From Basfia succiniciproducens (GTDB lineage Bacteria; Pseudomonadota; Gammaproteobacteria; Enterobacterales; Pasteurellaceae): DNA of 64,000 nt. Below the pieces are notes generated by a model, which worked only from the letters and a program-made list of their open reading frames with translations, was not told the DNA's origin and ran no database searches. The translations under genes and the position numbers were made by a program. The stretch covers positions 124,001-188,000 of the forward strand of contig NZ_CP015031.1 of assembly GCF_011455875.1 (NCBI RefSeq), given 5' to 3'. This document shows positions 1-64,000 of this stretch, one piece after another (the first letter of the stretch is position 1; each line of letters begins with the position of its first letter).

Positions 1-103
1 AGAACGGATAGTTTGCCGCTTCAATACCTGCTTTTGTTAATGCGTTGAATAAAGTTGACTTACCTACGTTCGGCAAGCCGACAATGCCACATTTAAATCC
101 CAT
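1..103 (-). CDS. ychF: Ribosome-binding ATPase YchF, N-terminal fragment
   Basis: Only the first 34 codons lie in the window; the gene runs off the left edge. The reverse strand starts with [19 protein letters not shown], the P-loop (GLPNVGKST) of the YchF/Ola1 branch of Obg-type GTPases. In this family the P-loop prefers ATP over GTP, and the protein binds ribosomes and acts in stress responses. It lies 46 bases downstream of pth in the same direction, the usual pth-ychF pair of gammaproteobacteria, so the two are probably cotranscribed. Identification is firm despite the truncation. Confidence 0.93.
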
Positions 104-149
104 TTTTTGTTCCTATTTTTTATTTGAATTTGATTCGGTATTTTTTTGA

Positions 150-734
150 TTACGCTTTAAAACCGTTTAAACGATTGGTTGCTTTGGTAATGCCGTCTTT
201 TAACAGAATTTCCATACAACTTGCCGCTTCGTCCAAGGCTTTATCGATTGCCGACCGGTCGGTCGGCGAAGGTTTGCTCAATACGTAAGCGGAAACCAGA
301 TTTTTATCGCCCGGATGACCGATTCCGATACGCAAACGGTAAAAATTTTTATTATTTGCTAATTGCGCAATGGTATCTTTAAGCCCGTTATGTCCGCCGT
401 GGCCGCCGCCCTGCTTGATTTTCGCCACGCCCGGCGGCAAATCCAGCTCGTCATGAATAACCAGAATTTCTTCCGGTTTAATTCGGTAAAACGTTGCTAA
501 CGCACCAACGGCTTTACCGCTTAAATTCATAAACGTGGTCGGAATGAGGAAACGGACTTCTTCACCGCCGATAACGGCTCGAGCGGTTTTTCCAAAGAAT
601 TTAGCCTCATCTTTTAAATTAAAATTAAAGCGACGAGCCAGCCTTTCCACCAGCCATTCCCCCGCATTATGACGGGTATCCGCATATTTATCGCCCGGGT
701 TGCCAAGACCCACGATTAATTTGATTTCAGACAT
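150..734 (-). CDS. pth: Peptidyl-tRNA hydrolase
   Basis: Cleaves the ester bond of peptidyl-tRNAs that drop off ribosomes, recycling tRNA in the cytoplasm. The 194-residue length equals that of E. coli Pth. Motifs are intact: [17 protein letters not shown] near the N-terminus carries the catalytic His (H22), FMNLSG supplies the substrate-binding Asn, and HDELDLPPG holds the acidic residue (D95) that activates the His. The GGHGGHNGL segment near residue 110 is also typical. The gene is followed on the same strand by ychF, so this is a standard pth-ychF unit. Confidence 0.97.
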
Positions 735-855
735 TATTATTCCTGCCAGTCAAAAATGGTGTGAAGTATAGCCTAAATTGCCTTTTAATTCTACTTAACC
801 GTTGCGGTATTGACTTTGATAATCGGCAATTGGGGGATTTTTTTAGAAATTCGCG

Positions 856-1272
856 TCAAAGGGCAAGGACCAGTACGCCGGCTAAAATCAGAATGGAACC
901 GGTAATTAATTTAATGCTGATAGGTTCACCCAAAATAACAATGCCCAGAACGATAGCGATGACGACGCTGAGCTTATCGATAGGAGCGACCCAGGATGCC
1001 GGCGCCAGTTGCAATGCCCGGTAGTAACAAAGCCAGGAAAGCCCGGTGGCGACGCCCGAAAGAATTAAAAACATAAGCGGACGAGCGGCAATATGTTGCG
1101 GTAGCTGCCATTCGTTTCGCATGGAGATAACGCCGGCGGAGACGAATAATACCACAATCGTGCGGATAAAGGTGGCTAAATTGCTATTTATTCCTTCAAC
1201 GCCGAGTTTGCCCAAAATGGCGGTGAGACCGGCGAAAAATGCCGAACCGAAAGCTAGTGTTAACCAATTCAT
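856..1272 (-). CDS. EamA/DMT-family membrane protein, single-domain
   Basis: A 138-residue, very hydrophobic protein with about five predicted membrane segments. It matches one EamA repeat of the drug/metabolite transporter superfamily: the AILGKLGVEGI start, the ASWVAPIDKLSVVIAIVLG segment and the GEPISIKLITGSILILAG end are characteristic. Typical DMT exporters carry two such repeats (about 300 residues), so this half-length protein probably works as a homodimer. Its substrate cannot be told from sequence. It is divergent from rnfH and sits upstream of pth on the same strand, about 120 bases away. Confidence 0.8.
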   Translation of the reverse strand: MNWLTLAFGSAFFAGLTAILGKLGVEGINSNLATFIRTIVVLFVSAGVISMRNEWQLPQHIAARPLMFLILSGVATGLSWLCYYRALQLAPASWVAPIDKLSVVIAIVLGIVILGEPISIKLITGSILILAGVLVLAL

Positions 1273-1320
1273 AGCGGACCTTATTTGAATTTAATGACGG
1301 ATTTATGTTGAAAACATGGG

Positions 1321-1363
1321 AAAACTGCGGTGAAAAAACCTTGTTTTTTGTCACCGCGGTTTT
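1321..1363. repeat. Imperfect inverted repeat between eamA-like gene and rnfH
   Basis: AAAACTGCGGTGA and TCACCGCGGTTTT face each other across an A/T-rich centre and could form a hairpin with one mismatch. The left arm differs by one base from the uptake signal core, so this may be a decayed inverted pair. It lies between two divergent starts, so it has no obvious terminator role. A TATAAT at 1368-1373 just after it is a likely -10 element for rnfH. Confidence 0.4.
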
Positions 1364-1416
1364 CGGCTATAATAGCATAAATTTATTGAGGTAAGCCCAT
1401 TTATAACGAGGTTTCC

Positions 1417-1749
1417 ATGGCTCAAATTAACATCGAAATTACTTATGCTTTTCCGGAACATTATTATTTAAAAAAATTTACTCTGGATGAAGGCACCACG
1501 GTGCAAAGCGCCATTTTACAATCGGGAATTCTACAGCAGTTTACCGACATTGATTTGCGGGAAAATAAAATCGGCATTTTTAGCCGTCCTGTAAAATTGA
1601 CGGATAGTCTCAACGATGGCGATCGTATTGAAATTTATCGTCCTTTATTAGCGGATCCGAAAGAAATCCGCCGGAAACGTGCGGCGCAACAGGCAAAAGA
1701 CCAGGAAGAAAAGAAAAAAGCGGAAAAATCAGCGAATAAGGAAAATTAA
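1417..1749 (+). CDS. rnfH: RnfH family protein (UPF0125)
   Basis: A 110-residue protein of the RnfH/UPF0125 family, which adopts a ubiquitin-like beta-grasp fold. The first 85 residues carry the family pattern: [24 protein letters not shown], then an AI..SGIL helix, [17 protein letters not shown] and [16 protein letters not shown] (positions about 4 to 85). The last 25 residues are a Lys/Glu-rich tail. In other bacteria the gene sits near ratA or rnf genes; no biochemical role is established. The next gene, roxA, begins directly after its stop codon, so the two are likely cotranscribed. Confidence 0.88.
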
Positions 1750-1750
1750 T

Positions 1751-2950
1751 ATGTCACGCAAATTTTGTTTACCCGAGCATATCTCTGCCGAAGATTTTTT
1801 ACGGGATTACTGGCAAAAGAAACCTTTAATCATCCGTAACGGTTTGCCTGAAATTGTAGGTATGTTTGAGCCTGAAGATATTCTTGAACTTGCACAAAAC
1901 GAAGATGTGACCGCTCGCTTATTAAAACAGTTTTCGGAAGACAGCTGGACTTTCACGCCAAGCCCGCTTACTGAGCGGGATTTTACCGAATTGCCGGAAA
2001 AATGGTCGGTATTGGTTCAGAATATGGAACAATGGTCTGCGGAGTTAGGTCGGTTGTGGAATCTATTCGGTTTTATACCGCAATGGCAGCGGGACGATAT
2101 TATGGTGTCTTATGCGCCGGCGGGCGGTTCGGTGGGTAAGCATTACGACGAATATGACGTGTTTTTAGTGCAAGGTTACGGACAGCGACGTTGGCAGTTA
2201 GGTAAATGGTGCGATCCGAGTACCGAATTTAAACCTAATCAGCCGATTCGTATTTTCGACGATATGGGCGAGCTGGTAGTGGACGAGGTTATGAACCCGG
2301 GAGATATTCTGTATATTCCTTCCCGTATGGCGCATTACGGCGTGGCGCAAAGCGATTGCCTGACCTTCTCGTTCGGTTTGCGTTATCCGAATCTTAGCGA
2401 TTTAATGGAGCGGATTCAGCACGGCTTTTGTTATCAAAACCCGGAAATTGACCTTAACGAATTTAGTATTCCCCTGCGTTTAAATCAATCGGCACAAGCA
2501 ACCGGCAAATTAAGCGAGACCGAGATTCAGGCAATGAAACGGCAATTGTTAGAGAAACTGACAAGTTCACCACAATTTGACCGTTTGTTCCGGCAAGCGG
2601 TTGCCTCTGCGGTTAGTTCACACCGTTATGAAATGCTGGTAAGCGATGAGATTTCCGAGCCTGAAGAAGTGCTTACGGCTCTTGAAAACGGCGCCAAGCT
2701 TCTGCAGGATAACAACTGTAAGCTGGTTTATACCTCAAATCCGTTGTGTATTTACGCAAACGGCGAGTGGTTAGACGAATTAAATTCCGTAGAAGCGGAA
2801 ATATTAAAACGCTTGGCCGACGGCGAAGGCCTTGCTCTTACGGATTTAATGCAGTTGATTCAGCAAACGGATGAGCGGGATTTAGCCATGGATTTATTGC
2901 TGGACGGTATTTGTAACTGGCTGGATGACGGCTGGATATTATTAAATTAA
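1751..2950 (+). CDS. roxA: 50S ribosomal protein L16 arginine hydroxylase (JmjC/cupin)
   Basis: A 399-residue JmjC-type Fe(II)/2-oxoglutarate oxygenase of the YcfD/RoxA family, which hydroxylates an arginine of ribosomal protein L16. The metal triad is visible: H131 and D133 in GKHYDEYDVF, and distal H195 in RMAHYG. The N-terminal XxDFLRDYWQKKPLIIR opening and the C-terminal winged-helix-like part (about 270-399) are standard. The start is the ATG one base after the rnfH stop; the open frame extends 24 codons upstream, but that part is a shadow of the Lys-rich rnfH tail in another frame. Confidence 0.9.
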   Translation: MSRKFCLPEHISAEDFLRDYWQKKPLIIRNGLPEIVGMFEPEDILELAQNEDVTARLLKQFSEDSWTFTPSPLTERDFTELPEKWSVLVQNMEQWSAELGRLWNLFGFIPQWQRDDIMVSYAPAGGSVGKHYDEYDVFLVQGYGQRRWQLGKWCDPSTEFKPNQPIRIFDDMGELVVDEVMNPGDILYIPSRMAHYGVAQSDCLTFSFGLRYPNLSDLMERIQHGFCYQNPEIDLNEFSIPLRLNQSAQATGKLSETEIQAMKRQLLEKLTSSPQFDRLFRQAVASAVSSHRYEMLVSDEISEPEEVLTALENGAKLLQDNNCKLVYTSNPLCIYANGEWLDELNSVEAEILKRLADGEGLALTDLMQLIQQTDERDLAMDLLLDGICNWLDDGWILLN

Positions 2951-2968
2951 GGGTAATACGAATCAGTG

Positions 2969-4288
2969 ATGAACGAAAATATTTATTCCGTTTCGCAGCT
3001 TAACTATTCGGTGCGGCAACTGCTTGAAGGGCAGTTAGGTTTGGTATGGCTTACCGGTGAGATTTCGAATTTCAGTCAGCCCGTATCGGGGCATTGGTAT
3101 CTCACTTTGAAAGATGAAAACGCACAGGTGCGTTGCGCGATGTTTCGCATGAAGAATATGCGTGTCGCCTTTCGTCCGCAAAACGGAATGCAGGTTCTGG
3201 TTCGCGCTAATGTCAGTTTATACGAACCACGGGGCGATTATCAGCTTATTATTGAGTCTATGCATCCCGCCGGCGAAGGGTTGTTGCAACAGCAATTTGA
3301 GGCGCTGAAAATAAAGCTCGCCGCCGAGGGCTTGTTTGCGCAAAATCTTAAGAAAAATTTACCGCACTTTGCGAAAACCGTCGGTATCGTCACTTCGCCA
3401 ACGGGTGCAGCCTTGCAGGATATTCTGAATATTTTACAACGCAGGGATCCAAGCCTGAAAATTATTATTTACCCGACTGCAGTGCAGGGGAAAGATGCCG
3501 CCAATGAAATCGTGCAAATGATTGAACTGGCGAATTTGCGTAATGAAGCGGACGTATTGATTGTCGGGCGGGGTGGCGGTTCGTTGGAAGATCTTTGGTG
3601 TTTTAACGAAGAAACGGTGGCTCGGGCGATTTTTCGTTCAAGTATACCGGTGATTAGTGCGGTAGGCCATGAAACCGACGTGACGATCGCCGATTTTGTG
3701 GCGGATGTACGAGCGCCGACTCCATCGGCTGCGGCGGAATTAGTCAGCCGTAACCAACAGGAATTATTCCAGCAATTACAGTATAAACGTCAGCGTTTGG
3801 AAATGGCGTTAGATCGCTTATTTAATGAAAAGCAACAACATTTGCAACGTTTTTTATTGCGCTTGCAAAACCGGCATCCGAGCGCCCGGCTGCTTGCGCA
3901 ACGACAACAGACCGGTCAACTGGAACATCGGTTAAATTCGGCAATTCGGCGATTGTTAGATAAAAATCACTATAAATTGACCACACTTTGCGAACGTTTA
4001 GAAAAAAATCCGTTGCCTTATCTGGTGCGGCAGCAAAACTATCACATTGTTCAACTGGCGACAAACCTTGATTTTGCCCTGAAACGGTTAGTAGTCAGCA
4101 AACAGACTTCGCTTTCAGCCCTTTGCGGCAAGTTAGACGGATTAAGCCCTCTGAAAGTATTAGCCCGCGGTTATTCCATTGCGGAAACGGAGCAAGGAGA
4201 AACCATAAGCAGTGTGAATCAAGTCGAAACCGGGGATAAAATTAAAACCCGGTTGCGCGACGGGGTAATTGTCAGTAAGGTTATTTAA
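2969..4288 (+). CDS. xseA: Exodeoxyribonuclease VII large subunit
   Basis: A 439-residue large subunit of ExoVII, which degrades single-stranded DNA in both directions with the small subunit XseB (not in the window). An N-terminal OB-fold (about 1-100, [15 protein letters not shown] and [18 protein letters not shown]) is followed by the catalytic domain with [30 protein letters not shown] and [18 protein letters not shown], then a long helical coiled-coil region (about 260-390). The ATG at 2969 is preferred over the GTG immediately before it. It follows roxA by 18 bases. Confidence 0.96.
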
Positions 4289-4438
4289 ATCTCATCGTCT
4301 TTCCAATTAAATTTTCAATTTAAATTCATTCATCAGTGATCGCTAAGGAAAATTGTTCCGTAGTGATCATTTGATCAATTTTAATCCTATCTAAGTCCTA
4401 CGAAATTAATAAAAGTTCAGTACAAATTTAAGGAATAA

Positions 4439-4454
4439 TGTGACTTAAATCACA
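4439..4454. promoter_or_regulatory. CRP site, perfect half-sites
   Basis: TGTGACTTAAATCACA matches the CRP consensus TGTGA-N6-TCACA in all ten conserved positions. It lies about 230 bases upstream of the predicted porin -35, so it may act from a distance or serve an unmarked promoter. Confidence 0.7.
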
Positions 4455-4593
4455 AATATGAAATAATGTTTCAAAAAAATATTTTGAATATTATTTTTTA
4501 TGTAACTAAATTATTTTGTTTTTTGAATTTTTAATTAGATCAATGGGTTATATTTTTGAATAAAATTTAAAATTAAAAATAAAATTTTAGAAA

Positions 4594-4609
4594 TGTGATT
4601 TTGATCTCA
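4594..4609. promoter_or_regulatory. CRP-like site upstream of porin
   Basis: TGTGATTTTGATCTCA matches TGTGA-N6-TCACA at nine of ten conserved positions. Its centre is about 108 bases upstream of the predicted porin transcription start, farther than the commonest class I positions. Confidence 0.5.
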
Positions 4610-4674
4610 TTTTAAAATATTGTTTTATTTTTATAACTTGTTGAAATATAAAGAATTAATATTTTTTACCTAAT

Positions 4675-4703
4675 TTGACATAGTGTTTCAATTCTTTTAG
4701 ATT
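4675..4703 (+). promoter_or_regulatory. Predicted porin promoter
   Basis: TTGACA (4675-4680) is a perfect -35, followed after 17 bases by TAGATT (4698-4703), a 4/6 match to the -10 element. A start near 4710 would give a leader of about 70 bases before the porin ATG at 4780, which has an AAGG-type ribosome binding site. Confidence 0.6.
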
Positions 4704-4779
4704 CTGCTTGAAATTTATTTCCACTGTAAATTTTTATTCCTCTGTATTTTTAATTGAAAAACACTAAGGTAGGTTAGTC

Positions 4780-5811
4780 ATGAAAAAGACGATTATCGCA
4801 TTAATTACTTCTGCATTATTTTTCTCCGGCGGCGCAAGTGCCGTAACCGTATATAGCGCCGAAGGAACTAAAGTTAATTTGGACGGACGCGCATCATTTG
4901 AATTAATTAATCGCACGGATAAACGAAGTGATCTTATTGACCGCGGATCCCGTGTGAGAATTCACGCTTATCAAGATATCGGTTCCGGCTTTACGGCGTT
5001 GGCTAATGTGGAAATTCGTTTTACGAAAGACGGTGATATCGGTAATCAAATATACACAAAACGTTTATACGGCGGATTCCAACATAAATTAGGTTCTTTA
5101 ACCTTCGGTAAACAGGCGTTATTGGCGGATAGTATCGGTTATTCAAACTTTACTTATGAATTGGGTAAAATAACTATGATGCCGAAAGATGCGGACAAAG
5201 CGGTTCGTTTATTAACCGATTGGTTTTACGGTTTTCGTTTCGGTGCCGATTATGTGTTCGGTACCAGTGAAAAATACGATGATTCCGATAGAGAGCTTGC
5301 CAATAAAAATCGCGCTTATGAATTAGCTATGTTCTATAACAACAAATTCGGTGAGTTTAATGTGAAAGGTGCTGTGGCATACAGCCAACAAAAAGCGGGC
5401 ACGTTGGCAAAAGACGAATATGATAAAAAAGCTATGAGTACTTCGGTTCAACTTGGTTACGGCAAAGGCGCGGTAGGTTTTGACTGGACTAAAGGTAAAT
5501 CCATTGAAGGCAAAAAAGATTTCAAATTCCGTGTAGGTAATAACAAATTTGAAGAAATTAACTTATTTGAAGTCGGGGCTAAATATGCGGTTACCGATAA
5601 AAATAATGTTTATGCGGAATATTTGTGGGGTACCGGTGAAATCCAGGGACAAGATGACGGCAAATTTAAAGGTTGGTTCTTAGGTGCTGATCATCAATTT
5701 AACAAACGCGTTGTTACCTATTTAGAAGGCGGTTCCTTTAAAACTAAACGTTCGGGGGACACGCTTGAAAAAGAAAAACGTATTGCTTTAGGTTTACGAG
5801 TTTATTTCTAA
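4780..5811 (+). CDS. General outer-membrane porin (OmpP2/OmpC type)
   Basis: A 343-residue trimeric-type porin of the outer membrane allowing diffusion of small hydrophilic solutes. A signal peptide (MKKTIIALITSALFFSGGASA) precedes the mature start VTVYSAEGTKVNLDGRASFEL. Alternating beta-strands follow (LGSLTFGKQALLADS, FRFGADYVFG, VGAKYAVTDKNNVYAEYLWG) and the chain ends in the C-terminal aromatic GLRVYF used by the BAM complex. It is close to Pasteurellaceae OmpP2-like porins. It is not the shorter 12-strand KdgM type, although it stands next to a uronate operon. CRP-like sites upstream suggest catabolite control. Confidence 0.88.
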   Translation: MKKTIIALITSALFFSGGASAVTVYSAEGTKVNLDGRASFELINRTDKRSDLIDRGSRVRIHAYQDIGSGFTALANVEIRFTKDGDIGNQIYTKRLYGGFQHKLGSLTFGKQALLADSIGYSNFTYELGKITMMPKDADKAVRLLTDWFYGFRFGADYVFGTSEKYDDSDRELANKNRAYELAMFYNNKFGEFNVKGAVAYSQQKAGTLAKDEYDKKAMSTSVQLGYGKGAVGFDWTKGKSIEGKKDFKFRVGNNKFEEINLFEVGAKYAVTDKNNVYAEYLWGTGEIQGQDDGKFKGWFLGADHQFNKRVVTYLEGGSFKTKRSGDTLEKEKRIALGLRVYF

Positions 5812-5830
5812 TTTTTAATATCTATAGAAT

Positions 5831-5863
5831 AATAAACCGCACTAAAAAGTGCGGTTTATTTTT
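5831..5863 (+). terminator. Rho-independent terminator built from an inverted uptake-signal pair
   Basis: A perfect 13-base stem, AATAAACCGCACT / AGTGCGGTTTATT (5831-5843, 5848-5860), closes on an AAAA loop and runs into T residues. The arms contain most of the uptake signal core. It ends porin transcription and lies in the convergent porin/kdgR junction, where it could work in both directions. Confidence 0.85.
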
Positions 5864-5951
5864 GAGAAATTTTATTGCGATATCGTCGCTAATATTTGTT
5901 AATAAATATATTATTAAACAGCCGGATTAAATTAACCGAGCTGTTTAATTT

Positions 5952-6746
5952 TTATGGAGCTAAAATTTCCGGATAATCGTGATAACCGATTTGTTCGGAA
6001 ATATTTTTACCGGCAACTTGTAATAAATTTACCAACTGCGGTAATTTTTCTTCTTCAAAACGAATCGTCGGTATCGAAATAGAAAGACCGGCAATAATCC
6101 GTCCGAATCGATTATAAATCGGTGCGGCTACGCAGCGTAATCCTGGTTCCTGTTCTTCGTTATCTTCCGCATAATGCTGTTTGCGGACTTTTTCTATTTC
6201 TTCAATAAGCTGATCAATATTTTCTAATGTTTTGCTGGTGTGTTTTACGAAAGTTAAGTCAGCGAGCAATTCTCTGATTTCTTTGTTGGTTAACCCCGAA
6301 AGTAACACTTTGCCTATTGCGGTGCTATAAATCGGATTTCTTCTGCCTATTCTGGAATACATTCTCAGATTGTAACCGGAATCAATTTTATGCAAATAGA
6401 TAATTTCTGTGCCGTCTAATGTACCTAAGTGTAAGGTTTCATTAGTTTGTCGGGAAATATAAGACATTTCATGATTGGCTAAACCGATAATATCCGCATA
6501 TTCCAGGGCTTTTGCCCCGACTTCAAAAAGTTTTAAAGTCAGCGTATATTTTTCGGTTTCACCTTCTTGGGAAACGAAACCCAGAGTTTTCATCGTTTGT
6601 AAGAAACGGTATGTGGTGCTTTTTGACATCATTAACCGTTGAGCCAGCTCAGTAATGCCAATTTCTTTTTGCTCTGCTAAAGCTTCAATAATGCCGAAAA
6701 CTTTTAGCACGGAAGATACTGCTTCGGGTTGGTTTTCTTTTTCCAT
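5952..6746 (-). CDS. kdgR: IclR-family regulator, KdgR-like
   Basis: A 264-residue IclR-type transcription factor. Residues 30-58 form the winged helix-turn-helix (GITELAQRLMMSKSTTYRFL, then the wing TLGFVSQEGETEKYTLTLKL); residues about 85-260 are the GAF-like effector domain with GKVLLSGL and ARCVAAPI-like segments. It is transcribed away from the kduD operon, and a KdgR-like operator lies between the two starts. In enterobacteria KdgR represses uronate genes until 2-keto-3-deoxygluconate binds. Function is inferred from family and context; the family match is firm, the ligand is not proven. Confidence 0.8.
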   Translation of the reverse strand: MEKENQPEAVSSVLKVFGIIEALAEQKEIGITELAQRLMMSKSTTYRFLQTMKTLGFVSQEGETEKYTLTLKLFEVGAKALEYADIIGLANHEMSYISRQTNETLHLGTLDGTEIIYLHKIDSGYNLRMYSRIGRRNPIYSTAIGKVLLSGLTNKEIRELLADLTFVKHTSKTLENIDQLIEEIEKVRKQHYAEDNEEQEPGLRCVAAPIYNRFGRIIAGLSISIPTIRFEEEKLPQLVNLLQVAGKNISEQIGYHDYPEILAP

Positions 6747-6852
6747 GATGATTTATTACCGTGTTTGCTATTGAATAAAATCTACCATTAAATATAAAGA
6801 TATGATAGCACAGAAAATATTATTTTTTTAAATTTATTTTATTAAAAATAAA

Positions 6853-6872
6853 AATGAAATTATGTTTTATAT
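6853..6872. promoter_or_regulatory. Candidate KdgR operator
   Basis: AATGAAATTATGTTTTATAT resembles the enterobacterial KdgR box (AATRAAAYRNYRTTTYATTT), with about 18 of 20 positions fitting. It lies in the divergent kdgR/kduD region, just upstream of the predicted kduD -35. Confidence 0.55.
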
Positions 6873-6875
6873 TTA

Positions 6876-6904
6876 TTGCAATGTTTTTTTGTTAAGAGTA
6901 TGAT
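6876..6904 (+). promoter_or_regulatory. Predicted promoter of the kduD operon
   Basis: TTGCAA (6876-6881), a 17-base spacer and TATGAT (6899-6904) make a good sigma-70 promoter. The KdgR-like box ends four bases before the -35, so bound regulator would sit against RNA polymerase. Confidence 0.55.
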
Positions 6905-6984
6905 GGTGTTACTTTAAAGGTAAAGGTGATGTTCTTTAAGTGGTAAACACACTGTTAATACATTTTCTACATAGGAGAATTTAC

Positions 6985-7740
6985 ATGAACTTATTTGATT
7001 TAACAGGAAAAGTTGCATTAGTAACCGGTTGTAACACGGGTCTTGGTCAGGGAATGGCTTTAGGCTTAGCACAGGCAGGGTGCGATATTGTCGGCGTGAA
7101 TTTAGTCGAACCTTTAGATACCAAAGAAAAAATCGAAGCCTTAGGCCGTAAATTCGTTAATATCGAAGCGAACCTGATGAAACAGGAAGGCCTTACGGAC
7201 GTTGTAGAAAAAGCGGTTAGTGTTTTCGGCAAAATTGATATTTTAGTGAATAATGCCGGTATTATCCGTCGTGAAGATGCTATTGATTTTTCCGAACAAA
7301 ACTGGGACGACGTGATTAATATTAACTTAAAAACGGTATTTTTCCTTTCTCAACTTGTGGCTAAACAATTTATCGCCCAAGGTCACGGCGGTAAAATTAT
7401 TAATGTTGCGTCAATGCTTTCTTTCCAGGGCGGTATTCGCGTGCCTTCTTACACCGCATCAAAAAGTGCGATTATGGGTATAACCCGCGCAATGGCAAAT
7501 GAATGGGCAAAATATAACATTAATGTGAATGCCGTCGCTCCGGGCTATATGGCAACGGATAACACCGCGGCATTACGCGCGGATGAAGCTCGCAGTAAAG
7601 AAATTTTAGATCGTATTCCCGCCGGTCGTTGGGGGACACCGAATGATTTGGTCGGACCTTGCGTATTCCTGGCTTCTGCAGCAGGTGATTACGTAAACGG
7701 TTATACAGTCGCAGTTGACGGCGGTTGGTTAGCACGTTAA
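6985..7740 (+). CDS. kduD: 2-dehydro-3-deoxy-D-gluconate 5-dehydrogenase
   Basis: Short-chain dehydrogenase of 251 residues that reduces 2,5-diketo-3-deoxygluconate to 2-keto-3-deoxygluconate with NAD(P)H. The N-terminal MNLFDLTGKVALVTGCNTGL is typical of KduD. The nucleotide motif TGCNTGLGQG (14-23), NNAG, and the catalytic YTASK (Y156, K160) are present. The start is the ATG at 6985, behind a clear AGGAGAA site; an upstream in-frame extension of 15 codons has no such site. First gene of a five-gene uronate operon; streptococcal DhuD shares the same role with a similar fold. Confidence 0.93.
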   Translation: MNLFDLTGKVALVTGCNTGLGQGMALGLAQAGCDIVGVNLVEPLDTKEKIEALGRKFVNIEANLMKQEGLTDVVEKAVSVFGKIDILVNNAGIIRREDAIDFSEQNWDDVININLKTVFFLSQLVAKQFIAQGHGGKIINVASMLSFQGGIRVPSYTASKSAIMGITRAMANEWAKYNINVNAVAPGYMATDNTAALRADEARSKEILDRIPAGRWGTPNDLVGPCVFLASAAGDYVNGYTVAVDGGWLAR

Positions 7741-7778
7741 TCGAACTGAAGAATTTATTATTTAATAAGGAAATCAAT

Positions 7779-8420
7779 ATGAAAATTGCATTAATGATGG
7801 AAAATAGCCAAGCGGCGAAAAATGCCGTGGTGTTAAAAGAACTTAAAGGCGTTGTGGATCCTAAAGGTTATTCGGTATTTAATGTAGGAATGAGTGATGA
7901 AAACGATCACCACTTGACTTATATCCACTTAGGTATTATGGCAAGTATTTTACTTAACTCCAAAGCGGTGGATTTTGTGGTAACCGGCTGCGGTACGGGG
8001 CAAGGGGCGATGATGTCGCTTAATTTACACCCGGGTGTGGTATGCGGATATTGTCTTGATCCGGCGGATGCGTTTTTATTCTGCCAAATCAATAACGGTA
8101 ATGCGCTTGCACTGGCTTTTGCTAAAGGTTTTGGCTGGGGCGCCGAATTAAACGTTCGCTATATGTTTGAAAAAGCCTTTACGGGTGTTCGCGGCGAGGG
8201 TTATCCGATTGAGCGTAAAGAACCGCAAGTTCGTAATGCAGGCATTTTGAACGAAGTGAAAAAAGCGGTGGCGAAAGATAACTATTTAGACACTTTACGC
8301 GCTATTGACCCTGAATTGGTGAAAACCGCAGTAAGCGGCGAACGTTTTCAGCAATGTTTCTTTGAAAATTGTCAGGATAAAGAAATTGAAGCTTTTGTGC
8401 GTGAAGTTTTAGCAAAATAG
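7779..8420 (+). CDS. RpiB/LacA/LacB-family isomerase, DhuI-like (5-keto-4-deoxyuronate isomerase)
   Basis: A 213-residue RpiB/LacAB-fold protein, longer than ribose-5-phosphate isomerase B (about 150). The family Cys motif appears as VTGCGTGQGAMM near residue 70. The operon lacks kduI, the usual isomerase between unsaturated uronate and KduD. In streptococci this step is done by DhuI, a longer RpiB-family enzyme paired with DhuD, so I infer that this gene fills the gap and converts 5-keto-4-deoxyuronate to 2,5-diketo-3-deoxygluconate. The ATG at 7779 has TAAGGA 9 bases before it. The specific role is inference from context and family. Confidence 0.72.
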   Translation: MKIALMMENSQAAKNAVVLKELKGVVDPKGYSVFNVGMSDENDHHLTYIHLGIMASILLNSKAVDFVVTGCGTGQGAMMSLNLHPGVVCGYCLDPADAFLFCQINNGNALALAFAKGFGWGAELNVRYMFEKAFTGVRGEGYPIERKEPQVRNAGILNEVKKAVAKDNYLDTLRAIDPELVKTAVSGERFQQCFFENCQDKEIEAFVREVLAK

Positions 8421-8429
8421 CAACCTGTA

Positions 8430-8465
8430 TTAGACCTACTTAGTTGTTGAATTAAGTAGGTCTAA
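8430..8465 (+). repeat. 13-bp perfect hairpin between isomerase gene and kdgK
   Basis: TTAGACCTACTTA (8430-8442) and TAAGTAGGTCTAA (8453-8465) pair perfectly around a 10-base loop. No T-run follows, so it is unlikely to terminate strongly. It may stabilise or mark a processing point in the operon mRNA; kdgK begins 18 bases later. Confidence 0.7.
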
Positions 8466-8483
8466 TCCAATTGAGGCTTGATA

Positions 8484-9422
8484 ATGAAAAAAATAGCGAT
8501 TTTGGGCGAGTGCATGATTGAGCTGAACGGCGAACCTTTTGGCCGAATGCGTCAAACTTACGGTGGCGATAGCTTAAATACTGCAACTTATTTGGCTCGA
8601 GTTAGCCGGCGAGAGCAATTTGAAATCTCTTATGTGTCGGCATTAGGCAAAGATAAGCTGAGTTTGGGTATGTTGGCGCATTGGCGGAATGACGGCATTA
8701 ACACCGATTGTGTTTTATTAGATGAAAAACATCAGCCGGGATTATACTTAATTCAGCTGGATGAAAAAGGCGAACGAACGTTTCTTTATTGGCGGAACCA
8801 ATCGGCGGCTCGTTATTTACTGCAACATGAAGGTTATACCGAGGTACTGGCGAGATTGGCAACGGCGGATATGATTTATCTTAGCGGCATTTCGCTTGCA
8901 ATTTTACCGGAAAATGACCGCACTTTGTTGATTCGGCAGCTCGGAAACCTGAAAAAAGCCGGGGTGAAAATCGCGTTTGACAGCAATTATCGCCCGGCAT
9001 TGTGGGATAGCTTTCAACAAACACAAGCCTGTTATCAAGCCTTATTGCCCTTGGTCGATTTAGCCTTGGTAACCTTTGACGACGAACAATCCCTTTGGCG
9101 GGATGAAAATGTGCAGCAAACGATTTCCCGTTTGGTTCAATTAGGTGTCGGAACCGTTGTTGTGAAATCTGGTGAACATGGCGCCGTTTTTTATCATAAC
9201 GGAGAAACTCGGCAAGTCGCGACTGAAGTTGTGCAGCGGGTTGTGGATACGACGTCAGCGGGCGATGCCTTCAACGCGGGCTTTTTAAACGGCTATTTAC
9301 AGCAAAAATCTTTAGTCGATTGCTGCCGGCAAGGCAACAAATTAGCAGGCATTGTTATTCAACACAAAGGCGCTATTATTGATAAAACCGCAACTCAACA
9401 TTTTATTCGGGAATTTAATTAA
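8484..9422 (+). CDS. kdgK: 2-dehydro-3-deoxygluconokinase
   Basis: PfkB-family kinase of 312 residues that phosphorylates 2-keto-3-deoxygluconate at C6 with ATP. The start MKKIAILGECMIELNG, the GGDSLNTATYLAR substrate motif (about 28-40) and the C-terminal DTTSAGDAFNAGF with its catalytic Asp are characteristic of KdgK. The start ATG at 8484 is preceded by TTGAGG. A copy of the uptake signal in reverse orientation lies inside the gene at 8917-8925. Its place between the isomerase and eda fits the pathway order. Confidence 0.92.
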   Translation: MKKIAILGECMIELNGEPFGRMRQTYGGDSLNTATYLARVSRREQFEISYVSALGKDKLSLGMLAHWRNDGINTDCVLLDEKHQPGLYLIQLDEKGERTFLYWRNQSAARYLLQHEGYTEVLARLATADMIYLSGISLAILPENDRTLLIRQLGNLKKAGVKIAFDSNYRPALWDSFQQTQACYQALLPLVDLALVTFDDEQSLWRDENVQQTISRLVQLGVGTVVVKSGEHGAVFYHNGETRQVATEVVQRVVDTTSAGDAFNAGFLNGYLQQKSLVDCCRQGNKLAGIVIQHKGAIIDKTATQHFIREFN

Positions 9423-9431
9423 GGAATCATT

Positions 9432-10070
9432 ATGGCTTATACAACAGCAGAAATTATTGAAAAACTGGGCGCTTTAAAAGTTGTTCCGGTTATTGCGTTA
9501 GATGACGCGGAAGATATTTTACCCTTAGCCGCTACCTTAGCTGAAAACGGTTTGCCGGTTGTGGAAATTACTTTCCGTTCGGCGGCGGCGGAAGAAGCCA
9601 TTCGTCTATTGCGCCAAACTAACCCGGATATTTTAATCGCAGCAGGTACGGTATTAACGCCGGATCAAGTGGTTAGAGCGAAAAATGCCGGCGCGGACTG
9701 CATTGTAACTCCGGGATTTAATCCGAATATCGTGCGTTTATGTCAAGAATTGAATATCCCGATTACACCGGGCGTAAATAACCCGATGGCAATTGAAGGC
9801 GCCTTAGAACTGGGCGTTAGTGCAGTAAAATTCTTCCCGGCAGAAGCTTCGGGCGGAGTAAAAATGATTAAGGCGTTATTAGGCCCTTATCAACAATTAC
9901 AAATTATGCCTACCGGCGGCATCAATGTGAACAATATTCGGGATTATTTAGCGATTCCGAATGTTGTTGCCTGCGGAGGTTCTTGGTTTGTGGAAAAATC
10001 ATTAATTGCGAACAAACATTGGGATGAAATTGGCCGTTTAGTTCGCGAAGTATTGGCTTTAGTTAGATAG
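9432..10070 (+). CDS. eda: KDPG/KHG aldolase
   Basis: Class I aldolase of 212 residues that splits 2-keto-3-deoxy-6-phosphogluconate into pyruvate and glyceraldehyde-3-phosphate. The catalytic Glu lies in GLPVVEITFRS and the Schiff-base Lys in SAVKFFPAEASGG (about residue 135); the phosphate loop is MPTGGIN. It begins 9 bases after kdgK with an AAGGA site, so the two are translationally close. This step joins uronate catabolism to central metabolism. Confidence 0.95.
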   Translation: MAYTTAEIIEKLGALKVVPVIALDDAEDILPLAATLAENGLPVVEITFRSAAAEEAIRLLRQTNPDILIAAGTVLTPDQVVRAKNAGADCIVTPGFNPNIVRLCQELNIPITPGVNNPMAIEGALELGVSAVKFFPAEASGGVKMIKALLGPYQQLQIMPTGGINVNNIRDYLAIPNVVACGGSWFVEKSLIANKHWDEIGRLVREVLALVR

Positions 10071-10079
10071 AGGCAGAAA

Positions 10080-10403
10080 ATGTTTGTTTATAATCGTGAA
10101 ATTCCGTTAGATGATCTTGGCGGCGGCGTGCAACGTAAAATTCTTGCATATAGTGAAAATATTATGTCCGTTGAAGTTCATTTTGAAAAAGGCGCAATAG
10201 GTTCACTGCATAGCCATTCGCATGAACAATTGACTTACGTACTATCCGGCAGTTTCGAATTCACAATCGGCGATGAAACAAAAATTGTGAACGCGGGCGA
10301 CGTGCTTTATAAACAACCGAATGTGATGCACGGTTGCGTTTGTTTGGAAAAAGGCGTATTGCTCGATACATTTACACCAATGAGAAAAGATTTTATTAAA
10401 TAA
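10080..10403 (+). CDS. kdgF: Unsaturated uronate converting cupin KdgF
   Basis: A 107-residue single-domain cupin. The metal-binding pattern is visible as GSLHSHSHEQLTYVLSGSFEF (His, His, Glu/Gln) and the downstream His of PNVMHGCV. KdgF opens 4,5-unsaturated monouronates to the linear 5-keto-4-deoxyuronate, a step once thought to be spontaneous. It is the last gene of the operon, 9 bases after eda, with AGAGGCAG as ribosome binding site. Its presence suggests the cell uses lyase products (from pectin or glycosaminoglycans); no lyase is in the window. Confidence 0.88.
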   Translation: MFVYNREIPLDDLGGGVQRKILAYSENIMSVEVHFEKGAIGSLHSHSHEQLTYVLSGSFEFTIGDETKIVNAGDVLYKQPNVMHGCVCLEKGVLLDTFTPMRKDFIK

Positions 10404-10481
10404 CCGTATAGACCGTTACTCCTTAACTTCGTTGATTCTCTAGCACTACTTTTATGGTATCTTCTCGAACATAAAAGTTTT

Positions 10482-10511
10482 GGGACAATAGTTTACTATT
10501 GTCCCTTTTTT
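10482..10511 (+). terminator. Rho-independent terminator of the uronate operon
   Basis: GGGACAATAG (10482-10491) and CTATTGTCCC (10496-10505) form a perfect 10-base stem with a TTTA loop, followed by six T residues. Confidence 0.92.
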
Positions 10512-10634
10512 AGTGAAATAGACTATTCGTCGCTAATCAAGCGCATAAAATTCTGCAAAAACTCACCGCACTTTTACCCGCATTATGATAGAATCGCCGA
10601 TAATTTTGTGAATCTCCGGGTGTTTTTATTGATG

Positions 10635-11681
10635 ATGAAAAAATGTATTCGTTTTATTTTTCTATTGCTTTTAATGTTCGCAGCTGCCGGATTTTGGGGC
10701 TACAATTACATTCAAAAATTGGTCAATGAACCCGTTAATATTAAAGCGGAACAGTTACTTACTCTGGAGCGGGGGACTACCGGTAAAAAACTTTTTACCT
10801 TGCTGGAAAAGGAAAATATCATTGCCGATAATATACTTTTTCCTTTGTTATTAAAACTTCAGCCCCAATTTAATAATGTAAAGGCGGGAACTTATTCATT
10901 AGAAGGCATAAAAACTCTAGGCGATTTATTAACCTTGCTTAACAGCGGTAAAGAAGCGCAGTTCGCTTTACGTTTTACCGACGGCGAAACCTGGAAGCAG
11001 GTGAAAAAATCACTGGAAAACGCACCGCACTTGAAACATGAATTGAAAGATAAAACCGACGTTGAGGTTTTTCATCAATTTAAAGAGATGTTGCCCGAAT
11101 TTGAGGTGCAAAATGCGTACAAAACCTTAGACGGCTGGATTTATCCCGATACGTATAATTACACGCCGAATTCTACGGATGTGGCTTTAGTCAAACGATC
11201 TGTCGAGCGAATGGTGAAAACGCTGGAAAAAGCATGGGCGGAACGTGATGAGGATTTGCCGTTGAATAATCCTTATGAAATGTTGATTCTTGCCTCTATT
11301 GTGGAAAAAGAAAGCGGTATTTCCGCCGAACGCGGAAAAATCGCATCGGTGTTTGTTAATCGTCTGAAAGCCAAAATGAAGTTACAAACGGATCCGACGG
11401 TAATTTACGGCATGGGTGAAAGTTATCAGGGCAATATTCGTAAAAAAGATTTGGAATCGCCGACACCTTATAATACCTATGTGATTGACGGTTTGCCGCC
11501 TACACCGATTGCAAACCCGAGTGAAGATGCGTTAAACGCAGTTGCGCATCCTGAAAGGACGGACTTTTTATATTTTGTCGCCGACGGCTCGGGCGGGCAT
11601 AAGTTCAGCCGTAGTCTGATTGAACACAACAAAGCGGTGCAGGAATATTTGCTTTGGTTGCGCCGGAATAAAAACAAATAA
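10635..11681 (+). CDS. mltG: Endolytic murein transglycosylase
   Basis: YceG/MltG-type enzyme of 348 residues that cuts nascent peptidoglycan strands at the inner membrane and sets their length. A single N-terminal membrane anchor (about 5-25) is followed by a LysM-like part and the YceG catalytic domain; the catalytic Glu is in [11 protein letters not shown] (about residue 215). [12 protein letters not shown] and [14 protein letters not shown] are family hallmarks. Two adjacent ATGs (10632, 10635) are possible starts; the second is taken. It heads mltG-tmk-holB-tatD, the order also found in E. coli. Uptake signals lie just upstream (10565-10573) and inside (11024-11032). Confidence 0.93.
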
Positions 11682-11722
11682 TTCAGGCTAATTCGTTATT
11701 CTTTCTTACATTGAACAAAAAT

Positions 11723-12355
11723 ATGAACGGAAAATTTATCGTATTGGAAGGTTTGGAAGGCGCGGGCAAAACTACCGCCCGCCAAGCTGTTGTCGAGCAA
11801 CTTAACGCGCTGGGTATAACGGATTTGCTTTTTACCCGCGAACCCGGCGGTACGCCGCTGGCGGAAAAGCTGCGAAATTTGATTAAGTATGAAACGGAAG
11901 AACCGGTTACGGATAAAGCCGAATTGCTGATGTTATATGCGGCGCGGATTCAACTGGTGGAAAATGTGATTAAACCCGCATTAGCCCAAGGGAAATGGGT
12001 TATCGGCGATCGCCATGATCTTTCTTCTCAGGCTTATCAGGGGGGCGGGCGCCAAATCGACAGCCATTTGTTAGAGACTCTGAAAAAAACGGTACTAGGC
12101 GATTTCGAACCGGATTTTACCCTTTATTTGGATTTATCGCCGACAATAGGGTTGGCACGGGCTCGCGGACGCGGAGAATTGGATCGTATCGAGCAGCAAA
12201 ATTTGGCTTTTTTTGACCGCACCCGCACACGTTATTTAGAATTGGTAAAAGATAATCCGAAAGCGGTGATCATTAATGCCGAGCAATCTATCGAACGGGT
12301 TACGGCGGATATTAAAACTGCGGTAAAAAATTGGGTAAATTCAATTTCGTCATGA
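11723..12355 (+). CDS. tmk: Thymidylate kinase
   Basis: A 210-residue dTMP kinase that makes dTDP for DNA synthesis. It has the P-loop [12 protein letters not shown] (about 8-19), the DR motif [27 protein letters not shown] for dTMP binding, and the LID region [13 protein letters not shown]. The ATG at 11723 is chosen over an in-frame TTG four codons upstream. Its stop overlaps the holB start by an ATGA, so the two are translationally coupled. Confidence 0.96.
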
Positions 12356-13335
12356 CAACAATAATTTATCCTTGGCTCCAATCCTATTACGAAAAAATAA
12401 CCGCTGCGTTTCAGCAGGGGTATGGTCATCATGCTCTGTTGTTTCGTGCGGAGCAGGGGATAGGTGCAGACCAATTGATTCATGCCGTGGCAAACTGGCT
12501 GATGTGTCAGCATAGTTCTCCGCGACCTTGCGGAGAATGCCATAGTTGCCGATTGTTTGCCGCCGGCAACCATCCCGATGTGTATCAGCTGGCGCCTGTT
12601 GAAAACAAAGATATCGGCGTAGATCAGGTGCGCGAAATTAATGAAAAGGTTAGCCAGCGTGCGCAACAAAACGGTAATAAAGCGGTTTATGTGCAGGGTG
12701 CGGAACGTTTAACGGAAAGTGCCGCCAACGCTTTATTAAAAACGCTGGAAGAACCGCGACCAAATACTTATTTTTTATTAAATGCGGATTTATCGTCACC
12801 TTTAATGGCGACGATTTATAGTCGCTGCCAAGTGTGGCTGATTAATACGCCGTCGGAACAACAAGCGCTGAATTGGTTGCAACTACATAATTACAGTGAA
12901 ATTTCCGAAATTCAGACCGCACTTCGCATTAGTTACGGTCGCCCTTTATTGGCATTGCATTGTTTGGAACAGGGGTGGCTGGAAAAACGTCGTGAATTTT
13001 TTCGCGCCTTTTGGTTGTTTTATACCCGCCGTTCTCCTCTTGAATTATTGCCGCTGTTTGATAAGGAACTGATTCTGCAACAAGTGAATTGGCTTTTGGC
13101 ATTTTTATCCGATGCGCTGAAAGATAAATTAAATATAACATCCGGTTGGATTTGCCGGGATTTAATCCGCGGCATCCAACAGTTCAATGAACGACAAACC
13201 GTCGCCGGCTTATTAACCGCAACTAAAATTATGCAAAAAGTGCGGTCGGATTTAGTGCAAATTAATGCGGTAAATCAGGAATTAATTTTGCTGGACGGTT
13301 TAACCCGCTTAATTACGGAAGTTTTTGAACATTAA
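12352..13335 (+). CDS. holB: DNA polymerase III subunit delta'
   Basis: A 327-residue clamp-loader subunit. The zinc-binding cysteine set is visible as [15 protein letters not shown] (about 52-66). The AAA+ fold is recognised by [28 protein letters not shown] and the SRCQ segment; the P-loop is degenerate (AEQGIGAD), as expected for delta', which does not hydrolyse ATP. The ATG at 12352 overlaps the tmk stop. An uptake signal lies in each orientation inside the gene (12916-12924, 13238-13246). Confidence 0.94.
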
Positions 13336-13385
13336 TACGGGCGTTTTCCCGCATGAAAATAAAATTATAAATCAGGAAAGTAAAT

Positions 13386-14168
13386 ATGTTTATTGTTGAC
13401 AGTCATTGTCATTTAGATTCGTTAGATTATGAAAAATTACACAGCAATGTTGATGAGGTAATTGAAAAAGCGAAAGCAAGAGGGGTGAAACATTTGCTTT
13501 CCATCGGTGTTGCTTTAAATCGTTTTCAGGCGATGAGAACGTTGTTGGCACATCGTGACGAGGTTTCTTTTTCTTGCGGCGTTCACCCATTGGATCTTGC
13601 CGGTGAAACTTTTGACCGTCAGCGTTTAGAGCGATATGCCAAAGATGAGAAAGTCATCGCAATCGGTGAAATCGGGCTGGATTATTATTATGATCAGGAT
13701 CGTAAAAACGAGCAGTTAGACGCTTTTGCCCAGCAAATCGAAGTGGCGAATCAGTTAAACAAGCCGGTGATTGTTCATACCCGCGACGCCCGTGAAGATA
13801 CGATTCGGTTATTACGGGAAAATCACGCGGAAAAGTGCGGCGGCGTTATTCATTGTTTTACGGAAAATCTGGAGTTTGCAAAACAAGCGCTAGATTTAGG
13901 GTTTTATATTTCCTGCTCGGGCATTGTGACCTTCAAAAATGCGGAAGAAATCCGTGATGTGGTTCGTTATGTGCCTGCGGATCGGCTGCTGGTGGAAACG
14001 GACTCTCCTTATCTTGCGCCGGTTCCTTATCGCGGCAAACAAAATCAACCGGCTTACACACGGGAAGTATGCGAATATGTGGCGGCGTTAAAAGGTGTTT
14101 CGGCGGAAGAATTCGCGTTGATTACAACGCAAAATTTTGAGCGTCTGTTTAAAATTAACGTGCTATAA
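13386..14168 (+). CDS. tatD: TatD-family metal-dependent deoxyribonuclease
   Basis: A 260-residue TIM-barrel hydrolase of the TatD/YcfH group. Metal ligands appear in [10 protein letters not shown] (N-terminus), [21 protein letters not shown] and [15 protein letters not shown]. The closest well-known relative by neighbourhood is E. coli YcfH, which also follows holB. The family shows 3'-5' exonuclease activity on DNA; the cellular role is not settled. It begins 50 bases after holB with an AGGAAAG site. Confidence 0.9.
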
Positions 14169-14198
14169 TCAACTCAATCTGTTGAAAAGGTGAAATCT

Positions 14199-14723
14199 AT
14201 GCGTAAATTCATTAAATATTTTCTGCTAACGGTGGTTTTTGTATTCCATGTTGTTTTATTTGCAGGGATTAACTACGTATTCCCTCATTATGAAACCACC
14301 AAAATCACAGGCGTTGAAGTAAAACGTGTGGATAAAGACGGTCCGATAACCAAAGCTAATCCCGCCGACGGTCCGACCCGTGACGTTTATTATATTTATA
14401 CTCAGCAACCGGACAAACAAAAACCGATGGTTTACCGTAACGAAGATACGCGCTGGGGATTTCCTTTCTATTTCAAATTCGGTTCCGCCGATTTACAGGC
14501 TAAAGCCTCGACCTTTGCGCAGGATCAACGGCTGGTAGAAATAAAATATTATGGCTGGCGAATTGTGATGTTTGACGAATTCCGTAATGCCGTATCAATG
14601 CGGGAAGTGACGGAAGATTCGGGCTCTCATCCGATTTTAAGTTATATTTTCTATTTTTTAGGCATAATTACTTTATTTTTCTCCATTCAATTAATTCGTG
14701 GCTGGTTTGACAGCGAAGCATAA
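14199..14723 (+). CDS. DUF1523 family membrane protein
   Basis: A 174-residue protein with a membrane helix near each end (about 5-27 and 147-168) and a soluble part between, probably in the periplasm. The central part (GVEVKRVDKDGPITKANP, DVYYIYTQQPD, EDTRWGFPFYFKFGSADLQA, VEIKYYGWRI) matches the DUF1523 family, which has no assigned function. The ATG at 14199 is chosen because AAAAGG lies eight bases before it; a GTG three codons upstream is possible. It follows tatD by 30 bases. Confidence 0.78.
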   Translation: MRKFIKYFLLTVVFVFHVVLFAGINYVFPHYETTKITGVEVKRVDKDGPITKANPADGPTRDVYYIYTQQPDKQKPMVYRNEDTRWGFPFYFKFGSADLQAKASTFAQDQRLVEIKYYGWRIVMFDEFRNAVSMREVTEDSGSHPILSYIFYFLGIITLFFSIQLIRGWFDSEA

Positions 14724-14809
14724 GAATAAGGGCGCTAACGGCCTCCTGCTTTTCATTTAGGCGTCCTTAAATAAAGGTTAAGGCGCGAAGTAGAGTAAAA
14801 AAGAAAATT

Positions 14810-16111
14810 ATGGGTTTATTTGAAGCAATATTTATTTTATTTCTGCTAATTGTGATTAGTGCGATTATTTCGTCTTCCGAGATTTCACTTGCGGGTGCAA
14901 GAAAGATTAAATTGCAAAGTTTAGCGAATGAAGGCGATACTCGTGCCGAAAAAGTACTGAAATTACAGGAACATCCGGGGCGTTTTATTACCGTGGTGCA
15001 AATCGGTCTGAATATGGTGGCGATTTTCGGCGGTATGATCGGTGAAAGTGCGCTGCGCCCTTATATTCAACAAACAATTCACCAATATACCAATGCGCCC
15101 TGGGTTGACGGCGCCGCTTCCTGCGCATCGTTTGTGGTGGTTACGGCAGCGTTTATTCTGCTGGCGGATTTAATGCCAAAACGCATTGCCATTACTTATC
15201 CGGAACAAGTGGCATTACGTACGGTAGGCGTGATGTCATTCTGTATTGTTATTTTCAAACCTTTGGTATTATTGTTCGATTCCGTGGCTAACGGTTTATT
15301 CCGTTTACTAAAAATCTCAACGGTACGACACGACAGCATGACTTCGGAAGATATTGTCGCTGTGGTGGATGCCGGTGCTGAGGCGGGCGTGTTGAAAGCG
15401 CAGGAGCATTATCTCATCGAAAATATTTTTGATATGCAGGAACGTACCGTCACCTCAACCATGACCACGAGAGAAAATATCGTCTTTTTGAACCGCACTT
15501 TTGACCGGCAGAAAGTCATGGAAACCCTAACTAAAGACAGCCATTCAAAAGTTTTGATTTGCGACAACGGCTTGGATCGTATTTTAGGTTATGTGGAATC
15601 GCATACTTTGCTTACGCTTTATTTGCGGGAAGAGCAGGTTTCCCTGACGGATCAACGTATTTTGCGCAAACCCTTGTTTATTCCCGATACTTTATCGCTT
15701 TATGAAGTACTTGAGCTTTTTAAATCTTCCGGTGAGGATTTTGCGGTAATCGTTAACGAGTACGCCTTAGTTGTGGGTATTTGTACTTTAAACGATGTCA
15801 TGAGCATTGTAATGGGCGAGTTGGTATCCAGCGAAGAAGAACAAATCGTCCGCCGTGACGAAGATTCGTGGCTTATTGACGGCGCAACGCCGTTGGAAGA
15901 CGTAATGCGGGCCTTGAATATTGAAAGTTTTCCCGATTGGGAAAATTATGAAACTATCAGTGGCTTTATGATGTATATGTTACGTAAAATTCCAAAGAAA
16001 ACGGATTTTGTACTTTACGATAAATATAAATTTGAAATTATAGATACGGAAAATTTCAAAATTGACCAATTGATGGTGTCGATTCGTAAAGATTTGAACG
16101 AGCAAAATTAG
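14810..16111 (+). CDS. paeA: CNNM/CorC-type membrane protein, PaeA (YtfL)
   Basis: A 433-residue UPF0053 protein. An N-terminal DUF21 domain (about 1-195) with three to four membrane helices carries SSSEISLAGARKIKLQSL. A CBS pair (about 215-335; VLICDNGLDRILGYVES and DFAVIVNEYALVVGICTLNDV) and a CorC/HlyC C-terminal domain (about 350-433; DEDSWLIDGATPLEDVM) follow. The match runs along the whole length of E. coli YtfL, renamed PaeA for its role in cadaverine/putrescine export. Older annotations call such proteins hemolysins without support. Transport function here is by homology. Confidence 0.83.
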   Translation: MGLFEAIFILFLLIVISAIISSSEISLAGARKIKLQSLANEGDTRAEKVLKLQEHPGRFITVVQIGLNMVAIFGGMIGESALRPYIQQTIHQYTNAPWVDGAASCASFVVVTAAFILLADLMPKRIAITYPEQVALRTVGVMSFCIVIFKPLVLLFDSVANGLFRLLKISTVRHDSMTSEDIVAVVDAGAEAGVLKAQEHYLIENIFDMQERTVTSTMTTRENIVFLNRTFDRQKVMETLTKDSHSKVLICDNGLDRILGYVESHTLLTLYLREEQVSLTDQRILRKPLFIPDTLSLYEVLELFKSSGEDFAVIVNEYALVVGICTLNDVMSIVMGELVSSEEEQIVRRDEDSWLIDGATPLEDVMRALNIESFPDWENYETISGFMMYMLRKIPKKTDFVLYDKYKFEIIDTENFKIDQLMVSIRKDLNEQN

Positions 16112-16160
16112 CCTCTAACTCAAATAATAAATAAAGATAAACAAACCCTAATGATGATGG

Positions 16161-16186
16161 GAGCGCTTTTAGCGCTCTTGTTATTT
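16161..16186 (+). terminator. Probable terminator after paeA
   Basis: GAGCGCT (16161-16167) and AGCGCTC (16171-16177) form a compact GC-rich stem with a TTT loop, followed by TTGTTATTT. The T-run is interrupted, so termination may be partial. Confidence 0.6.
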
Positions 16187-16210
16187 CATTCAACAACATA
16201 AGGATTTTTC

Positions 16211-19200
16211 ATGCCAGAACCTCGTTTTGTCCATTTGCGTGTACATAGTGATTTTTCCATGATTGACGGAATAGCCAAAGTAAAACCTTTGGTGAAAACC
16301 TGTGTGCAGGAAAATATGGTGGCAATGGCACTTACGGATTTTACTAACTTCTGCGGTTTAGTAAAGTTTTACGGTGAGGCGTTAGGTTCCGGTATCAAGC
16401 CGATTATGGGTGCCGATGTGTCGGTGAAAAGCGATCTTTGCGGTGACGAGCGTTTTGAATTGACTTTATTGGCGAAAAATAATGCAGGCTATAAAAATAT
16501 TACCTTATTGCTTTCTAAAGCCTATCAACGCGGTTATGAGGATGTGCCTTATATCGATCAGGATTGGTTGGCGGAATATAACGAAGGAATTATTGTTCTT
16601 TCCGGCGGTCGCAAAGGGGATGTAGGCAAAAAATTATTAAAAACCGGTGCCGCCGATGAAGTGGAAAATGCGGTCGGCTTTTATCAAAAATATTTCCCCG
16701 ATCATTATTATCTAAGCCTCAGCCGCACCGGTCATAACGAAGAAGAAACATATATTAAAGCGGCGCTTAAGTTGGCCGAAAAACATAATTTACCCGTTGT
16801 CGCCACTAATGACGTAGTATTTTTAAAATCGGAGGATTTTGAAGCCCATGAAATCAGGGTAGCGATTCACGACGGTTTTACTCTAGATGATCCGAAACGC
16901 CCGAAACTTTATAGCGACCGGCAATATTTCCGTTCCGAACAGGAAATGTGTGAGCTTTTTGCCGATATTCCTTCCGCTCTGGAAAATACTTTATTGATTG
17001 CACAGCGTTGCAATGTGACCATCCGTTTGGGCGAATATTTCTTGCCTCAGTTCCCAACCGGCGAGTTGAGTACCGAAGATTATTTGATCAAGCGCGCTAA
17101 AGACGGCTTGGAAGAGCGTTTAAAGGTACTATTCCCCGATGAAAAAGAACGTGAGGAAAAGCGTCCCGCTTATGACGAGCGTTTAGATACCGAACTGGGC
17201 GTGATTAACCAGATGGGATTCCCCGGCTACTTTTTAATCGTAATGGAATTTATTCAGTGGTCGAAGGATAATAATATTCCGGTAGGGCCGGGGCGCGGTT
17301 CCGGTGCGGGATCATTAGTCGCTTACGCACTGAAAATTACGGATTTGGATCCTCTTGAATTCGATTTGCTGTTTGAACGTTTTCTAAATCCGGAACGGGT
17401 TTCTATGCCCGACTTCGACGTGGACTTCTGTATGGATAACCGCGATAAAGTGATAGAACATGTGGCGGATATGTACGGACGCGGCGCCGTATCGCAAATT
17501 ATCACCTTTGGTACCATGGCGGCAAAAGCGGTAATTCGAGATGTAGGGCGGGTCTTAGGGCATCCTTACGGCTTTGTGGATCGTATTTCAAAACTGATTC
17601 CGCCGGATCCGGGTATGACTTTAGCTAAAGCTTTTGATGCCGAACCTCAACTGCAGCAGATTTACGATAGCGATGAAGAAGTCAAAGCGCTGATTGATAT
17701 GGCGCGCAAACTGGAGGGGGTCACGCGTAATGCCGGTAAACATGCCGGCGGAGTGGTGATTTCACCGACTTTAATTACCGATTTCTCTCCTCTTTATTGC
17801 GATAGTGAAGGTAAACATCCTGTTACCCATTTTGATAAAAATGACGTGGAATATGCAGGGTTGGTCAAATTCGACTTTTTAGGTTTACGTACGCTTACCA
17901 TCATTAAATGGGCGCTGGATATGATTAACGCCCGTATGGATCGGGAAGGTAAGCCTCATATTGATATTAACCATATTCCGTTGGATGATCCCGAGTCTTT
18001 CAATTTATTGCTGAAATCGGAAACTACGGCGGTGTTCCAGTTGGAATCCCGCGGTATGAAAGACCTGATTAAACGTCTTCAGCCGGACTGTTTTGAGGAT
18101 ATTATCGCGTTGGTGGCTTTATTCCGTCCGGGACCGCTTGAATCCGGCATGGTGCGAAATTTTATCGACCGTAAACATGGACGTGAAGAAGTGGCGTACC
18201 CTGATGCACAATATCAGCACGAATGTTTGAAACCGATTTTAGAGCCGACCTACGGCGTTATCGTTTATCAAGAACAGGTTATGCAAATCGCTCAGGAACT
18301 GGCCGGCTATACGCTGGGCGGGGCGGACTTATTACGCCGTGCCATGGGTAAGAAGAAACCGGAAGAAATGGCAAAACAACGTTCCGTATTCGAAAAGGGC
18401 GCTATCGAAAAAGGCATTGACGGCGAACTTGCCATGAAGATTTTCGACTTGGTGGAAAAATTTGCCGGTTACGGTTTTAATAAATCTCACTCGGCGGCTT
18501 ACGCTTTGGTTTCATATCAAACCCTATGGCTGAAAACCCATTATCCGGCGGAATTTATGGCGGCGGTAATGACTTCCGAAATGGATAACACCGATAAGAT
18601 TGTCGGGTTATATGACGAATGTTTGCGCATGGGATTAACCGTTACGCCGCCGGATATCAATACCGGCAAACATCATTTCAGCGTAAATGATCACGGTGAA
18701 ATCGTCTATGGTATCGGTGCGATTAAAGGCGTGGGCGAAGGTCCGATTGAAGCTCTTGTTTCAGCTCGTGAAAAAGGCGGGATTTTTAAAGATTTGTTTG
18801 ATCTCTGTGCCCGCGTCGACTTGAAAAAAATTAACCGCCGTACCTTTGAAAGTCTGATTATGTCCGGCGCTTTTGATAAATTAGGACCGCACCGCGCCGC
18901 CCTTTCCAAAAATCTGGAAGATGCGCTGAAAGCTTCGGATCAGCATGCAAAAGATGAAGCGGCGGGGCAAGCCGATATGTTCGGCGTATTGACAGAAAGC
19001 CCGGAAGAGGTGGAAATCGCTTATGCGAATACGCCTCGCTGGTCGGAAAAACAAATTCTTGACGGCGAGCGGGAAACGCTGGGCTTATATTTGAGCAGCC
19101 ATCCTATCAGCCGTTATTTGAAAGAATTATCCCATTACAGCCCGAATCGGTTGAAAGATTTAGTCCCGAATATTCGCGGGCAGGTCAGTACCGCCAGTGG

Positions 19201-19690
19201 CTTGGTGGTGGCTTCCCGTTTTGCGGTAACGAAAAAAGGTAACCGACTTGGTATCGCCACTCTTGACGACCGCTCCGGGCGCTTAGATATTACGCTATTT
19301 GCCGAAGCGTTAGAAAAATTCGGAGAGAAATTACAAAAAGACAGTGTTGTTGTGGTGTCCGGTCAGGTGAGTTTTGATGATTTCACTCAAGGTTTACGTA
19401 TGTCGGTACGAGATTTAATGACCTTAGACGAAGCCCGCAGTCGTTATGCCAAGAGTTTAGCCATTAGTCTGAGTCAGCAACAAATTACGCCGCAGTTTCT
19501 CAAACGGTTTAAAAGCGTGATTGAACCTTATAGCGGCGGTACTATGCCGATTAATGTGTATTATCAAAGTCCGCAAGGCAGAGCGTTGTTAAAACTGGGC
19601 ATTCAATGGTATATCAAACCGACGGACGAGCTATTAAGCGAGCTGGTGAATATGTTGGGTGAAAGTGCGGTAGAACTGGAATTTGAATAA
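16211..19690 (+). CDS. dnaE: DNA polymerase III subunit alpha
   Basis: The replicative polymerase catalytic subunit, 1159 residues, normal for the family (E. coli 1160). The N-terminal PHP domain starts with [18 protein letters not shown]. The polymerase core contains [16 protein letters not shown] and the catalytic Asp pair in MPDFDVDFC (about residue 400), plus [16 protein letters not shown] helix-hairpin-helix region, an OB-fold (about 990-1070, [18 protein letters not shown]) and the C-terminal tau-binding region follow. AAGGA precedes the ATG by eight bases. An uptake signal lies near the 3' end (19663-19671). Confidence 0.98.
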
Positions 19691-19693
19691 TGG

Positions 19694-19737
19694 AAAAAGT
19701 GCGGTCAAAAATTTCGTTTTTTTGACCGCACTTTTCT
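19694..19737. terminator. Uptake-signal pair terminator, dnaE / permease junction
   Basis: AAAAAGTGCGGTCAAAAA and TTTTTTGACCGCACTTTT lie in inverted orientation around a short centre and form a long stem ending in T residues on both strands. It serves the convergent dnaE and purine permease genes. Confidence 0.85.
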
Positions 19738-19857
19738 GGTTTATCTAAAGAAAAGGGTAATTAATGAATAAAATATGAAAATTTTATTTGTTATCCGCAT
19801 AAATTGTTTTTTCAGACGGCTTCCGATGAAACGGTCTGTCGCCTGAAAACTGAAATA

Positions 19858-21165
19858 CTAGTGGTTTTCCGGTATTTTATCTTCAGGCAGGATTAAGTTC
19901 AGAATCAGCGCCAATAGCGAACCTACGGTAATCCCCGAACCTAACACTTCTTTGAAAAAGTGCGGTAATTTATCAAGCAATTCCGGACGGGTTGTCACCG
20001 CTAAGCCGCATCCGATGGAAATGGCGATAATCAGCCCGTTGCGTTTACTTCGTGGGATATTATCTAACATCTGAATCCCCGCCGCGATAATCATTGCAAA
20101 CATCATCAACCCGGCGCCGCCTAAAACAGGTAAAGGAATAGACACGATTAACGCCCCGAATACCGGGAATAAACCGGCTAACGCCAGTAGTACGCCGGTT
20201 AATGCAACCACATGGCGGCTTGCCACACCGGTTAACGAGATTACACCGATATTTTGTGAAAACGAGGAGAACGGAGTAGTGGACATAATCGCCGCCAATG
20301 CGGAGCCTAAACCGTCGCAAAGCACGCCGCCGCGTAAATGTTTGCCGGTGATTTCCGTTTGCGTAGCGTTACCGAGGGCTAAGAAATTACCGCTTGATTC
20401 GACAATAGTCACCAAATAAGCGATAGACATACCGATAATACCTGAAATCGGGAAGGCTAATCCGAAGTGCAGCGGTTGCGGTACGGCAAAAGTTTGCGCG
20501 TTATTCACGCCGTCAAAACTCACCCACCCTAAACAAAGCGCGACCACATAACCGGTCATCATACCGATGACGATCGCCGCCGCAGAGAAAATACCTTTTC
20601 CCCATTGCACAAGGGCAACCACAATCACTAAAACAAATGTCGCCATGAGCAGGTTTTCCGGTGTTGCATAATTTTCATCACCGACCTGACCGCCGGCAAA
20701 CCAGTCAACGGCGACCGGAATTAAACTCAAACCGATCATCATTACCACAGTACCGGTTACGACAGGCGGGAAAAGTTTACGAATATAGGGCATAAAGAAA
20801 CTGCCGATAATCATCACCAGAGAACCCACCAGAGAGGCGCCCATAATGCCGGCAACGCCGTATTCGCTAAAACCGATGGCTAAAGCGGCGGCAACAAAGG
20901 TAAAACTTGTTCCCATCACGCTTGGTAAACGAATTCCGATAGGTCCGATACCGCGACATTGAATAATTGTCACCACACCGGAAATTAACAACGCGGCGTT
21001 AACCAGCGTAATGGTATCTTCCGTCGGCAATTTTAATACGTTACCGATTACCAAAGGCACCGCTATAATACCGCCGAGCGCCGCCAGTAAATGTTGCGCC
21101 GCAAGTAACAGACTCAAACCGAAGGGCGGTTTGTCTTCCACCGAATAAAGTAAATTATTGTTCAT
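19858..21165 (-). CDS. NCS2-family purine (xanthine/urate) permease
   Basis: A 435-residue inner-membrane symporter with about 14 membrane segments. The NAT/NCS2 signature QNIGVISLTG (about residue 300) is intact, and the flanking VESSGNFLALGNATQTEIT is the segment where substrate residues lie. The start (PFGLSLLLAAQHLLAALGGIIAVPLVIG) resembles bacterial xanthine/urate members (XanQ, UacT) more than UraA. A PurR-type operator upstream of the start supports purine transport. The exact base transported cannot be read from sequence. An uptake signal lies inside the gene (19958-19966). Confidence 0.82.
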   Translation of the reverse strand: MNNNLLYSVEDKPPFGLSLLLAAQHLLAALGGIIAVPLVIGNVLKLPTEDTITLVNAALLISGVVTIIQCRGIGPIGIRLPSVMGTSFTFVAAALAIGFSEYGVAGIMGASLVGSLVMIIGSFFMPYIRKLFPPVVTGTVVMMIGLSLIPVAVDWFAGGQVGDENYATPENLLMATFVLVIVVALVQWGKGIFSAAAIVIGMMTGYVVALCLGWVSFDGVNNAQTFAVPQPLHFGLAFPISGIIGMSIAYLVTIVESSGNFLALGNATQTEITGKHLRGGVLCDGLGSALAAIMSTTPFSSFSQNIGVISLTGVASRHVVALTGVLLALAGLFPVFGALIVSIPLPVLGGAGLMMFAMIIAAGIQMLDNIPRSKRNGLIIAISIGCGLAVTTRPELLDKLPHFFKEVLGSGITVGSLLALILNLILPEDKIPENH

Positions 21166-21216
21166 AGTTAAATCTCATAGAAAAAAGTAGGCGAATTATA
21201 CTTGAAAATTTTCTTT

Positions 21217-21232
21217 AAGCAAACGTTTGCGT
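21217..21232. promoter_or_regulatory. PurR operator upstream of the purine permease
   Basis: AAGCAAACGTTTGCGT matches the PurR box ANGCAAACGTTTNCNT at all fixed positions, and its core GCAAACGTTTGC is a perfect palindrome. It is 52 bases upstream of the permease start on the minus strand, a usual place for repression by PurR with hypoxanthine or guanine. Confidence 0.8.
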
Positions 21233-21461
21233 TTATTTCGTACGTTAGTTAAATTTGAGATTAAAAGTGCGGTCGGATTTGAGCGAATTTTTGTTATAGC
21301 GCAGTCTGTCCGATTTTATATATGGGGATTTGGTTTTGTTTTCGGAATGTACAAGTAGGACAAAGATGATGCGGATTGGGTAGCACCGACAAAATATGTT
21401 AAGGAAGATTAGTTTTAGGTGTAGTATAAAAAGGCAGATCAATAAAATCGGGAAAAATAAC

Positions 21462-22241
21462 ATGGCAAAACAAGATTTAAAACGACATATTTTTGATTAT
21501 GTGCTTACCCAATACGGTTCGGAAGCGGAATATTTGTGGAAAAGTTATCCTGATTTTGCGGTATTTCGTCATCAGGATAATCGCAAATGGTATGCCATTG
21601 TTATGAATGTGGAGAAAGAAAAGTTAGGGCTTGCCGGTAGCGGAAAAATAAATGTGATGAATGTGAAGTGCAGCCCTGAAATGCTGAGTCTGTTTTTAGC
21701 GCAAGAGGGTTTTTTACCTGCTTACCACATGAATAAATCGCATTGGCTAACCATTCGTTTAGACGGTTCAGTGGATAAAGAAACCGTTTGTTTTTTACTG
21801 AACGGCAGTTTTGATTTGACGGCGACCAAACAAGTGAAAAAGAAATTGGGTATTATGCGCTATTCAGAGTGGATTGTACCTGCCAACCCCAAATATTATG
21901 ATGTAGAGAATGAGCTGCATGAGGGCAAGGAAATTTTTTGGAAGCAAAGTAATAATGTGGACGTGGACGATATCGTTTATATTTATGTGACAGAACCTAC
22001 GGCGGCAATTCGTTATAAATGTTTAGTGCTGGAAGTAAATATTCCGTACAAATACCGGCATGAGGAATTACAAATTAAGCGGGTGATGAAAATTCGTTGT
22101 TTAAAAGAATATGACAGAAAGTTGTTCACCAGAGATAAAATGGCGCAATTCGGCGTTTCGGCCGTGAGAGGTCCGCGCCATATGCCTTATAGTTTAAAGC
22201 GGGAAATTGATAATTTGACAAATGATGAGGTAAGCGTTTAA
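21462..22241 (+). CDS. MmcQ/YjbR protein with C-terminal EVE/PUA-like domain
   Basis: A 259-residue cytoplasmic protein with two parts. Residues about 1-115 (FAVFRHQDNRKWYAIVMNVE, then MLSLFLAQEGFLPAYHMNKSHW) match the MmcQ/YjbR fold, often found in small DNA-binding-like proteins. Residues about 125-255 (SEWIVPANPKYYDVENEL, EIFWKQSNNVDVDDIVYIYV) look like an EVE/PUA-type domain, a fold that reads modified bases in nucleic acids. The ATG at 21462 follows CGGGAAAAA; the frame is open 22 codons farther upstream without a good site. It stands alone, divergent from the permease. Function unknown. Confidence 0.72.
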   Translation: MAKQDLKRHIFDYVLTQYGSEAEYLWKSYPDFAVFRHQDNRKWYAIVMNVEKEKLGLAGSGKINVMNVKCSPEMLSLFLAQEGFLPAYHMNKSHWLTIRLDGSVDKETVCFLLNGSFDLTATKQVKKKLGIMRYSEWIVPANPKYYDVENELHEGKEIFWKQSNNVDVDDIVYIYVTEPTAAIRYKCLVLEVNIPYKYRHEELQIKRVMKIRCLKEYDRKLFTRDKMAQFGVSAVRGPRHMPYSLKREIDNLTNDEVSV

Positions 22242-22310
22242 AAGTGCGGTAGAAATTTTCGGAATTTTATTTTGACTTCTTTTTATTTCGACTTCTAAGG
22301 AACAATGTTT

Positions 22311-23201
22311 ATGTCGATTTCGGCAAAATTAAAAGGTTGGCACTATGCTTTTGCCTGTTATGCAATTTGGGGAACATTCCCGATTTATTGGTATCCGTTA
22401 AATAGTTCCGCTATGCCTGCGGATCAAATTTTAGCGCAGCGGATTGTATGGTCGGTAGTATTTGCCGTTTTTCTGTTAATTATTTTTAAGCAGGGCAGAG
22501 CGGTTTTGAGAGCCTTTACCAAACCTAAAATTCTGGCGATCTTTTTTCTTTCTTCTTTTTTAATTGCGCTTAACTGGTTAGTTTATCTGTGGGCGATTAC
22601 CAATCATCATGTGCTTGATGCGAGCCTTGGTTATTTTATCAATCCGTTATTTAATGTTTTTTTAGGGCGGTTGGTTTTTAAAGAACGATTAAATAAGCCT
22701 CAGCTTCTGGCGCTATGCTTTGCTACCGCCGGTATTCTTTGGCTGGCAATTCCGGCAGGACAGATTCCTTGGGTGGCGTTATTATTAGCCGGTAGTTTCG
22801 GATTTTATGCCTTAATCCGTAAATTAGCGCCGATGGAGGCTTTAGCCGGGTTAGCTTTAGAGACTTTATTACTTTCGCCTTTTGCATTAGCTTATTTATT
22901 CTTTTGTTATACCCAAAACACGCTGGTTTTTTCCGAATTAAATTCATTGCAATTGGGCGTATTATTAGGCTCCGGAGCAGCAACTACCATTCCATTGCTT
23001 TGGTTTGCTATGGGGGCAAGACAAATCTCGATGTCATTACTCGGTATGTTGCAATATATTTCGCCGACTCTCCAGTTTCTTTGCGGATCTCTGCTTTTCG
23101 GTGAGGCGCTATCTATTACCCGATTGATCGGATATAGTTTGGTTTGGATTGGCGTTGCGATATTTTTGTTGGCGATGAGAAAGAAAATGCAAAATAAATA
23201 G
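22311..23201 (+). CDS. rarD: RarD family EamA transporter
   Basis: A 296-residue inner-membrane protein with ten predicted helices and two EamA repeats. WHYAFACYAIWGTFPIYWYPL, LIALNWLVYLWAITNHHVLDASLGYFINPL and GLALETLLLSPFALAYLFF are typical of RarD, a chloramphenicol-sensitivity associated member of the DMT superfamily; its natural substrate is unknown. ATG codons at 22305 and 22311 compete; AAGGA at 22297 gives better spacing for 22311. An uptake signal lies just before it (22242-22250). Confidence 0.88.
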   Translation: MSISAKLKGWHYAFACYAIWGTFPIYWYPLNSSAMPADQILAQRIVWSVVFAVFLLIIFKQGRAVLRAFTKPKILAIFFLSSFLIALNWLVYLWAITNHHVLDASLGYFINPLFNVFLGRLVFKERLNKPQLLALCFATAGILWLAIPAGQIPWVALLLAGSFGFYALIRKLAPMEALAGLALETLLLSPFALAYLFFCYTQNTLVFSELNSLQLGVLLGSGAATTIPLLWFAMGARQISMSLLGMLQYISPTLQFLCGSLLFGEALSITRLIGYSLVWIGVAIFLLAMRKKMQNK

Positions 23202-23202
23202 G

Positions 23203-23226
23203 GGCGCTAATAGCGCCCGTTGTTAT
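23203..23226. terminator. Hairpin terminator in the rarD / yihW junction
   Basis: GGGCGCT (23203-23209) and AGCGCCC (23213-23219) form a compact perfect stem with an AAT loop, followed by GTTGTTAT. It is the only convergent junction in the window without an uptake-signal pair. Confidence 0.65.
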
Positions 23227-23233
23227 CTAATGA

Positions 23234-24031
23234 CTATACAATATCGGTTTTCTCGCCTTTTGCGATATGCAGCTTAACTTTATGCTGTTTGATCATATTT
23301 ACAATAGAGACCGGCGGGAGATCATCGGTAAATATATCGGAAACATCTTTTAGGTTTAAAAGCTCTACGGCGGCAGAGGTGAAGAATTTAGATCTATCAA
23401 GCGCCACGATGACTTTCTTGGAATTTGCTTTCATAGCCTTAACCATTGATACTTCATTGATATCAAAATCCAATAAGGTTCCGTCTTCCGCGATGGCGCC
23501 GACGCTGGTAATTAAATAATCAGCTCTGAAATGACTGATAAAAGTAAGTGCGTCAGGGCTGACAATGCCGCTGTTGTGAGATCGAACAATACCGCCTACG
23601 GTAATCACTTCCAGGTTTTTGTTTTGATAAAGCGAATTAGCGACTCTTAGACTATTTGTAATAATCCTGATGTTATTTTTATTTTCCAATGCTTTTGCAA
23701 TATATTCAACCGTGGTGCCGATTGTGATGAAAATTGTTGAACCGTCAGGAATATAGTCGGCGATAGCCTGTGCGATAAGTTTTTTTTCTTCAATGTGAGT
23801 GGTTTCTCGTATGGAAAAATCCGTATTAATAAGACTTGGGATTTTCCCTGCTCCACCATGATGACGAGAAACTAACCCCTGTTGGCTGAGCGCTCTGATG
23901 TCGCGCCGGATAGTTTGAGTTGTGACGCCTAATTGGCTTGCTAATTCTTCGTTACTTATATATCCGTTGGAGATAACTAATGCAATTAATTTATCATGTC
24001 TAGGATTTCCAGTTAAGCCAGTATAATTCAT
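23234..24031 (-). CDS. yihW: DeoR-family regulator of sulfoquinovose genes, YihW/CsqR-like
   Basis: A 265-residue DeoR/GlpR-type repressor. Residues about 5-60 form the winged helix (TGNPRHDKLIALVISNGYIS, then LGVTTQTIRRDIRALSQQGL); the C-terminal DeoRC sugar-binding part starts at DGSTIFITIGTTVEYIAKAL. The sequence resembles E. coli YihW (CsqR) along its length, including the LTGNPRHD start and the RHHGGAG linker. CsqR represses the yih genes until sulfoquinovose or a derivative binds. Here it is next to yihV on the same strand, with its own promoter between them, and probably controls the divergent cluster. Confidence 0.88.
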   Translation of the reverse strand: MNYTGLTGNPRHDKLIALVISNGYISNEELASQLGVTTQTIRRDIRALSQQGLVSRHHGGAGKIPSLINTDFSIRETTHIEEKKLIAQAIADYIPDGSTIFITIGTTVEYIAKALENKNNIRIITNSLRVANSLYQNKNLEVITVGGIVRSHNSGIVSPDALTFISHFRADYLITSVGAIAEDGTLLDFDINEVSMVKAMKANSKKVIVALDRSKFFTSAAVELLNLKDVSDIFTDDLPPVSIVNMIKQHKVKLHIAKGEKTDIV

Positions 24032-24143
24032 AGATTGTTGCCTTAGTGAGTTTGGATATTTTTAGAAATTACGGATGTTTTTTATATAACTTAATGTGAT
24101 CGCTTAATTTTAGTATTATACGGGTCAAATCTCCGTAAGCCTT

Positions 24144-24152
24144 ATTATAACA
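24144..24152 (-). promoter_or_regulatory. Extended -10 promoter of yihW
   Basis: On the minus strand TGTTATAAT forms an extended -10 element (TGnTATAAT) in the 142-base gap upstream of yihW. No good -35 is seen at the normal distance, which is usual for extended -10 promoters. Confidence 0.45.
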
Positions 24153-24173
24153 GAAGTATTCTCAATCAATAGC

Positions 24174-25067
24174 CTATTGTTCCGTTAAAAATAACTTAAC
24201 TTGCTGTAGATTAGGAATACCTTGTCGGCCACCGGACATTGTACATTTTAATGCCGCCACTGCGGTGGCAAATTCAACAGTTTGCTGCAAAGTATATTTA
24301 TGTGCTAAAGCATAGGCAAATGCACCATGGAATACATCACCGGCTCCTGTCGTATCGACAACTTTCACTTTAAACGCATCGTAATGTTTTTCCTTATTAT
24401 CTTCAAGCCAAAAGCAACCTTTGCTTCCTTTGGTTACATAAACATGCCCTTTGCAGAGTTGTTTAGCAATATTGAGCGCTTGGCTGGTTTCGGTTGAATT
24501 AGTGAGTTTTGTTAAGCCCGGTTCGGAAAAAACGGCATGATCGACTAAAGAGACTAATTTTGATATATCTTGCGGTGTGATATCCGCATCAAGGATGGTC
24601 GGTATATTTAATTGTTTGGCTTTTTTTAGACAGTATTCCGTTCCTTCATGCCATCTTACATCACACAATATTGCATCATACTGAGAAAAATCAATATGTT
24701 CCAGCCATTGGGTTTCCGTAAGTAAATCAGGGCTAGGGTAGTTTATAATTAAACGTTCGCCTTGGTTATCAACCAAAATCGCAGATTGAGATGAACGGGC
24801 GTTATCGTATATTCTTATAAAATCCGTATTGACTCCATAAGATTTTAATTCGGCAATAATTGTAGCACCCGTCGCATCATCGCCAACCCGCCCGATAAAA
24901 TCGACATTGGCGCCGAGTTTAGCTATGGCGACTGCAGCAGTTGCCGCCGGTCCTCCGCCGACTTCTTTGTAATCTTTAGCGACAAATTTCCCTCCGGTTG
25001 TCGGAATGCTATCTACGTAATAAATTTTATCTTGAACGGCAATTCCGACACAGGCTATTTTTTTCAT
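24174..25067 (-). CDS. yihV: Sulfofructose kinase
   Basis: PfkB-family kinase of 297 residues that phosphorylates 6-deoxy-6-sulfofructose at C1 using ATP, the second committed step of the sulfo-EMP pathway. The start KKIACVGIAVQDKIYYVDSI, the glycine-rich EVGGGPAATAAVAIAKLGA (about 37-55), GERLIINYPSPDLL, DADITPQDIS and the catalytic DTTGAGDVFHGAF match E. coli YihV almost segment by segment. It is divergent from yihU and shares the promoter region. The assignment rests on full-length resemblance and on its neighbours. Confidence 0.92.
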   Translation of the reverse strand: MKKIACVGIAVQDKIYYVDSIPTTGGKFVAKDYKEVGGGPAATAAVAIAKLGANVDFIGRVGDDATGATIIAELKSYGVNTDFIRIYDNARSSQSAILVDNQGERLIINYPSPDLLTETQWLEHIDFSQYDAILCDVRWHEGTEYCLKKAKQLNIPTILDADITPQDISKLVSLVDHAVFSEPGLTKLTNSTETSQALNIAKQLCKGHVYVTKGSKGCFWLEDNKEKHYDAFKVKVVDTTGAGDVFHGAFAYALAHKYTLQQTVEFATAVAALKCTMSGGRQGIPNLQQVKLFLTEQ

Positions 25068-25131
25068 ATAGGCTCCCTTTCTGTTCTGTTAGAAATTATT
25101 TTAAATATTACTCTATTTAAATTTTCAAAAA

Positions 25132-25147
25132 AGTGATCTGTGTCACT
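25132..25147. promoter_or_regulatory. CRP-like palindrome in the yihV-yihU divergent promoter
   Basis: AGTGATCTGTGTCACT is a near-perfect palindrome with GTGA-N6-TCAC, eight of ten CRP consensus positions. It lies 65 bases from the yihV start and 78 bases from the yihU start, so it could serve both directions. Confidence 0.6.
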
Positions 25148-25190
25148 TTACTTACTTTATTTTTATAAATATTATATAAAAAGAAAATAA

Positions 25191-25206
25191 ATGAACATTA
25201 ATGAAC
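25191..25206. repeat. ATGAAC direct repeat before yihU
   Basis: ATGAAC occurs at 25191-25196 and again at 25201-25206, one helical turn apart, just ahead of the yihU ribosome binding site. DeoR-family repressors often use such direct repeats, so this is a weak candidate operator for the YihW-like protein. Confidence 0.3.
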
Positions 25207-25224
25207 TTTTAGTAAGGAGCTATT

Positions 25225-26124
25225 ATGGCAAATATTGCATTTATAGGGCTGGGTCAAATGGGGGCTCCTATGGCCACAAATTTATTAACAAAAGGACATC
25301 GGTTAAAGGTATATGATATTAACTCTTCGGCAGTAGACAAGTTGGTGGAAAAAGGTGCGTCAGCTGCCAAGAATCCTGCTGACGCGGCAAAGGATGCGGA
25401 TTTTGTTATCACGATGCTGCCAAATGGAAAGTTGGTTGAAAATGTCCTTTTTGATGCCGATACCGGCGTTGTAAATTCAATCGGTACTAATGCTTTAATT
25501 ATTGATATGTCAACGATTCATCCTTTTGAAAGCGATCAAATTCGAACTCGATTACAGTCATTAAATATTGAATTTATGGATGCCCCTGTAGGCCGTACTT
25601 CTGATAACGCTATTGCAGGAACCTTGCTTATTTTAGCCGGCGGCACAAGCCAACAGGTAGAAAAAGCCCATGATATTTTACTTTGTATGGGATCCGAAAT
25701 AGTGAATACCGGTGGTCCGGGTAAAGGAATTAGAGTGAAATTAATTAACAATTTTATGAGTATTTCTTTAAATGCATTATCGGCGGAAGCGGCGACTTTA
25801 TGCGAAGCACTTGAATTGCCTTTTGATGTCGCAATGCAAGTAATGCAGGGAACACCGGCAAGCAAGGGACATTTTACCACAACCTGGCCAAATAAAGTTT
25901 TGAAAGGTGATTTGTCGCCAGCATTTATGATTGATTTAGCACACAAAGATCTTGGTATTGCGTTGGATGTTGCAAATCAGTTACACGTTCCGCTTTCAAT
26001 GGGGTCGGCATCAAGAGAAATCTATAGCCAGGCCAGAGCTATGGGAAGAGGAAAACAAGATTGGACAGCAATTCTGGAACATATTCGTTTTTGTTCGGGA
26101 ATGAAAAATAATTCACTTTCGTAG
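25225..26124 (+). CDS. yihU: 3-sulfolactaldehyde reductase
   Basis: A 299-residue member of the beta-hydroxyacid dehydrogenase family. It reduces 3-sulfolactaldehyde with NADH to 2,3-dihydroxypropane-1-sulfonate (DHPS), the end product of sulfo-EMP. The Rossmann motif [13 protein letters not shown] is at the N-terminus; PVGRTS (R124) corresponds to the sulfonate-binding arginine and GIRVKLINN carries the catalytic K172. Long stretches such as [20 protein letters not shown] equal the E. coli protein. TAAGGAGC gives a strong start. yihT follows 10 bases later. Confidence 0.94.
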
Positions 26125-26134
26125 GAGATTTATA

Positions 26135-27004
26135 ATGGAAAAATATACCGTTAAAGATATTGCCAGAGCTTCGGGCGGTTTCTCAATGTTGGCCGTGGAT
26201 CAACGTGAAGCGATGCGATTAATGTTTGCTGCGGCGGGTATGCCCCATGCGGATAAAGACATTACAGAGTTTAAAGTCAATGCTGCCAAAATTCTTTCCC
26301 CTTATGCCTCGGCCGTGCTTGTAGATAATCAATTTTGCTATAAACAAATTGTTGAACAACAGGCAATCTCGCCTAAATCTTCGATGATTGTTGCCGCAGA
26401 TCAGTTTATTCCCGGCAACGGTATTCCGGTAGATAACGTATGTATCGATAAAGCAATCAATCCTTTTGAGGCCAGAAAAAACGGAGCAAAAGCATTAAAG
26501 CTACTAGTGTTATGGCGTCAGGATGAGGATGCCGAACAACGTAAAGCGATGGTCAAAGAATTTAATGAAATCTGTCATTCTGCCGGCCTAGTCAGTATTA
26601 TCGAGCCCGTTGTTCGCCCGCCAAGAATCGGTGATAAATTTGATCGGGAGCAGGTGATTATTGATGCGGCAAAAGAGCTGGGTGATTCCGGTGCGGATTT
26701 ATATAAGGGTGAAATGCCTTTATTTGGTAAAGGTGATTCCAAAGCATTATTGGATGCGGCAAAACGTCTTAATGATCAAATCAATATGCCGTGGGTAATT
26801 TTATCTTCCGGGGTTGAAGCTAATTTATTTTGTCGCGCTGTCCGTATTGCAATGCAAGCCGGCGCTTCGGGATTCTTAGCCGGTCGGGCGGTATGGTCCT
26901 CCGTTATCGGCTTGCCTGATACAAATCTAATGTTACAAGATATTTCAGTTCCTAGATTGCAACATTTAGGCGATATTGTTGATGAATTAATGGCATCAAG
27001 ATAA
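26135..27004 (+). CDS. yihT: 6-deoxy-6-sulfofructose-1-phosphate aldolase
   Basis: Class I aldolase of 289 residues that splits sulfofructose-1-phosphate into DHAP and 3-sulfolactaldehyde. The Schiff-base lysine is K191 in [17 protein letters not shown]. The start ([20 protein letters not shown]), [15 protein letters not shown] and [19 protein letters not shown] match E. coli YihT; a related fold is LacD tagatose-bisphosphate aldolase, but the sulfonate neighbourhood decides for YihT. The residue after the catalytic KG (Gly) differs from Val in the E. coli protein. It is in an operon with yihU and yihQ. Confidence 0.94.
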
Positions 27005-27014
27005 TGGTTTAATT

Positions 27015-27050
27015 AAGAAATAGCTATTTATTTTTTTATAGCTATTTCTT
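27015..27050 (+). repeat. 13-bp perfect hairpin between yihT and yihQ
   Basis: AAGAAATAGCTAT (27015-27027) and ATAGCTATTTCTT (27038-27050) pair perfectly around a 10-base T-rich loop. No T-run follows the stem. It has the same stem and loop length as the hairpin before kdgK and sits in the same kind of place. Confidence 0.7.
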
Positions 27051-27072
27051 ACTAAGTTTGGGAGATGAATAT

Positions 27073-29088
27073 ATGGAACTTCGCCAACTTGATAATGGGT
27101 TTGAACTTATTCAGAATGAACTTGTTGTTTTAGTTCACAGCTATGATAATCCCGCATTTTTTGTCGGTATCGGTAATGAGAAAATAGAAATTTACCGAGG
27201 TAATTTTTCTATTGAGGATGCCGTTCAGGAACGTATCCCTCTAAGACATAGCCGTATTGAAGATGATGCCGTTTATTTGTCTTATGATCATAATACTCCG
27301 GTATTGCTTTGCCTTCATTTTGAGAAATTGACGGAACGGGATGCTAAGTTAACTATAGATTCTCAACATTCTCAGTTAAACCGTTTTTGGGTGAGAGTGA
27401 ATGCAAAAGAAAATGACAAAGTGTGGGGTTGCGGCGAACAAATGTCATATTTTAATCTTCGTGGCAGACATTTCCCTTTATGGACGTCAGAACCGGGTGT
27501 AGGACGTGATAAAACCACTGAGATTACATTTTTATCAGACAAATATAATAAAGCCGGCGGAGATTATTACCATACTAATTATCCTCAACCCACATTTATT
27601 TCTTCGCAACATTACGCTTGTCATGTCAATAGCACGGCTTATTCCGATTTTGACTTCCGCCATTCTAACTATCATGAACTTCATACCTGGGAAATTCCGG
27701 AATCCATTGAGTTTTATACGGATACAACGTTCTTAAATATTGTTGAAAAATTAAGCTTGCGTTTTGGCCGTCAGCCTAAATTACCGGAATGGATTTATAA
27801 CGGTGTCATTCTCGGCTTAAAGGGCGGGGAAGAAAATTCTTTTTCGCGTATGGAAAATGCGGTGAATAGAGGTGTTAAAGTCGCCGGCTTATGGAGTGAA
27901 GACTGGGCCGGAATCAGACAGACTTCATTTGGCAAACGTTTGTTTTGGGATTGGAAATGGAGCACTAAGAGATACCCTAATTTAGACAGAAAAATCCGGG
28001 AGTTGAAACAGAAAAACATACGTTTTCTTGCTTACATTAGCCCGTATTTATGCGAAGACGGCGAGCTATATCCGATCGCTAAAGAGCTGGGGTTATTTGC
28101 ATTGAATAAAAAAGGTGAAGTCGCTTTAGTCGATTTTGGCGAATTTAATTGCGGGGTATTGGATTTTACTAATGAAAAAACCCGATCTTGGGTGAAATCG
28201 GAAATTATTCAAAAGAATATGTTGGATCTCGGTATTTCAGGCTGGATGGCGGATTTTGGTGAATATTTGCCGACAGAAGACTTATATTTACATAATGGCG
28301 TGGATGCGAAATTAATGCACAATGCCTGGCCGTCATTATGGGCGAGTGTGAATGCCGAAGCCGTTGCGGAACGAGGCTTAACGGGTGAAATAATGTTCTT
28401 TATGCGTTCGGGCTTTAGTGGCTCTCAAAAATATTGTCCGATGTTATGGGCTGGCGATCAATGCGTTGATTTTTCCCGTCATGACGGTTTAAACACAGTG
28501 ATTTGCGGCGCGTTATCTTCCGGATTGTTGGGTAATGCATATCATCATAGCGATATTGGCGGATATACGAGTTTGTTTGGTAACAGACGTACTAAAGAAG
28601 TGTTTGAACGTTGGGTTGATATGGCTGCATTTACCCCAATGATGAGAACGCACGAAGGTAATCGTCCTGATGAAAATTTTCAATTTGATCAAGATGTTAA
28701 CACAATTGAACATTTGGCTAGAATGACAAGGATTTATTGTCATTTAACTCCTTATTTAAAATCTCTTGTGGATGAAGCCGGTATGAAAGGCTATCCTGTG
28801 CAACGCCCGTTATTTGTCCATTTTGAACATGATTTCAATACCTATGATATTCAGGATCAATATATGTATGGCAATGATTTACTTGTTGCACCGGTACATA
28901 AAAAAGACGTAACCGAATGGACAGTTTATTTACCGGCTGGGGAAACTTGGGTGCATCTTTGGAACGCACAAGAAATTCAAGGCGGACAATCTATCACGGT
29001 ACCCGCACCAATTGGAAAAACGCCGGTTTTTTACCGCAGAAACAGCCAATGGAGAGGATTATTTGAAGAGATAAAAAATATTTCCTGA
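27073..29088 (+). CDS. yihQ: Sulfoquinovosidase, GH31
   Basis: Family GH31 retaining glycosidase of 671 residues that removes sulfoquinovose from sulfoquinovosyl glycerol. By alignment to E. coli YihQ the nucleophile is D394 (GWMADFGEY) and the acid/base is D462 (LWAGDQCVDF). The sulfonate-recognising residues are kept: R289 and W292 in GKRLFWDWKW, and Y498 in SDIGGYTS. Two further positions are K250 and E276 where E. coli has Gln and Gln, placing it in the KERWY-type subgroup. No signal peptide, so it acts in the cytoplasm. The ATG at 27073 follows GGGAGATG. Confidence 0.94.
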   Translation: MELRQLDNGFELIQNELVVLVHSYDNPAFFVGIGNEKIEIYRGNFSIEDAVQERIPLRHSRIEDDAVYLSYDHNTPVLLCLHFEKLTERDAKLTIDSQHSQLNRFWVRVNAKENDKVWGCGEQMSYFNLRGRHFPLWTSEPGVGRDKTTEITFLSDKYNKAGGDYYHTNYPQPTFISSQHYACHVNSTAYSDFDFRHSNYHELHTWEIPESIEFYTDTTFLNIVEKLSLRFGRQPKLPEWIYNGVILGLKGGEENSFSRMENAVNRGVKVAGLWSEDWAGIRQTSFGKRLFWDWKWSTKRYPNLDRKIRELKQKNIRFLAYISPYLCEDGELYPIAKELGLFALNKKGEVALVDFGEFNCGVLDFTNEKTRSWVKSEIIQKNMLDLGISGWMADFGEYLPTEDLYLHNGVDAKLMHNAWPSLWASVNAEAVAERGLTGEIMFFMRSGFSGSQKYCPMLWAGDQCVDFSRHDGLNTVICGALSSGLLGNAYHHSDIGGYTSLFGNRRTKEVFERWVDMAAFTPMMRTHEGNRPDENFQFDQDVNTIEHLARMTRIYCHLTPYLKSLVDEAGMKGYPVQRPLFVHFEHDFNTYDIQDQYMYGNDLLVAPVHKKDVTEWTVYLPAGETWVHLWNAQEIQGGQSITVPAPIGKTPVFYRRNSQWRGLFEEIKNIS

Positions 29089-29225
29089 GTATCTGTTTGT
29101 TAAATAGAATGAAAAATAAAATTTGAATTACGTCACATTTGTTGATTTTTTATGTTGTTTTGGTTTTTCATTTTTGTAATTATTTGTTTGTTTGTGATTT
29201 ATTATTGAATATACGAGGTGATAAA

Positions 29226-30470
29226 ATGAAATGGATTAATACGCTTGCACATAATCGCTGGTTAGAAACAGAAACGGACCGAATTTTTGAATTCGGTCGA
29301 AAATCTGTTGTGCCGACCGGGTTCGGATGGATTGGAAACAACGGTAATATTAGAACGGAAATGGGAACTCAGTTATGGATTACCGCCAGAATGTTGCATG
29401 TTTATTCTCTGGCCGCATTGATGGGACGTCCCGGTGCTTATAAATTAGTCGAACATGGCATTACATCTTTATTAGACGGCAAGTTGCGAGATAAAACTTA
29501 CGGCGGCTGGTATGCCAATGTAAATGATGCAGAAGTTATTGATTCCTCAAAACAAGGTTACCAACATTTCTTTGTTTTACTTGGTGCGGCGAGTGCTATG
29601 ACAACCGGCCACCCAAGAGCAAAAGAGTTATTAGAAGAGGCAATTTCAGTTATTGAAAAATACTTCTGGAGCGAACAAGAACAAATGTGTCTTGAGTCTT
29701 GGAATGAGATATTTAGTAAAACGGAAGAATACCGCGGGGGGAATGCAAATATGCATGCGGTTGAGGCGTTTTTGATTGTTTATGATGTGACTAAAGATAA
29801 AAAATGGCTTAACCGTGCGGTCAGAATTGCTTCCGTTATTATTCATGACGTTGCACGAAATAATCATTATCGTGTAAACGAACATTTTGATCCGAATTGG
29901 AATCCGATTCTTGATTATAACAAAGATAATCCGGCAAGCCATTTCAGAGCCTATGGCGGAACACCGGGACATTGGGTTGAATGGGGTAGATTGATGTTGC
30001 ACCTCAGAGCAACATTGCAATCCATCGGTGAAGATGTGCCGGAATGGTTATTAGAAGATGCTAAAAATTTATTTTCTGCCGGTGTTAGAGATGCGTGGTC
30101 GGTCGATGGTGCGCAAGGGTTTGTTTATACGGTGGATTGGGAAGGAAAACCGGTGGTCCGAGAACGTATTAGATGGGTTATCGTGGAAGCTATGGGAACA
30201 GCCTATGCGCTATACACGGCAACCGGTGATGCCGTATATGAAAAATATTATCAAGAATTTTGGGATTATTGCCGTGAATATTTAATGGATTATGAAACAG
30301 GTTCCTGGTGGCAGGAATTAGATGTTAATAATAAAGCTTCCAGCAAAGTATGGGATGGCAAACAGGATATTTATCATTTAATGCACTGTCTATTAATCCC
30401 AAGATTACCTCTTACTCCGGGGCTTGCACCGGCGCTTGCCCAAGGATTATTAGATAAAAATGCTAAATAA
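29226..30470 (+). CDS. yihS: Sulfoquinovose isomerase
   Basis: A 414-residue (alpha/alpha)6-barrel aldose-ketose isomerase of the AGE family; it converts sulfoquinovose to sulfofructose (and can act on mannose in E. coli). The sequence follows E. coli YihS (413 residues) throughout: [47 protein letters not shown] with a conserved His, and the C-terminal [14 protein letters not shown] with another. The ATG at 29226 has GAGGTG six bases upstream; the frame is open for 29 hydrophobic codons before that, which look like non-coding T-rich DNA. Confidence 0.94.
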
Positions 30471-30481
30471 CAGGCAAATAA

Positions 30482-30509
30482 GGGTTCTTTAAATTAAAGA
30501 ACCCTTTTT
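30482..30509 (+). terminator. Internal terminator between yihS and the epimerase gene
   Basis: GGGTTCTTTA (30482-30491) and TAAAGAACCC (30495-30504) form a perfect stem with a 3-base loop, followed by TTTTT. Only 21 bases separate the T-run from the next start, too few for a promoter, so it probably acts as an attenuator that lowers expression of the following genes. Confidence 0.75.
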
Positions 30510-30530
30510 ATAAAAGGGTGGGAGATTATT

Positions 30531-31586
30531 ATGCAAGTAAATCTAGATATTTTTGGTCAAGTAAATAATCAACAGGTTGATTTAATTACCATACAAAATA
30601 GCCGTCAAACCAGTATTCAGATCACTAATTACGGATGTATCGTTACATCAATAAAAACGGAAGATAGAAATCACCATATTGATGATATTGTGCTTGGTTA
30701 TGAATCTTTAGATAAATATGTTCAAGGGCATCCTTTTTTTGGTGCTATTGCCGGAAGATTTGCAAATCGAATTAACAACGGTAGATTTTCCATTGATGGT
30801 AAATTGTATCAATTAGAATGTAATGAAGTTACAACGAATCAACATTTGCATGGCGGAAACAAGGGATTCGATAAATATGTCTGGGCATATGATATTGAAG
30901 AAAACACAGACAAAATTATGGTACATTTTCATAGAGTGTCTGTAGATAATGAATCCGGATATCCGGGTAACCTTTTTGTTACGCATTCAATTGGTTTAGA
31001 TGAAAATAACCAGATTTATTATGACTTTAGGGCAATAACGGATAAACCGACTATCGTTAATTTAGCCAATCACAGTTACTACAATCTATCCGGCTATAAC
31101 CATTCTTCAATTGTTGATCACGAATTAAAAGTGTTTAGTGATTTTTATACGCCGGTCAATGGTAAATTAATTCCGACCGGTGAAATTCTTTCCGTATCCG
31201 GTACGCATTTAGATTTTAGAGAATTTGCCAAAATCGGCGATAATATGAGAAAACATCCCACAGGCGAAATTGATCATAATTTTATTTTAAAAGGTGAGAT
31301 GTTTAATAAAGATTATAAGTTTGCCGCTGAATTGTATGATCCTAATAGCGGACGTTGCATGACGGTAATAACCACACAACCCGCATTACAAATTTATAAT
31401 GGGTCCAAATTATCGAATAAATGTTGGATTGGACGGAATGGATTTAGATATGAATCTTTTCAAGGTATATGTTTTGAGACACAGCACTATCCTGATAGCC
31501 CTAATTTTGTTCATTTCCCATCTTGTTTGTTAAAACCGAACCATGTTTATGAACAAAAAAACATTCATAAATTAGCGGTTCGGTAA
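30531..31586 (+). CDS. galM: Aldose 1-epimerase, GalM type (probable sulfoquinovose mutarotase)
   Basis: A 351-residue mutarotase of the beta-sandwich GalM family. Catalytic residues are intact: H107 in NQHLHGGNKGF, H181 in NLANHSYYNLSG and E316 in ICFETQHYPDSPN. E. coli uses YihR, a shorter family member of about 308 residues, at this place in its cluster. The protein here looks like ordinary galactose mutarotase, so its action on sulfoquinovose is inferred from its position between yihS and the transporter genes. It could also be a true GalM. Confidence 0.85.
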   Translation: MQVNLDIFGQVNNQQVDLITIQNSRQTSIQITNYGCIVTSIKTEDRNHHIDDIVLGYESLDKYVQGHPFFGAIAGRFANRINNGRFSIDGKLYQLECNEVTTNQHLHGGNKGFDKYVWAYDIEENTDKIMVHFHRVSVDNESGYPGNLFVTHSIGLDENNQIYYDFRAITDKPTIVNLANHSYYNLSGYNHSSIVDHELKVFSDFYTPVNGKLIPTGEILSVSGTHLDFREFAKIGDNMRKHPTGEIDHNFILKGEMFNKDYKFAAELYDPNSGRCMTVITTQPALQIYNGSKLSNKCWIGRNGFRYESFQGICFETQHYPDSPNFVHFPSCLLKPNHVYEQKNIHKLAVR

Positions 31587-31608
31587 CAAAAATTAACGGG
31601 ATTTCATT

Positions 31609-32349
31609 ATGTTAGATTTTTATATTATTACTATTGCGCTGATAATCGGGCTTGGTAGTTTTACTCAAGGGCTAACCGGATTTGGTTTGGCATTAATATC
31701 CGTTCCTTTATTGTCATTAGTTATTGATGTTAAACAGGCCATTCCCGTTGCAGGGATATTTGGCTGGCTAGTCACTTTTCCCATTGTTTTTAAAATGAGA
31801 GAACATATTCAATGGAAGATTGGTTTAATTTTATTTGTCGGTTCTTTGCCCGGCTCATATTTAGGCGCGAGCTTATTAAAACAACTTCCTTCAAGCGTTA
31901 TTTTAAGTGCGATGGGAATTGTGTTGATTTTAGCGAGTATATATTCGTTGATATCTAAGGCTACTTTATTTAAATATCCTTCAAAAATTATTAGTTTAAT
32001 CGTCGGTTTTTTTTCCGGTGCTCTCGGTGCTACAGTCGGCGAACCCGGTCCTCCGGTAATCGCTTACACCTCAATGCTTCCTTGGACAAATGATCAAACA
32101 AAATCTACATTGGTTTTTTTCTTTATGTTGCAAATGATAGGTGCAATACTTGGATTTTGGTCAAAAGGATTGTTAACTAATGAGGTGTTTCTTCATGTTG
32201 TTCATTCCATTCCGCTATTTATTGTCGGATTAATTATCGGGTTGAAAGCATATCATCTACTCAATAAATATAATTTTAATTACCATAAAATTATCTATTC
32301 ATTATTAATTATTATTGGTTTTGTCTTGCTAATTAAAGGCATAAAATAA
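31609..32349 (+). CDS. TauE/SafE-family permease (probable DHPS exporter)
   Basis: A 246-residue inner-membrane protein with about eight membrane segments and the two glycine-rich repeats of the TauE/SafE (sulfite exporter) family: GLGSFTQGLTGFGLALISVPLL near the N-terminus and GFFSGALGATVGEPGPPVIAYT at about 135-155. Members often accompany sulfonate metabolism. In this cluster the sulfonate end product DHPS must leave the cell, and no YihP is present, so this is the best candidate exporter. It starts 22 bases after the epimerase gene. Confidence 0.8.
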   Translation: MLDFYIITIALIIGLGSFTQGLTGFGLALISVPLLSLVIDVKQAIPVAGIFGWLVTFPIVFKMREHIQWKIGLILFVGSLPGSYLGASLLKQLPSSVILSAMGIVLILASIYSLISKATLFKYPSKIISLIVGFFSGALGATVGEPGPPVIAYTSMLPWTNDQTKSTLVFFFMLQMIGAILGFWSKGLLTNEVFLHVVHSIPLFIVGLIIGLKAYHLLNKYNFNYHKIIYSLLIIIGFVLLIKGIK

Positions 32350-32365
32350 TTTATCGTAATAAAAA

Positions 32366-32399
32366 AACAACACAATAACTAAATATTGTGTTGTTTTTT
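32366..32399 (+). terminator. Strong terminator after the TauE gene
   Basis: AACAACACAATA (32366-32377) and TATTGTGTTGTT (32384-32395) form a perfect 12-base stem around ACTAAA, with T residues after it and A residues before it. It separates the catabolic genes from the TRAP genes. Confidence 0.88.
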
Positions 32400-32437
32400 G
32401 TTTTATTTCGAATTAAAAAAAACATTTTTTGTTTATT

Positions 32438-32453
32438 TGTGATCTTTTTCACG
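32438..32453. promoter_or_regulatory. CRP site upstream of the TRAP genes
   Basis: TGTGATCTTTTTCACG matches TGTGA-N6-TCACA at nine of ten conserved positions. It lies 76 bases before the dctQ-type start in a 180-base gap that follows a strong terminator, so the TRAP genes probably have their own, CRP-activated promoter. Confidence 0.65.
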
Positions 32454-32528
32454 TTTTTTATTTATAAAAGTTGTTAATATCCAAACCATGCTAGTAATGC
32501 ATTAGTTATTAGTAGTAAGGGAGGATAT

Positions 32529-33041
32529 ATGTCTTTTTTAAAACAGATTGAATTATTACTTTCTAAAATCAACACGCCTATTGCTAATGCCGGGCGGCTG
32601 ATTGGCGGCGCTTTACTTGCCGTAATGACCGCTATTGTATTAGTACAGGTATTTTGTCGATATTTATTTCAGAGTCCGTTGAGTTGGACAGATGAATTGT
32701 CTTGCTACCTGATGATTTACATGACATATCTTTGTATGCCGCTAATTTATCTGGAAGATAAAAATATAGCAATGACGTTTCTCACGGAAAAAATCCAAGG
32801 CACAAGAATAAGCCATTTATTATTATTTTTTGTTCATATCCTAGCGCTCATCCTGTTTATTGTATGGATTTATTTTGGATGGCAATTTTTCTTAAAAGGA
32901 AATGTGATGGCAAATAGTTTGCCAATTAAGATGTACTATGTGTACATCGCTCCTCCATTATTCTTTTCTATTACCTGCTTATCAATTCTTCAAAAGATTG
33001 TCAGCGAGTTAAATAAGTTTGTTAATTATCAACCTGAATAG
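32529..33041 (+). CDS. TRAP transporter small membrane subunit (DctQ type)
   Basis: A 170-residue protein with four membrane helices of the DctQ family. GGALLAVMTAIVLVQVFCRY and SPLSWTDELSCYLMIYMTYL (about 27-75) are the usual landmarks. It partners the large DctM subunit. GGGAGGA nine bases before the ATG gives a strong start. It is the first gene of the DctQ-DctM-DctP set. Confidence 0.92.
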   Translation: MSFLKQIELLLSKINTPIANAGRLIGGALLAVMTAIVLVQVFCRYLFQSPLSWTDELSCYLMIYMTYLCMPLIYLEDKNIAMTFLTEKIQGTRISHLLLFFVHILALILFIVWIYFGWQFFLKGNVMANSLPIKMYYVYIAPPLFFSITCLSILQKIVSELNKFVNYQPE

Positions 33042-33055
33042 ATAGAGAGGTTTAT

Positions 33056-34345
33056 ATGGTTTCACCTATCTTTATTTTATATTTCTTAATTTTATTGTTA
33101 ATTGGTGTTCCTGTTTTATTTTCATTAGGATTATCCCCGATTATTGCACTCTTTCAGGATGATAAAATCTTATTTATCAATATGCTGTATCAAAGATTAT
33201 ATTCCGGGTTAGACAGTTTCTTATTATTGGCATTGCCATTTTTTATGTTAGCCGGTGAACTAATGGTTAACGGTGGTATCACAAATCGAATAGTTACTTT
33301 TTCTCAAACAATGGTGCGGCATTTAAAAGGCGGATTAGGTCATGTTGTGATTCTTGCCGCAACAATGTTTGGTGCGTTAACCGGATCTGCCGTAGCCGCA
33401 ACTTCAGCTATCGGTAATATGCTTATTCCTGAAATGGAACGTTATAAATATGATAAAACTTATGCTGCCGCATTAACGGCAGCCGCAACGGTATTGGGTA
33501 CGATTATCCCGCCAAGTGGTATTATGCTGATCTATGCTTTTGTAATGAATACTTCTGTTGCAGCTATGTTTATGGGCGGTGTTGTTCCGGGCATTATTCT
33601 TTGCATCGGATTAATGGTTATAAATAATTTACAAATTAGAAAATATCCTGCTGTGCAACAGTTTGAAAGGGCATCCCAAGCGGAACGTTGTGCCGGTTTT
33701 AAAATGGCAATCTTACCTTTATTAACGCCAATTATTATTTTAGGCGGGATTTACGGTGGTATTTTTACTCCGACGGAAGCGGCGGCGGTAGCGGTATTCT
33801 ATGCGTTGATTTTATCTGTTTGGATTATGAAACATTTAAAATTTAAAGATATTTTACCTATGTTTGCCCGAGTAGGTGTAAACGCGGCAGCAATTCTTAT
33901 CATTGTTGCGGCGGCAAGCGGGTTTGCTTCCGCGGTAAGTTTGTCCGGTGTCGCTAAACAAGTAACAACATTTCTGTATTCCATCAGTGATAATAAATAC
34001 GTACTTTTTTTTATCGTTAATATTTTCTTATTTATTATTGGAATGTTTTTAGATGCAGGTCCCGCAATCTTAATTTTTGCCCCGATTTTAGCGCCGATTA
34101 TGACGAATGTCGGTATTGACCCGGTTCATTTTGGTGTTGTTATGGTCTCTAACTTATCAATAGGCTTAGCGACACCGCCGATGGGGTTAGTTTTATTTGT
34201 TGCATCGGGTGTGTCGGGAGTGCCGCTACAAAAAATTTCTAAAGCAATTCTTCCGTTCTTATTTATTGAAATGTTGATCATATTGCTTATGTCGTTTTTC
34301 CCGCAAATTGTCATTGGATTACCACAGGTTTTAGGTCTAATGTAA
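33056..34345 (+). CDS. TRAP transporter large membrane subunit (DctM type)
   Basis: A 429-residue permease with about 12 membrane segments that uses a sodium or proton gradient. It carries DctM landmarks: LLALPFFMLAGELMVNGGIT, GALTGSAVAATSAIGNMLIPEM (about 104-125), ATVLGTIIPPSGIMLIYAF and GIFTPTEAAAVAVFYAL, plus LATPPMGLVLFVASGVSGV near the end. It begins 14 bases after the DctQ gene and is followed by the binding-protein gene. Confidence 0.94.
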   Translation: MVSPIFILYFLILLLIGVPVLFSLGLSPIIALFQDDKILFINMLYQRLYSGLDSFLLLALPFFMLAGELMVNGGITNRIVTFSQTMVRHLKGGLGHVVILAATMFGALTGSAVAATSAIGNMLIPEMERYKYDKTYAAALTAAATVLGTIIPPSGIMLIYAFVMNTSVAAMFMGGVVPGIILCIGLMVINNLQIRKYPAVQQFERASQAERCAGFKMAILPLLTPIIILGGIYGGIFTPTEAAAVAVFYALILSVWIMKHLKFKDILPMFARVGVNAAAILIIVAAASGFASAVSLSGVAKQVTTFLYSISDNKYVLFFIVNIFLFIIGMFLDAGPAILIFAPILAPIMTNVGIDPVHFGVVMVSNLSIGLATPPMGLVLFVASGVSGVPLQKISKAILPFLFIEMLIILLMSFFPQIVIGLPQVLGLM

Positions 34346-34393
34346 TTATTAATATTATCTAGTTTATTAAAAACTGTTATGAGGATATTTACT

Positions 34394-35446
34394 ATGAAAG
34401 TTAAAAAAATGCTTGTACTTAGTGCGCTTATTGCCGGTTTTACTTCAACCTATGCCGCAGCGGAATATAAATTTACCGTTCCGATTGTGACAAATACGGA
34501 CAGCTATAATTATCAGTCATTATTAGTTTTTAAAAATATTGCGGAGTCTCATTCTAATGGAGAAATTACGGTTGATATTTATCCCAGCGGGCAATTATGC
34601 GGTAATGCAAAGGAATGTCTAGCCGGTGTTCAAGCGGGAATGTTTGATTATTTCCAAACAACCATTCCCGAATTGGCTTATTACTGGAAACCTATGGCAG
34701 GTTTTGACCTTCCTTATTTGTTACCGGATGACAGAACCGCAGAATGTGTATATGACGACAAAGATTTCTTATCCGGCGTTCGTACTAATGTGTTAAAGAC
34801 AACAAACAATTTAAGATTAATGATGGTTTCCAATTCAGGCGGTTGGCGGAATATTGCCACGACTAAGAAACCGGTGCATGCACCTACAGATGTCAAAGGG
34901 CTAAAACTAAGAACCGTTCCCGCTCAAATTCAACAGGAATTGGTAAAAGCGCTTGGTGGCGCACCGACACCAATTGCTTGGCCCGAAGTTTATACCGCAT
35001 TATCAACCGGTATGGTAGATGGTACTAAAAACGGTATTGTAGATATTGTTCAAATGAAGTTTCATGAAAGCTTAAAACATATCACCCTTGACGGTCATGC
35101 TTATATGGGTGGTGCATGGGTAATGAATAATGATAAATTTAATTCTTTACCGGATCATTTGAAAAAAGTAGTCATTGATGCCGTAGTCGCTCAAAACCAG
35201 TATTTGAGAGCGTATCCGAAATGGAAAGAATTTGATGCTTATGAAGAATTCAAAAAAGCGGGAGGTACAATATATAGTCCTAATGCTCAAGAGAAAGAAA
35301 CTTTCAAAAATGCCTCTAAAGTTGTGATAGATAATTATGTGGCGAATGCGGATGACGAGAGTAAAGATTGGTTAAATAAATTTGAGTCTCAAATCAAAGC
35401 TTGTGAAGCAAAAATTGAACAAGAAGATAAAGCGGCGTTACAGTAA
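34394..35446 (+). CDS. TRAP transporter substrate-binding protein (DctP type)
   Basis: A 350-residue periplasmic binding protein. A signal peptide (about 1-24, ending STYAAAE) precedes the DctP fold. The conserved arginine that grips an acidic group lies in GLKLRTVPAQIQQELV, followed by the family segment PIAWPEVYTALSTGMVDGTKN. Cysteines in LCGNAKECL and near the C-terminus could form disulfides. Position beside the sulfo-EMP genes suggests a sulfonate ligand such as sulfoquinovose or its glyceride; this is inference. The ATG at 34394 follows GAGGA; an upstream ATG at 34379 is less likely. Confidence 0.88.
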   Translation: MKVKKMLVLSALIAGFTSTYAAAEYKFTVPIVTNTDSYNYQSLLVFKNIAESHSNGEITVDIYPSGQLCGNAKECLAGVQAGMFDYFQTTIPELAYYWKPMAGFDLPYLLPDDRTAECVYDDKDFLSGVRTNVLKTTNNLRLMMVSNSGGWRNIATTKKPVHAPTDVKGLKLRTVPAQIQQELVKALGGAPTPIAWPEVYTALSTGMVDGTKNGIVDIVQMKFHESLKHITLDGHAYMGGAWVMNNDKFNSLPDHLKKVVIDAVVAQNQYLRAYPKWKEFDAYEEFKKAGGTIYSPNAQEKETFKNASKVVIDNYVANADDESKDWLNKFESQIKACEAKIEQEDKAALQ

Positions 35447-35458
35447 TTAATATAAATG

Positions 35459-35501
35459 AAAAAGTGCGGTAAAAATTTTCGAATTTTTGACCGCACTTTT
35501 A
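35459..35501. terminator. Uptake-signal pair terminator, TRAP / ABC junction
   Basis: AAAAAGTGCGGTAAAAATT and AATTTTTGACCGCACTTTT form a long stem with a one-base bulge and a TTCG loop. It closes the TRAP operon and the convergent ABC operon. Confidence 0.85.
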
Positions 35502-35510
35502 GTTTATTGG

Positions 35511-36593
35511 TTATCTGGAGACAACTTCTTTAGTAAATGCTTCCATTTCTGCTTTTCTCCATGGGGTAGAGAAGAACAGGGTATCTCTTTTACCGGATTC
35601 GCTATCCAGAGGTCGGACGCCGAATTCCTGACTTAATTTTTGTTGTACTTCAGGTGAAGTAAGCCAATGAATAAATACTAATGATGCAGCGGGATTAGGT
35701 GCATTTTTGGCAATGGTCGCAACATTACCGCCCCCCGGCATACCGAATTGAGGTACATAGAATTTTAAACGGGTTGTGATAGCGCCTTGTTTTTGTAAAC
35801 TGAACAAGTGATCCTGCCAGGCCGAAACAAGAACTAACTCACCGTCATTTAAACGGGTCAGGCTATCGGCGTTAGAGGCGGTACGAATCATGACATTTTT
35901 ACGGGCATTAAACCATTCCCAGGTTTTTTTCCAGTTGGCTACTTGTGCCGCATCTACCGTAGGTGTCATATAATCATATTCACCGTTTACATAAACCAAT
36001 GCGCGCTGGATAAAGGCATTTCCCGAACTGCCGCCGTTAGGGTCGGAATAGCCGAATTTTTTAGGATTTTGTTGGATATAATTTTCTACGTCTTGCCAGC
36101 TTTGAGGGAGTTGATCTTCTGTAATCCGTAGCGGATCATATGCAAAACCGGTTTGATTTCCCCAGTAACCGACGGCGGTTTCACCTAAATCCACACCTTG
36201 TAAGAAATGATTTAATTTACCGAAATTCGGTAACTGTTTGATGTTTGCCAATACGCCGTTATTTGTCACATTGCTAACCCGATCCGCACTGAGTACAACA
36301 ACGTCCATTTTCCCTTTTTCTAAATTTTTTTCAGCAATAAGTTTATTGATATTGCCGTCTAAAGTACCTTCAGGCACTTTTACCTGAATACCGTATTGTT
36401 TTTCAAATTCTTTTACGAATATGCGGAATTGGGGTTGTAAATACCATACGCTGACGGTCAGTTTGCCCTCTTTCTTAGCTTGAGCTTCAATATCAGGCCA
36501 AGATTTATCGGTTAAATTTTCCGCCTGCGCAAAGTTTGCTACGGCGAGCGCCGTAATGGTGAGGGATAAGGCTTTTCGTAATATGTTTCGCAT
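35511..36593 (-). CDS. ABC transporter substrate-binding protein
   Basis: A 360-residue periplasmic binding protein with a signal peptide ending VANFAQAE (about residue 25). It belongs to the broad iron/polyamine/phosphonate cluster of family-1-like binding proteins: KKEGKLTVSVWY, YGIQVKVPEGT, DVVVLSADRVSN, and the C-terminal PNPAASLVFIHWLTSPEVQQ segment. The ligand is not clear; it lacks obvious metal-binding tyrosine pairs, and the set could carry a polyamine, an aminophosphonate or a sugar derivative. It is the last gene of a four-gene operon. Confidence 0.75.
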   Translation of the reverse strand: MRNILRKALSLTITALAVANFAQAENLTDKSWPDIEAQAKKEGKLTVSVWYLQPQFRIFVKEFEKQYGIQVKVPEGTLDGNINKLIAEKNLEKGKMDVVVLSADRVSNVTNNGVLANIKQLPNFGKLNHFLQGVDLGETAVGYWGNQTGFAYDPLRITEDQLPQSWQDVENYIQQNPKKFGYSDPNGGSSGNAFIQRALVYVNGEYDYMTPTVDAAQVANWKKTWEWFNARKNVMIRTASNADSLTRLNDGELVLVSAWQDHLFSLQKQGAITTRLKFYVPQFGMPGGGNVATIAKNAPNPAASLVFIHWLTSPEVQQKLSQEFGVRPLDSESGKRDTLFFSTPWRKAEMEAFTKEVVSR

Positions 36594-36616
36594 AGATTAC
36601 TCCTTGCTTGTGTTAA

Positions 36617-37465
36617 TTATGCTTTTCCTGTGGATTGAGATAAATAATTACCTTTTAATAATTTTTCGATAATCATCATTAATATAATGTTCGGTACCAA
36701 TAAAATAATAGAGACTACGGCTGCATTCGGTCTGATGAACGAATAACCTAAGAACGAATATAAAATTGTCGGCACGGTAATAAAGTCAGGCGAACCGATA
36801 ACAAAAGAGATAGCGAATTCTTCAATACTTTTCACCAGACAAAAGATGATTGAGGCGAGGAAGCTCGGTTTTAACATCGGCATATAAACGTCTTTAAAAA
36901 CGGTGAATTTTGACGCGCCTAAATCTCGGGAGGCCTCTATCAGATCCTGTGGTACGGAGGAGAAACCGGCGGACAGAATACGAATGGCATAAGGCAAGGT
37001 TAATACGACATGCCCGATGACAATACCAACGAACGGGTTACTGATATTTAAATCCAATAGCATTCGGCTGAAAAATAATGCGATGATCATACCGGGAATA
37101 ACCAATGGAATTAGGGTGAGTAATTCGGCAATTTTTTTCCCTCTGAATTCCATTCGCCCGAAAGCGTAAGCCGTAGGAATAGATAGGCTAATAGTAATCA
37201 AGGATACCGTCGGTGCTATGGTATAACTATTAAACATGGCTTCCGGCAAGGAAGTGTTTTCCCATACCATTTGCCAGCGTTCCAACGAGAGTGACGGCGG
37301 GAGAATATCCGGATAACTCCAAGGCTGTTTAGGATCAACCAAAGACCATAACCCAGCCATTAAAAACGGTAAAACCAGCCAAATAAAATTCACTAAAACA
37401 AAGAAAGTAAGAGAAATCCGGGCAATTATTTTGCTGTTTTTGGTTGTAATTTTAGCTGAACTCAT
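36617..37465 (-). CDS. ABC transporter permease (PotC-like)
   Basis: A 282-residue inner-membrane permease with six predicted helices. The EAA loop is EASRDLGASKFTVFKDVYMP (about 186-205), which contacts the ATPase. It resembles the second permease of polyamine-type importers. It overlaps the upstream permease gene by an ATGA-type junction (37462-37465), so the two are translated together. Confidence 0.88.
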   Translation of the reverse strand: MSSAKITTKNSKIIARISLTFFVLVNFIWLVLPFLMAGLWSLVDPKQPWSYPDILPPSLSLERWQMVWENTSLPEAMFNSYTIAPTVSLITISLSIPTAYAFGRMEFRGKKIAELLTLIPLVIPGMIIALFFSRMLLDLNISNPFVGIVIGHVVLTLPYAIRILSAGFSSVPQDLIEASRDLGASKFTVFKDVYMPMLKPSFLASIIFCLVKSIEEFAISFVIGSPDFITVPTILYSFLGYSFIRPNAAVVSIILLVPNIILMMIIEKLLKGNYLSQSTGKA

Positions 37466-38331
37466 TTTATGTCTCCCCGTTTAACCGCTAACGGTTTGAT
37501 TATGATTGATACTAATATTGTGAAAAAAGCGGATGTTAACATAATCATCATCGCCATTACGGCACTTTGATTCCATTCTTCAAATTCATAAGCGGACATT
37601 TGCATTAAGCGCGCTAAAGAATAAGTACTGCGGGGACCTGCAATACTGTAAAAGGCAAAATCGCCTAATGCGCCGATAAAAATTAATATGAAGGAAACCT
37701 GCACCGCAGTTAAAGTCAGCGGAAAAATAACATAACGGAAACGTTGCCAGGAGGTTGAACCTAAATTAGCTGCGGCATCCAATAGATCCGTTTTCAGTGA
37801 GTTGACCGCTCCGCCAATTAAAATCAAAGCAAAAGGAATATTTTTCCACATTTGCAGAATAACGACCCCCCAACCGAATTCGTCATTTTGTAATGTTTTG
37901 GGTTCATGCCAAATACCTAAAAATACCATGGTTTCATTTAAGATACCGTGGTAAGAAATCATATTGACAAAAAGAAACGCGGCGACTAATCCGGGGACTA
38001 ACATTGGAGCGCGCAGGATAGTAATGATAGTGACTTTTGCCGGTAATTCGTTGCGTAACCACATAGCTATCGGGTAAGAAACAATAATAGAAAGAATTGC
38101 GCCTAATAATGAGACTTTAACCGAATAAATATAGGAGCTCTGAAAGACCGAATTAGTTAGCACATCATGCCAATATTGCAAGGTGAAACGGCTGTCTTCA
38201 CCGCTTATATTATATAAACCGAGGCTTTGAGTGACGACAATGTAAAAGGTCGACCCCATAAGAAACAGAATCGTACCTAAACCGCTGCATAATAATAACC
38301 ATGCTTTTAAATCTTTTTTTATCCCTTTCAT
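37462..38331 (-). CDS. ABC transporter permease (PotB-like)
   Basis: A 289-residue permease with six predicted helices and an EAA loop at DAAANLGSTSWQRFRYVIFP. It corresponds to the first permease of polyamine or Fe(III)-type importers. Its start overlaps the end of the ATPase gene by four bases, and its end overlaps the next permease, giving tight stoichiometric coupling. Confidence 0.88.
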   Translation of the reverse strand: MKGIKKDLKAWLLLCSGLGTILFLMGSTFYIVVTQSLGLYNISGEDSRFTLQYWHDVLTNSVFQSSYIYSVKVSLLGAILSIIVSYPIAMWLRNELPAKVTIITILRAPMLVPGLVAAFLFVNMISYHGILNETMVFLGIWHEPKTLQNDEFGWGVVILQMWKNIPFALILIGGAVNSLKTDLLDAAANLGSTSWQRFRYVIFPLTLTAVQVSFILIFIGALGDFAFYSIAGPRSTYSLARLMQMSAYEFEEWNQSAVMAMMIMLTSAFFTILVSIIIKPLAVKRGDIK

Positions 38332-39401
38332 TTTACAGACTCCAAAAATTTAATTGCATCACGCGGAACGCAGAACGACAGTTGATAATTTTCTGTTAAT
38401 TGAGGGAATTTTGTTAATTGTAAGCGCAGTTTTTGTTCTTTATCATCCTTGCGTATGAGCGCTTGAATTTCTGTAATATTACCCATGAAAGCGGTATGAG
38501 TAACATCAACCGTCAACATATTTTCTTTATTTTCCGAAGCCGACACGATTTCAATATCTTCAGGGCGGAAGCAAATATAAATATGATCAGACTGAGGTTT
38601 TATTTCCGAATAAACAGTGAAATTACCATAAATGGAATTTACCTCATAAAGGTTGTTTTCCATTTCTTTTACATGCGCCTCGGTAATATTGGCAATGCCA
38701 ATAAAATCGGCGACAAAACGGTTAATCGGATGATGATAAATTTCTTGCGGCGAACCGATTTGCTCAATTTTTCCTTTATTCAGTACGATGATTTTATCCG
38801 ACATTGATAAGGCTTCGGCCTGATCATGGGTCACATAAATACTGGTCAGATTATATTGTTTGGAAAGTTGTTTAATCTCAAATCTTACGCTTTCACGTAA
38901 TTTTGCGTCTAAATTCGAAAGCGGTTCATCAAATAAAATAACATCGGGGCGGGTTACCATTGCCCGGGCTAACGCCACCCGTTGTTGCTGACCGCCGGAC
39001 AATTCATTCGGTAATTTAAGACGATGGATTTCTAAATCCATTTGTTTGATCGCTAAATCAAGCCGTTGTTTTTGTTCATTAATATCAATTTTACGTTGCT
39101 TCAGACCATAACAAATATTGTGCGAAACGTTTAAGTGCGGGAAAAGAGCGTAGGATTGAAAACACATTGCTGTATTACGCTTTTCCGGCGGGATTTCATT
39201 GACATTTTTACCGCCGATTAGAATTTCACCTTCGTCCGCAATATGAAACCCCGCAATCAGTTTGAGTAAAGATGTTTTCCCGCAACCGCTTGGACCCAAC
39301 AAGGTAACAAATTCGCCTTCTTCAGCCGTAAAGCTGATATTATTTGCAGCATAAAAATCACCAAATTTTTTAGTAATATTCTTTATTTCTAGTTTTGCCA
39401 T
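38328..39401 (-). CDS. ABC transporter ATP-binding protein (PotA/MalK-like)
   Basis: A 357-residue ATPase. Walker A is LLGPSGCGKTSLLK (about 34-47), the Q-loop is CFQSYALFPHL, the signature LSGGQQQRVALARAM and Walker B VILFDEPLSNLDA; the switch His is YVTHDQAEALSMSD. A C-terminal TOBE domain (about 270-357) is present. The start at 39401 (MAKLEIKNITKKFG) has GGAG nine bases upstream; a frame extension of five codons to 39416 is possible. Together with the two permeases and the binding protein it makes one complete importer of unknown substrate. Confidence 0.9.
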   Translation of the reverse strand: MAKLEIKNITKKFGDFYAANNISFTAEEGEFVTLLGPSGCGKTSLLKLIAGFHIADEGEILIGGKNVNEIPPEKRNTAMCFQSYALFPHLNVSHNICYGLKQRKIDINEQKQRLDLAIKQMDLEIHRLKLPNELSGGQQQRVALARAMVTRPDVILFDEPLSNLDAKLRESVRFEIKQLSKQYNLTSIYVTHDQAEALSMSDKIIVLNKGKIEQIGSPQEIYHHPINRFVADFIGIANITEAHVKEMENNLYEVNSIYGNFTVYSEIKPQSDHIYICFRPEDIEIVSASENKENMLTVDVTHTAFMGNITEIQALIRKDDKEQKLRLQLTKFPQLTENYQLSFCVPRDAIKFLESVK

Positions 39402-39593
39402 GTCCGTTTGCTCCATACATCTTTTACTCTATTTTAAGTAAGGATTACGCTCGGAACCGGAAAAAGTCAATATACAAGGGAAGGGTAAGTTTAAAACTGT
39501 GATTTTTCTCACAAAGTTGAGGAAGGTGAGGTTAAAATTTAGACAGAAATAATCTATATAATATAATTTAATTTATGCTGAGAAACAGGGACT

Positions 39594-39619
39594 AAAAAAC
39601 CCGGAAAAACCGGGTTTTT
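39594..39619 (-). terminator. Terminator of ssb
   Basis: CCCGG (39600-39604) and CCGGG (39610-39614) form a GC stem around AAAAA, extended by A/T pairs that give a T-run on the minus strand. It lies 12 bases past the ssb stop. Confidence 0.8.
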
Positions 39620-39631
39620 GCATATAAGTCC

Positions 39632-40117
39632 TTAAAACGGAATATCATCATCAAAGTTATCCATTGCGGGTTCCGCTGCCGGCGCCGGACGGGTTGCAGG
39701 TTGTTGACGAGCTGCACTCGCTTGAGGTCTTGAGAATGATTGGTTTGGCTGTGGTGCGGCGAAGCCCGCATCGGCAGTTTGACCGCGACCGCCTAACATT
39801 TGCAGTACGTCGCCTTGAATTTCCGTAGTGTAACGATCCTGACCGTTCTGATCCTGCCATTTCCGGGTACGTAAACGACCTTCCACATAAACCTGCGAAC
39901 CTTTACGTAAATATTCGCCGGCCACTTCCGCCTGACGACGATAAAATACGATACGGTGCCATTCCGTTACTTCGCGACGTTCGCCGGTGTTTTTATCCGT
40001 CCAGCTTTCACTGGTTGCAACACTGATATTGGCAACCGCTTCACCATTGGGCATGGTGCGAATTTCCGGATCATTACCTAAGTGTCCGACGATAATGACT
40101 TTATTAATTCCTGCCAT
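39632..40117 (-). CDS. ssb: Single-stranded DNA-binding protein
   Basis: A 161-residue SSB with an N-terminal OB-fold (about 1-110; [40 protein letters not shown]) and a flexible Gln/Pro/Ala-rich linker. The acidic tip NFDDDIPF binds partner repair and replication proteins. It forms homotetramers on ssDNA. It is divergent from uvrA as in E. coli, sharing a promoter region with a LexA box. Confidence 0.97.
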
Positions 40118-40191
40118 AATTTCCTCTATGTTTTATTTTAAAAATTTGTCTTATTTTGCCCGAAAACCGAGAAAAAATCTATAAAATTTAA

Positions 40192-40207
40192 CTGGATATT
40201 TTCACAG
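40192..40207. promoter_or_regulatory. LexA (SOS) box between ssb and uvrA
   Basis: CTGGATATTTTCACAG fits the SOS box CTG-N10-CAG with an A/T-rich centre. It lies 62 bases before the uvrA start and 75 bases before the ssb start. A GATAAT at 40222-40227 is a probable uvrA -10. The same arrangement is known in E. coli. Confidence 0.75.
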
Positions 40208-40268
40208 TTTATAAAATATGCGATAATGCTCGCAATTTTGAAAAATTTTGGCTTAAATTTAGGATGTT

Positions 40269-43100
40269 ATGGACGTTATAGATATTCGTGGGGCGAGAAC
40301 ACATAATCTTAAAAATATCAATTTAATTATTCCTCGCGATAAATTAATTGTAATCACAGGACTTTCCGGTTCGGGTAAATCCTCTCTTGCTTTTGATACT
40401 CTTTACGCAGAAGGGCAGCGCCGTTACGTGGAATCGCTTTCCGCTTATGCCCGCCAATTTTTATCCTTAATGGAAAAACCGGACGTGGATCATATTGAGG
40501 GCTTGTCGCCTGCAATTTCTATTGAACAGAAATCCACTTCCCATAATCCTCGTTCAACAGTAGGAACCATCACTGAAATTCATGATTATCTGCGTTTGTT
40601 GTTTGCCCGGGTGGGTGAGCCGCGTTGCCCGACGCATAATGTGGCGTTAACTGCGCAGACTATTTCCCAAATGGTGGATAAAGTGCTGACATTACCGGAA
40701 GGCCGTAAAATGATGTTGCTTGCGCCGGTGGTAAAAGCCCGTAAAGGGGAACATGTCAAAATTCTGGAACACATTGCCGCACAAGGTTATATTCGAGCCC
40801 GCATTGACGGCGAGATTTGTGATTTATCCGATCCGCCGAAATTGGAATTACAGAAAAAGCATACTATCGAAGTGGTGGTGGATCGTTTTAAAGTACGCGC
40901 CGATTTGGCGACGCGTCTGGCGGAATCTTTTGAAACCGCACTCGAACTTTCCGGCGGTACGGCGGTTGTCGCCGATATGGAAGATGCAAAAGCCGAAGAA
41001 TTAGTGTTTTCCGCCAATTTTGCTTGCCCCCACTGCGGATATTCCGTGCCGGAACTCGAACCTCGTTTATTTTCTTTCAATAATCCTGCCGGCGCTTGTC
41101 CGACTTGTGACGGTTTAGGCGTGCAACAATATTTTGATGAAAAACGGGTAGTTCAAAATCCTGCGGTTTCTCTTGCCGGAGGTGCGGTAAAAGGTTGGGA
41201 TCGCCGTAATTTCTATTATTATCAAATGCTGACCTCCCTTGCCGAACATTATCATTTTGATATTGAGGCGCCTTATGAGGAATTACCAAAAAATATTCAA
41301 CAGGTCATCATGAACGGTTCCGGCAAAGAGGAAATCGAATTTAAATATATGAATGATCGTGGTGACGTTGTCGTTCGTCGTCATCCGTTTGAAGGTATTC
41401 TAAATAATATGGCTCGTCGTTATAAAGAGACGGAGTCAATGTCGGTGCGTGAAGAACTAGCAAAAAACATTAGTAACCGCCCTTGTTCCGACTGTGGCGG
41501 TTCCCGTCTGCGCCCTGAAGCCCGGCATGTGTATATCGGGCAAACAAATTTGCCGGATATTTCTGAAATGAGTATCGGCGAAGCCTATTCGTTTTTTGAA
41601 AAACTAGCATTAGCGGGGCAAAAAGCACAGATTGCAGAGAAAATTTTAAAGGAAATTAAAGAACGGTTATCCTTCTTGGTGAACGTGGGATTGAATTACC
41701 TTTCCCTTTCCCGTTCGGCGGAAACCTTATCCGGCGGTGAGGCACAACGTATTCGCCTTGCCAGCCAAATCGGCGCCGGGCTGGTGGGCGTAATGTACGT
41801 GCTGGACGAACCCTCTATCGGGTTGCATCAGCGCGATAATGAACGGTTACTTAATACATTGATTCATTTAAGAAATTTAGGTAATACGGTTATCGTCGTG
41901 GAACATGATGAAGATGCAATCCGACTGGCGGATCATATTATTGATATCGGACCGGGTGCGGGCGTTCACGGCGGAAATGTGATTGCTGAAGGAACGGCGG
42001 AACAGATTATGCAAAATCCGAATTCTATTACCGGTAAATTTTTATCCGGTGAGGAAGAGATCGAAATTCCGCAAAAACGTACCGCAGTTGATAAAAAGAA
42101 ATTTCTGCATTTAAACGGCGCTGCGGGCAACAACCTTAAAAATGTGAATTTAGCCCTTCCGGTCGGTTTGTTTACCTGTATTACCGGGGTGTCGGGTTCG
42201 GGAAAATCGACCCTGATCAACGATACTTTATTCCCGATTGCGCAAAATGTGTTAAATCGTGCCGATAATATTGAATATGCACCTTATAAATCCATTGAAG
42301 GGTTAGAGTTTTTCGATAAAGTCATTAATATTGACCAAAGCCCGATCGGGCGGACACCTCGTTCGAATCCGGCGACTTACACCGGGCTATTCACGCCGAT
42401 TCGCGAATTATTTGCCGGCGTACCGGAGTCGCGTGCCCGCGGTTATAACCCCGGACGATTTAGCTTTAATGTACGTGGCGGGCGTTGCGAGGCCTGCCAG
42501 GGTGACGGTGTGTTAAAAGTTGAAATGCATTTCTTGCCTGATGTTTATGTGCCTTGTGATCAATGTAAAGGCAAGCGTTATAATCGTGAAACGCTGGAAA
42601 TCCGTTACAAAGGTAAAACCATTCATCAGGTGCTGGATATGACGGTGGAAGAGGCGCGGGAATTTTTTGATGTTGTTCCGATGATTGCCCGTAAACTACA
42701 AACGTTGATTGATGTGGGTTTGTCCTATATTCGTTTAGGGCAGTCTTCAACAACCCTTTCCGGCGGCGAAGCGCAACGTGTCAAGCTGGCGACGGAATTA
42801 TCGAAACGGGATACGGGGAAAACCCTTTATATTCTTGACGAGCCGACAACCGGTTTACATTTTGCCGATATTAAACAGTTGCTTGAAGTATTGCATCGTT
42901 TACGAAATCAAGGCAATACCATTGTGGTTATCGAGCATAATCTTGATGTTATTAAAACCGCCGACTGGATTGTGGATTTAGGGCCTGAAGGCGGTAGTGG
43001 CGGCGGTGAAATTATCGCAACCGGTACGCCGGAAGAAGTGGCTCAAAATCCGCTTTCCCATACGGGACGATTCTTAAAACCGATTTTAGCGAAAAAATAA
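40269..43100 (+). CDS. uvrA: UvrABC system protein A
   Basis: A 943-residue damage-recognition ATPase of nucleotide excision repair, normal length. Two ABC modules carry Walker A motifs [14 protein letters not shown] (about 31-44) and [14 protein letters not shown] (about 640-653), signatures [12 protein letters not shown] and [12 protein letters not shown], and Walker [14 protein letters not shown] and [13 protein letters not shown]. Two zinc fingers are seen: CPHC...CPTC (about 253-280) and CEAC...CDQC (about 740-766). It loads UvrB on lesions; expression is likely SOS-induced through the upstream LexA box. Confidence 0.98.
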
Positions 43101-43106
43101 AATTTT

Positions 43107-43150
43107 TGACCGCACTTTTCAATTTATAATTAAAAGTGCGGTCTTTTTTA
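43107..43150 (+). terminator. Uptake-signal pair terminator of uvrA
   Basis: GACCGCACTTTT (43108-43119) and AAAAGTGCGGTC (43132-43143) form a perfect 12-base stem, followed by TTTTTT. Confidence 0.9.
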
Positions 43151-43164
43151 TTCTATTTTTTTAT

Positions 43165-43180
43165 TTTGATGTAGCTCACA
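43165..43180. promoter_or_regulatory. CRP-like site upstream of torY
   Basis: TTTGATGTAGCTCACA matches TGTGA-N6-TCACA at nine of ten conserved positions. It is 155 bases before the torY start in a 190-base region after the uvrA terminator. Confidence 0.45.
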
Positions 43181-43269
43181 AAAATCAAAATTAATCGTAT
43201 TAGTTAATCCATTCAGCAATTTTTATCCCCTCGCTTATATTGCCCTCTTTATTTCTTTTAATTATACTT

Positions 43270-43285
43270 TCCCTCATTATAGGTA
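43270..43285. promoter_or_regulatory. Possible NarP site upstream of torY
   Basis: ATAGGTA (43279-43285) is a perfect NarL/NarP heptamer on the minus strand (TACCTAT). A weaker facing heptamer TCCCTCA lies two bases upstream, giving a 7-2-7 layout as used by NarP. It is 50 bases before torY. The second half matches only 5 of 7. Confidence 0.35.
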
Positions 43286-43334
43286 ACTATAAGTAGTTAA
43301 TTTTTATATCTTTTTAAAGAGGTGGGATAAGGAA

Positions 43335-44435
43335 ATGTCGAAACGCAAAAAAATTTCAATATGGGCTGCGGCTGTTTTACTGGTGATTGGTGCTTTATTG
43401 TTATTGGGCGGTCAATATGTCATGAAGGCGACCAGTTCTACGGAATTTTGCGTAAGCTGCCATTCAATGGAATATCCTGCCGAAGAATGGAAAACATCCG
43501 GTCATTTTTCCAATACAAAAGGAATAAGAGCGGAATGCGCAGATTGTCATATTCCTCATGACGGCATTGATTACGTCAAAGCTAAAGTTATTGCGTTAAA
43601 AGATGTATGGTTCACTTTGACCAATAAAATCCCTGACCGGGCTGCGTTCGAAGAACAGCGCGGAGAACTGGCTCAACGGGTTTGGGATGAAATGAAAGCG
43701 AATGATTCCGCTACCTGCCGTTCTTGTCATAATGAAGATGCCATGATTGTTTCGGAACAATCGGATTCCGCGCAAAAAATGCATAAACTCGCAAAAGAAA
43801 CCAATCAAACCTGTATTGATTGTCATAAAGGACTGGTTCATTTTATGCCGGAGACACATGCGGTTGCTTCCGTTCAGGAAAATGTACCGGCACAAGCGGC
43901 GCAAATTGTCGATAATCAGCCTTTGTATGCTTCCAATGTTTCAACGGCAACGCTGATTGACGGCGGTGAGGCGCGTTTATTGCCTTATGCCGAATTGGCA
44001 AACTGGAAAGAAGAAGACAATAACTTTATCGGTACTATTGAAGGTTGGCAACAAACGGGAGCCGAAAGCTTAATTTATAAGGAGTTAGGTAAGCGTATTA
44101 ATGTTGCAGTATTAAATGAGGAAGCTAAAACTCATGTAAATGTAGTTAACACCGTCCATGATGAAGTGACCGATTCGGATTGGAAACAAGTGAACATTAA
44201 CGTTAGCGTACCGAAAAGTGCGGTTACTTCTAACTTAGAATCTTTAAATCAATACGGCCATAATTTAAACCAAACTCATTGCAGCGGTTGCCATGCGGCG
44301 ATTGGAGCGGATCATTACACGGCCAACCAATGGATTGGGGTAGTCAATTCAATGAAAGATCGTACGTCCATGACGGCGAATGAAGTAAGAGCGCTTACTA
44401 TCTACTTGCAACGTCATGCAAAAGATATGCACTAA
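43335..44435 (+). CDS. torY: Pentaheme c-type cytochrome TorY/MtsY (NapC/NirT family)
   Basis: A 366-residue membrane-anchored quinol dehydrogenase that passes electrons to the periplasmic reductase coded next. One N-terminal membrane helix (about 8-28) is followed by four NapC-type heme sites, CVSCH, CADCH, CRSCH and CIDCH (about 38-170), and a fifth, CSGCH, in the C-terminal domain near residue 317, the arrangement of TorC/TorY. All five need the Ccm system coded in this window. torZ begins 27 bases downstream. Confidence 0.92.
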   Translation: MSKRKKISIWAAAVLLVIGALLLLGGQYVMKATSSTEFCVSCHSMEYPAEEWKTSGHFSNTKGIRAECADCHIPHDGIDYVKAKVIALKDVWFTLTNKIPDRAAFEEQRGELAQRVWDEMKANDSATCRSCHNEDAMIVSEQSDSAQKMHKLAKETNQTCIDCHKGLVHFMPETHAVASVQENVPAQAAQIVDNQPLYASNVSTATLIDGGEARLLPYAELANWKEEDNNFIGTIEGWQQTGAESLIYKELGKRINVAVLNEEAKTHVNVVNTVHDEVTDSDWKQVNINVSVPKSAVTSNLESLNQYGHNLNQTHCSGCHAAIGADHYTANQWIGVVNSMKDRTSMTANEVRALTIYLQRHAKDMH

Positions 44436-44462
44436 CTTTTATGACCTAACAGGGGAATAAAT

Positions 44463-46937
44463 ATGAAAAAAGTAAATAACAGTCGTCGTAACTTTTTAAA
44501 AAGTTCATCCTTGGGATTTGCCGGTGCTTCTATGGCAACCGCAACTACCGGCGGTATAACAGGTTTATTGTCAGTTACCGCTAATGCGGCGGAAACAAAC
44601 TCAAAAACAGTAGTTACCGCAGCCCATTGGGGGCCTTTAGGTGTGGTGGTTGAAAATGGCAAAGTAGTGAAATCAGGACCGGCTATTGCGGCACCGATTG
44701 AAAACGAATTACAGTCTGTGGTTGCAGATCAACTTTACAGTGAAGCCCGGGTTAAATATCCGATGGTTCGTAAAGGTTATCTTGACGGCAACCAAGATCG
44801 TAGTTTGCGCGGTCATGATACGTGGGTTCGTATTTCGTGGGAGCAGGCGTTTGATCTTGTTGCAAAAGAAATGAAACGTGTGCGGGAAACTTACGGCGCT
44901 TCAGGTATTTTTGCCGGATCCTACGGTTGGTATAGTTCGGGTGCTTTGCATGCCGCCCGTACTTTATTGCACCGCTATATGAATATTACCGGCGGTTTTG
45001 TCGGCACAAAAGGCGATTATTCAACCGGAGCAGCTCAAGTGATTATGCCGCACGTATTGGGTACCATTGAAGTTTACGAACAACAAACCAGCTGGGAAGT
45101 GATTCTTGAAAGTTCCGATACGATTGTTTTATGGGGCGCCAATCCGTTAGCGACGATGCGTATTGCCTGGACTTCAACGGATCAGAAAGGTCTTGAATAT
45201 TTTAAAAAATTCAAAGAAACGGGTAAACGTATTATTTGTATCGACCCGGTTCGCAGCGAAAGTTGCGAATATTTAGGTGCTGAATGGATCCCTATAAACA
45301 CGGGAACGGATGTGCCGTTAATGTTAGGTATCGCTCATACTTTAGTTAACGAGAATAAACATGATAAAGAATTCTTGAAAAACTATACTACCGGCTATGA
45401 TAAATTCGAAGAATATTTGTTAGGTAAAATTGATAATCAACTTAAAACTGCGGAATGGGCGGAAAAAATTTGCGGTGTGCCGGCACAAACTATCAAACAA
45501 TTAGCTGCGGATTTTTCTGCAAAACGAACAATGTTAATGGGCGGTTGGGGTATGCAACGTCAACGCCACGGCGAACAATCCCACTGGATGATGGTGACAC
45601 TGGCTTCAATGCTTGGTCAAATCGGCTTACCGGGCGGCGGATTCGGGTTGAGTTATCATTACTCAAACGGCGGTGTGCCAACTGCAAGAGGCGGTATTTT
45701 AGGTTCTATTACGGCAAATCCTTCAACCCAGGCCGGCGCGAAAACCTGGTTGGACGACGTATCTAAATTCTCTTTCCCGTTAGCCCGTATTTCCGATGCG
45801 TTATTAAACCCGGGTAAAACCATTCAATATAACGGCACGGAAGTTACCTATCCGGATATTAAATTAATTTATTGGGCGGGCGGTAATCCGTTTGTTCATC
45901 ATCAGGATACCAACACCATGGTAAAAGCCTGGCAAAAACCGGAAACTATTATTGTTAATGAAGTGAATTGGACACCGACGGCGCGTATGGCGGATATCGT
46001 TCTTCCGGCAACGACCAGCTATGAACGCAATGACTTAACTATGTCCGGCGATTATTCAATGATGAATATTTTTCCGATGAAACAAGTGGTGGAACCGCAA
46101 TTCGAAGCAAAAAGCGACTATGATATTTTTGCCGAACTTGCCAAACGTGCGGGCGTTGAAGAACAGTTCACCGAAGGCAAAACTGAAATGCAATGGTTGA
46201 AAGGTTTCTATGAAACGGCGTTTAATGCCGCCCGGGCAAATCGAGTATTAATGCCTAAATTCGATGATTTCTGGAATGAAAACAAACCTATTACCTTTAA
46301 TTCGACGGATAGTGCGAAAAAATGGGTGCGTTATGCCGAATTCCGCGAAGATCCGCTGTTAAATCCGTTGGGAACGCCTTCCGGTAAAATTGAAATTTAT
46401 TCAAACACGATTGCGAAGATGAATTACGACGACTGCAAAGGCTATCCGAGTTGGATGGAACCGGAAGAATTTGCCGGCAATGTAACTGCAGAAGAACCTT
46501 TAGCGTTGGTAACGCCTCATCCTTATTATCGTTTACATAGCCAGCTTGCCCATACCTCATTACGGGAAAAATATGCGGTGAAAGATCGCGAACCCGTACT
46601 GATTCATAAGGATGATGCGGCGGCTCGCGGTATTGCAAACGGCGATATTGTCCGGGTATTTAATAAACGCGGTCAGGTTTTAACCGGTGCGGTGGTGACT
46701 GACGGGGTGATTAAAGGCACTGTAGCAATTCATGAAGGCGCTTGGTATGATCCGCTGGATCTCGGACAAACAGAGCGACCTTTATGCAAAAACGGTTGTG
46801 CCAACGTGTTAACTCGAGATGAGGGAACATCAAAACTGGCACAAGGCAATTCGCCGAATACCTGTATTGTGCAAGTTGAAAAATATACGGGAGAAGTGCC
46901 CGAAGTCACCGTATTTAAGCAACCAAAAATCGCTTAA
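44463..46937 (+). CDS. torZ: Periplasmic molybdopterin S-/N-oxide reductase TorZ/MtsZ
   Basis: An 824-residue DMSO-reductase-family molybdoenzyme. The Tat signal NSRRNFLKSSSLGFAG (about 6-21) with an Ala-rich end sends the folded enzyme to the periplasm. WVRISWEQAFDLVAKEM, GSYGWYSSGALHAARTLL (with the Ser that ligands Mo) and the C-terminal molydopterin-dinucleotide binding part (SHL..-like HSQLAHTSLREKY, EGAWYDPLDLGQTERPLCKNG) are typical. The E. coli homologue reduces TMAO; the H. influenzae one was shown to act as a methionine sulfoxide reductase (MtsZ), so both substrates are possible. Confidence 0.92.
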   Translation: MKKVNNSRRNFLKSSSLGFAGASMATATTGGITGLLSVTANAAETNSKTVVTAAHWGPLGVVVENGKVVKSGPAIAAPIENELQSVVADQLYSEARVKYPMVRKGYLDGNQDRSLRGHDTWVRISWEQAFDLVAKEMKRVRETYGASGIFAGSYGWYSSGALHAARTLLHRYMNITGGFVGTKGDYSTGAAQVIMPHVLGTIEVYEQQTSWEVILESSDTIVLWGANPLATMRIAWTSTDQKGLEYFKKFKETGKRIICIDPVRSESCEYLGAEWIPINTGTDVPLMLGIAHTLVNENKHDKEFLKNYTTGYDKFEEYLLGKIDNQLKTAEWAEKICGVPAQTIKQLAADFSAKRTMLMGGWGMQRQRHGEQSHWMMVTLASMLGQIGLPGGGFGLSYHYSNGGVPTARGGILGSITANPSTQAGAKTWLDDVSKFSFPLARISDALLNPGKTIQYNGTEVTYPDIKLIYWAGGNPFVHHQDTNTMVKAWQKPETIIVNEVNWTPTARMADIVLPATTSYERNDLTMSGDYSMMNIFPMKQVVEPQFEAKSDYDIFAELAKRAGVEEQFTEGKTEMQWLKGFYETAFNAARANRVLMPKFDDFWNENKPITFNSTDSAKKWVRYAEFREDPLLNPLGTPSGKIEIYSNTIAKMNYDDCKGYPSWMEPEEFAGNVTAEEPLALVTPHPYYRLHSQLAHTSLREKYAVKDREPVLIHKDDAAARGIANGDIVRVFNKRGQVLTGAVVTDGVIKGTVAIHEGAWYDPLDLGQTERPLCKNGCANVLTRDEGTSKLAQGNSPNTCIVQVEKYTGEVPEVTVFKQPKIA

Positions 46938-46942
46938 AATTG

Positions 46943-46951
46943 ACCGCACTT
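46943..46951 (-). repeat. Uptake signal sequence after torZ
   Basis: ACCGCACTT is one lone uptake signal, six bases past the torZ stop, with no facing partner. The rest of the 224-base gap to mreB is A/T-rich; a second-order repeat TAATATTTTGATAGATTGGGA lies near 47000 with no clear role. Confidence 0.6.
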
Positions 46952-47161
46952 TTTATCTCGGTCTGATTTGATTTAATGAATGACATAAAATCCCAGTCTA
47001 ATATTTTGATAGATTGGGATTTTTCTTTTAATTATTCCGCTTTATTTGAAATTTCTGTAAAATTCACTGTAAAAAAAACGGATTTTTTGATACATTTAGC
47101 ACAATTTTTTGCAAACTCCATATAGAGTTTTAACCATTTTTAATTTATTAACGGAATTCGT

Positions 47162-48214
47162 ATGTTATTTAAAAAAATTCGTGGTTTATTTTCCAACGAC
47201 TTATCTATCGATTTAGGTACGGCAAACACCTTAATTTATGTGAAAGGTCAGGGTATTGTACTTGATGAACCTTCAGTGGTGGCAATTCGTAAGGATCGCG
47301 TAGGCTCATTAAAAAGTATCATTGCGGTGGGTAAAGATGCCAAAATGATGCTTGGTCGTACTTCGAACAACATTGATGCAATTCGCCCGATGAAAGACGG
47401 CGTAATTGCCGATTTTTTCGTAACCGAAAAAATGTTGCAGCATTTTATCAAACAAGTGCATAGCGGCAATTTCTTGCGTCCTAGCCCTCGCGTCTTAATT
47501 TGTGTGCCTGCAGGCGCAACTCAGGTTGAACGCCGCGCGATTAAAGAATCGGCAATCGGTGCGGGTGCTCGCGAAGTATATTTAATTGAAGAGCCGATGG
47601 CTGCGGCAATCGGTGCGAAATTACCTGTTTCAACCCCAACGGGTTCGATGGTTATTGACATCGGCGGCGGTACCACTGAAATTGCGGTAATTGCTTTAAA
47701 CGGTGTGGCTTATTCTTCATCAGTCCGTATCGGTGGTGACCGTTTTGATGAAGCGATTATAGCTTATGTTCGCCGTACTTTCGGTTCTATTATCGGCGAA
47801 GCGACAGCAGAACATATCAAACAAGAAATCGGTACCGCTTATATTCAGGATGAAAGCGAAGTGAAAGAACTTGAAGTTTATGGCAGTAATCTGGCCGAAG
47901 GGGCGCCTCGTGCGTTTCGTTTAACTTCTCATGATGTGTTGGAAGCTATTCAGCAACCGCTTGACGGCATTGTTACGGCAATGCGAACTGCGCTTGAAGA
48001 ATGTAAACCTGAACATGCGGCGGATATTTATGAACGCGGTATGGTTCTTACCGGCGGCGGCGCATTATTACGCAATATTGATGTATTGCTTTCTAAAGAA
48101 TCGGGCGTACCGGTAGTGGTTGCCGAAGACCCGCTAACTTGTGTTGCTCGCGGTGGCGGCGAAGCCTTGGAAATGATCGATAAACATGGTGGCGATATCT
48201 TTAGTGAAGATTAA
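47162..48214 (+). CDS. mreB: Rod-shape determining actin-like protein
   Basis: A 350-residue bacterial actin that forms filaments at the inner membrane and guides lateral wall synthesis. The N-terminal amphipathic start ([19 protein letters not shown]) binds membrane. The phosphate-1 motif [11 protein letters not shown], phosphate-2 [16 protein letters not shown] (about 163-178) and adenosine motif [13 protein letters not shown] (about 298-310) are all present. Length and order agree with E. coli. mreC follows 92 bases later with a hairpin between. Confidence 0.98.
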
Positions 48215-48247
48215 TCTTAATTAATAACCTCATGATAATTAAGTAAA

Positions 48248-48276
48248 AAAAGTGCGGTAATTTTCACCGCACTTTT
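48248..48276 (+). terminator. Uptake-signal pair hairpin between mreB and mreC
   Basis: AAAAGTGCGGT (48248-48258) and ACCGCACTTTT (48266-48276) form a perfect 11-base stem. The T-run after it is short (TTTTGATTT), so it likely gives partial termination and more MreB than MreC/MreD. Confidence 0.7.
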
Positions 48277-48306
48277 GATTTAGTAATTGGTATAAATAGT
48301 AACGAT

Positions 48307-49368
48307 ATGAAAACAATTTTCACCAAAGCGCCTTCGCTTGGGTTACGTCTTGTTCTTGCCGTGATGTTGTCTGTCGGCATGATCCTGTTTGACGGGCAGA
48401 CTAATATAATGATCCAAACCCGTAATTTTATTGATACGGCAGTAGGCGGCTTATACTATTTGGCAAATACACCGCGAACAGTGCTGGATAATGTATCGGA
48501 TAATCTGGTTGATACCAATAAATTGCAAATCGAAAATAAAGTTCTTAAACAACAACTCCGTGAGAAAAACGCCGATCTTCTTTTGTTGGATCAATTAAAA
48601 GTTGAAAACCAGCGTTTACGCCTCCTATTAAATTCTCCTTTACGTACTGATGAATATAAAAAAATAGCCGAAATTCTAACCGCAGAAACGGACGTTTACC
48701 GCCAACAAGTAGTTATTAACCAAGGTCGGAATGACGGCGCTTATGTGGGACAACCCGTTATTGATGAAAAAGGTGTAATCGGGCAGATTATTTCTGTGGG
48801 AGAAGCCGCCAGTCGAGTATTACTGCTGAGCGATGTTACTCATTCCATTCCCGTGCAGGTGCTGCGTAATGATGTGCGTGTGATTGCGAGCGGTACGGGC
48901 AGAACCGATGAATTAACGCTGGATAATGTGCCGCGTTCTGTGGATATTGTGAAAGGGGATTTATTGGTGACCTCCGGTTTAGGCGGACGATTCCCTGAAG
49001 GTTATCCGGTTGCGGTGGTCGAAAATGTATCTCGTGACGGTTCAAATTATTTTGCCACGGTTAGCGCGAAACCTTTGGCTTCTTTAGAGCGGTTACGTTA
49101 CGTTTTATTGGTATGGCCCGCCGGCGACGATATCCACAAGGCGCAAGCGGCTTCGCCGGAAGATGTACGTAATGCGGTGAAACAACGTTTGGCGAATACG
49201 GCTTCCGAACAAAAGAAAATTCCGGTAACGGAAGATGATGCGACAAAAGCGCCGGTACAACTAAATAATAGCGAAGAAAACATTCCTTCGCCGGAAAATC
49301 TTCCGGAGATGAACCGTAATGATACGCAAGTGGATCCCGAGCTAAAAGAGCATAGAGAGGAAGATTAA
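48307..49368 (+). CDS. mreC: Rod-shape determining protein MreC
   Basis: A 353-residue inner-membrane protein with one N-terminal helix (about 10-27), a coiled coil (about 70-105; NKLQIENKVLKQQLREKNADLLLLDQ region) and a periplasmic beta-rich domain (about 110-275) with VVINQGRNDGAYVGQPVID and DLLVTSGLGGRFPEGYPVA. The C-terminal 70 residues are polar and low in complexity. It links MreB to RodA/PBP2. Its stop overlaps the mreD start by one base. Confidence 0.95.
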   Translation: MKTIFTKAPSLGLRLVLAVMLSVGMILFDGQTNIMIQTRNFIDTAVGGLYYLANTPRTVLDNVSDNLVDTNKLQIENKVLKQQLREKNADLLLLDQLKVENQRLRLLLNSPLRTDEYKKIAEILTAETDVYRQQVVINQGRNDGAYVGQPVIDEKGVIGQIISVGEAASRVLLLSDVTHSIPVQVLRNDVRVIASGTGRTDELTLDNVPRSVDIVKGDLLVTSGLGGRFPEGYPVAVVENVSRDGSNYFATVSAKPLASLERLRYVLLVWPAGDDIHKAQAASPEDVRNAVKQRLANTASEQKKIPVTEDDATKAPVQLNNSEENIPSPENLPEMNRNDTQVDPELKEHREED

Positions 49369-49856
49369 TGAAAGGCAATTTCTTTGTACAATTATTCGCA
49401 TTATTAGCGATATTTATTGTGGCGTTAGTACTGGAAATTTCGCCTTGGCCCGCAGGATTTCATAGCTTTAAACCTGCCTGGTTGGTTTTGGCATTAACCT
49501 ACTGGGTTTTGGCTTTACCCACAAGAATTAATATCGGCACGGCATTCATATTCGGTGTTGTTTGGGATGTATTGCTTGGTACCGTATTGGGCGTTCATGC
49601 GCTCGTGTTGTCCTGTTTTGCTTATTTAATTGCCCGTTACCATCAGATTTTGCGTAACTTATCCCTTTGGCAACAAAGTTTGCTGATTGTCGTCTTAGTC
49701 TTTTTTGTTCGTCTGGGTGTTTTCCTGCTTGAACTCTTTATTCACAGCGCCGAGTTTGACTGGAAAGAAATCTTCGGTGCGCTAATCAGCGGATTATTAT
49801 GGCCTTGGGTATTTTTATTATTGCGTAAAATCCGCCGTCAATTAGGTTTGCATTAG
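49368..49856 (+). CDS. mreD: Rod-shape determining protein MreD
   Basis: A 162-residue inner-membrane protein with five or six membrane segments, the normal size. AWLVLALTYWVLALPTRINIG, FGVVWDVLLGTVLGVHAL (about 64-81) and the LWPWVFLLLRKIRRQLGLH end match MreD. It completes the mreBCD set; translation is coupled to mreC by an overlapping A (TAATG). Confidence 0.94.
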   Translation: MKGNFFVQLFALLAIFIVALVLEISPWPAGFHSFKPAWLVLALTYWVLALPTRINIGTAFIFGVVWDVLLGTVLGVHALVLSCFAYLIARYHQILRNLSLWQQSLLIVVLVFFVRLGVFLLELFIHSAEFDWKEIFGALISGLLWPWVFLLLRKIRRQLGLH

Positions 49857-49881
49857 TTGTGTTTATCATAGGAATAGACAT

Positions 49882-49927
49882 AAAAGTGCGGTCAAAAAAT
49901 CTTGAGTTTTTTGGTCCGCACTTTTTT
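49882..49927. terminator. Imperfect uptake-signal pair, mreD / leuD junction
   Basis: AAAAGTGCGGTCAAAAAA faces TTTTTTGGTCCGCACTTTTTT. The right arm has an extra G/C change (GGTCCGCAC), so the pair is not exact and only the left copy is a true uptake core. The stem is still long and ends in T residues, fit for the convergent mreD and leuD genes. Confidence 0.75.
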
Positions 49928-49938
49928 ATGATTTATTT

Positions 49939-50541
49939 TTAACGCAAAAACGCCGGAATTTTACTTTCGTAAGCGGCGATAGCGTCTTCGTGCTGAAGGG
50001 TTAAACCGATATTGTCCAAGCCTTCCAGCAAGCAGTGGCGGCGGAATTCGTCCAAATCAAAATGATAGACTTTTTCACCGACAGTGACGGTTTTCGCTTC
50101 TAAATCCACGTCGATTTTTTTACCCGGATTTGCCCACACCCATTGGAAAATCTCTTCCACTTCCTGCTCGCTTAATTTAATCGGCAACATATGGTTGTTT
50201 AAACTGTTGTTGTAGAAAATATCCGCGAAACTCGGCGCAATCATCACTTTGAAACCGTAGTCCGCCAATGCCCAAGGAGCATGTTCGCGGGACGAACCGC
50301 AGCCTAAATTTTTGCGGGCAAGTAAAATACTGGCACCCTGATATTGCGGGAAATTCAACACGAATTCCGGATTCGGTTGGGTTTCCGCCGCATCTAAATA
50401 ACGCCATTCATGGAATAAATGTTTGCCGAAACCTACGCGGGTGATGGCCTGTAAAAATTGTTTCGGAATGATTGCGTCGGTGTCCACGTTTGCTGCGTCC
50501 AGTGGAACCACTAAGCCTGAGTGTTGTTTTAAGCCTGCCAT
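49939..50541 (-). CDS. leuD: 3-isopropylmalate dehydratase small subunit
   Basis: A 200-residue swivelling subunit that, with LeuC, isomerises 2- to 3-isopropylmalate. [21 protein letters not shown] (N-terminus), [19 protein letters not shown] (about 65-83) and [19 protein letters not shown] are hallmarks. The start at 50541 has AAGGA upstream; six further in-frame codons to 50559 are possible. It is the last gene of leuABCD, separated from leuC by a double-hairpin repeat. Confidence 0.95.
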
Positions 50542-50564
50542 TTTATCTATCCTTGTCATATTTT

Positions 50565-50632
50565 GTAGGGGCGGATTTTATATCCGCCCTAAAATTAAGG
50601 TCTCAACGGGCGGGTATAAACCCTGCCCCTAC
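50565..50632. repeat. Double-hairpin palindromic repeat, copy 1 (leuC-leuD gap)
   Basis: A 68-base element bounded by GTAGGGGC and GCCCCTAC. It contains two GC-rich hairpins, GGGCGGAT/ATCCGCCC (50568-50588) and GGGCGGGT/ACCCTGCCC (50608-50628), with a spacer holding AAGGTC. It fills the gap between leuC and leuD, ending three bases before the leuC stop. A second, related copy lies between leuB and leuC. It resembles REP/BIME-type repeats. Confidence 0.8.
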
Positions 50633-50634
50633 GG

Positions 50635-52044
50635 TTAATTTAGAGATACATTGCGAATATCGACGAATTTGCCGAATACCGCCGCTGCCGCCGCCATTGC
50701 CGGACTGACTAAGTGAGTGCGTCCGTTACGCCCCTGACGGCCTTCAAAATTGCGGTTTGAAGTAGACGCGCAACGTTCCCATTCGCCCAAACGGTCGTCG
50801 TTCATGCCTAAGCACATGGAACAGCCCGGATTACGCCATTCGGCGCCCGCTGCCAAAAAGATTTTATCCAATCCTTCTTTTTCCGCTTGTTCTTTCACTA
50901 AACCCGAACCCGGAACTACTAATACGCGTTTCACGTTATCCGCTTTTTTACGGCCTTTCATAACCGCCGCAGCCGCCCGTAAATCTTCAATGCGGGAGTT
51001 GGTACAGGAACCGATAAAGACTTGATCCACCGGCACGTTTTTCAAATCGGTATTAGGTTCTAAACCGATATAAGCCAGGGCTTTTTCCGCCGATGCCTTG
51101 GTCACGGGATCCGTCATTTCCGCCGGATTAGGTACTAATTGGTCAATGCCGATCACTTGACCCGGGTTCGTCCCCCAAGTAACTTGCGGAGCGATATCTT
51201 TGGCTTCCAGAACCACAACCGTATCGAATTGTGCGTCTTCATCGGATTTTAACGTTTTCCAATAAGCGACGGCATCGTCCCAATCTTTGCCTTTCGGAGC
51301 GTGCGGACGGCCTTTTAAGTATTCAAAGGTAGTTTCGTCCGGTGCAACCAAGCCCGCTTTCGCACCGAATTCAATGGCCATGTTACATACGGTCATTCGT
51401 CCTTCCATAGAAAGATCACGAATGGCTTCGCCGCAAAATTCCACTACATGACCGGTACCGCCCGCCATGGTGGTTTTGCCGATAATGGCAAGTACGATAT
51501 CTTTTGCAGTAATACCCGGATTGACTTTGCCGCGTACTTCAACTTTCATGCTTTTGGTTCGGGCCTGTTTCAGGGTTTGGGTCGCTAATACGTGTTCCAC
51601 TTCGGAAGTACCGATGCCGAAGGCAAGAGCGCCGAAGGCGCCGTGGGTTGCAGTGTGCGAGTCACCGCAGACAATGGTCATCCCCGGCAAAGTTAAGCCT
51701 TGCTCAGGCCCCATGACATGCACGATACCTTGTTCTTTGGTATTCATATCGAATAATGAAATCCCGGTGGCTTTACAGTTTTTATCTAATTCCAGCACCT
51801 GAATTTTTGCCTGACCTTCAAGTTTGTTCACATCACGGACTTGGGTTGAAATACTGTGATCCATGGTACCGAAGGTTTTGCTTACCTGGCGCACTTGGCG
51901 ACCGGCTACGCGCAGACCGTCAAATGCCTGCGGTGAGGTGACTTCGTGAATCAAATGCCGGTTAATATAAAGAATCGGCGTTTCGCCTTCCGCTTCATAA
52001 ACAACATGAGCGTCGAATAATTTTTGGTAGAGTGTTTTTGCCAT
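50635..52044 (-). CDS. leuC: 3-isopropylmalate dehydratase large subunit
   Basis: A 469-residue aconitase-family subunit with a [4Fe-4S] cluster. The cluster cysteines are in [14 protein letters not shown] (about 347) and in GCSMCLGMN (about 407 and 410). [30 protein letters not shown] is a family block near residue 130. Substrate is 2-isopropylmalate, second stage of leucine synthesis. It is flanked on both sides by copies of the double-hairpin repeat. Confidence 0.97.
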
Positions 52045-52060
52045 AATATTATCTCGTAGA

Positions 52061-52069
52061 AAGTGCGGT
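52061..52069 (+). repeat. Uptake signal sequence upstream of leuC
   Basis: AAGTGCGGT, a lone exact uptake core in the leuB-leuC gap, next to the second double-hairpin repeat. Confidence 0.7.
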
Positions 52070-52090
52070 CGTTTTTCCGCTTATTTTCGA

Positions 52091-52164
52091 AGGGACAGGC
52101 TTTATGCCTGCCCGATAAAGACCATAAGGTCGAGCGGGGCCAGGGATATAAACCCTGGCCCTAC
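52091..52164. repeat. Double-hairpin palindromic repeat, copy 2 (leuB-leuC gap)
   Basis: Related to the copy at 50565-50632. Hairpin one is GGGACAGGC/GCCTGCCC (52092-52113); hairpin two is GGGCCAGGG/CCCTGGCCC (52137-52161). The spacer again holds AAGGTC, and the end reads CCCTACGG as in copy 1. It ends four bases before the leuB stop. Stem sequences differ between copies while pairing is kept. Confidence 0.75.
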
Positions 52165-52167
52165 GGA

Positions 52168-53259
<1,092 letters not shown>

Positions 53260-53305
53260 TTATTTCTAAAATAATTAAAATTCCGACCGCACTTCGCAAT
53301 CTTTT

Positions 53306-54868
53306 TTAAACGGTATGAATATGTTTAAGATCTTTTTTCAAATCCGCCACTTTCTGCGAACGGTAAATAGCATTGATGGCGTGAACCAACGCCAGTGCGG
53401 AAGATTCCACGATATCCGTCGCCAAACCCACACCGTGGAATTTACGTCCCTGATATTCTACCACAATATCCACTTGACCAAGCGCTTCGGCGCCTTCGCC
53501 TTTGGCGGTTAAGTTGTAATGAGACATTTTCAAATCCATGCCCACAATTTGCATAATGGCGTTATATACCGCATCCACCGGGCCGTTACCGCCGTTGGAG
53601 GTTTTATTAATGCGTTTGCCGTCCAGTTCCACCTGAACAAATGCGGAGGCCGGCAAGGTACTGATGGTTTGCGAAGTAATAACATCCAATTTCAAACGAT
53701 CTTCATCACCCTGTTGCATATCAATAAAAGCAAGCGCTTCCAAATCGTAATCGAATACCTGGCCTTTTTTATCGGCAAGTTTCAAGAAGGCTTCGTACAA
53801 TTTATCCAAATCGTAATCCTGCTCGGTGTAGCCCATGTCCGCCATATGGCCTTTCACCGCCGCACGGCCTGAACGGGCGGTTAAGTTTAATTTCTCTTTC
53901 TTCAAGCCGATGGTTTCCGGCGACATAATTTCGTAGGTGTTTTTGTTTTTCAACATACCGTCCTGGTGGATACCTGACGAATGTGAGAAAGCGTTTTCCC
54001 CGACAATGGCTTTGTTCGGCTGAATCGGCATATTGCAAATCTGGCTCACCATTTGGCTGACACGGTGGATTTCCTGAGTATTAATCCGGGTATCCACGCC
54101 AAATAAATCCTGACGGGTTTTAATGCTCATCACCACTTCCTCAAGAGCGGTATTGCCCGCCCGCTCACCAATGCCGTTAATGGTACATTCAATTTGACGC
54201 GCGCCGTTTAATACTGCGGTCAATGAGTTGGCGGTTGCCATCCCCAAGTCGTTATGGCAATGAACGGAAACAACGGATTTGTCGATATTCGGCACTCGAT
54301 TCATAACCTGATGAATAATATTGCCGTATTCCGTCGGCAGACAGAAACCCACGGTATCCGGAATATTCACCGTCGTTGCACCGGCATTAATTGCCGCTTC
54401 CACCACCCGGCAGATATTATCAATACCGGTACGACCCGCATCCTCACAAGAAAACTCCACATCATCGGTATATCGGCGGGCGCGTTTTACCGCGGCGACG
54501 GCCATTTCCACCACATCATCAAAAGAGCGTTTTAATTTGGCTTCCACATGCAAAGCAGAAGTCGCGATAAAGGTGTGAATACGAAAACGTTCCGCCACTT
54601 TCAAGGCCTCCCCCGCCGCATCAATATCTTTATTTACCGCTCGCGAAAGCCCGCAAACCACGCTGTTTTTTACATGGCTGGCAATGGTTTGCACCGATTC
54701 GAAATCGCCGGCGGAAGAAACGGGAAAGCCCACTTCCATCACATCTACGCCTAAACGCTCTAAAGCCAGCGCAATCTGTAATTTTTCTTTTACGGTTAAA
54801 CTTGCTTTTAATGCCTGTTCGCCATCACGCAAGGTGGTGTCGAAAATAATAACGCGATTGTTTGCCAT
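53306..54868 (-). CDS. leuA: 2-isopropylmalate synthase
   Basis: A 520-residue enzyme that condenses acetyl-CoA with 2-oxoisovalerate, the first step of leucine synthesis. The TIM-barrel part has [16 protein letters not shown] (about 9-24), the metal ligands in [16 protein letters not shown] (about 205) and [16 protein letters not shown]; the C-terminal regulatory LeuA domain (about 390-510) binds leucine. The start at 54868 has AAGGA eight bases upstream; a ten-codon extension to 54898 is less likely. It is preceded by a leader peptide and attenuator. Confidence 0.97.
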
Positions 54869-54931
54869 TGTTCTTATCCTTTTGTTATGCACATTCAAAG
54901 TGCGGTGGATTTTTTGAGAATTTTAAATATG

Positions 54932-54962
54932 AAAAAACCCGCCATTTTGAAGTGCGGGTTTT
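54932..54962 (-). terminator. leu operon attenuator terminator
   Basis: On the minus strand AAAACCCGC pairs with GCGGGTTTT around an 11-base loop, followed by TTTTTT. It lies between the leucine-rich leader peptide and leuA, 64 bases before the leuA start, and is the likely attenuation terminator. Confidence 0.85.
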
Positions 54963-55006
54963 AATTTATGGAATCTTTACATTTGCCGTTTTTTATCCAC
55001 AACCGA

Positions 55007-55069
55007 TTAGCCGCACACAGAATGTGAGAGGAGTAATAAGTTGAGAGATAAAGATGATATTGAAAACAT
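55007..55069 (-). CDS. leuL: leu operon leader peptide
   Basis: A 20-codon frame on the minus strand starting ATG at 55069 with AAAGGA about ten bases upstream. It reads M-F-S-I-S-S-L-S-L-N-L-L-L-L-S-H-S-V-C-G and stops at TAA. Six of 20 codons are leucine, four in a row (TTA TTA CTC CTC). The position, 45 bases before a terminator hairpin and 140 bases before leuA, is as expected for a ribosome-mediated attenuator: stalling at leucine codons would prevent the terminator from forming. It is too short for normal gene calling. Confidence 0.88.
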   Translation of the reverse strand: MFSISSLSLNLLLLSHSVCG

Positions 55070-55129
55070 AAAGATAAAATCCTTTAATTCGACCTATTTT
55101 AGCTTTATCGAAAATGATGTAGCGTTAAT

Positions 55130-55145
55130 GCGAAAACGTTTTCAT
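55130..55145. promoter_or_regulatory. PurR/LacI-type palindrome at the leu promoter
   Basis: GCGAAAACGTTTTCAT has the perfect palindromic core GAAAACGTTTTC and fits the PurR box ANGCAAACGTTTNCNT at 12 of 14 fixed-or-free conserved positions. It covers the predicted transcription start of the leu leader. Confidence 0.45.
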
Positions 55146-55171
55146 CTTACAGTATAAAAATTTTCTGTCAA
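55144..55171 (-). promoter_or_regulatory. Predicted leu operon promoter
   Basis: On the minus strand TTGACA (55171-55166), a 16-base spacer and TAAGAT (55149-55144). Transcription from about 55137 gives a leader of nearly 70 bases before leuL. Confidence 0.6.
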
Positions 55172-55431
55172 ACAATTTATTGGTGATTTATTTCTTTTAA
55201 ATAGGAGTATTTAGAATTTATACAGATGTATATTCTGTAAAATCAAATATATTTGAAGTTTAATTCTAATTATTTTATTCAGTCTGTTTTTTTATGCCAG
55301 CTTTTTTGTGAAAGCTTACTGATAATTTTTTTAGTCTGATTTTTGGTTTTTTAATCTTTATTTAAAGTGAGCGGTTTTTGATTTGCTCTTAATAAAAAAA
55401 TTTATTTGAAAATGGGGGTAATCTTTAACCC

Positions 55432-55445
55432 TTGAGCTAAATCAA
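55432..55445. promoter_or_regulatory. FNR-like site upstream of ccmA
   Basis: TTGAGCTAAATCAA matches the FNR box TTGAT-N4-ATCAA at nine of ten conserved positions. Its distance to a TATAAT at 55453-55458 is not the classic -41.5 spacing; a TATGAT at 55516-55521 would place it near -89. Confidence 0.5.
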
Positions 55446-55459
55446 TAAAGGATATAATC

Positions 55460-55475
55460 CACCTCTAAAGAGGTA
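55460..55475. promoter_or_regulatory. NarP-type 7-2-7 site upstream of ccmA
   Basis: CACCTCT-AA-AGAGGTA is an inverted pair of NarL/NarP heptamers two bases apart, the layout NarP requires. Only the first base of the left heptamer differs from TACCYMT. It is about 88 bases before ccmA. Confidence 0.6.
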
Positions 55476-55562
55476 TGAAGTTATTTGCGCCAATAACTAC
55501 GTCATCACCAAAGGTTATGATAGAATCAATGACAATTTTGCCACTTAACTTAGATAACTAGT

Positions 55563-56210
55563 ATGCAATCAGTAAATCAATTAAAAATTGACCGTCTTGC
55601 TTGTCAGCGAGGCGATAAAATTCTGTTTACGGATCTGTCGTTTAATTTGCAGTCCGGCGACTTTGTTCAGATTGAAGGGCATAACGGTATCGGCAAAACC
55701 AGTTTATTGCGGATTTTAGCGGGGCTTGCTCAGCCGTTGTCCGGAAAAGTGCGGTGGAATTCTGAAGATATTTCTAAATGCCGCGAAGAATATTATTATG
55801 ATTTGCTTTATTTAGGACATCATGCGGGGATTAAACCGGAATTAACCGCATGGGAAAATCTGAAATTTTATCAGCAGGCGGGTCATTGCCGACAAGGTGA
55901 TGAAATTTTGTGGAATGTACTTGAAAAGGTGGGGTTGTTAGGCAGAGAAGATATTGTCGCAAGCCAGCTTTCGGCGGGGCAACAAAAGCGTATTGCACTG
56001 GCGAGATTGTGGATTTCGCAAGCGCCTTTATGGATTTTAGACGAGCCTTTTAATGCCATTGATAAAAATGGCGTAAAGGTGTTGACCGAGCTTTTTGAAC
56101 AACAGGCGGAAAAGGGCGGTATCGTTATTTTAACCAGCCATCAGGAAGTACCGAGTTCAGCGTTAACCGTACTTAATTTAGCGCAATATAAATTTACGGA
56201 TAATGAATAA
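55563..56210 (+). CDS. ccmA: Heme exporter ATP-binding protein CcmA
   Basis: A 215-residue ATPase of the CcmABCD complex, which releases holo-CcmE for cytochrome c maturation. Walker A is [12 protein letters not shown] (about 39-50), signature [15 protein letters not shown], Walker [13 protein letters not shown], switch His TSHQE. The ribosome binding site is weak. An uptake signal lies inside (55747-55755). It is the first gene of the ccm operon. Confidence 0.95.
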
Positions 56211-56237
56211 GTTTCAGTTGAGGCAGTTGGTGAGTTA

Positions 56238-56903
56238 ATGATTTTTTTTGAAATTATCAAACGGGAATTACGTATTGCAATGCGAAAACAGGCGGAGATT
56301 TTAAATCCTCTCTGGTTCTTTTTGATTGTAATTACTTTATTTCCATTGGTTATAGGGCCGGATCCGGTTTTGTTATCCAAAATCGCACCGGGTATTGCCT
56401 GGGTTGCCGCTTTGTTATCCGCTTTATTATCCTTTGAACGGTTATTTCGTGATGATTTTATCGACGGCTCGTTAGAACAATTAATGCTGACCGCACAACC
56501 GCTTGCGTTAACCGCGCTGGCAAAAGTGATTGCCCATTGGATATTAACAGGATTACCGTTAATTTTATTATCACCCGTCGCCGCTTTGTTACTGTCGTTA
56601 GATGTGCGTATTTGGTGGGCGTTAGTTTTGACTTTATTAATAGGCACACCGATTTTAAGTTGTATAGGAGCAATTGGTGTTGCGCTGACCGTGGGATTAC
56701 GTAAAGGCGGCGTATTACTTAGTTTGTTAGTAGTGCCGTTATTTATTCCGGTCCTGATTTTTTCCGCCTCGGTTCTTGATGCGGCAACCTTAAATTTATC
56801 TTACGCAGGGCCTTTGGCAATTTTAGGTGCGATTCTTGCCGCTTCGGCAACCTTGGCGCCTTTTGCTATTGCCGCTGCATTGCGAATCAGTTTAGATCAA
56901 TAA
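56238..56903 (+). CDS. ccmB: Heme exporter membrane protein CcmB
   Basis: A 221-residue protein with six predicted membrane helices. FEIIKRELRIAMRKQAEILNPLWFFLIVI at the start and SALLSFERLFRDDFIDGSLEQL (about 60-82) are characteristic. It forms the membrane part of the ABC complex with CcmA and CcmC. It lies 27 bases after ccmA and 14 before ccmC. Confidence 0.95.
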   Translation: MIFFEIIKRELRIAMRKQAEILNPLWFFLIVITLFPLVIGPDPVLLSKIAPGIAWVAALLSALLSFERLFRDDFIDGSLEQLMLTAQPLALTALAKVIAHWILTGLPLILLSPVAALLLSLDVRIWWALVLTLLIGTPILSCIGAIGVALTVGLRKGGVLLSLLVVPLFIPVLIFSASVLDAATLNLSYAGPLAILGAILAASATLAPFAIAAALRISLDQ

Positions 56904-56917
56904 AAAAGGAACAAAAC

Positions 56918-57649
56918 ATGTGGAAGTGGTTACATCCTTATGCCAAACCGGAAACTCAGTATAAATTATGTGGTAAATTTATTCCGTTTTTTGCGGTTAT
57001 TGCGCTTTTATTATTAGCCGTTGCCTGTGTATGGGGGTTGGCGTTTGCACCCGCAGACTATCAACAGGGCAATAGTTTCCGTATTATGTATGTCCACGTG
57101 CCTTCGGCAATCTGGTCTATGGGCGTTTACGGTTCTATGGCGGTTGCTGCGCTTATCGGGCTGGTCTGGCAGATTAAGCAAGCGCATCTCTCGGTTATTG
57201 CGATGGCGCCTATCGGTGCGGCGCTGAACTTTTTAGCTTTAGTAACCGGCGCCGTTTGGGGCAAGCCTATGTGGGGCGCCTGGTGGGTTTGGGACGCCAG
57301 ATTGACTGCATCATTAATTTTATTCTTTTTATATTTAGGCGTAATGGCGTTGTATTCGGCGTTTCAGGATCGTAATACCGGCATGAAAGCGGCGGCAATT
57401 CTGTGTGTTGTAGGCGTTATTAATTTACCTGTTATTCATTTTTCGGTGGAATGGTGGAATACCCTGCACCAAGGCGCAAGTATCACTAAATTTGAAAAAC
57501 CTTCTATCGCTACGCCAATGTTAATTCCATTGATTTTAAGTATTTTCGGCTTTATGGCATTGAGCATTTGGTTGACTTTAGTACGTTATCGTGTGGAGCT
57601 TCTGAAAGAAGATCGTAAACGTCCTTGGGTGAAGGCGTTAATTAAATAA
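56918..57649 (+). CDS. ccmC: Heme handling protein CcmC
   Basis: A 243-residue heme-handling membrane protein with six helices. The tryptophan-rich WGKPMWGAWWVWDARLT (about 112-128) is the WWD domain that presents heme to CcmE; flanking histidines in MYVHVPSAIWS and PVIHFSVEWWNTLH are the expected axial ligands. AAAAAGGA precedes the ATG. Confidence 0.96.
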   Translation: MWKWLHPYAKPETQYKLCGKFIPFFAVIALLLLAVACVWGLAFAPADYQQGNSFRIMYVHVPSAIWSMGVYGSMAVAALIGLVWQIKQAHLSVIAMAPIGAALNFLALVTGAVWGKPMWGAWWVWDARLTASLILFFLYLGVMALYSAFQDRNTGMKAAAILCVVGVINLPVIHFSVEWWNTLHQGASITKFEKPSIATPMLIPLILSIFGFMALSIWLTLVRYRVELLKEDRKRPWVKALIK

Positions 57650-57701
57650 CTATAGATGTTCAAAAGTGCGGTAGATTTTTTGTAAATTTTAGGAGAGAGA
57701 G

Positions 57702-57905
57702 ATGTTTTTCGAATCTTGGAGTGATTTTTTTTATATGGGAGGCTATGGCTTTTATGTCTGGCTTTCTTATGGTATTACCTTTGTTACCTTGCTGATTCTT
57801 GCAATTCAGAGTTATCGGGGTAAAAAAATAGTGTTCCGTGAAATTCAACGGGAACAACAGCGGGAACAACGTTTACAGGCAACGAAATCAAGAGGGGCGC
57901 TATGA
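57702..57905 (+). CDS. ccmD: Cytochrome c biogenesis protein CcmD
   Basis: A 67-residue membrane peptide with one helix (about 14-37) and a basic, Gln/Arg-rich cytoplasmic tail. The opening [19 protein letters not shown] is typical of CcmD, which helps release holo-CcmE. AGGAGAGAG gives a strong start. Its stop overlaps the ccmE start (ATGA). An uptake signal lies in the gap before it (57664-57672). Confidence 0.92.
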
Positions 57906-58441
57906 ATCCAAGACGTAAATCAAGATTAACCATTATTCTTTTTGTATTGCTGGGTGTGACTATCGCTTCTTCTTTGGTTTTGTATGCGCTTCGTCAGAAT
58001 ATTGATCTGTTTTATACGCCGTCAGAGGTTATCAGCGGTAAAAATGACGATCCGGATACCATTCCGGAAGTGGGGCAGCGTATCCGGGTCGGCGGTATGG
58101 TGGTTGAGGGGACCGTTAAACGGGACCCTAATAGCCTTAAAGTCAGCTTTAATGTGAATGATATCGGACCTGAAATTACCGTTGAATACGAAGGTATTCT
58201 GCCGGATTTATTCCGCGAAGGACAAGGCATTGTCGCTCAAGGCGTATTAAAAGAACCGAAGCTTTTAGAGGCAACGGAAGTGTTGGCAAAACATGATGAA
58301 AATTATGTGCCGCCGGATTTAAGTGAAAAAATGGAGCAAGTCCATAAACCTATGGGTATATCCAATCAAGATATGCAAGGTGAAAGCGATCGTGATCGTC
58401 TGGATAAGGCGGTTAATTCTGTGGAAGAAGGTAAAAAATGA
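57902..58441 (+). CDS. ccmE: Periplasmic heme chaperone CcmE
   Basis: A 179-residue membrane-anchored heme chaperone. One N-terminal helix (about 9-29) is followed by an OB-fold; the heme-attaching histidine is H131 in [12 protein letters not shown], equal to H130 of E. coli. [14 protein letters not shown] and [13 protein letters not shown] are family marks. Coupled to both neighbours by ATGA overlaps. Confidence 0.96.
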
Positions 58442-60384
58442 TTGCGGAATTAGGTAATTTTGCGTTAGCCCTCGGCTTAGCTATTTCTATTTTATTAGCG
58501 GTTTTCCCGTTATGGGGAGCCGAAAAAGGAAATAAACAATTGATGTCATTGGCACGCCCAATGACTTATGGGTTATTTATTTGTTTAACTTTTGCATTCG
58601 GCGCTTTGTTTTATGCCTTTGCGGTCAATGATTTTTCTATTCAATATGTCGTAAATAACTCTAATAGCCGCTTGCCGTTGCAATATCGGTTATCCGCAGT
58701 GTGGGGGGCTCACGAGGGTTCGTTATTACTATGGATTTGGTTGTTATCGGTCTGGAGTGTCGCTGTTTCATTATTTAGCCGACAACTGCCACAGGAAGCG
58801 GTAGCGCGGGTTCTTGGCATTATGGGGTTAGTGACTATTGGGTTTTTAATCTTTATTTTGTTCACGTCTAACCCTTTTGTGCGTACATTCCCTAATTTGC
58901 CGATTGACGGTAAAGAACTTAATCCAATGTTGCAGGATGTAGGTTTGATTTTTCATCCGCCGCTGCTTTACATGGGTTATGTAGGATTCTCCGTCGCGTT
59001 TGCTTTTTCAATCGCCTCATTAATGACAGGGAAATTAGACACCGCATGGGCGCGTTGGTCTCGTCCCTGGACAATGGCGGCTTGGGTATTTTTAACCGTA
59101 GGTATCGTACTTGGTTCCTGGTGGGCTTATTACGAACTTGGCTGGGGCGGCTGGTGGTTCTGGGATCCGGTAGAAAATTCATCCTTAATGCCTTGGCTTG
59201 CCGGCACTGCGTTATTGCATTCTTTAGCAGTGACCGAGAAACGGGGAGCGTTCAAAGCCTGGACGGTACTGCTTGCCATTCTTGCCTTTTCGCTTTGCTT
59301 ATTAGGTACTTTTTTAGTGCGTTCGGGCGTGTTGGTTTCTGTACATGCTTTTGCTTCCGATCCTACGCGCGGTTTATATATTTTGGCCTATTTGATTGTT
59401 GTGATTGGCGGTTCATTAACTCTGTATGCTTACAAAGGGGGGCAAATTCGTTCCCGTGATAATGCCGAGCGCTATTCGCGCGAGTCTATGTTGCTGTTAA
59501 ATAATATTTTATTAATGGCGGCATTGGTTGTAGTGCTGTTGGGTACATTATTGCCGTTAGTTCATAAGCAGTTGGGATTAGGTTCGATTTCCATCGGTGC
59601 ACCGTTTTTTAATCAAATGTTTTTGGTTTTAATGACGCCGTTCGCTTTGTTATTAGGCATCGGGCCTTTAGTTAAATGGCGTCGGGATAAATTTTCCGCT
59701 ATCCGTAAGCCGGTTATTATCAGTTTGTTTTTGATGATTATTCTAGGTTTTGCGTTGCCTTACTTTATCGGCAATAAATTATCCCTAAGTGCGGTACTTG
59801 GTACGATGATGGTGGTGATTATTACTCTGCTAAGCTTGTATGAACTGAAACAACGCGCCGCCCATCGGGACAACTTCTTAATCGGCATTACTAAATTATC
59901 ACGTTCTCATTGGGGAATGTTTCTAGCTCATTTAGGCGTTGCCATGACTGTTTGGGGCGTGGCTTTCAGCCAAAACTTTAGTGTTGAGCGTGACGTAAGA
60001 ATGTCGGTCGGCGATTCCGTGAACATTGCCGGTTATGAATATAAATTCCAAGGCATACGGGATGCAAACGGACCGAACTATTTAGGCGGCACGGCGCAAG
60101 TGGATATTTTAAAAGAGGGTAAACTTGAAGCTTCTTTATTTGCCGAAAAACGGTTCTATACGGTAAGCCGCATGACAATGACGGAAGCCGCCATCGATTG
60201 GGGATTTACCCGTGATCTGTATGTGGCGTTAGGCGAGCAGTTAGAGGATAAATCCTGGGCAATGCGTCTATATTACAAACCTTTTATCCGTTGGATTTGG
60301 TTTGGCGGCGTCTTTATGGCTCTAGGGGGGGTACTCTGTATGTTCGATCGTCGTTACCGTTTTTCTAAAATTTTAAATAAATAG
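58438..60384 (+). CDS. ccmF: Heme lyase CcmF
   Basis: A 648-residue membrane protein with about 14-15 helices, the heme ligation core. The WWD motif [19 protein letters not shown] (about 238-256) and conserved histidines in [24 protein letters not shown] and [12 protein letters not shown] are present. It attaches heme from CcmE to apocytochrome. An uptake signal lies inside (59787-59795). A small hairpin separates it from ccmG. Confidence 0.96.
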
Positions 60385-60390
60385 TTATCG

Positions 60391-60411
60391 GATAGGAATC
60401 AAGTTCCTATC
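60391..60411 (+). repeat. Hairpin between ccmF and ccmG
   Basis: GATAGGAA (60391-60398) and TTCCTATC (60404-60411) form a perfect 8-base stem around TCAAG. No T-run follows; a role in mRNA stability is possible. Confidence 0.55.
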
Positions 60412-60431
60412 GTTACATTATAGGTACAATA

Positions 60432-60980
60432 ATGAATAAAAAACTTTATCTTCCTTTACTTATCTTTTTGATTTTAGTGGGGGCTTTTTTCATCCAATTG
60501 CGGCAAAATGCTTCCGGTGGTGATCCTAAATTATTGGAATCCGCTTTGGTTGGTAAGCCCGTACCGGAAAAAGTAATGCAAGGGTTATTCGATAACAAAG
60601 ACTATACTTCCGGGGTGTTCAAACAGGGCAAGCCTATTTTATTGAATGTGTGGGCGACCTGGTGTCCCACTTGTTATGCGGAACATCAATATTTAAATGA
60701 GCTGGCTAAACAAGGCATTACCATTATCGGTGTGGATTATAAAGACGATTCGGCTAAAGCCGTTAAATGGCTGAAAGACCTTGATAATCCTTATCAGTTG
60801 GTATTAAAAGATGAAAAAGGTTCATTAGCCTTGGATCTTGGCGTTTATGGCGCGCCGGAAACCTTCATTATTGACGGGAAAGGCGTGATTCATTATCGTT
60901 TAGCCGGCGATGTAAACGAAAAAGTGTGGAAAAACACGCTATTACCGATTTATAACCAATTGCTTGAGGACGGGAAATAA
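60432..60980 (+). CDS. ccmG: Thiol:disulfide interchange protein CcmG/DsbE
   Basis: A 182-residue thioredoxin-fold protein anchored by one N-terminal helix (about 5-23). The active site is WATWCPTCYAEH (about 76-87), and GAPETFIIDGKGVIHYRLAG carries the cis-proline region. It keeps apocytochrome cysteines reduced for heme attachment. It overlaps ccmH by one base. Confidence 0.95.
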   Translation: MNKKLYLPLLIFLILVGAFFIQLRQNASGGDPKLLESALVGKPVPEKVMQGLFDNKDYTSGVFKQGKPILLNVWATWCPTCYAEHQYLNELAKQGITIIGVDYKDDSAKAVKWLKDLDNPYQLVLKDEKGSLALDLGVYGAPETFIIDGKGVIHYRLAGDVNEKVWKNTLLPIYNQLLEDGK

Positions 60981-61474
60981 TGAAAAAATTGACCGCACTT
61001 TTGATTATGCTTGTTGCCGTTGTCGCATCGCCTTGTTTTGCGGCGATTGACGCTTTTAATTTCAGTTCCGCCCAGCAGGAAAACGATTATCACGCGTTAA
61101 CCAACGAATTGCGTTGCCCGCAATGCCAGAATAATAACATCGCGGATTCGAATGCGACTATCGCTATAGATATGCGGGCGAAAGTTTTCGAATTATTGCA
61201 AGAGGGTAAAACGAAGCAAGACGTGGTGAACTACATGGTGGAGCGTTACGGACATTTTGTTACCTATAATCCGCCGATTACCGTTGCAACCATTCTGTTA
61301 TGGATATTGCCGGCATTATTAATTTGTTTTGGCTTAGCATTTGTTTTTCGTCAAAAAGGCAAAACTTTAATAAAAAATTCTTCTCAGGATATTTCAACAG
61401 AGAATTCAACGGTTGAAAACTTATCGGACGAACAGCAAAAACGCTTAAAGGCGTTATTGAAAAACAAGGAATAA
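60980..61474 (+). CDS. ccmH: Cytochrome c maturation protein CcmH (CcmL)
   Basis: A 164-residue protein with signal peptide (about 1-21), the redox motif LRCPQCQNNNIADSNA (about 43-58) and one C-terminal membrane helix (about 96-116). It works with CcmG and CcmI in reducing apocytochrome. Unlike E. coli, where CcmH and CcmI are fused, they are separate genes here. An uptake signal lies within the signal-peptide codons (60992-61000). Confidence 0.94.
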   Translation: MKKLTALLIMLVAVVASPCFAAIDAFNFSSAQQENDYHALTNELRCPQCQNNNIADSNATIAIDMRAKVFELLQEGKTKQDVVNYMVERYGHFVTYNPPITVATILLWILPALLICFGLAFVFRQKGKTLIKNSSQDISTENSTVENLSDEQQKRLKALLKNKE

Positions 61475-61477
61475 ACA

Positions 61478-62395
61478 ATGACTTTTTGGATAAGCGCGCT
61501 CGTTTTTACCCTAATTATGACATTCATTTGTTTTTATCCGCTTTTGCGCGGGCAAACCGATAGAGAGCAAGAAACCAACCGGGATTCATTAAATAAAGCT
61601 TTCTATTTTGATCGTCTGAAAGAAATTGAAGAGGATGAAAAGCAAGGATTACTGGATAATGCGGCACAACTTAAAACCGAGTTGCAACAGTCTCTATTGG
61701 AAGATATACCTGAAGGCGTAACGGAAAAAACGGATAAAAAAGCTTACAGTAAATTATGGTTTGTTTCGGCATTTCTTTTCTTGGGTATTATTGCCGGGGT
61801 GAGCTATTTTAAAGTGGGCGGTTGGCAATCTCAGGAAATGATGGCGAAAAGCTATGAAAAATTACCCTACTTCTATGAACGTTTGCAAGAAGAAGACACA
61901 AAACCTTTAGATGATACGGAATTACAGCAATTTGCCACCGCACTTCGTATTAAGTTGCAAAAAGAGCCTAACGATGCCGACGGTTGGTGGTTGCTCGGTC
62001 AGCTTGGTACGGCTATGGGGAACGGTGAGCTGGCCCACAACGGTTATAGTAAAGCGGCGGAACTAAAGCCTGATAATACGGACTATAAATTAGCTTATGC
62101 CCGCACCTTAATGTTCTCTGATGATAAAGCCGATAGAGCCAAAGGAAACGAACTATTAAAAGAGGTAATTCGCAGCGATCATTCAAATTTACAGGCGCTG
62201 AGTTTGTTAGCGTTCAATTATTTCGAAGAGGAAGATTATAAAATGGCGGCGGTTACTTGGGCGATGATGTTACGATTACTGCCGGAAGATGATCCTAAAC
62301 GAGCTCTAATCGAAAAAAGCATTCGTTCCGCTCGGGATGCACTGGCTGAGCAGGAACAAGAAAAGCATAACCAAATGATTCCGCAAAATAAATAA
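61478..62395 (+). CDS. ccmI: Cytochrome c maturation protein CcmI (TPR)
   Basis: A 305-residue protein with two membrane helices (about 3-22 and 90-108) and a periplasmic TPR domain (about 150-290; DADGWWLLGQLGTAMGNGELA, LQALSLLAFNYFEEEDYKMA). It acts as apocytochrome chaperone and equals the C-terminal half of E. coli CcmH. It is the last gene of the ccm operon. An uptake signal lies inside (61937-61945). Confidence 0.92.
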   Translation: MTFWISALVFTLIMTFICFYPLLRGQTDREQETNRDSLNKAFYFDRLKEIEEDEKQGLLDNAAQLKTELQQSLLEDIPEGVTEKTDKKAYSKLWFVSAFLFLGIIAGVSYFKVGGWQSQEMMAKSYEKLPYFYERLQEEDTKPLDDTELQQFATALRIKLQKEPNDADGWWLLGQLGTAMGNGELAHNGYSKAAELKPDNTDYKLAYARTLMFSDDKADRAKGNELLKEVIRSDHSNLQALSLLAFNYFEEEDYKMAAVTWAMMLRLLPEDDPKRALIEKSIRSARDALAEQEQEKHNQMIPQNK

Positions 62396-62533
62396 GTTAA
62401 TCCGGATTTTGTTTTTTCGGTTTATTAATTTGCAAAGTTAGCCGATCCGATTATAATTTAACAGAACAGTTTTTTAGGGGATGTAGAGGCTGTTTATAGA
62501 AGATAAACAGATCCTGATTAAGGGGAATTTAAT

Positions 62534-62944
62534 TTGGCTTCACTGTTTAGCGGATTCCATCATATTGCGATTATTGTATCCGATTATGAGAAATCAAAAT
62601 ATTTTTATACCCAGATTCTTGGGGCTGAAGTAATTGAGGAAACATATCGCGCTTCTCGCCATAGTTATAAATTAGATCTTAAATTTGCTGACGGAAGTCA
62701 AATAGAGTTGTTTTCTTTTCCTTCTTCCCCCAGTCGTTTAACCATGCCGGAAGCGTGCGGATTACGTCATTTAGCATTTAAAGTTAAGGATATTGAAGAA
62801 GCCGTACAATATTTAAAAACTCAACAAATTGAATGTGAAGATATTCGAATCGATGAATTAACCGGGAAAAAATTTACTTTTTTTAAGGATCCTGATAATT
62901 TGCCATTGGAATTATATGAATTTAATTCATTCAAAGGAGGGTGA
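62534..62944 (+). CDS. yaeR: VOC-family protein, YaeR-like
   Basis: A 136-residue glyoxalase/VOC fold protein. Metal-ligand positions are kept: His in FHHIAIIVSDYEKSK, Glu in QIELFSFP, His in ACGLRHLAFKV and Glu in LPLELYEF. It matches E. coli YaeR in detail (ELFSFP..PSRLTMPEACGLRHLAF pattern); the substrate is unknown. The start is an unusual TTG at 62534 behind AAGGGGAA; no ATG is available before the conserved His. The next gene starts two bases after its stop. Confidence 0.85.
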   Translation: MASLFSGFHHIAIIVSDYEKSKYFYTQILGAEVIEETYRASRHSYKLDLKFADGSQIELFSFPSSPSRLTMPEACGLRHLAFKVKDIEEAVQYLKTQQIECEDIRIDELTGKKFTFFKDPDNLPLELYEFNSFKGG

Positions 62945-62945
62945 A

Positions 62946-63491
62946 ATGAATATAACTAAATTTCCTGTGATATTGACATTGGCCGTTTTCTCAGCAGGAA
63001 TAACATTATCACCGGCTTATGCGCGCGGAAAGAATATTTTCACTGAAAATACCGAACGGGCGGAAAAAACATACATGAGCTATGGAAAAAGCCAGCAATT
63101 AGATCCAAATAATTCTAAAGATGTAAATGAATTAGCCAACAGCGTTGAATTCGAAGTTTATGAAATCAGTGAGAACCATAGTTCTCATACCATATTTGAA
63201 TCGAATGCCGGGATTTGTCGCGGTTATCAATCCAGTAATGGGGTAGAACTTACGGATTCCACCACTTATTATGTGGATGATGCGTCTGATGATTATTATG
63301 CCAGCATAACAGGCGCTACCATTTACGCCCATGCTTCGCCAAAAAACGTTCAATATGCGCCGATTTTTAATATTCATGATCCGAAGATATTAAAAGAAAT
63401 CCATCAAGACGAAGAAAAATACGGTAAGGATTTGGCAACAAAGAATGTGAACGCAAGAGAGAACATATTGTCTAAGGGCATATGCCGATAA
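62946..63491 (+). CDS. Small exported protein of unknown function
   Basis: A 181-residue protein I do not recognise. A signal peptide (about 1-27, ending SPAYARG) suggests periplasmic or secreted location. The mature part is acidic and polar with several Tyr/Ser/Asp-rich stretches (TTYYVDDASDDYYASITGA) and only two cysteines, one mid-chain (AGICRGYQ) and one two residues from the end (GICR), which could form a disulfide. AAAGGAGGG gives one of the strongest ribosome binding sites in the window. It begins two bases after yaeR; a lipoprotein gene follows 21 bases later. Confidence 0.75.
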   Translation: MNITKFPVILTLAVFSAGITLSPAYARGKNIFTENTERAEKTYMSYGKSQQLDPNNSKDVNELANSVEFEVYEISENHSSHTIFESNAGICRGYQSSNGVELTDSTTYYVDDASDDYYASITGATIYAHASPKNVQYAPIFNIHDPKILKEIHQDEEKYGKDLATKNVNARENILSKGICR

Positions 63492-63512
63492 AGGCTCTTT
63501 AGGGAGAAGATA

Positions 63513-63824
63513 ATGAAAAAAACGATTATTGCTGCTTTTGTTGTGTCAGCCGGGGTGATTGCTTGTTCATCACCCGTTGAAAATCGCCCGCAAGCGCCTT
63601 TAGATATGCAGACCGTGCGGCATTATCAAAATAAAGTATATGGCGGTAATACGGTGCCGGCGGCTCAACGAGTAAAAGAGCAACCTGTGGTAGATACGCC
63701 GATGAATGTCAGCGATACAAGAAGACAAGATCGGCTAGACACAAGACAGACAGTCAGACCGGGTAATGTGGTAATTGTGCCGAGCATCGGTTACGGTTAT
63801 CATCATCACCGTTATCGCTGGTAA
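63513..63824 (+). CDS. Small lipoprotein of unknown function
   Basis: A 103-residue protein with a lipoprotein signal: the hydrophobic start MKKTIIAAFVVSAGVIACSS ends in the lipobox VIAC (lipidated Cys18). The mature chain is Pro/Gln/Arg-rich without clear domain and ends in a His/Tyr/Arg cluster (YGYHHHRYRW), which might bind metal. It is 21 bases after the exported protein gene, so the two may be functionally linked. GGGAGAAG precedes the ATG. Confidence 0.75.
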   Translation: MKKTIIAAFVVSAGVIACSSPVENRPQAPLDMQTVRHYQNKVYGGNTVPAAQRVKEQPVVDTPMNVSDTRRQDRLDTRQTVRPGNVVIVPSIGYGYHHHRYRW

Positions 63825-63835
63825 AAATCTTAAAA

Positions 63836-63880
63836 AAATAACCGCACTTTGATCCTAACGAATCGAAGTGCGGTTTATTT
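63836..63880. terminator. Uptake-signal pair terminator, lipoprotein / manA junction
   Basis: ACCGCACTT (63841-63849) and AAGTGCGGT (63866-63874) face each other, with A/T flanks AAATA and TTATTT that extend the stem. It serves both convergent genes. Confidence 0.8.
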
Positions 63881-63890
63881 TCGTCAAATT

Positions 63891-64000
63891 TTAGGGCAGT
63901 TTTGAAAGTACGCAATAACCTTGCTCGATACCTTCAATTCGATATTGCGTATCGGCGCAGATAAATGCAGATTCTCCTTGTTTGAGAAAAAGTGCGGTAT
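63891..64000 (-). CDS. manA: Probable mannose-6-phosphate isomerase, C-terminal fragment
   Basis: The window ends inside this minus-strand gene; only the last 36 codons are visible. They read ...LFLKQGESAFICADTQYRIE and end CVLSKLP before the TAA at 63891. The KQGESAFI pattern and the short beta-strands resemble the C-terminal cupin-like barrel of class I mannose-6-phosphate isomerases. With so little sequence the call is tentative. An exact uptake signal lies at its edge (63990-63998). Confidence 0.5.
   Translation of the reverse strand, partial: TALFLKQGESAFICADTQYRIEGIEQGYCVLSKLP

Follow-up and report, generated by a model that had tools for sequence, protein, structure and literature searches.

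The 64,000-nt stretch of Basfia succiniciproducens DNA analysed here (the window) carries a complete sulfo-EMP locus for sulfoquinovose (SQ) that appears to use a TRAP transporter as its uptake system, a reading to which we give a probability of about 0.87. As proposed in the initial annotation of this DNA, DctPQM is very probably an importer of SQ and/or its glyceride (SQGro), displacing YihO; this assignment is based on the co-occurrence of the TRAP genes with YihQ and YihT, on their mutual exclusion with YihO, and on the presence of a sister TRAP clade in sulfo-SMO clusters.

Results

Gene content and conserved residues of the locus

Eleven genes were found as open frames between positions 23234 and 35446 of the window, in a genome of 2,253,194 bases assembled as one contig (Table 1). 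They encode orthologues of CsqR, YihV, YihU, YihT, YihQ and YihS, a GalM-type mutarotase, TauE and DctQ-DctM-DctP. The yih homologues that had been recognized initially were confirmed by the open frames, the identities to E. coli proteins and the PDB matches, and the GalM-type epimerase, TauE/SafE permease and TRAP genes also lie in the cluster, as annotated. All of YihS, YihV, YihT and YihU, which define the sulfo-EMP pathway, are present as orthologues (62-77% identity to E. coli), and in the PDB these proteins and YihQ match best to chains that bear the names of these enzymes or genes.

Table 1. Features of the SQ locus (window positions; identities are to E. coli K-12 unless relatives are named).
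Feature	Coordinates	Strand	Evidence
csqR (yihW), DeoR-family regulator	23234..24031	-	56% identity to CsqR; DeoR domains
yihV, sulfofructose kinase	24174..25067	-	62% identity; top PDB match 7ag6 sulfofructose kinase, E 5e-122
divergent yihV-yihU promoter region	25068..25224		CRP-like palindrome GTGATCTGTGTCAC at 25133-25146; putative CsqR site at 25180 (motif scan)
yihU, sulfolactaldehyde reductase	25225..26124	+	70% identity; NCBIfam equivalog NF012005 506 bits, cut-off 348
yihT, class I sulfofructose-phosphate aldolase	26135..27004	+	75% identity; PDB 7ag1/7ag7, E about 1e-142
yihQ, GH31 sulfoquinovosidase	27073..29088	+	50% identity; NF007746 956 bits, cut-off 553
yihS, sulfoquinovose isomerase	29226..30470	+	77% identity; PDB 2rgk/7ag4
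GalM-type aldose 1-epimerase, replacing YihR	30531..31586	+	PRK11055 256 bits, cut-off 240
tauE, TauE/SafE-family permease, candidate DHPS exporter	31609..32349	+	PF01925 96 bits, cut-off 32.6
TRAP promoter region	32350..32528	+	CRP-like site at 32438-32453 upstream of dctQ, 1 mismatch
dctQ, TRAP small permease	32529..33041	+	weak match to YiaM small permease model, 40 bits, cut-off 260; 65-75% in 8 relatives
dctM, TRAP large permease	33056..34345	+	TIGR00786 407 bits, cut-off 268; PF06808; 87-91% in 8 relatives
dctP, TRAP substrate-binding protein, proposed to bind SQ/SQGro	34394..35446	+	PF03480

Residue mapping confirmed the catalytic residues named in the initial annotation (K191 of YihT, K172 and R124 of YihU, D394 and D462 of YihQ), and H249 and H384 of YihS are also kept. 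YihQ R289, W292 and Y498 are conserved as well and correspond to the sulfonate-binding R301, W304 and Y508 of the E. coli enzyme. The catalytic and sulfonate-binding residues are conserved; among all residues checked, the differences from E. coli are at YihQ 276, YihQ 250, YihT 79 and YihS 239. Translation probably starts at ATG 27073 for yihQ and ATG 29226 for yihS, not at the upstream TTG in either case, and at 34394 for dctP.

The epimerase scored 38 bits on the YihR model, compared with 617 bits for E. coli YihR, which ruled it out as a YihR; it is of the GalM type. A GalM-type gene is present in all nine Pasteurellaceae clusters described below, as two split frames in one of them (L046).

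Transport genes

The E. coli yih locus uses the MFS transporters YihO and YihP. No match to E. coli YihO, YihP, YihR or OmpL was found at E<=1e-5 among the 18 window proteins compared, in agreement with the reported absence of YihO and YihP from the cluster. An intact YihO elsewhere in the genome had been considered as an alternative importer, and a profile search of the whole genome with PF13347 found no YihO orthologue. It gave three matches, of which one was strong (242 bits) and two were weak (25 and 18 bits). The strong one, the sole strong GPH symporter, is 26% identical to YihO and was rejected as such, being MelB (756 bits, cut-off 456) and adjoining MelR. The cluster is devoid of a YihO/YihP-type MFS (GPH) module, for which MelB is the best match in the genome.

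The three components of a TRAP system are encoded together, DctP being recognized by PF03480, DctM by PF06808 and TIGR00786, and DctQ by its weak YiaM match and its position; dctM is split into two frames in L046. DctP R152, R173, N213 and W196 are invariant in 35/35 EMP-linked and 9/9 SMO-type relatives, counted after removal of duplicate loci of the same genomes, three identical proteins and one protein of the own genome (L004). R152, R173 and N213 correspond to an anion-binding Arg/Arg/Asn triad. Both arginines are also kept in 8/8 outgroup DctPs, so that the ligand is not given by the sequence alone. The AlphaFold model of DctP (pLDDT 87.9) has SiaP and IseP as nearest folds, with 19-29% identity to the best 50 fold matches among solved structures. 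Sialate binders and IseP were ranked alike in this search, and the attempt to identify the ligand from DctP sequence or fold failed for these two reasons.

Linkage of DctP to SQ genes

YihQ (at least 73%), YihT and DctP were all found in the same 9 of 140 Pasteurellaceae species genomes, in one cluster each, and DctP was detected at E<=1e-60 in none of the remaining ones. The neighbourhood check proposed initially gave yihQ clustered with dctP in nine genomes and never apart. In all nine the cluster encloses the TRAP genes, whose position takes three forms: behind tauE, behind csqR, or flanked by yihS and galM. The gut or rumen setting first suggested is hypothetical; among the named relatives are Lonepinella koalarum, Gallibacterium salpingitidis, Chelonobacter oris and Testudinibacter aquarius.

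A scan of named genomes, which returned no SMO-linked locus, was based on a pair of short peptide patterns and does not amount to a census of such loci. It gave 31 loci with a DctP of 64-81% identity, from Pasteurellaceae, Vibrio, Pseudovibrio, Reinekea and Alginatibacterium, every one of which contains yihQ; no yih gene was found in the other eight loci of the scan (DctP 22-27%). In the 23 non-Pasteurellaceae loci the dctP match is followed by the yihQ start at a distance of 70-282 bases. The link to DctP persists where a class II aldolase takes the place of YihT (15/23 loci) and where an SftI-like isomerase takes that of YihS (4/23, Pseudovibrio). At the order level, YihS was present in 17 of 394 genomes, eight with DctP and nine with YihO, none having both and none neither. 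Some genomes recur among the sets compared in this section, and there is phylogenetic relatedness between them; the comparisons accordingly do not represent independent events.

Glycerol/dihydroxyacetone enzymes are encoded in 11 of the 23 non-Pasteurellaceae loci, and DhaR alone in five more (one weak, 26%), which fits SQGro as cargo. In Photobacterium DA100, which possesses both DctP and the cluster, yihQ was not found in the 29 kb examined, suggesting that SQGro is not the cargo everywhere.

Sulfo-SMO shares SQ and its glycosides with sulfo-EMP, and DHPS is not made in it. A plasmid search identified nine plasmid DctPs (40-46% identity) in sulfo-SMO clusters whose enzymes match solved homologues, and this sister TRAP clade adjoins SmoC/SmoB/GH188 homologues in all nine. 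Two other plasmid matches, of 44-48%, lie outside full SQ clusters: the Pacificitalea one has no such gene beside it and the Qingshengfaniella one SmoC and GntR only.

Promoters

The CRP-like palindrome GTGATCTGTGTCAC is present in the yihV-yihU gap of all nine aligned loci. Such palindromes occur at four places in the window (seven strand matches, for 0.69 expected), and are found upstream of dctQ in five relatives too. A putative CsqR motif, with a seed chosen by visual inspection of the aligned gaps, was trained on the yihV-yihU sites of the other loci, those of L045 and L046 being left out as unclear. It ranked 2 to 6 of 39,770 in the TRAP/yihS promoter gap in seven of nine loci, and was the second-best match of the locus in four; it is weak before dctQ in the window (rank 14 of 39968), and weak in L046 (rank 15). 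These results are suggestive of a co-regulation of enzyme and TRAP promoters by CsqR in 7/9 loci.

TauE

The tauE product is a membrane protein of the TauE/SafE family (PF01925). The gene is present in 9/9 Pasteurellaceae clusters; one tally gave 5/8 because three loci end before tauE, which other stretches of those genomes do show. Within the stretch examined, it was found in 8 of the 23 non-Pasteurellaceae loci and was missing from 15. The initial proposal that TauE exports DHPS is plausible and only partly supported, by its constancy in the Pasteurellaceae, and is weakened by its absence from these 15 loci. TauE could instead move sulfite or another anion, DHPS leaving by another route, as would fit the same 15 loci and the description of Cupriavidus necator TauE as a sulfite exporter. 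We consider this doubtful, since tauE is constant in the Pasteurellaceae clusters, which should yield DHPS as their sulfonate product, and TauE-type permeases have been put forward as sulfonate exporters for the SQ clusters of Arthrobacter and Enterococcus.

Discussion

In the mechanism that we propose, DctP would bind SQ and/or SQGro in the periplasm, the sulfonate being held by the Arg152/Arg173/Asn213 triad, and DctQM would import this ligand, presumably at the expense of a sodium gradient, like the TRAP systems already characterized. In the cytoplasm, YihQ would release SQ and glycerol, the GalM-type protein would mutarotate SQ, and YihS, YihV and YihT would convert it to DHAP and sulfolactaldehyde, from which YihU would make DHPS, exported probably via TauE. 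Enzyme and TRAP promoters may both be controlled by CRP and CsqR.

Two other cargoes were considered. If the system took a C4-dicarboxylate, a sugar acid or sialic acid, and its proximity to the SQ genes were fortuitous or a matter of convenience, it would resemble most TRAP binding proteins, which bind carboxylates (PMC4646407); the nearest solved folds to DctP are mostly sialate binders, and seven other DctP genes in the genome indicate that TRAP systems are common here. Such a cargo is nevertheless very improbable in view of the confinement to the same nine genomes, the three arrangements, the presence of yihQ in 31/31 loci, the exclusion of YihO and the link to a second SQ pathway; moreover, six of the seven other DctPs could be placed, all outside the DctP clade, and the seventh (L004) fell below the cut. 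Marginally less probable still is that the system retrieves or scavenges DHPS or some other small sulfonate end product; TRAP systems for small sulfonates such as taurine, sulfolactate and isethionate are known or proposed (PMC10507020, PMC11668362 and PMC6386719). The sister clade argues against it, as it lies in clusters of a pathway without DHPS. A single PFL-like gene was found in the genome, which makes an HpsG/HpfG branch degrading DHPS beside an ordinary PFL unlikely, and re-use of DHPS by a glycyl radical enzyme was considered improbable. Finally, the IseP contacts Tyr153, Leu221 and His244 are replaced by Gly149, Asp217 and Gly240 in DctP, which may suit a larger, hydroxyl-rich ligand.

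Import of SQ or SQGro by DctPQM remains the preferred reading, and we lean towards a wider one: in Pasteurellaceae, Vibrio, Pseudovibrio and Rhodobacterales, a new TRAP family for SQ and its glyceride would serve at least two SQ pathways, namely sulfo-SMO and sulfo-EMP, the latter with an aldolase of either class. Some Vibrio would have two dedicated binding proteins for a single membrane unit, the one encoded next to yihQ taking SQGro and the one next to dctQM taking free SQ. If so, the TRAP family, with its mainly carboxylate substrates, gains a substrate class, sulfonated hexoses or their glycosides; DctP becomes a sequence marker by which to recognize SQ-importing bacteria, marine or animal-associated; and the uptake step has been exchanged independently of the SQ enzymes. 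The assignment makes this poorly understood step directly testable. No TRAP importer for SQ was found in the open literature; closed papers on sulfo-SMO or sulfosugar selectivity may mention one.

The locus has the same enzymes and roles, CsqR and catalytic residues as the E. coli sulfo-EMP cassette (ompL-yihOPQRSTUVW), from which it differs by having DctPQM, TauE and a GalM-type epimerase and lacking YihO, YihP, OmpL and YihR. Binding-protein-dependent uptake of an SQ glycoside is shared with SmoEFGH of the Agrobacterium sulfo-SMO pathway (PMC8873060), which is an ABC importer of SQGro, hence ATP-driven, whereas TRAP is another family. The Arthrobacter and Enterococcus clusters resemble the locus in their proposed TauE-type exporter but belong to Gram-positive bacteria and have ABC or other importers and other products. 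IseP, the isethionate TRAP binding protein, has a sulfonate ligand, as proposed for DctP, and an Arg-Arg-Asn triad, and differs from DctP (25-26% identity) at the three contacts given above. Vibrio SQ clusters are already in print for V. scophthalmi and V. hangzhouensis, TRAP import not being mentioned in the accessible parts of these reports; the V. hangzhouensis locus (L078) does contain TRAP genes, with two DctPs.

The sulfoquinovose cluster

The initial annotation had described a sulfo-EMP gene set for sulfoquinovose (SQ) with a TRAP transporter (DctP-DctQ-DctM) and a TauE-type permease, and this gene content was confirmed. The CsqR and Yih proteins of the window are 50-77% identical to their counterparts in the E. 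coli K-12 reference region; YihU and YihQ scored above NCBIfam equivalog cut-offs, and PDB searches assigned YihV to sulfofructose kinase, YihT to SFP aldolase and YihS to SQ isomerase. The catalytic residues named earlier were correct on a residue check, in which additional residues that we take to bind substrate were also conserved. With a YihR-model score of 38 bits, against 617 for E. coli YihR, the mutarotase cannot be called YihR; a related mutarotase gene of Vibrio mediterranei is of the same GalM type. A convergent ABC operon adjoining dctP showed no sign of SQ-cluster membership, and its ATPase was closest to a putative 2-aminoethylphosphonate importer model, below the cut-off of that model.

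CRP-like palindromes (GTGA-N6-TCAC) were present in the yihV-yihU gap of 9/9 Pasteurellaceae loci; another precedes dctQ in the window, as do similar ones in five relatives. A putative CsqR motif in the TRAP or yihS promoter gap, scored without each locus's own site, had rank 2 in four of nine loci, rank 3-6 in three and rank 14-15 in the window and Pasteurellaceae bacterium Pebbles2.

Coordinates of features in the window and in loci of other genomes (L-numbers)
Feature	Position	Strand
csqR, yihV	within window 23234-35446	minus
yihU, yihT, yihQ, yihS, galM-type gene, tauE, dctQ, dctM, dctP	within window 23234-35446	plus
CRP-like palindrome upstream of dctQ	window 32438	
Convergent ABC operon	window 35511-39416	
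galM and dctM, each broken into two frames (Pebbles2)	L046:5634-6685 and 14609-15894	
Class II aldolase without YihT match (Vibrio/Pseudovibrio); SftI-like isomerase replacing YihS (Pseudovibrio); TRAP kept	L064:7081-7941, L067:5241-6095, L067:6583	
Genes near yihQ for dihydroxyacetone kinase, for glycerol dehydrogenase or for DhaR	L067:13420-18905; L071, L073, L083 (downstream of yihQ)	
Paired SQ-type DctPs in one cluster (Vibrio)	L072:6802-7848 and 9935-10984; L078:6789 and 9935	
DctP (48%) and dctQM with no SQ cluster around them; TauE gene roughly 8 kb distant (Pacificitalea manganoxidans plasmid)	L097:6870-9909	

Distribution of the TRAP genes and of YihO

The TRAP transporter had been proposed to import SQ or its glyceride in place of YihO, and an intact YihO elsewhere in the genome doing the import had been named beforehand as evidence against this. 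None was found: in the whole genome (one contig, 2,253,194 bases) the GPH/MFS_2 family gave one strong and two weak matches, and the strong one, 26% identical to YihO and adjoining MelR, is MelB. Among the YihO matches listed for 140 Pasteurellaceae genomes, none exceeded 30% identity. YihQ (at least 73% identity), YihT (E<=1e-40) and DctP (E<=1e-60) were each present in nine of these 140 genomes, the same nine, from 6 of 43 genera; G030, the second genome from the genus of the window, lacked all three.

The suggested neighbourhood check found csqR, yihV, yihU, yihT, yihQ, yihS, galM and tauE clustered with dctPQM in all nine loci, in three arrangements. The TRAP genes follow tauE in the window, Conservatibacter and Cricetibacter, follow csqR in Lonepinella, Pebbles2 and Gallibacterium, and separate yihS from galM in Chelonobacter, Testudinibacter and Pasteurella testudinis. 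This linkage, conserved despite rearrangement, argues for a function in common. The broken frames in Pebbles2 may reflect sequencing error or decay.

In an even sample of 394 genomes across the order (YihS E<=1e-120; DctP and YihO E<=1e-60), 17 had YihS; DctP was present in eight of them and YihO in nine, with none having both or neither. The 17 are not independent events, because the genomes are mutually related and at least four (G000, G034, G227, G486) also belong to other sets. The distance from dctP to yihS was within about 4 kb in seven of the eight genomes and about 18.5 kb in G454. A sulfo-EMP cluster in G381 combines a divergent YihO (48%) with dhaKLM/gldA-like genes lying between yihS and csqR; no TRAP genes were seen in the stretch examined.

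DctP loci in other bacteria

Named genomes were scanned with an alignment of the nine DctP sequences. Of the 39 loci obtained, 31 had DctP identities of 64-81%, and all of these carried yihQ (503-1170 bits); the other eight had 22-27%, and no yih genes were seen in them. For the 23 non-Pasteurellaceae loci (Vibrio, Pseudovibrio, Reinekea, Alginatibacterium), the gap from dctP to the yihQ behind it is 70-282 bases. YihT was matched in 0/23; 15 encode a class II aldolase, a type called SqiA in sulfo-EMP2 (excerpts of PMC9594981). SftI-like isomerase homologues occurred in four, all Pseudovibrio; the single one scored, from L067 and with a broken frame, had 150 bits against the SftI model's cut-off of 700 and so fell short of it. 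Absences are weak for the several loci that contig or stretch ends truncate. Eleven of the 23 encode glycerol or dihydroxyacetone enzymes, and five others have only a DhaR homologue (DhaR was identified for V. mediterranei; the L068 match is weak, 26%, and some matches lie at far stretch ends). Such genes near yihQ are compatible with YihQ freeing glycerol from sulfoquinovosyl glycerol (SQGro), and would be expected if SQGro is the cargo.

A plasmid search gave 14 records matching DctP at E<=1e-40, and all 14 loci were inspected. In nine, read as sulfo-SMO clusters (Roseicitreum, Rhizobium SL42, two Roseivivax, Salipiger, three Ruegeria, Paracoccus seriniphilus; DctP identity 40-46%), dctQ-dctM-dctP stand behind LLM-class monooxygenase, aldo/keto reductase and flavin reductase genes, with GntR and a Gfo/Idh/MocA protein encoded opposite. 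The Ruegeria TM1040 monooxygenase matched PDB 7olf/7oh2 (E 1e-204 and 5e-198), the aldo/keto reductase 7bby/7bbz and the Gfo/Idh/MocA protein 8zn9/8qc2; we take 7olf/7oh2 to be SmoC, 7bby/7bbz SmoB and 8qc2 a GH188 sulfoquinovosidase, the PDB's own names being generic or different. Of the sulfo-SMO genes, the Qingshengfaniella plasmid carries only SmoC and GntR homologues; no SQ-cluster homologues surround DctP on the Pacificitalea plasmid, and two matches of 31-33% have unrelated contexts. Photobacterium DA100 has a sulfo-EMP cluster, with yihQ not found in the 29 kb examined. Since SQ and its glycosides are common to sulfo-EMP and sulfo-SMO and DHPS is not, the TRAP cargo would most simply be SQ or SQGro.

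The DctP binding protein

When 53 proteins were placed in a tree, the 35 EMP-linked and the nine SMO-type DctPs each formed one fully supported group, joins between long outgroup branches being uncertain. The window genome has seven further DctPs: six fell outside both groups, and the seventh (L004) was below the cut and left out. The SMO-type set includes Qingshengfaniella and has only one of the two Roseivivax proteins, which are identical.

Pocket positions were mapped from an IseP alignment and the contacts given in excerpts of PMC11668362. Arg152, Arg173, Trp196 and Asn213 are invariant (35/35 EMP-linked, 9/9 SMO-type). IseP Tyr153, Leu221 and His244 are Gly149, Asp217 and Gly240 in the window DctP, with Ala replacing Gly240 in the SMO-type set; compared with IseP, these substitutions suggest more space and a hydroxyl contact. 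Lys212 is present in 35/35 EMP-linked and 7/9 SMO-type proteins, and Glu occupies that position in 7/8 outgroup DctPs. The structure model of the window DctP is a confident one (pLDDT 87.9) and had SiaP and IseP among its best fold matches.

V. maerlii and V. hangzhouensis each encode two DctPs, one adjoining yihQ and the other dctQM; the latter group with the Photobacterium protein (100/100), whose locus shows no yihQ, and the window DctP lies outside this group. The pairing suggests separate SQGro and SQ binders that may use one membrane unit jointly.

Export and comparison with known systems

TauE was present in all nine Pasteurellaceae clusters; its reading as a DHPS exporter, made in the initial annotation, is plausible. 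TauE-type export was previously proposed in other SQ degraders, according to excerpts of that work, and the export half is therefore not new. In the open-access literature searched, no TRAP importer for SQ was found: only PMC10507020 and PMC6386719 combine sulfoquinovose with a TRAP transporter term, and their relevant passages concern taurine and sulfolactate, and isethionate, respectively. A Vibrio paper notes the V. hangzhouensis SQ pathway, in a passage that does not mention an importer.

In conclusion, co-occurrence in Pasteurellaceae, exclusion of YihO and linkage to sulfo-SMO genes give strong genomic support to the proposed TRAP import of SQ or SQGro. The SQ-type TRAP importers would form a testable and probably widespread family. 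ABC import of SQ substrates and MFS import and export are already known from the published excerpts; beside these, the TRAP system is a new transport variant on a known pathway.
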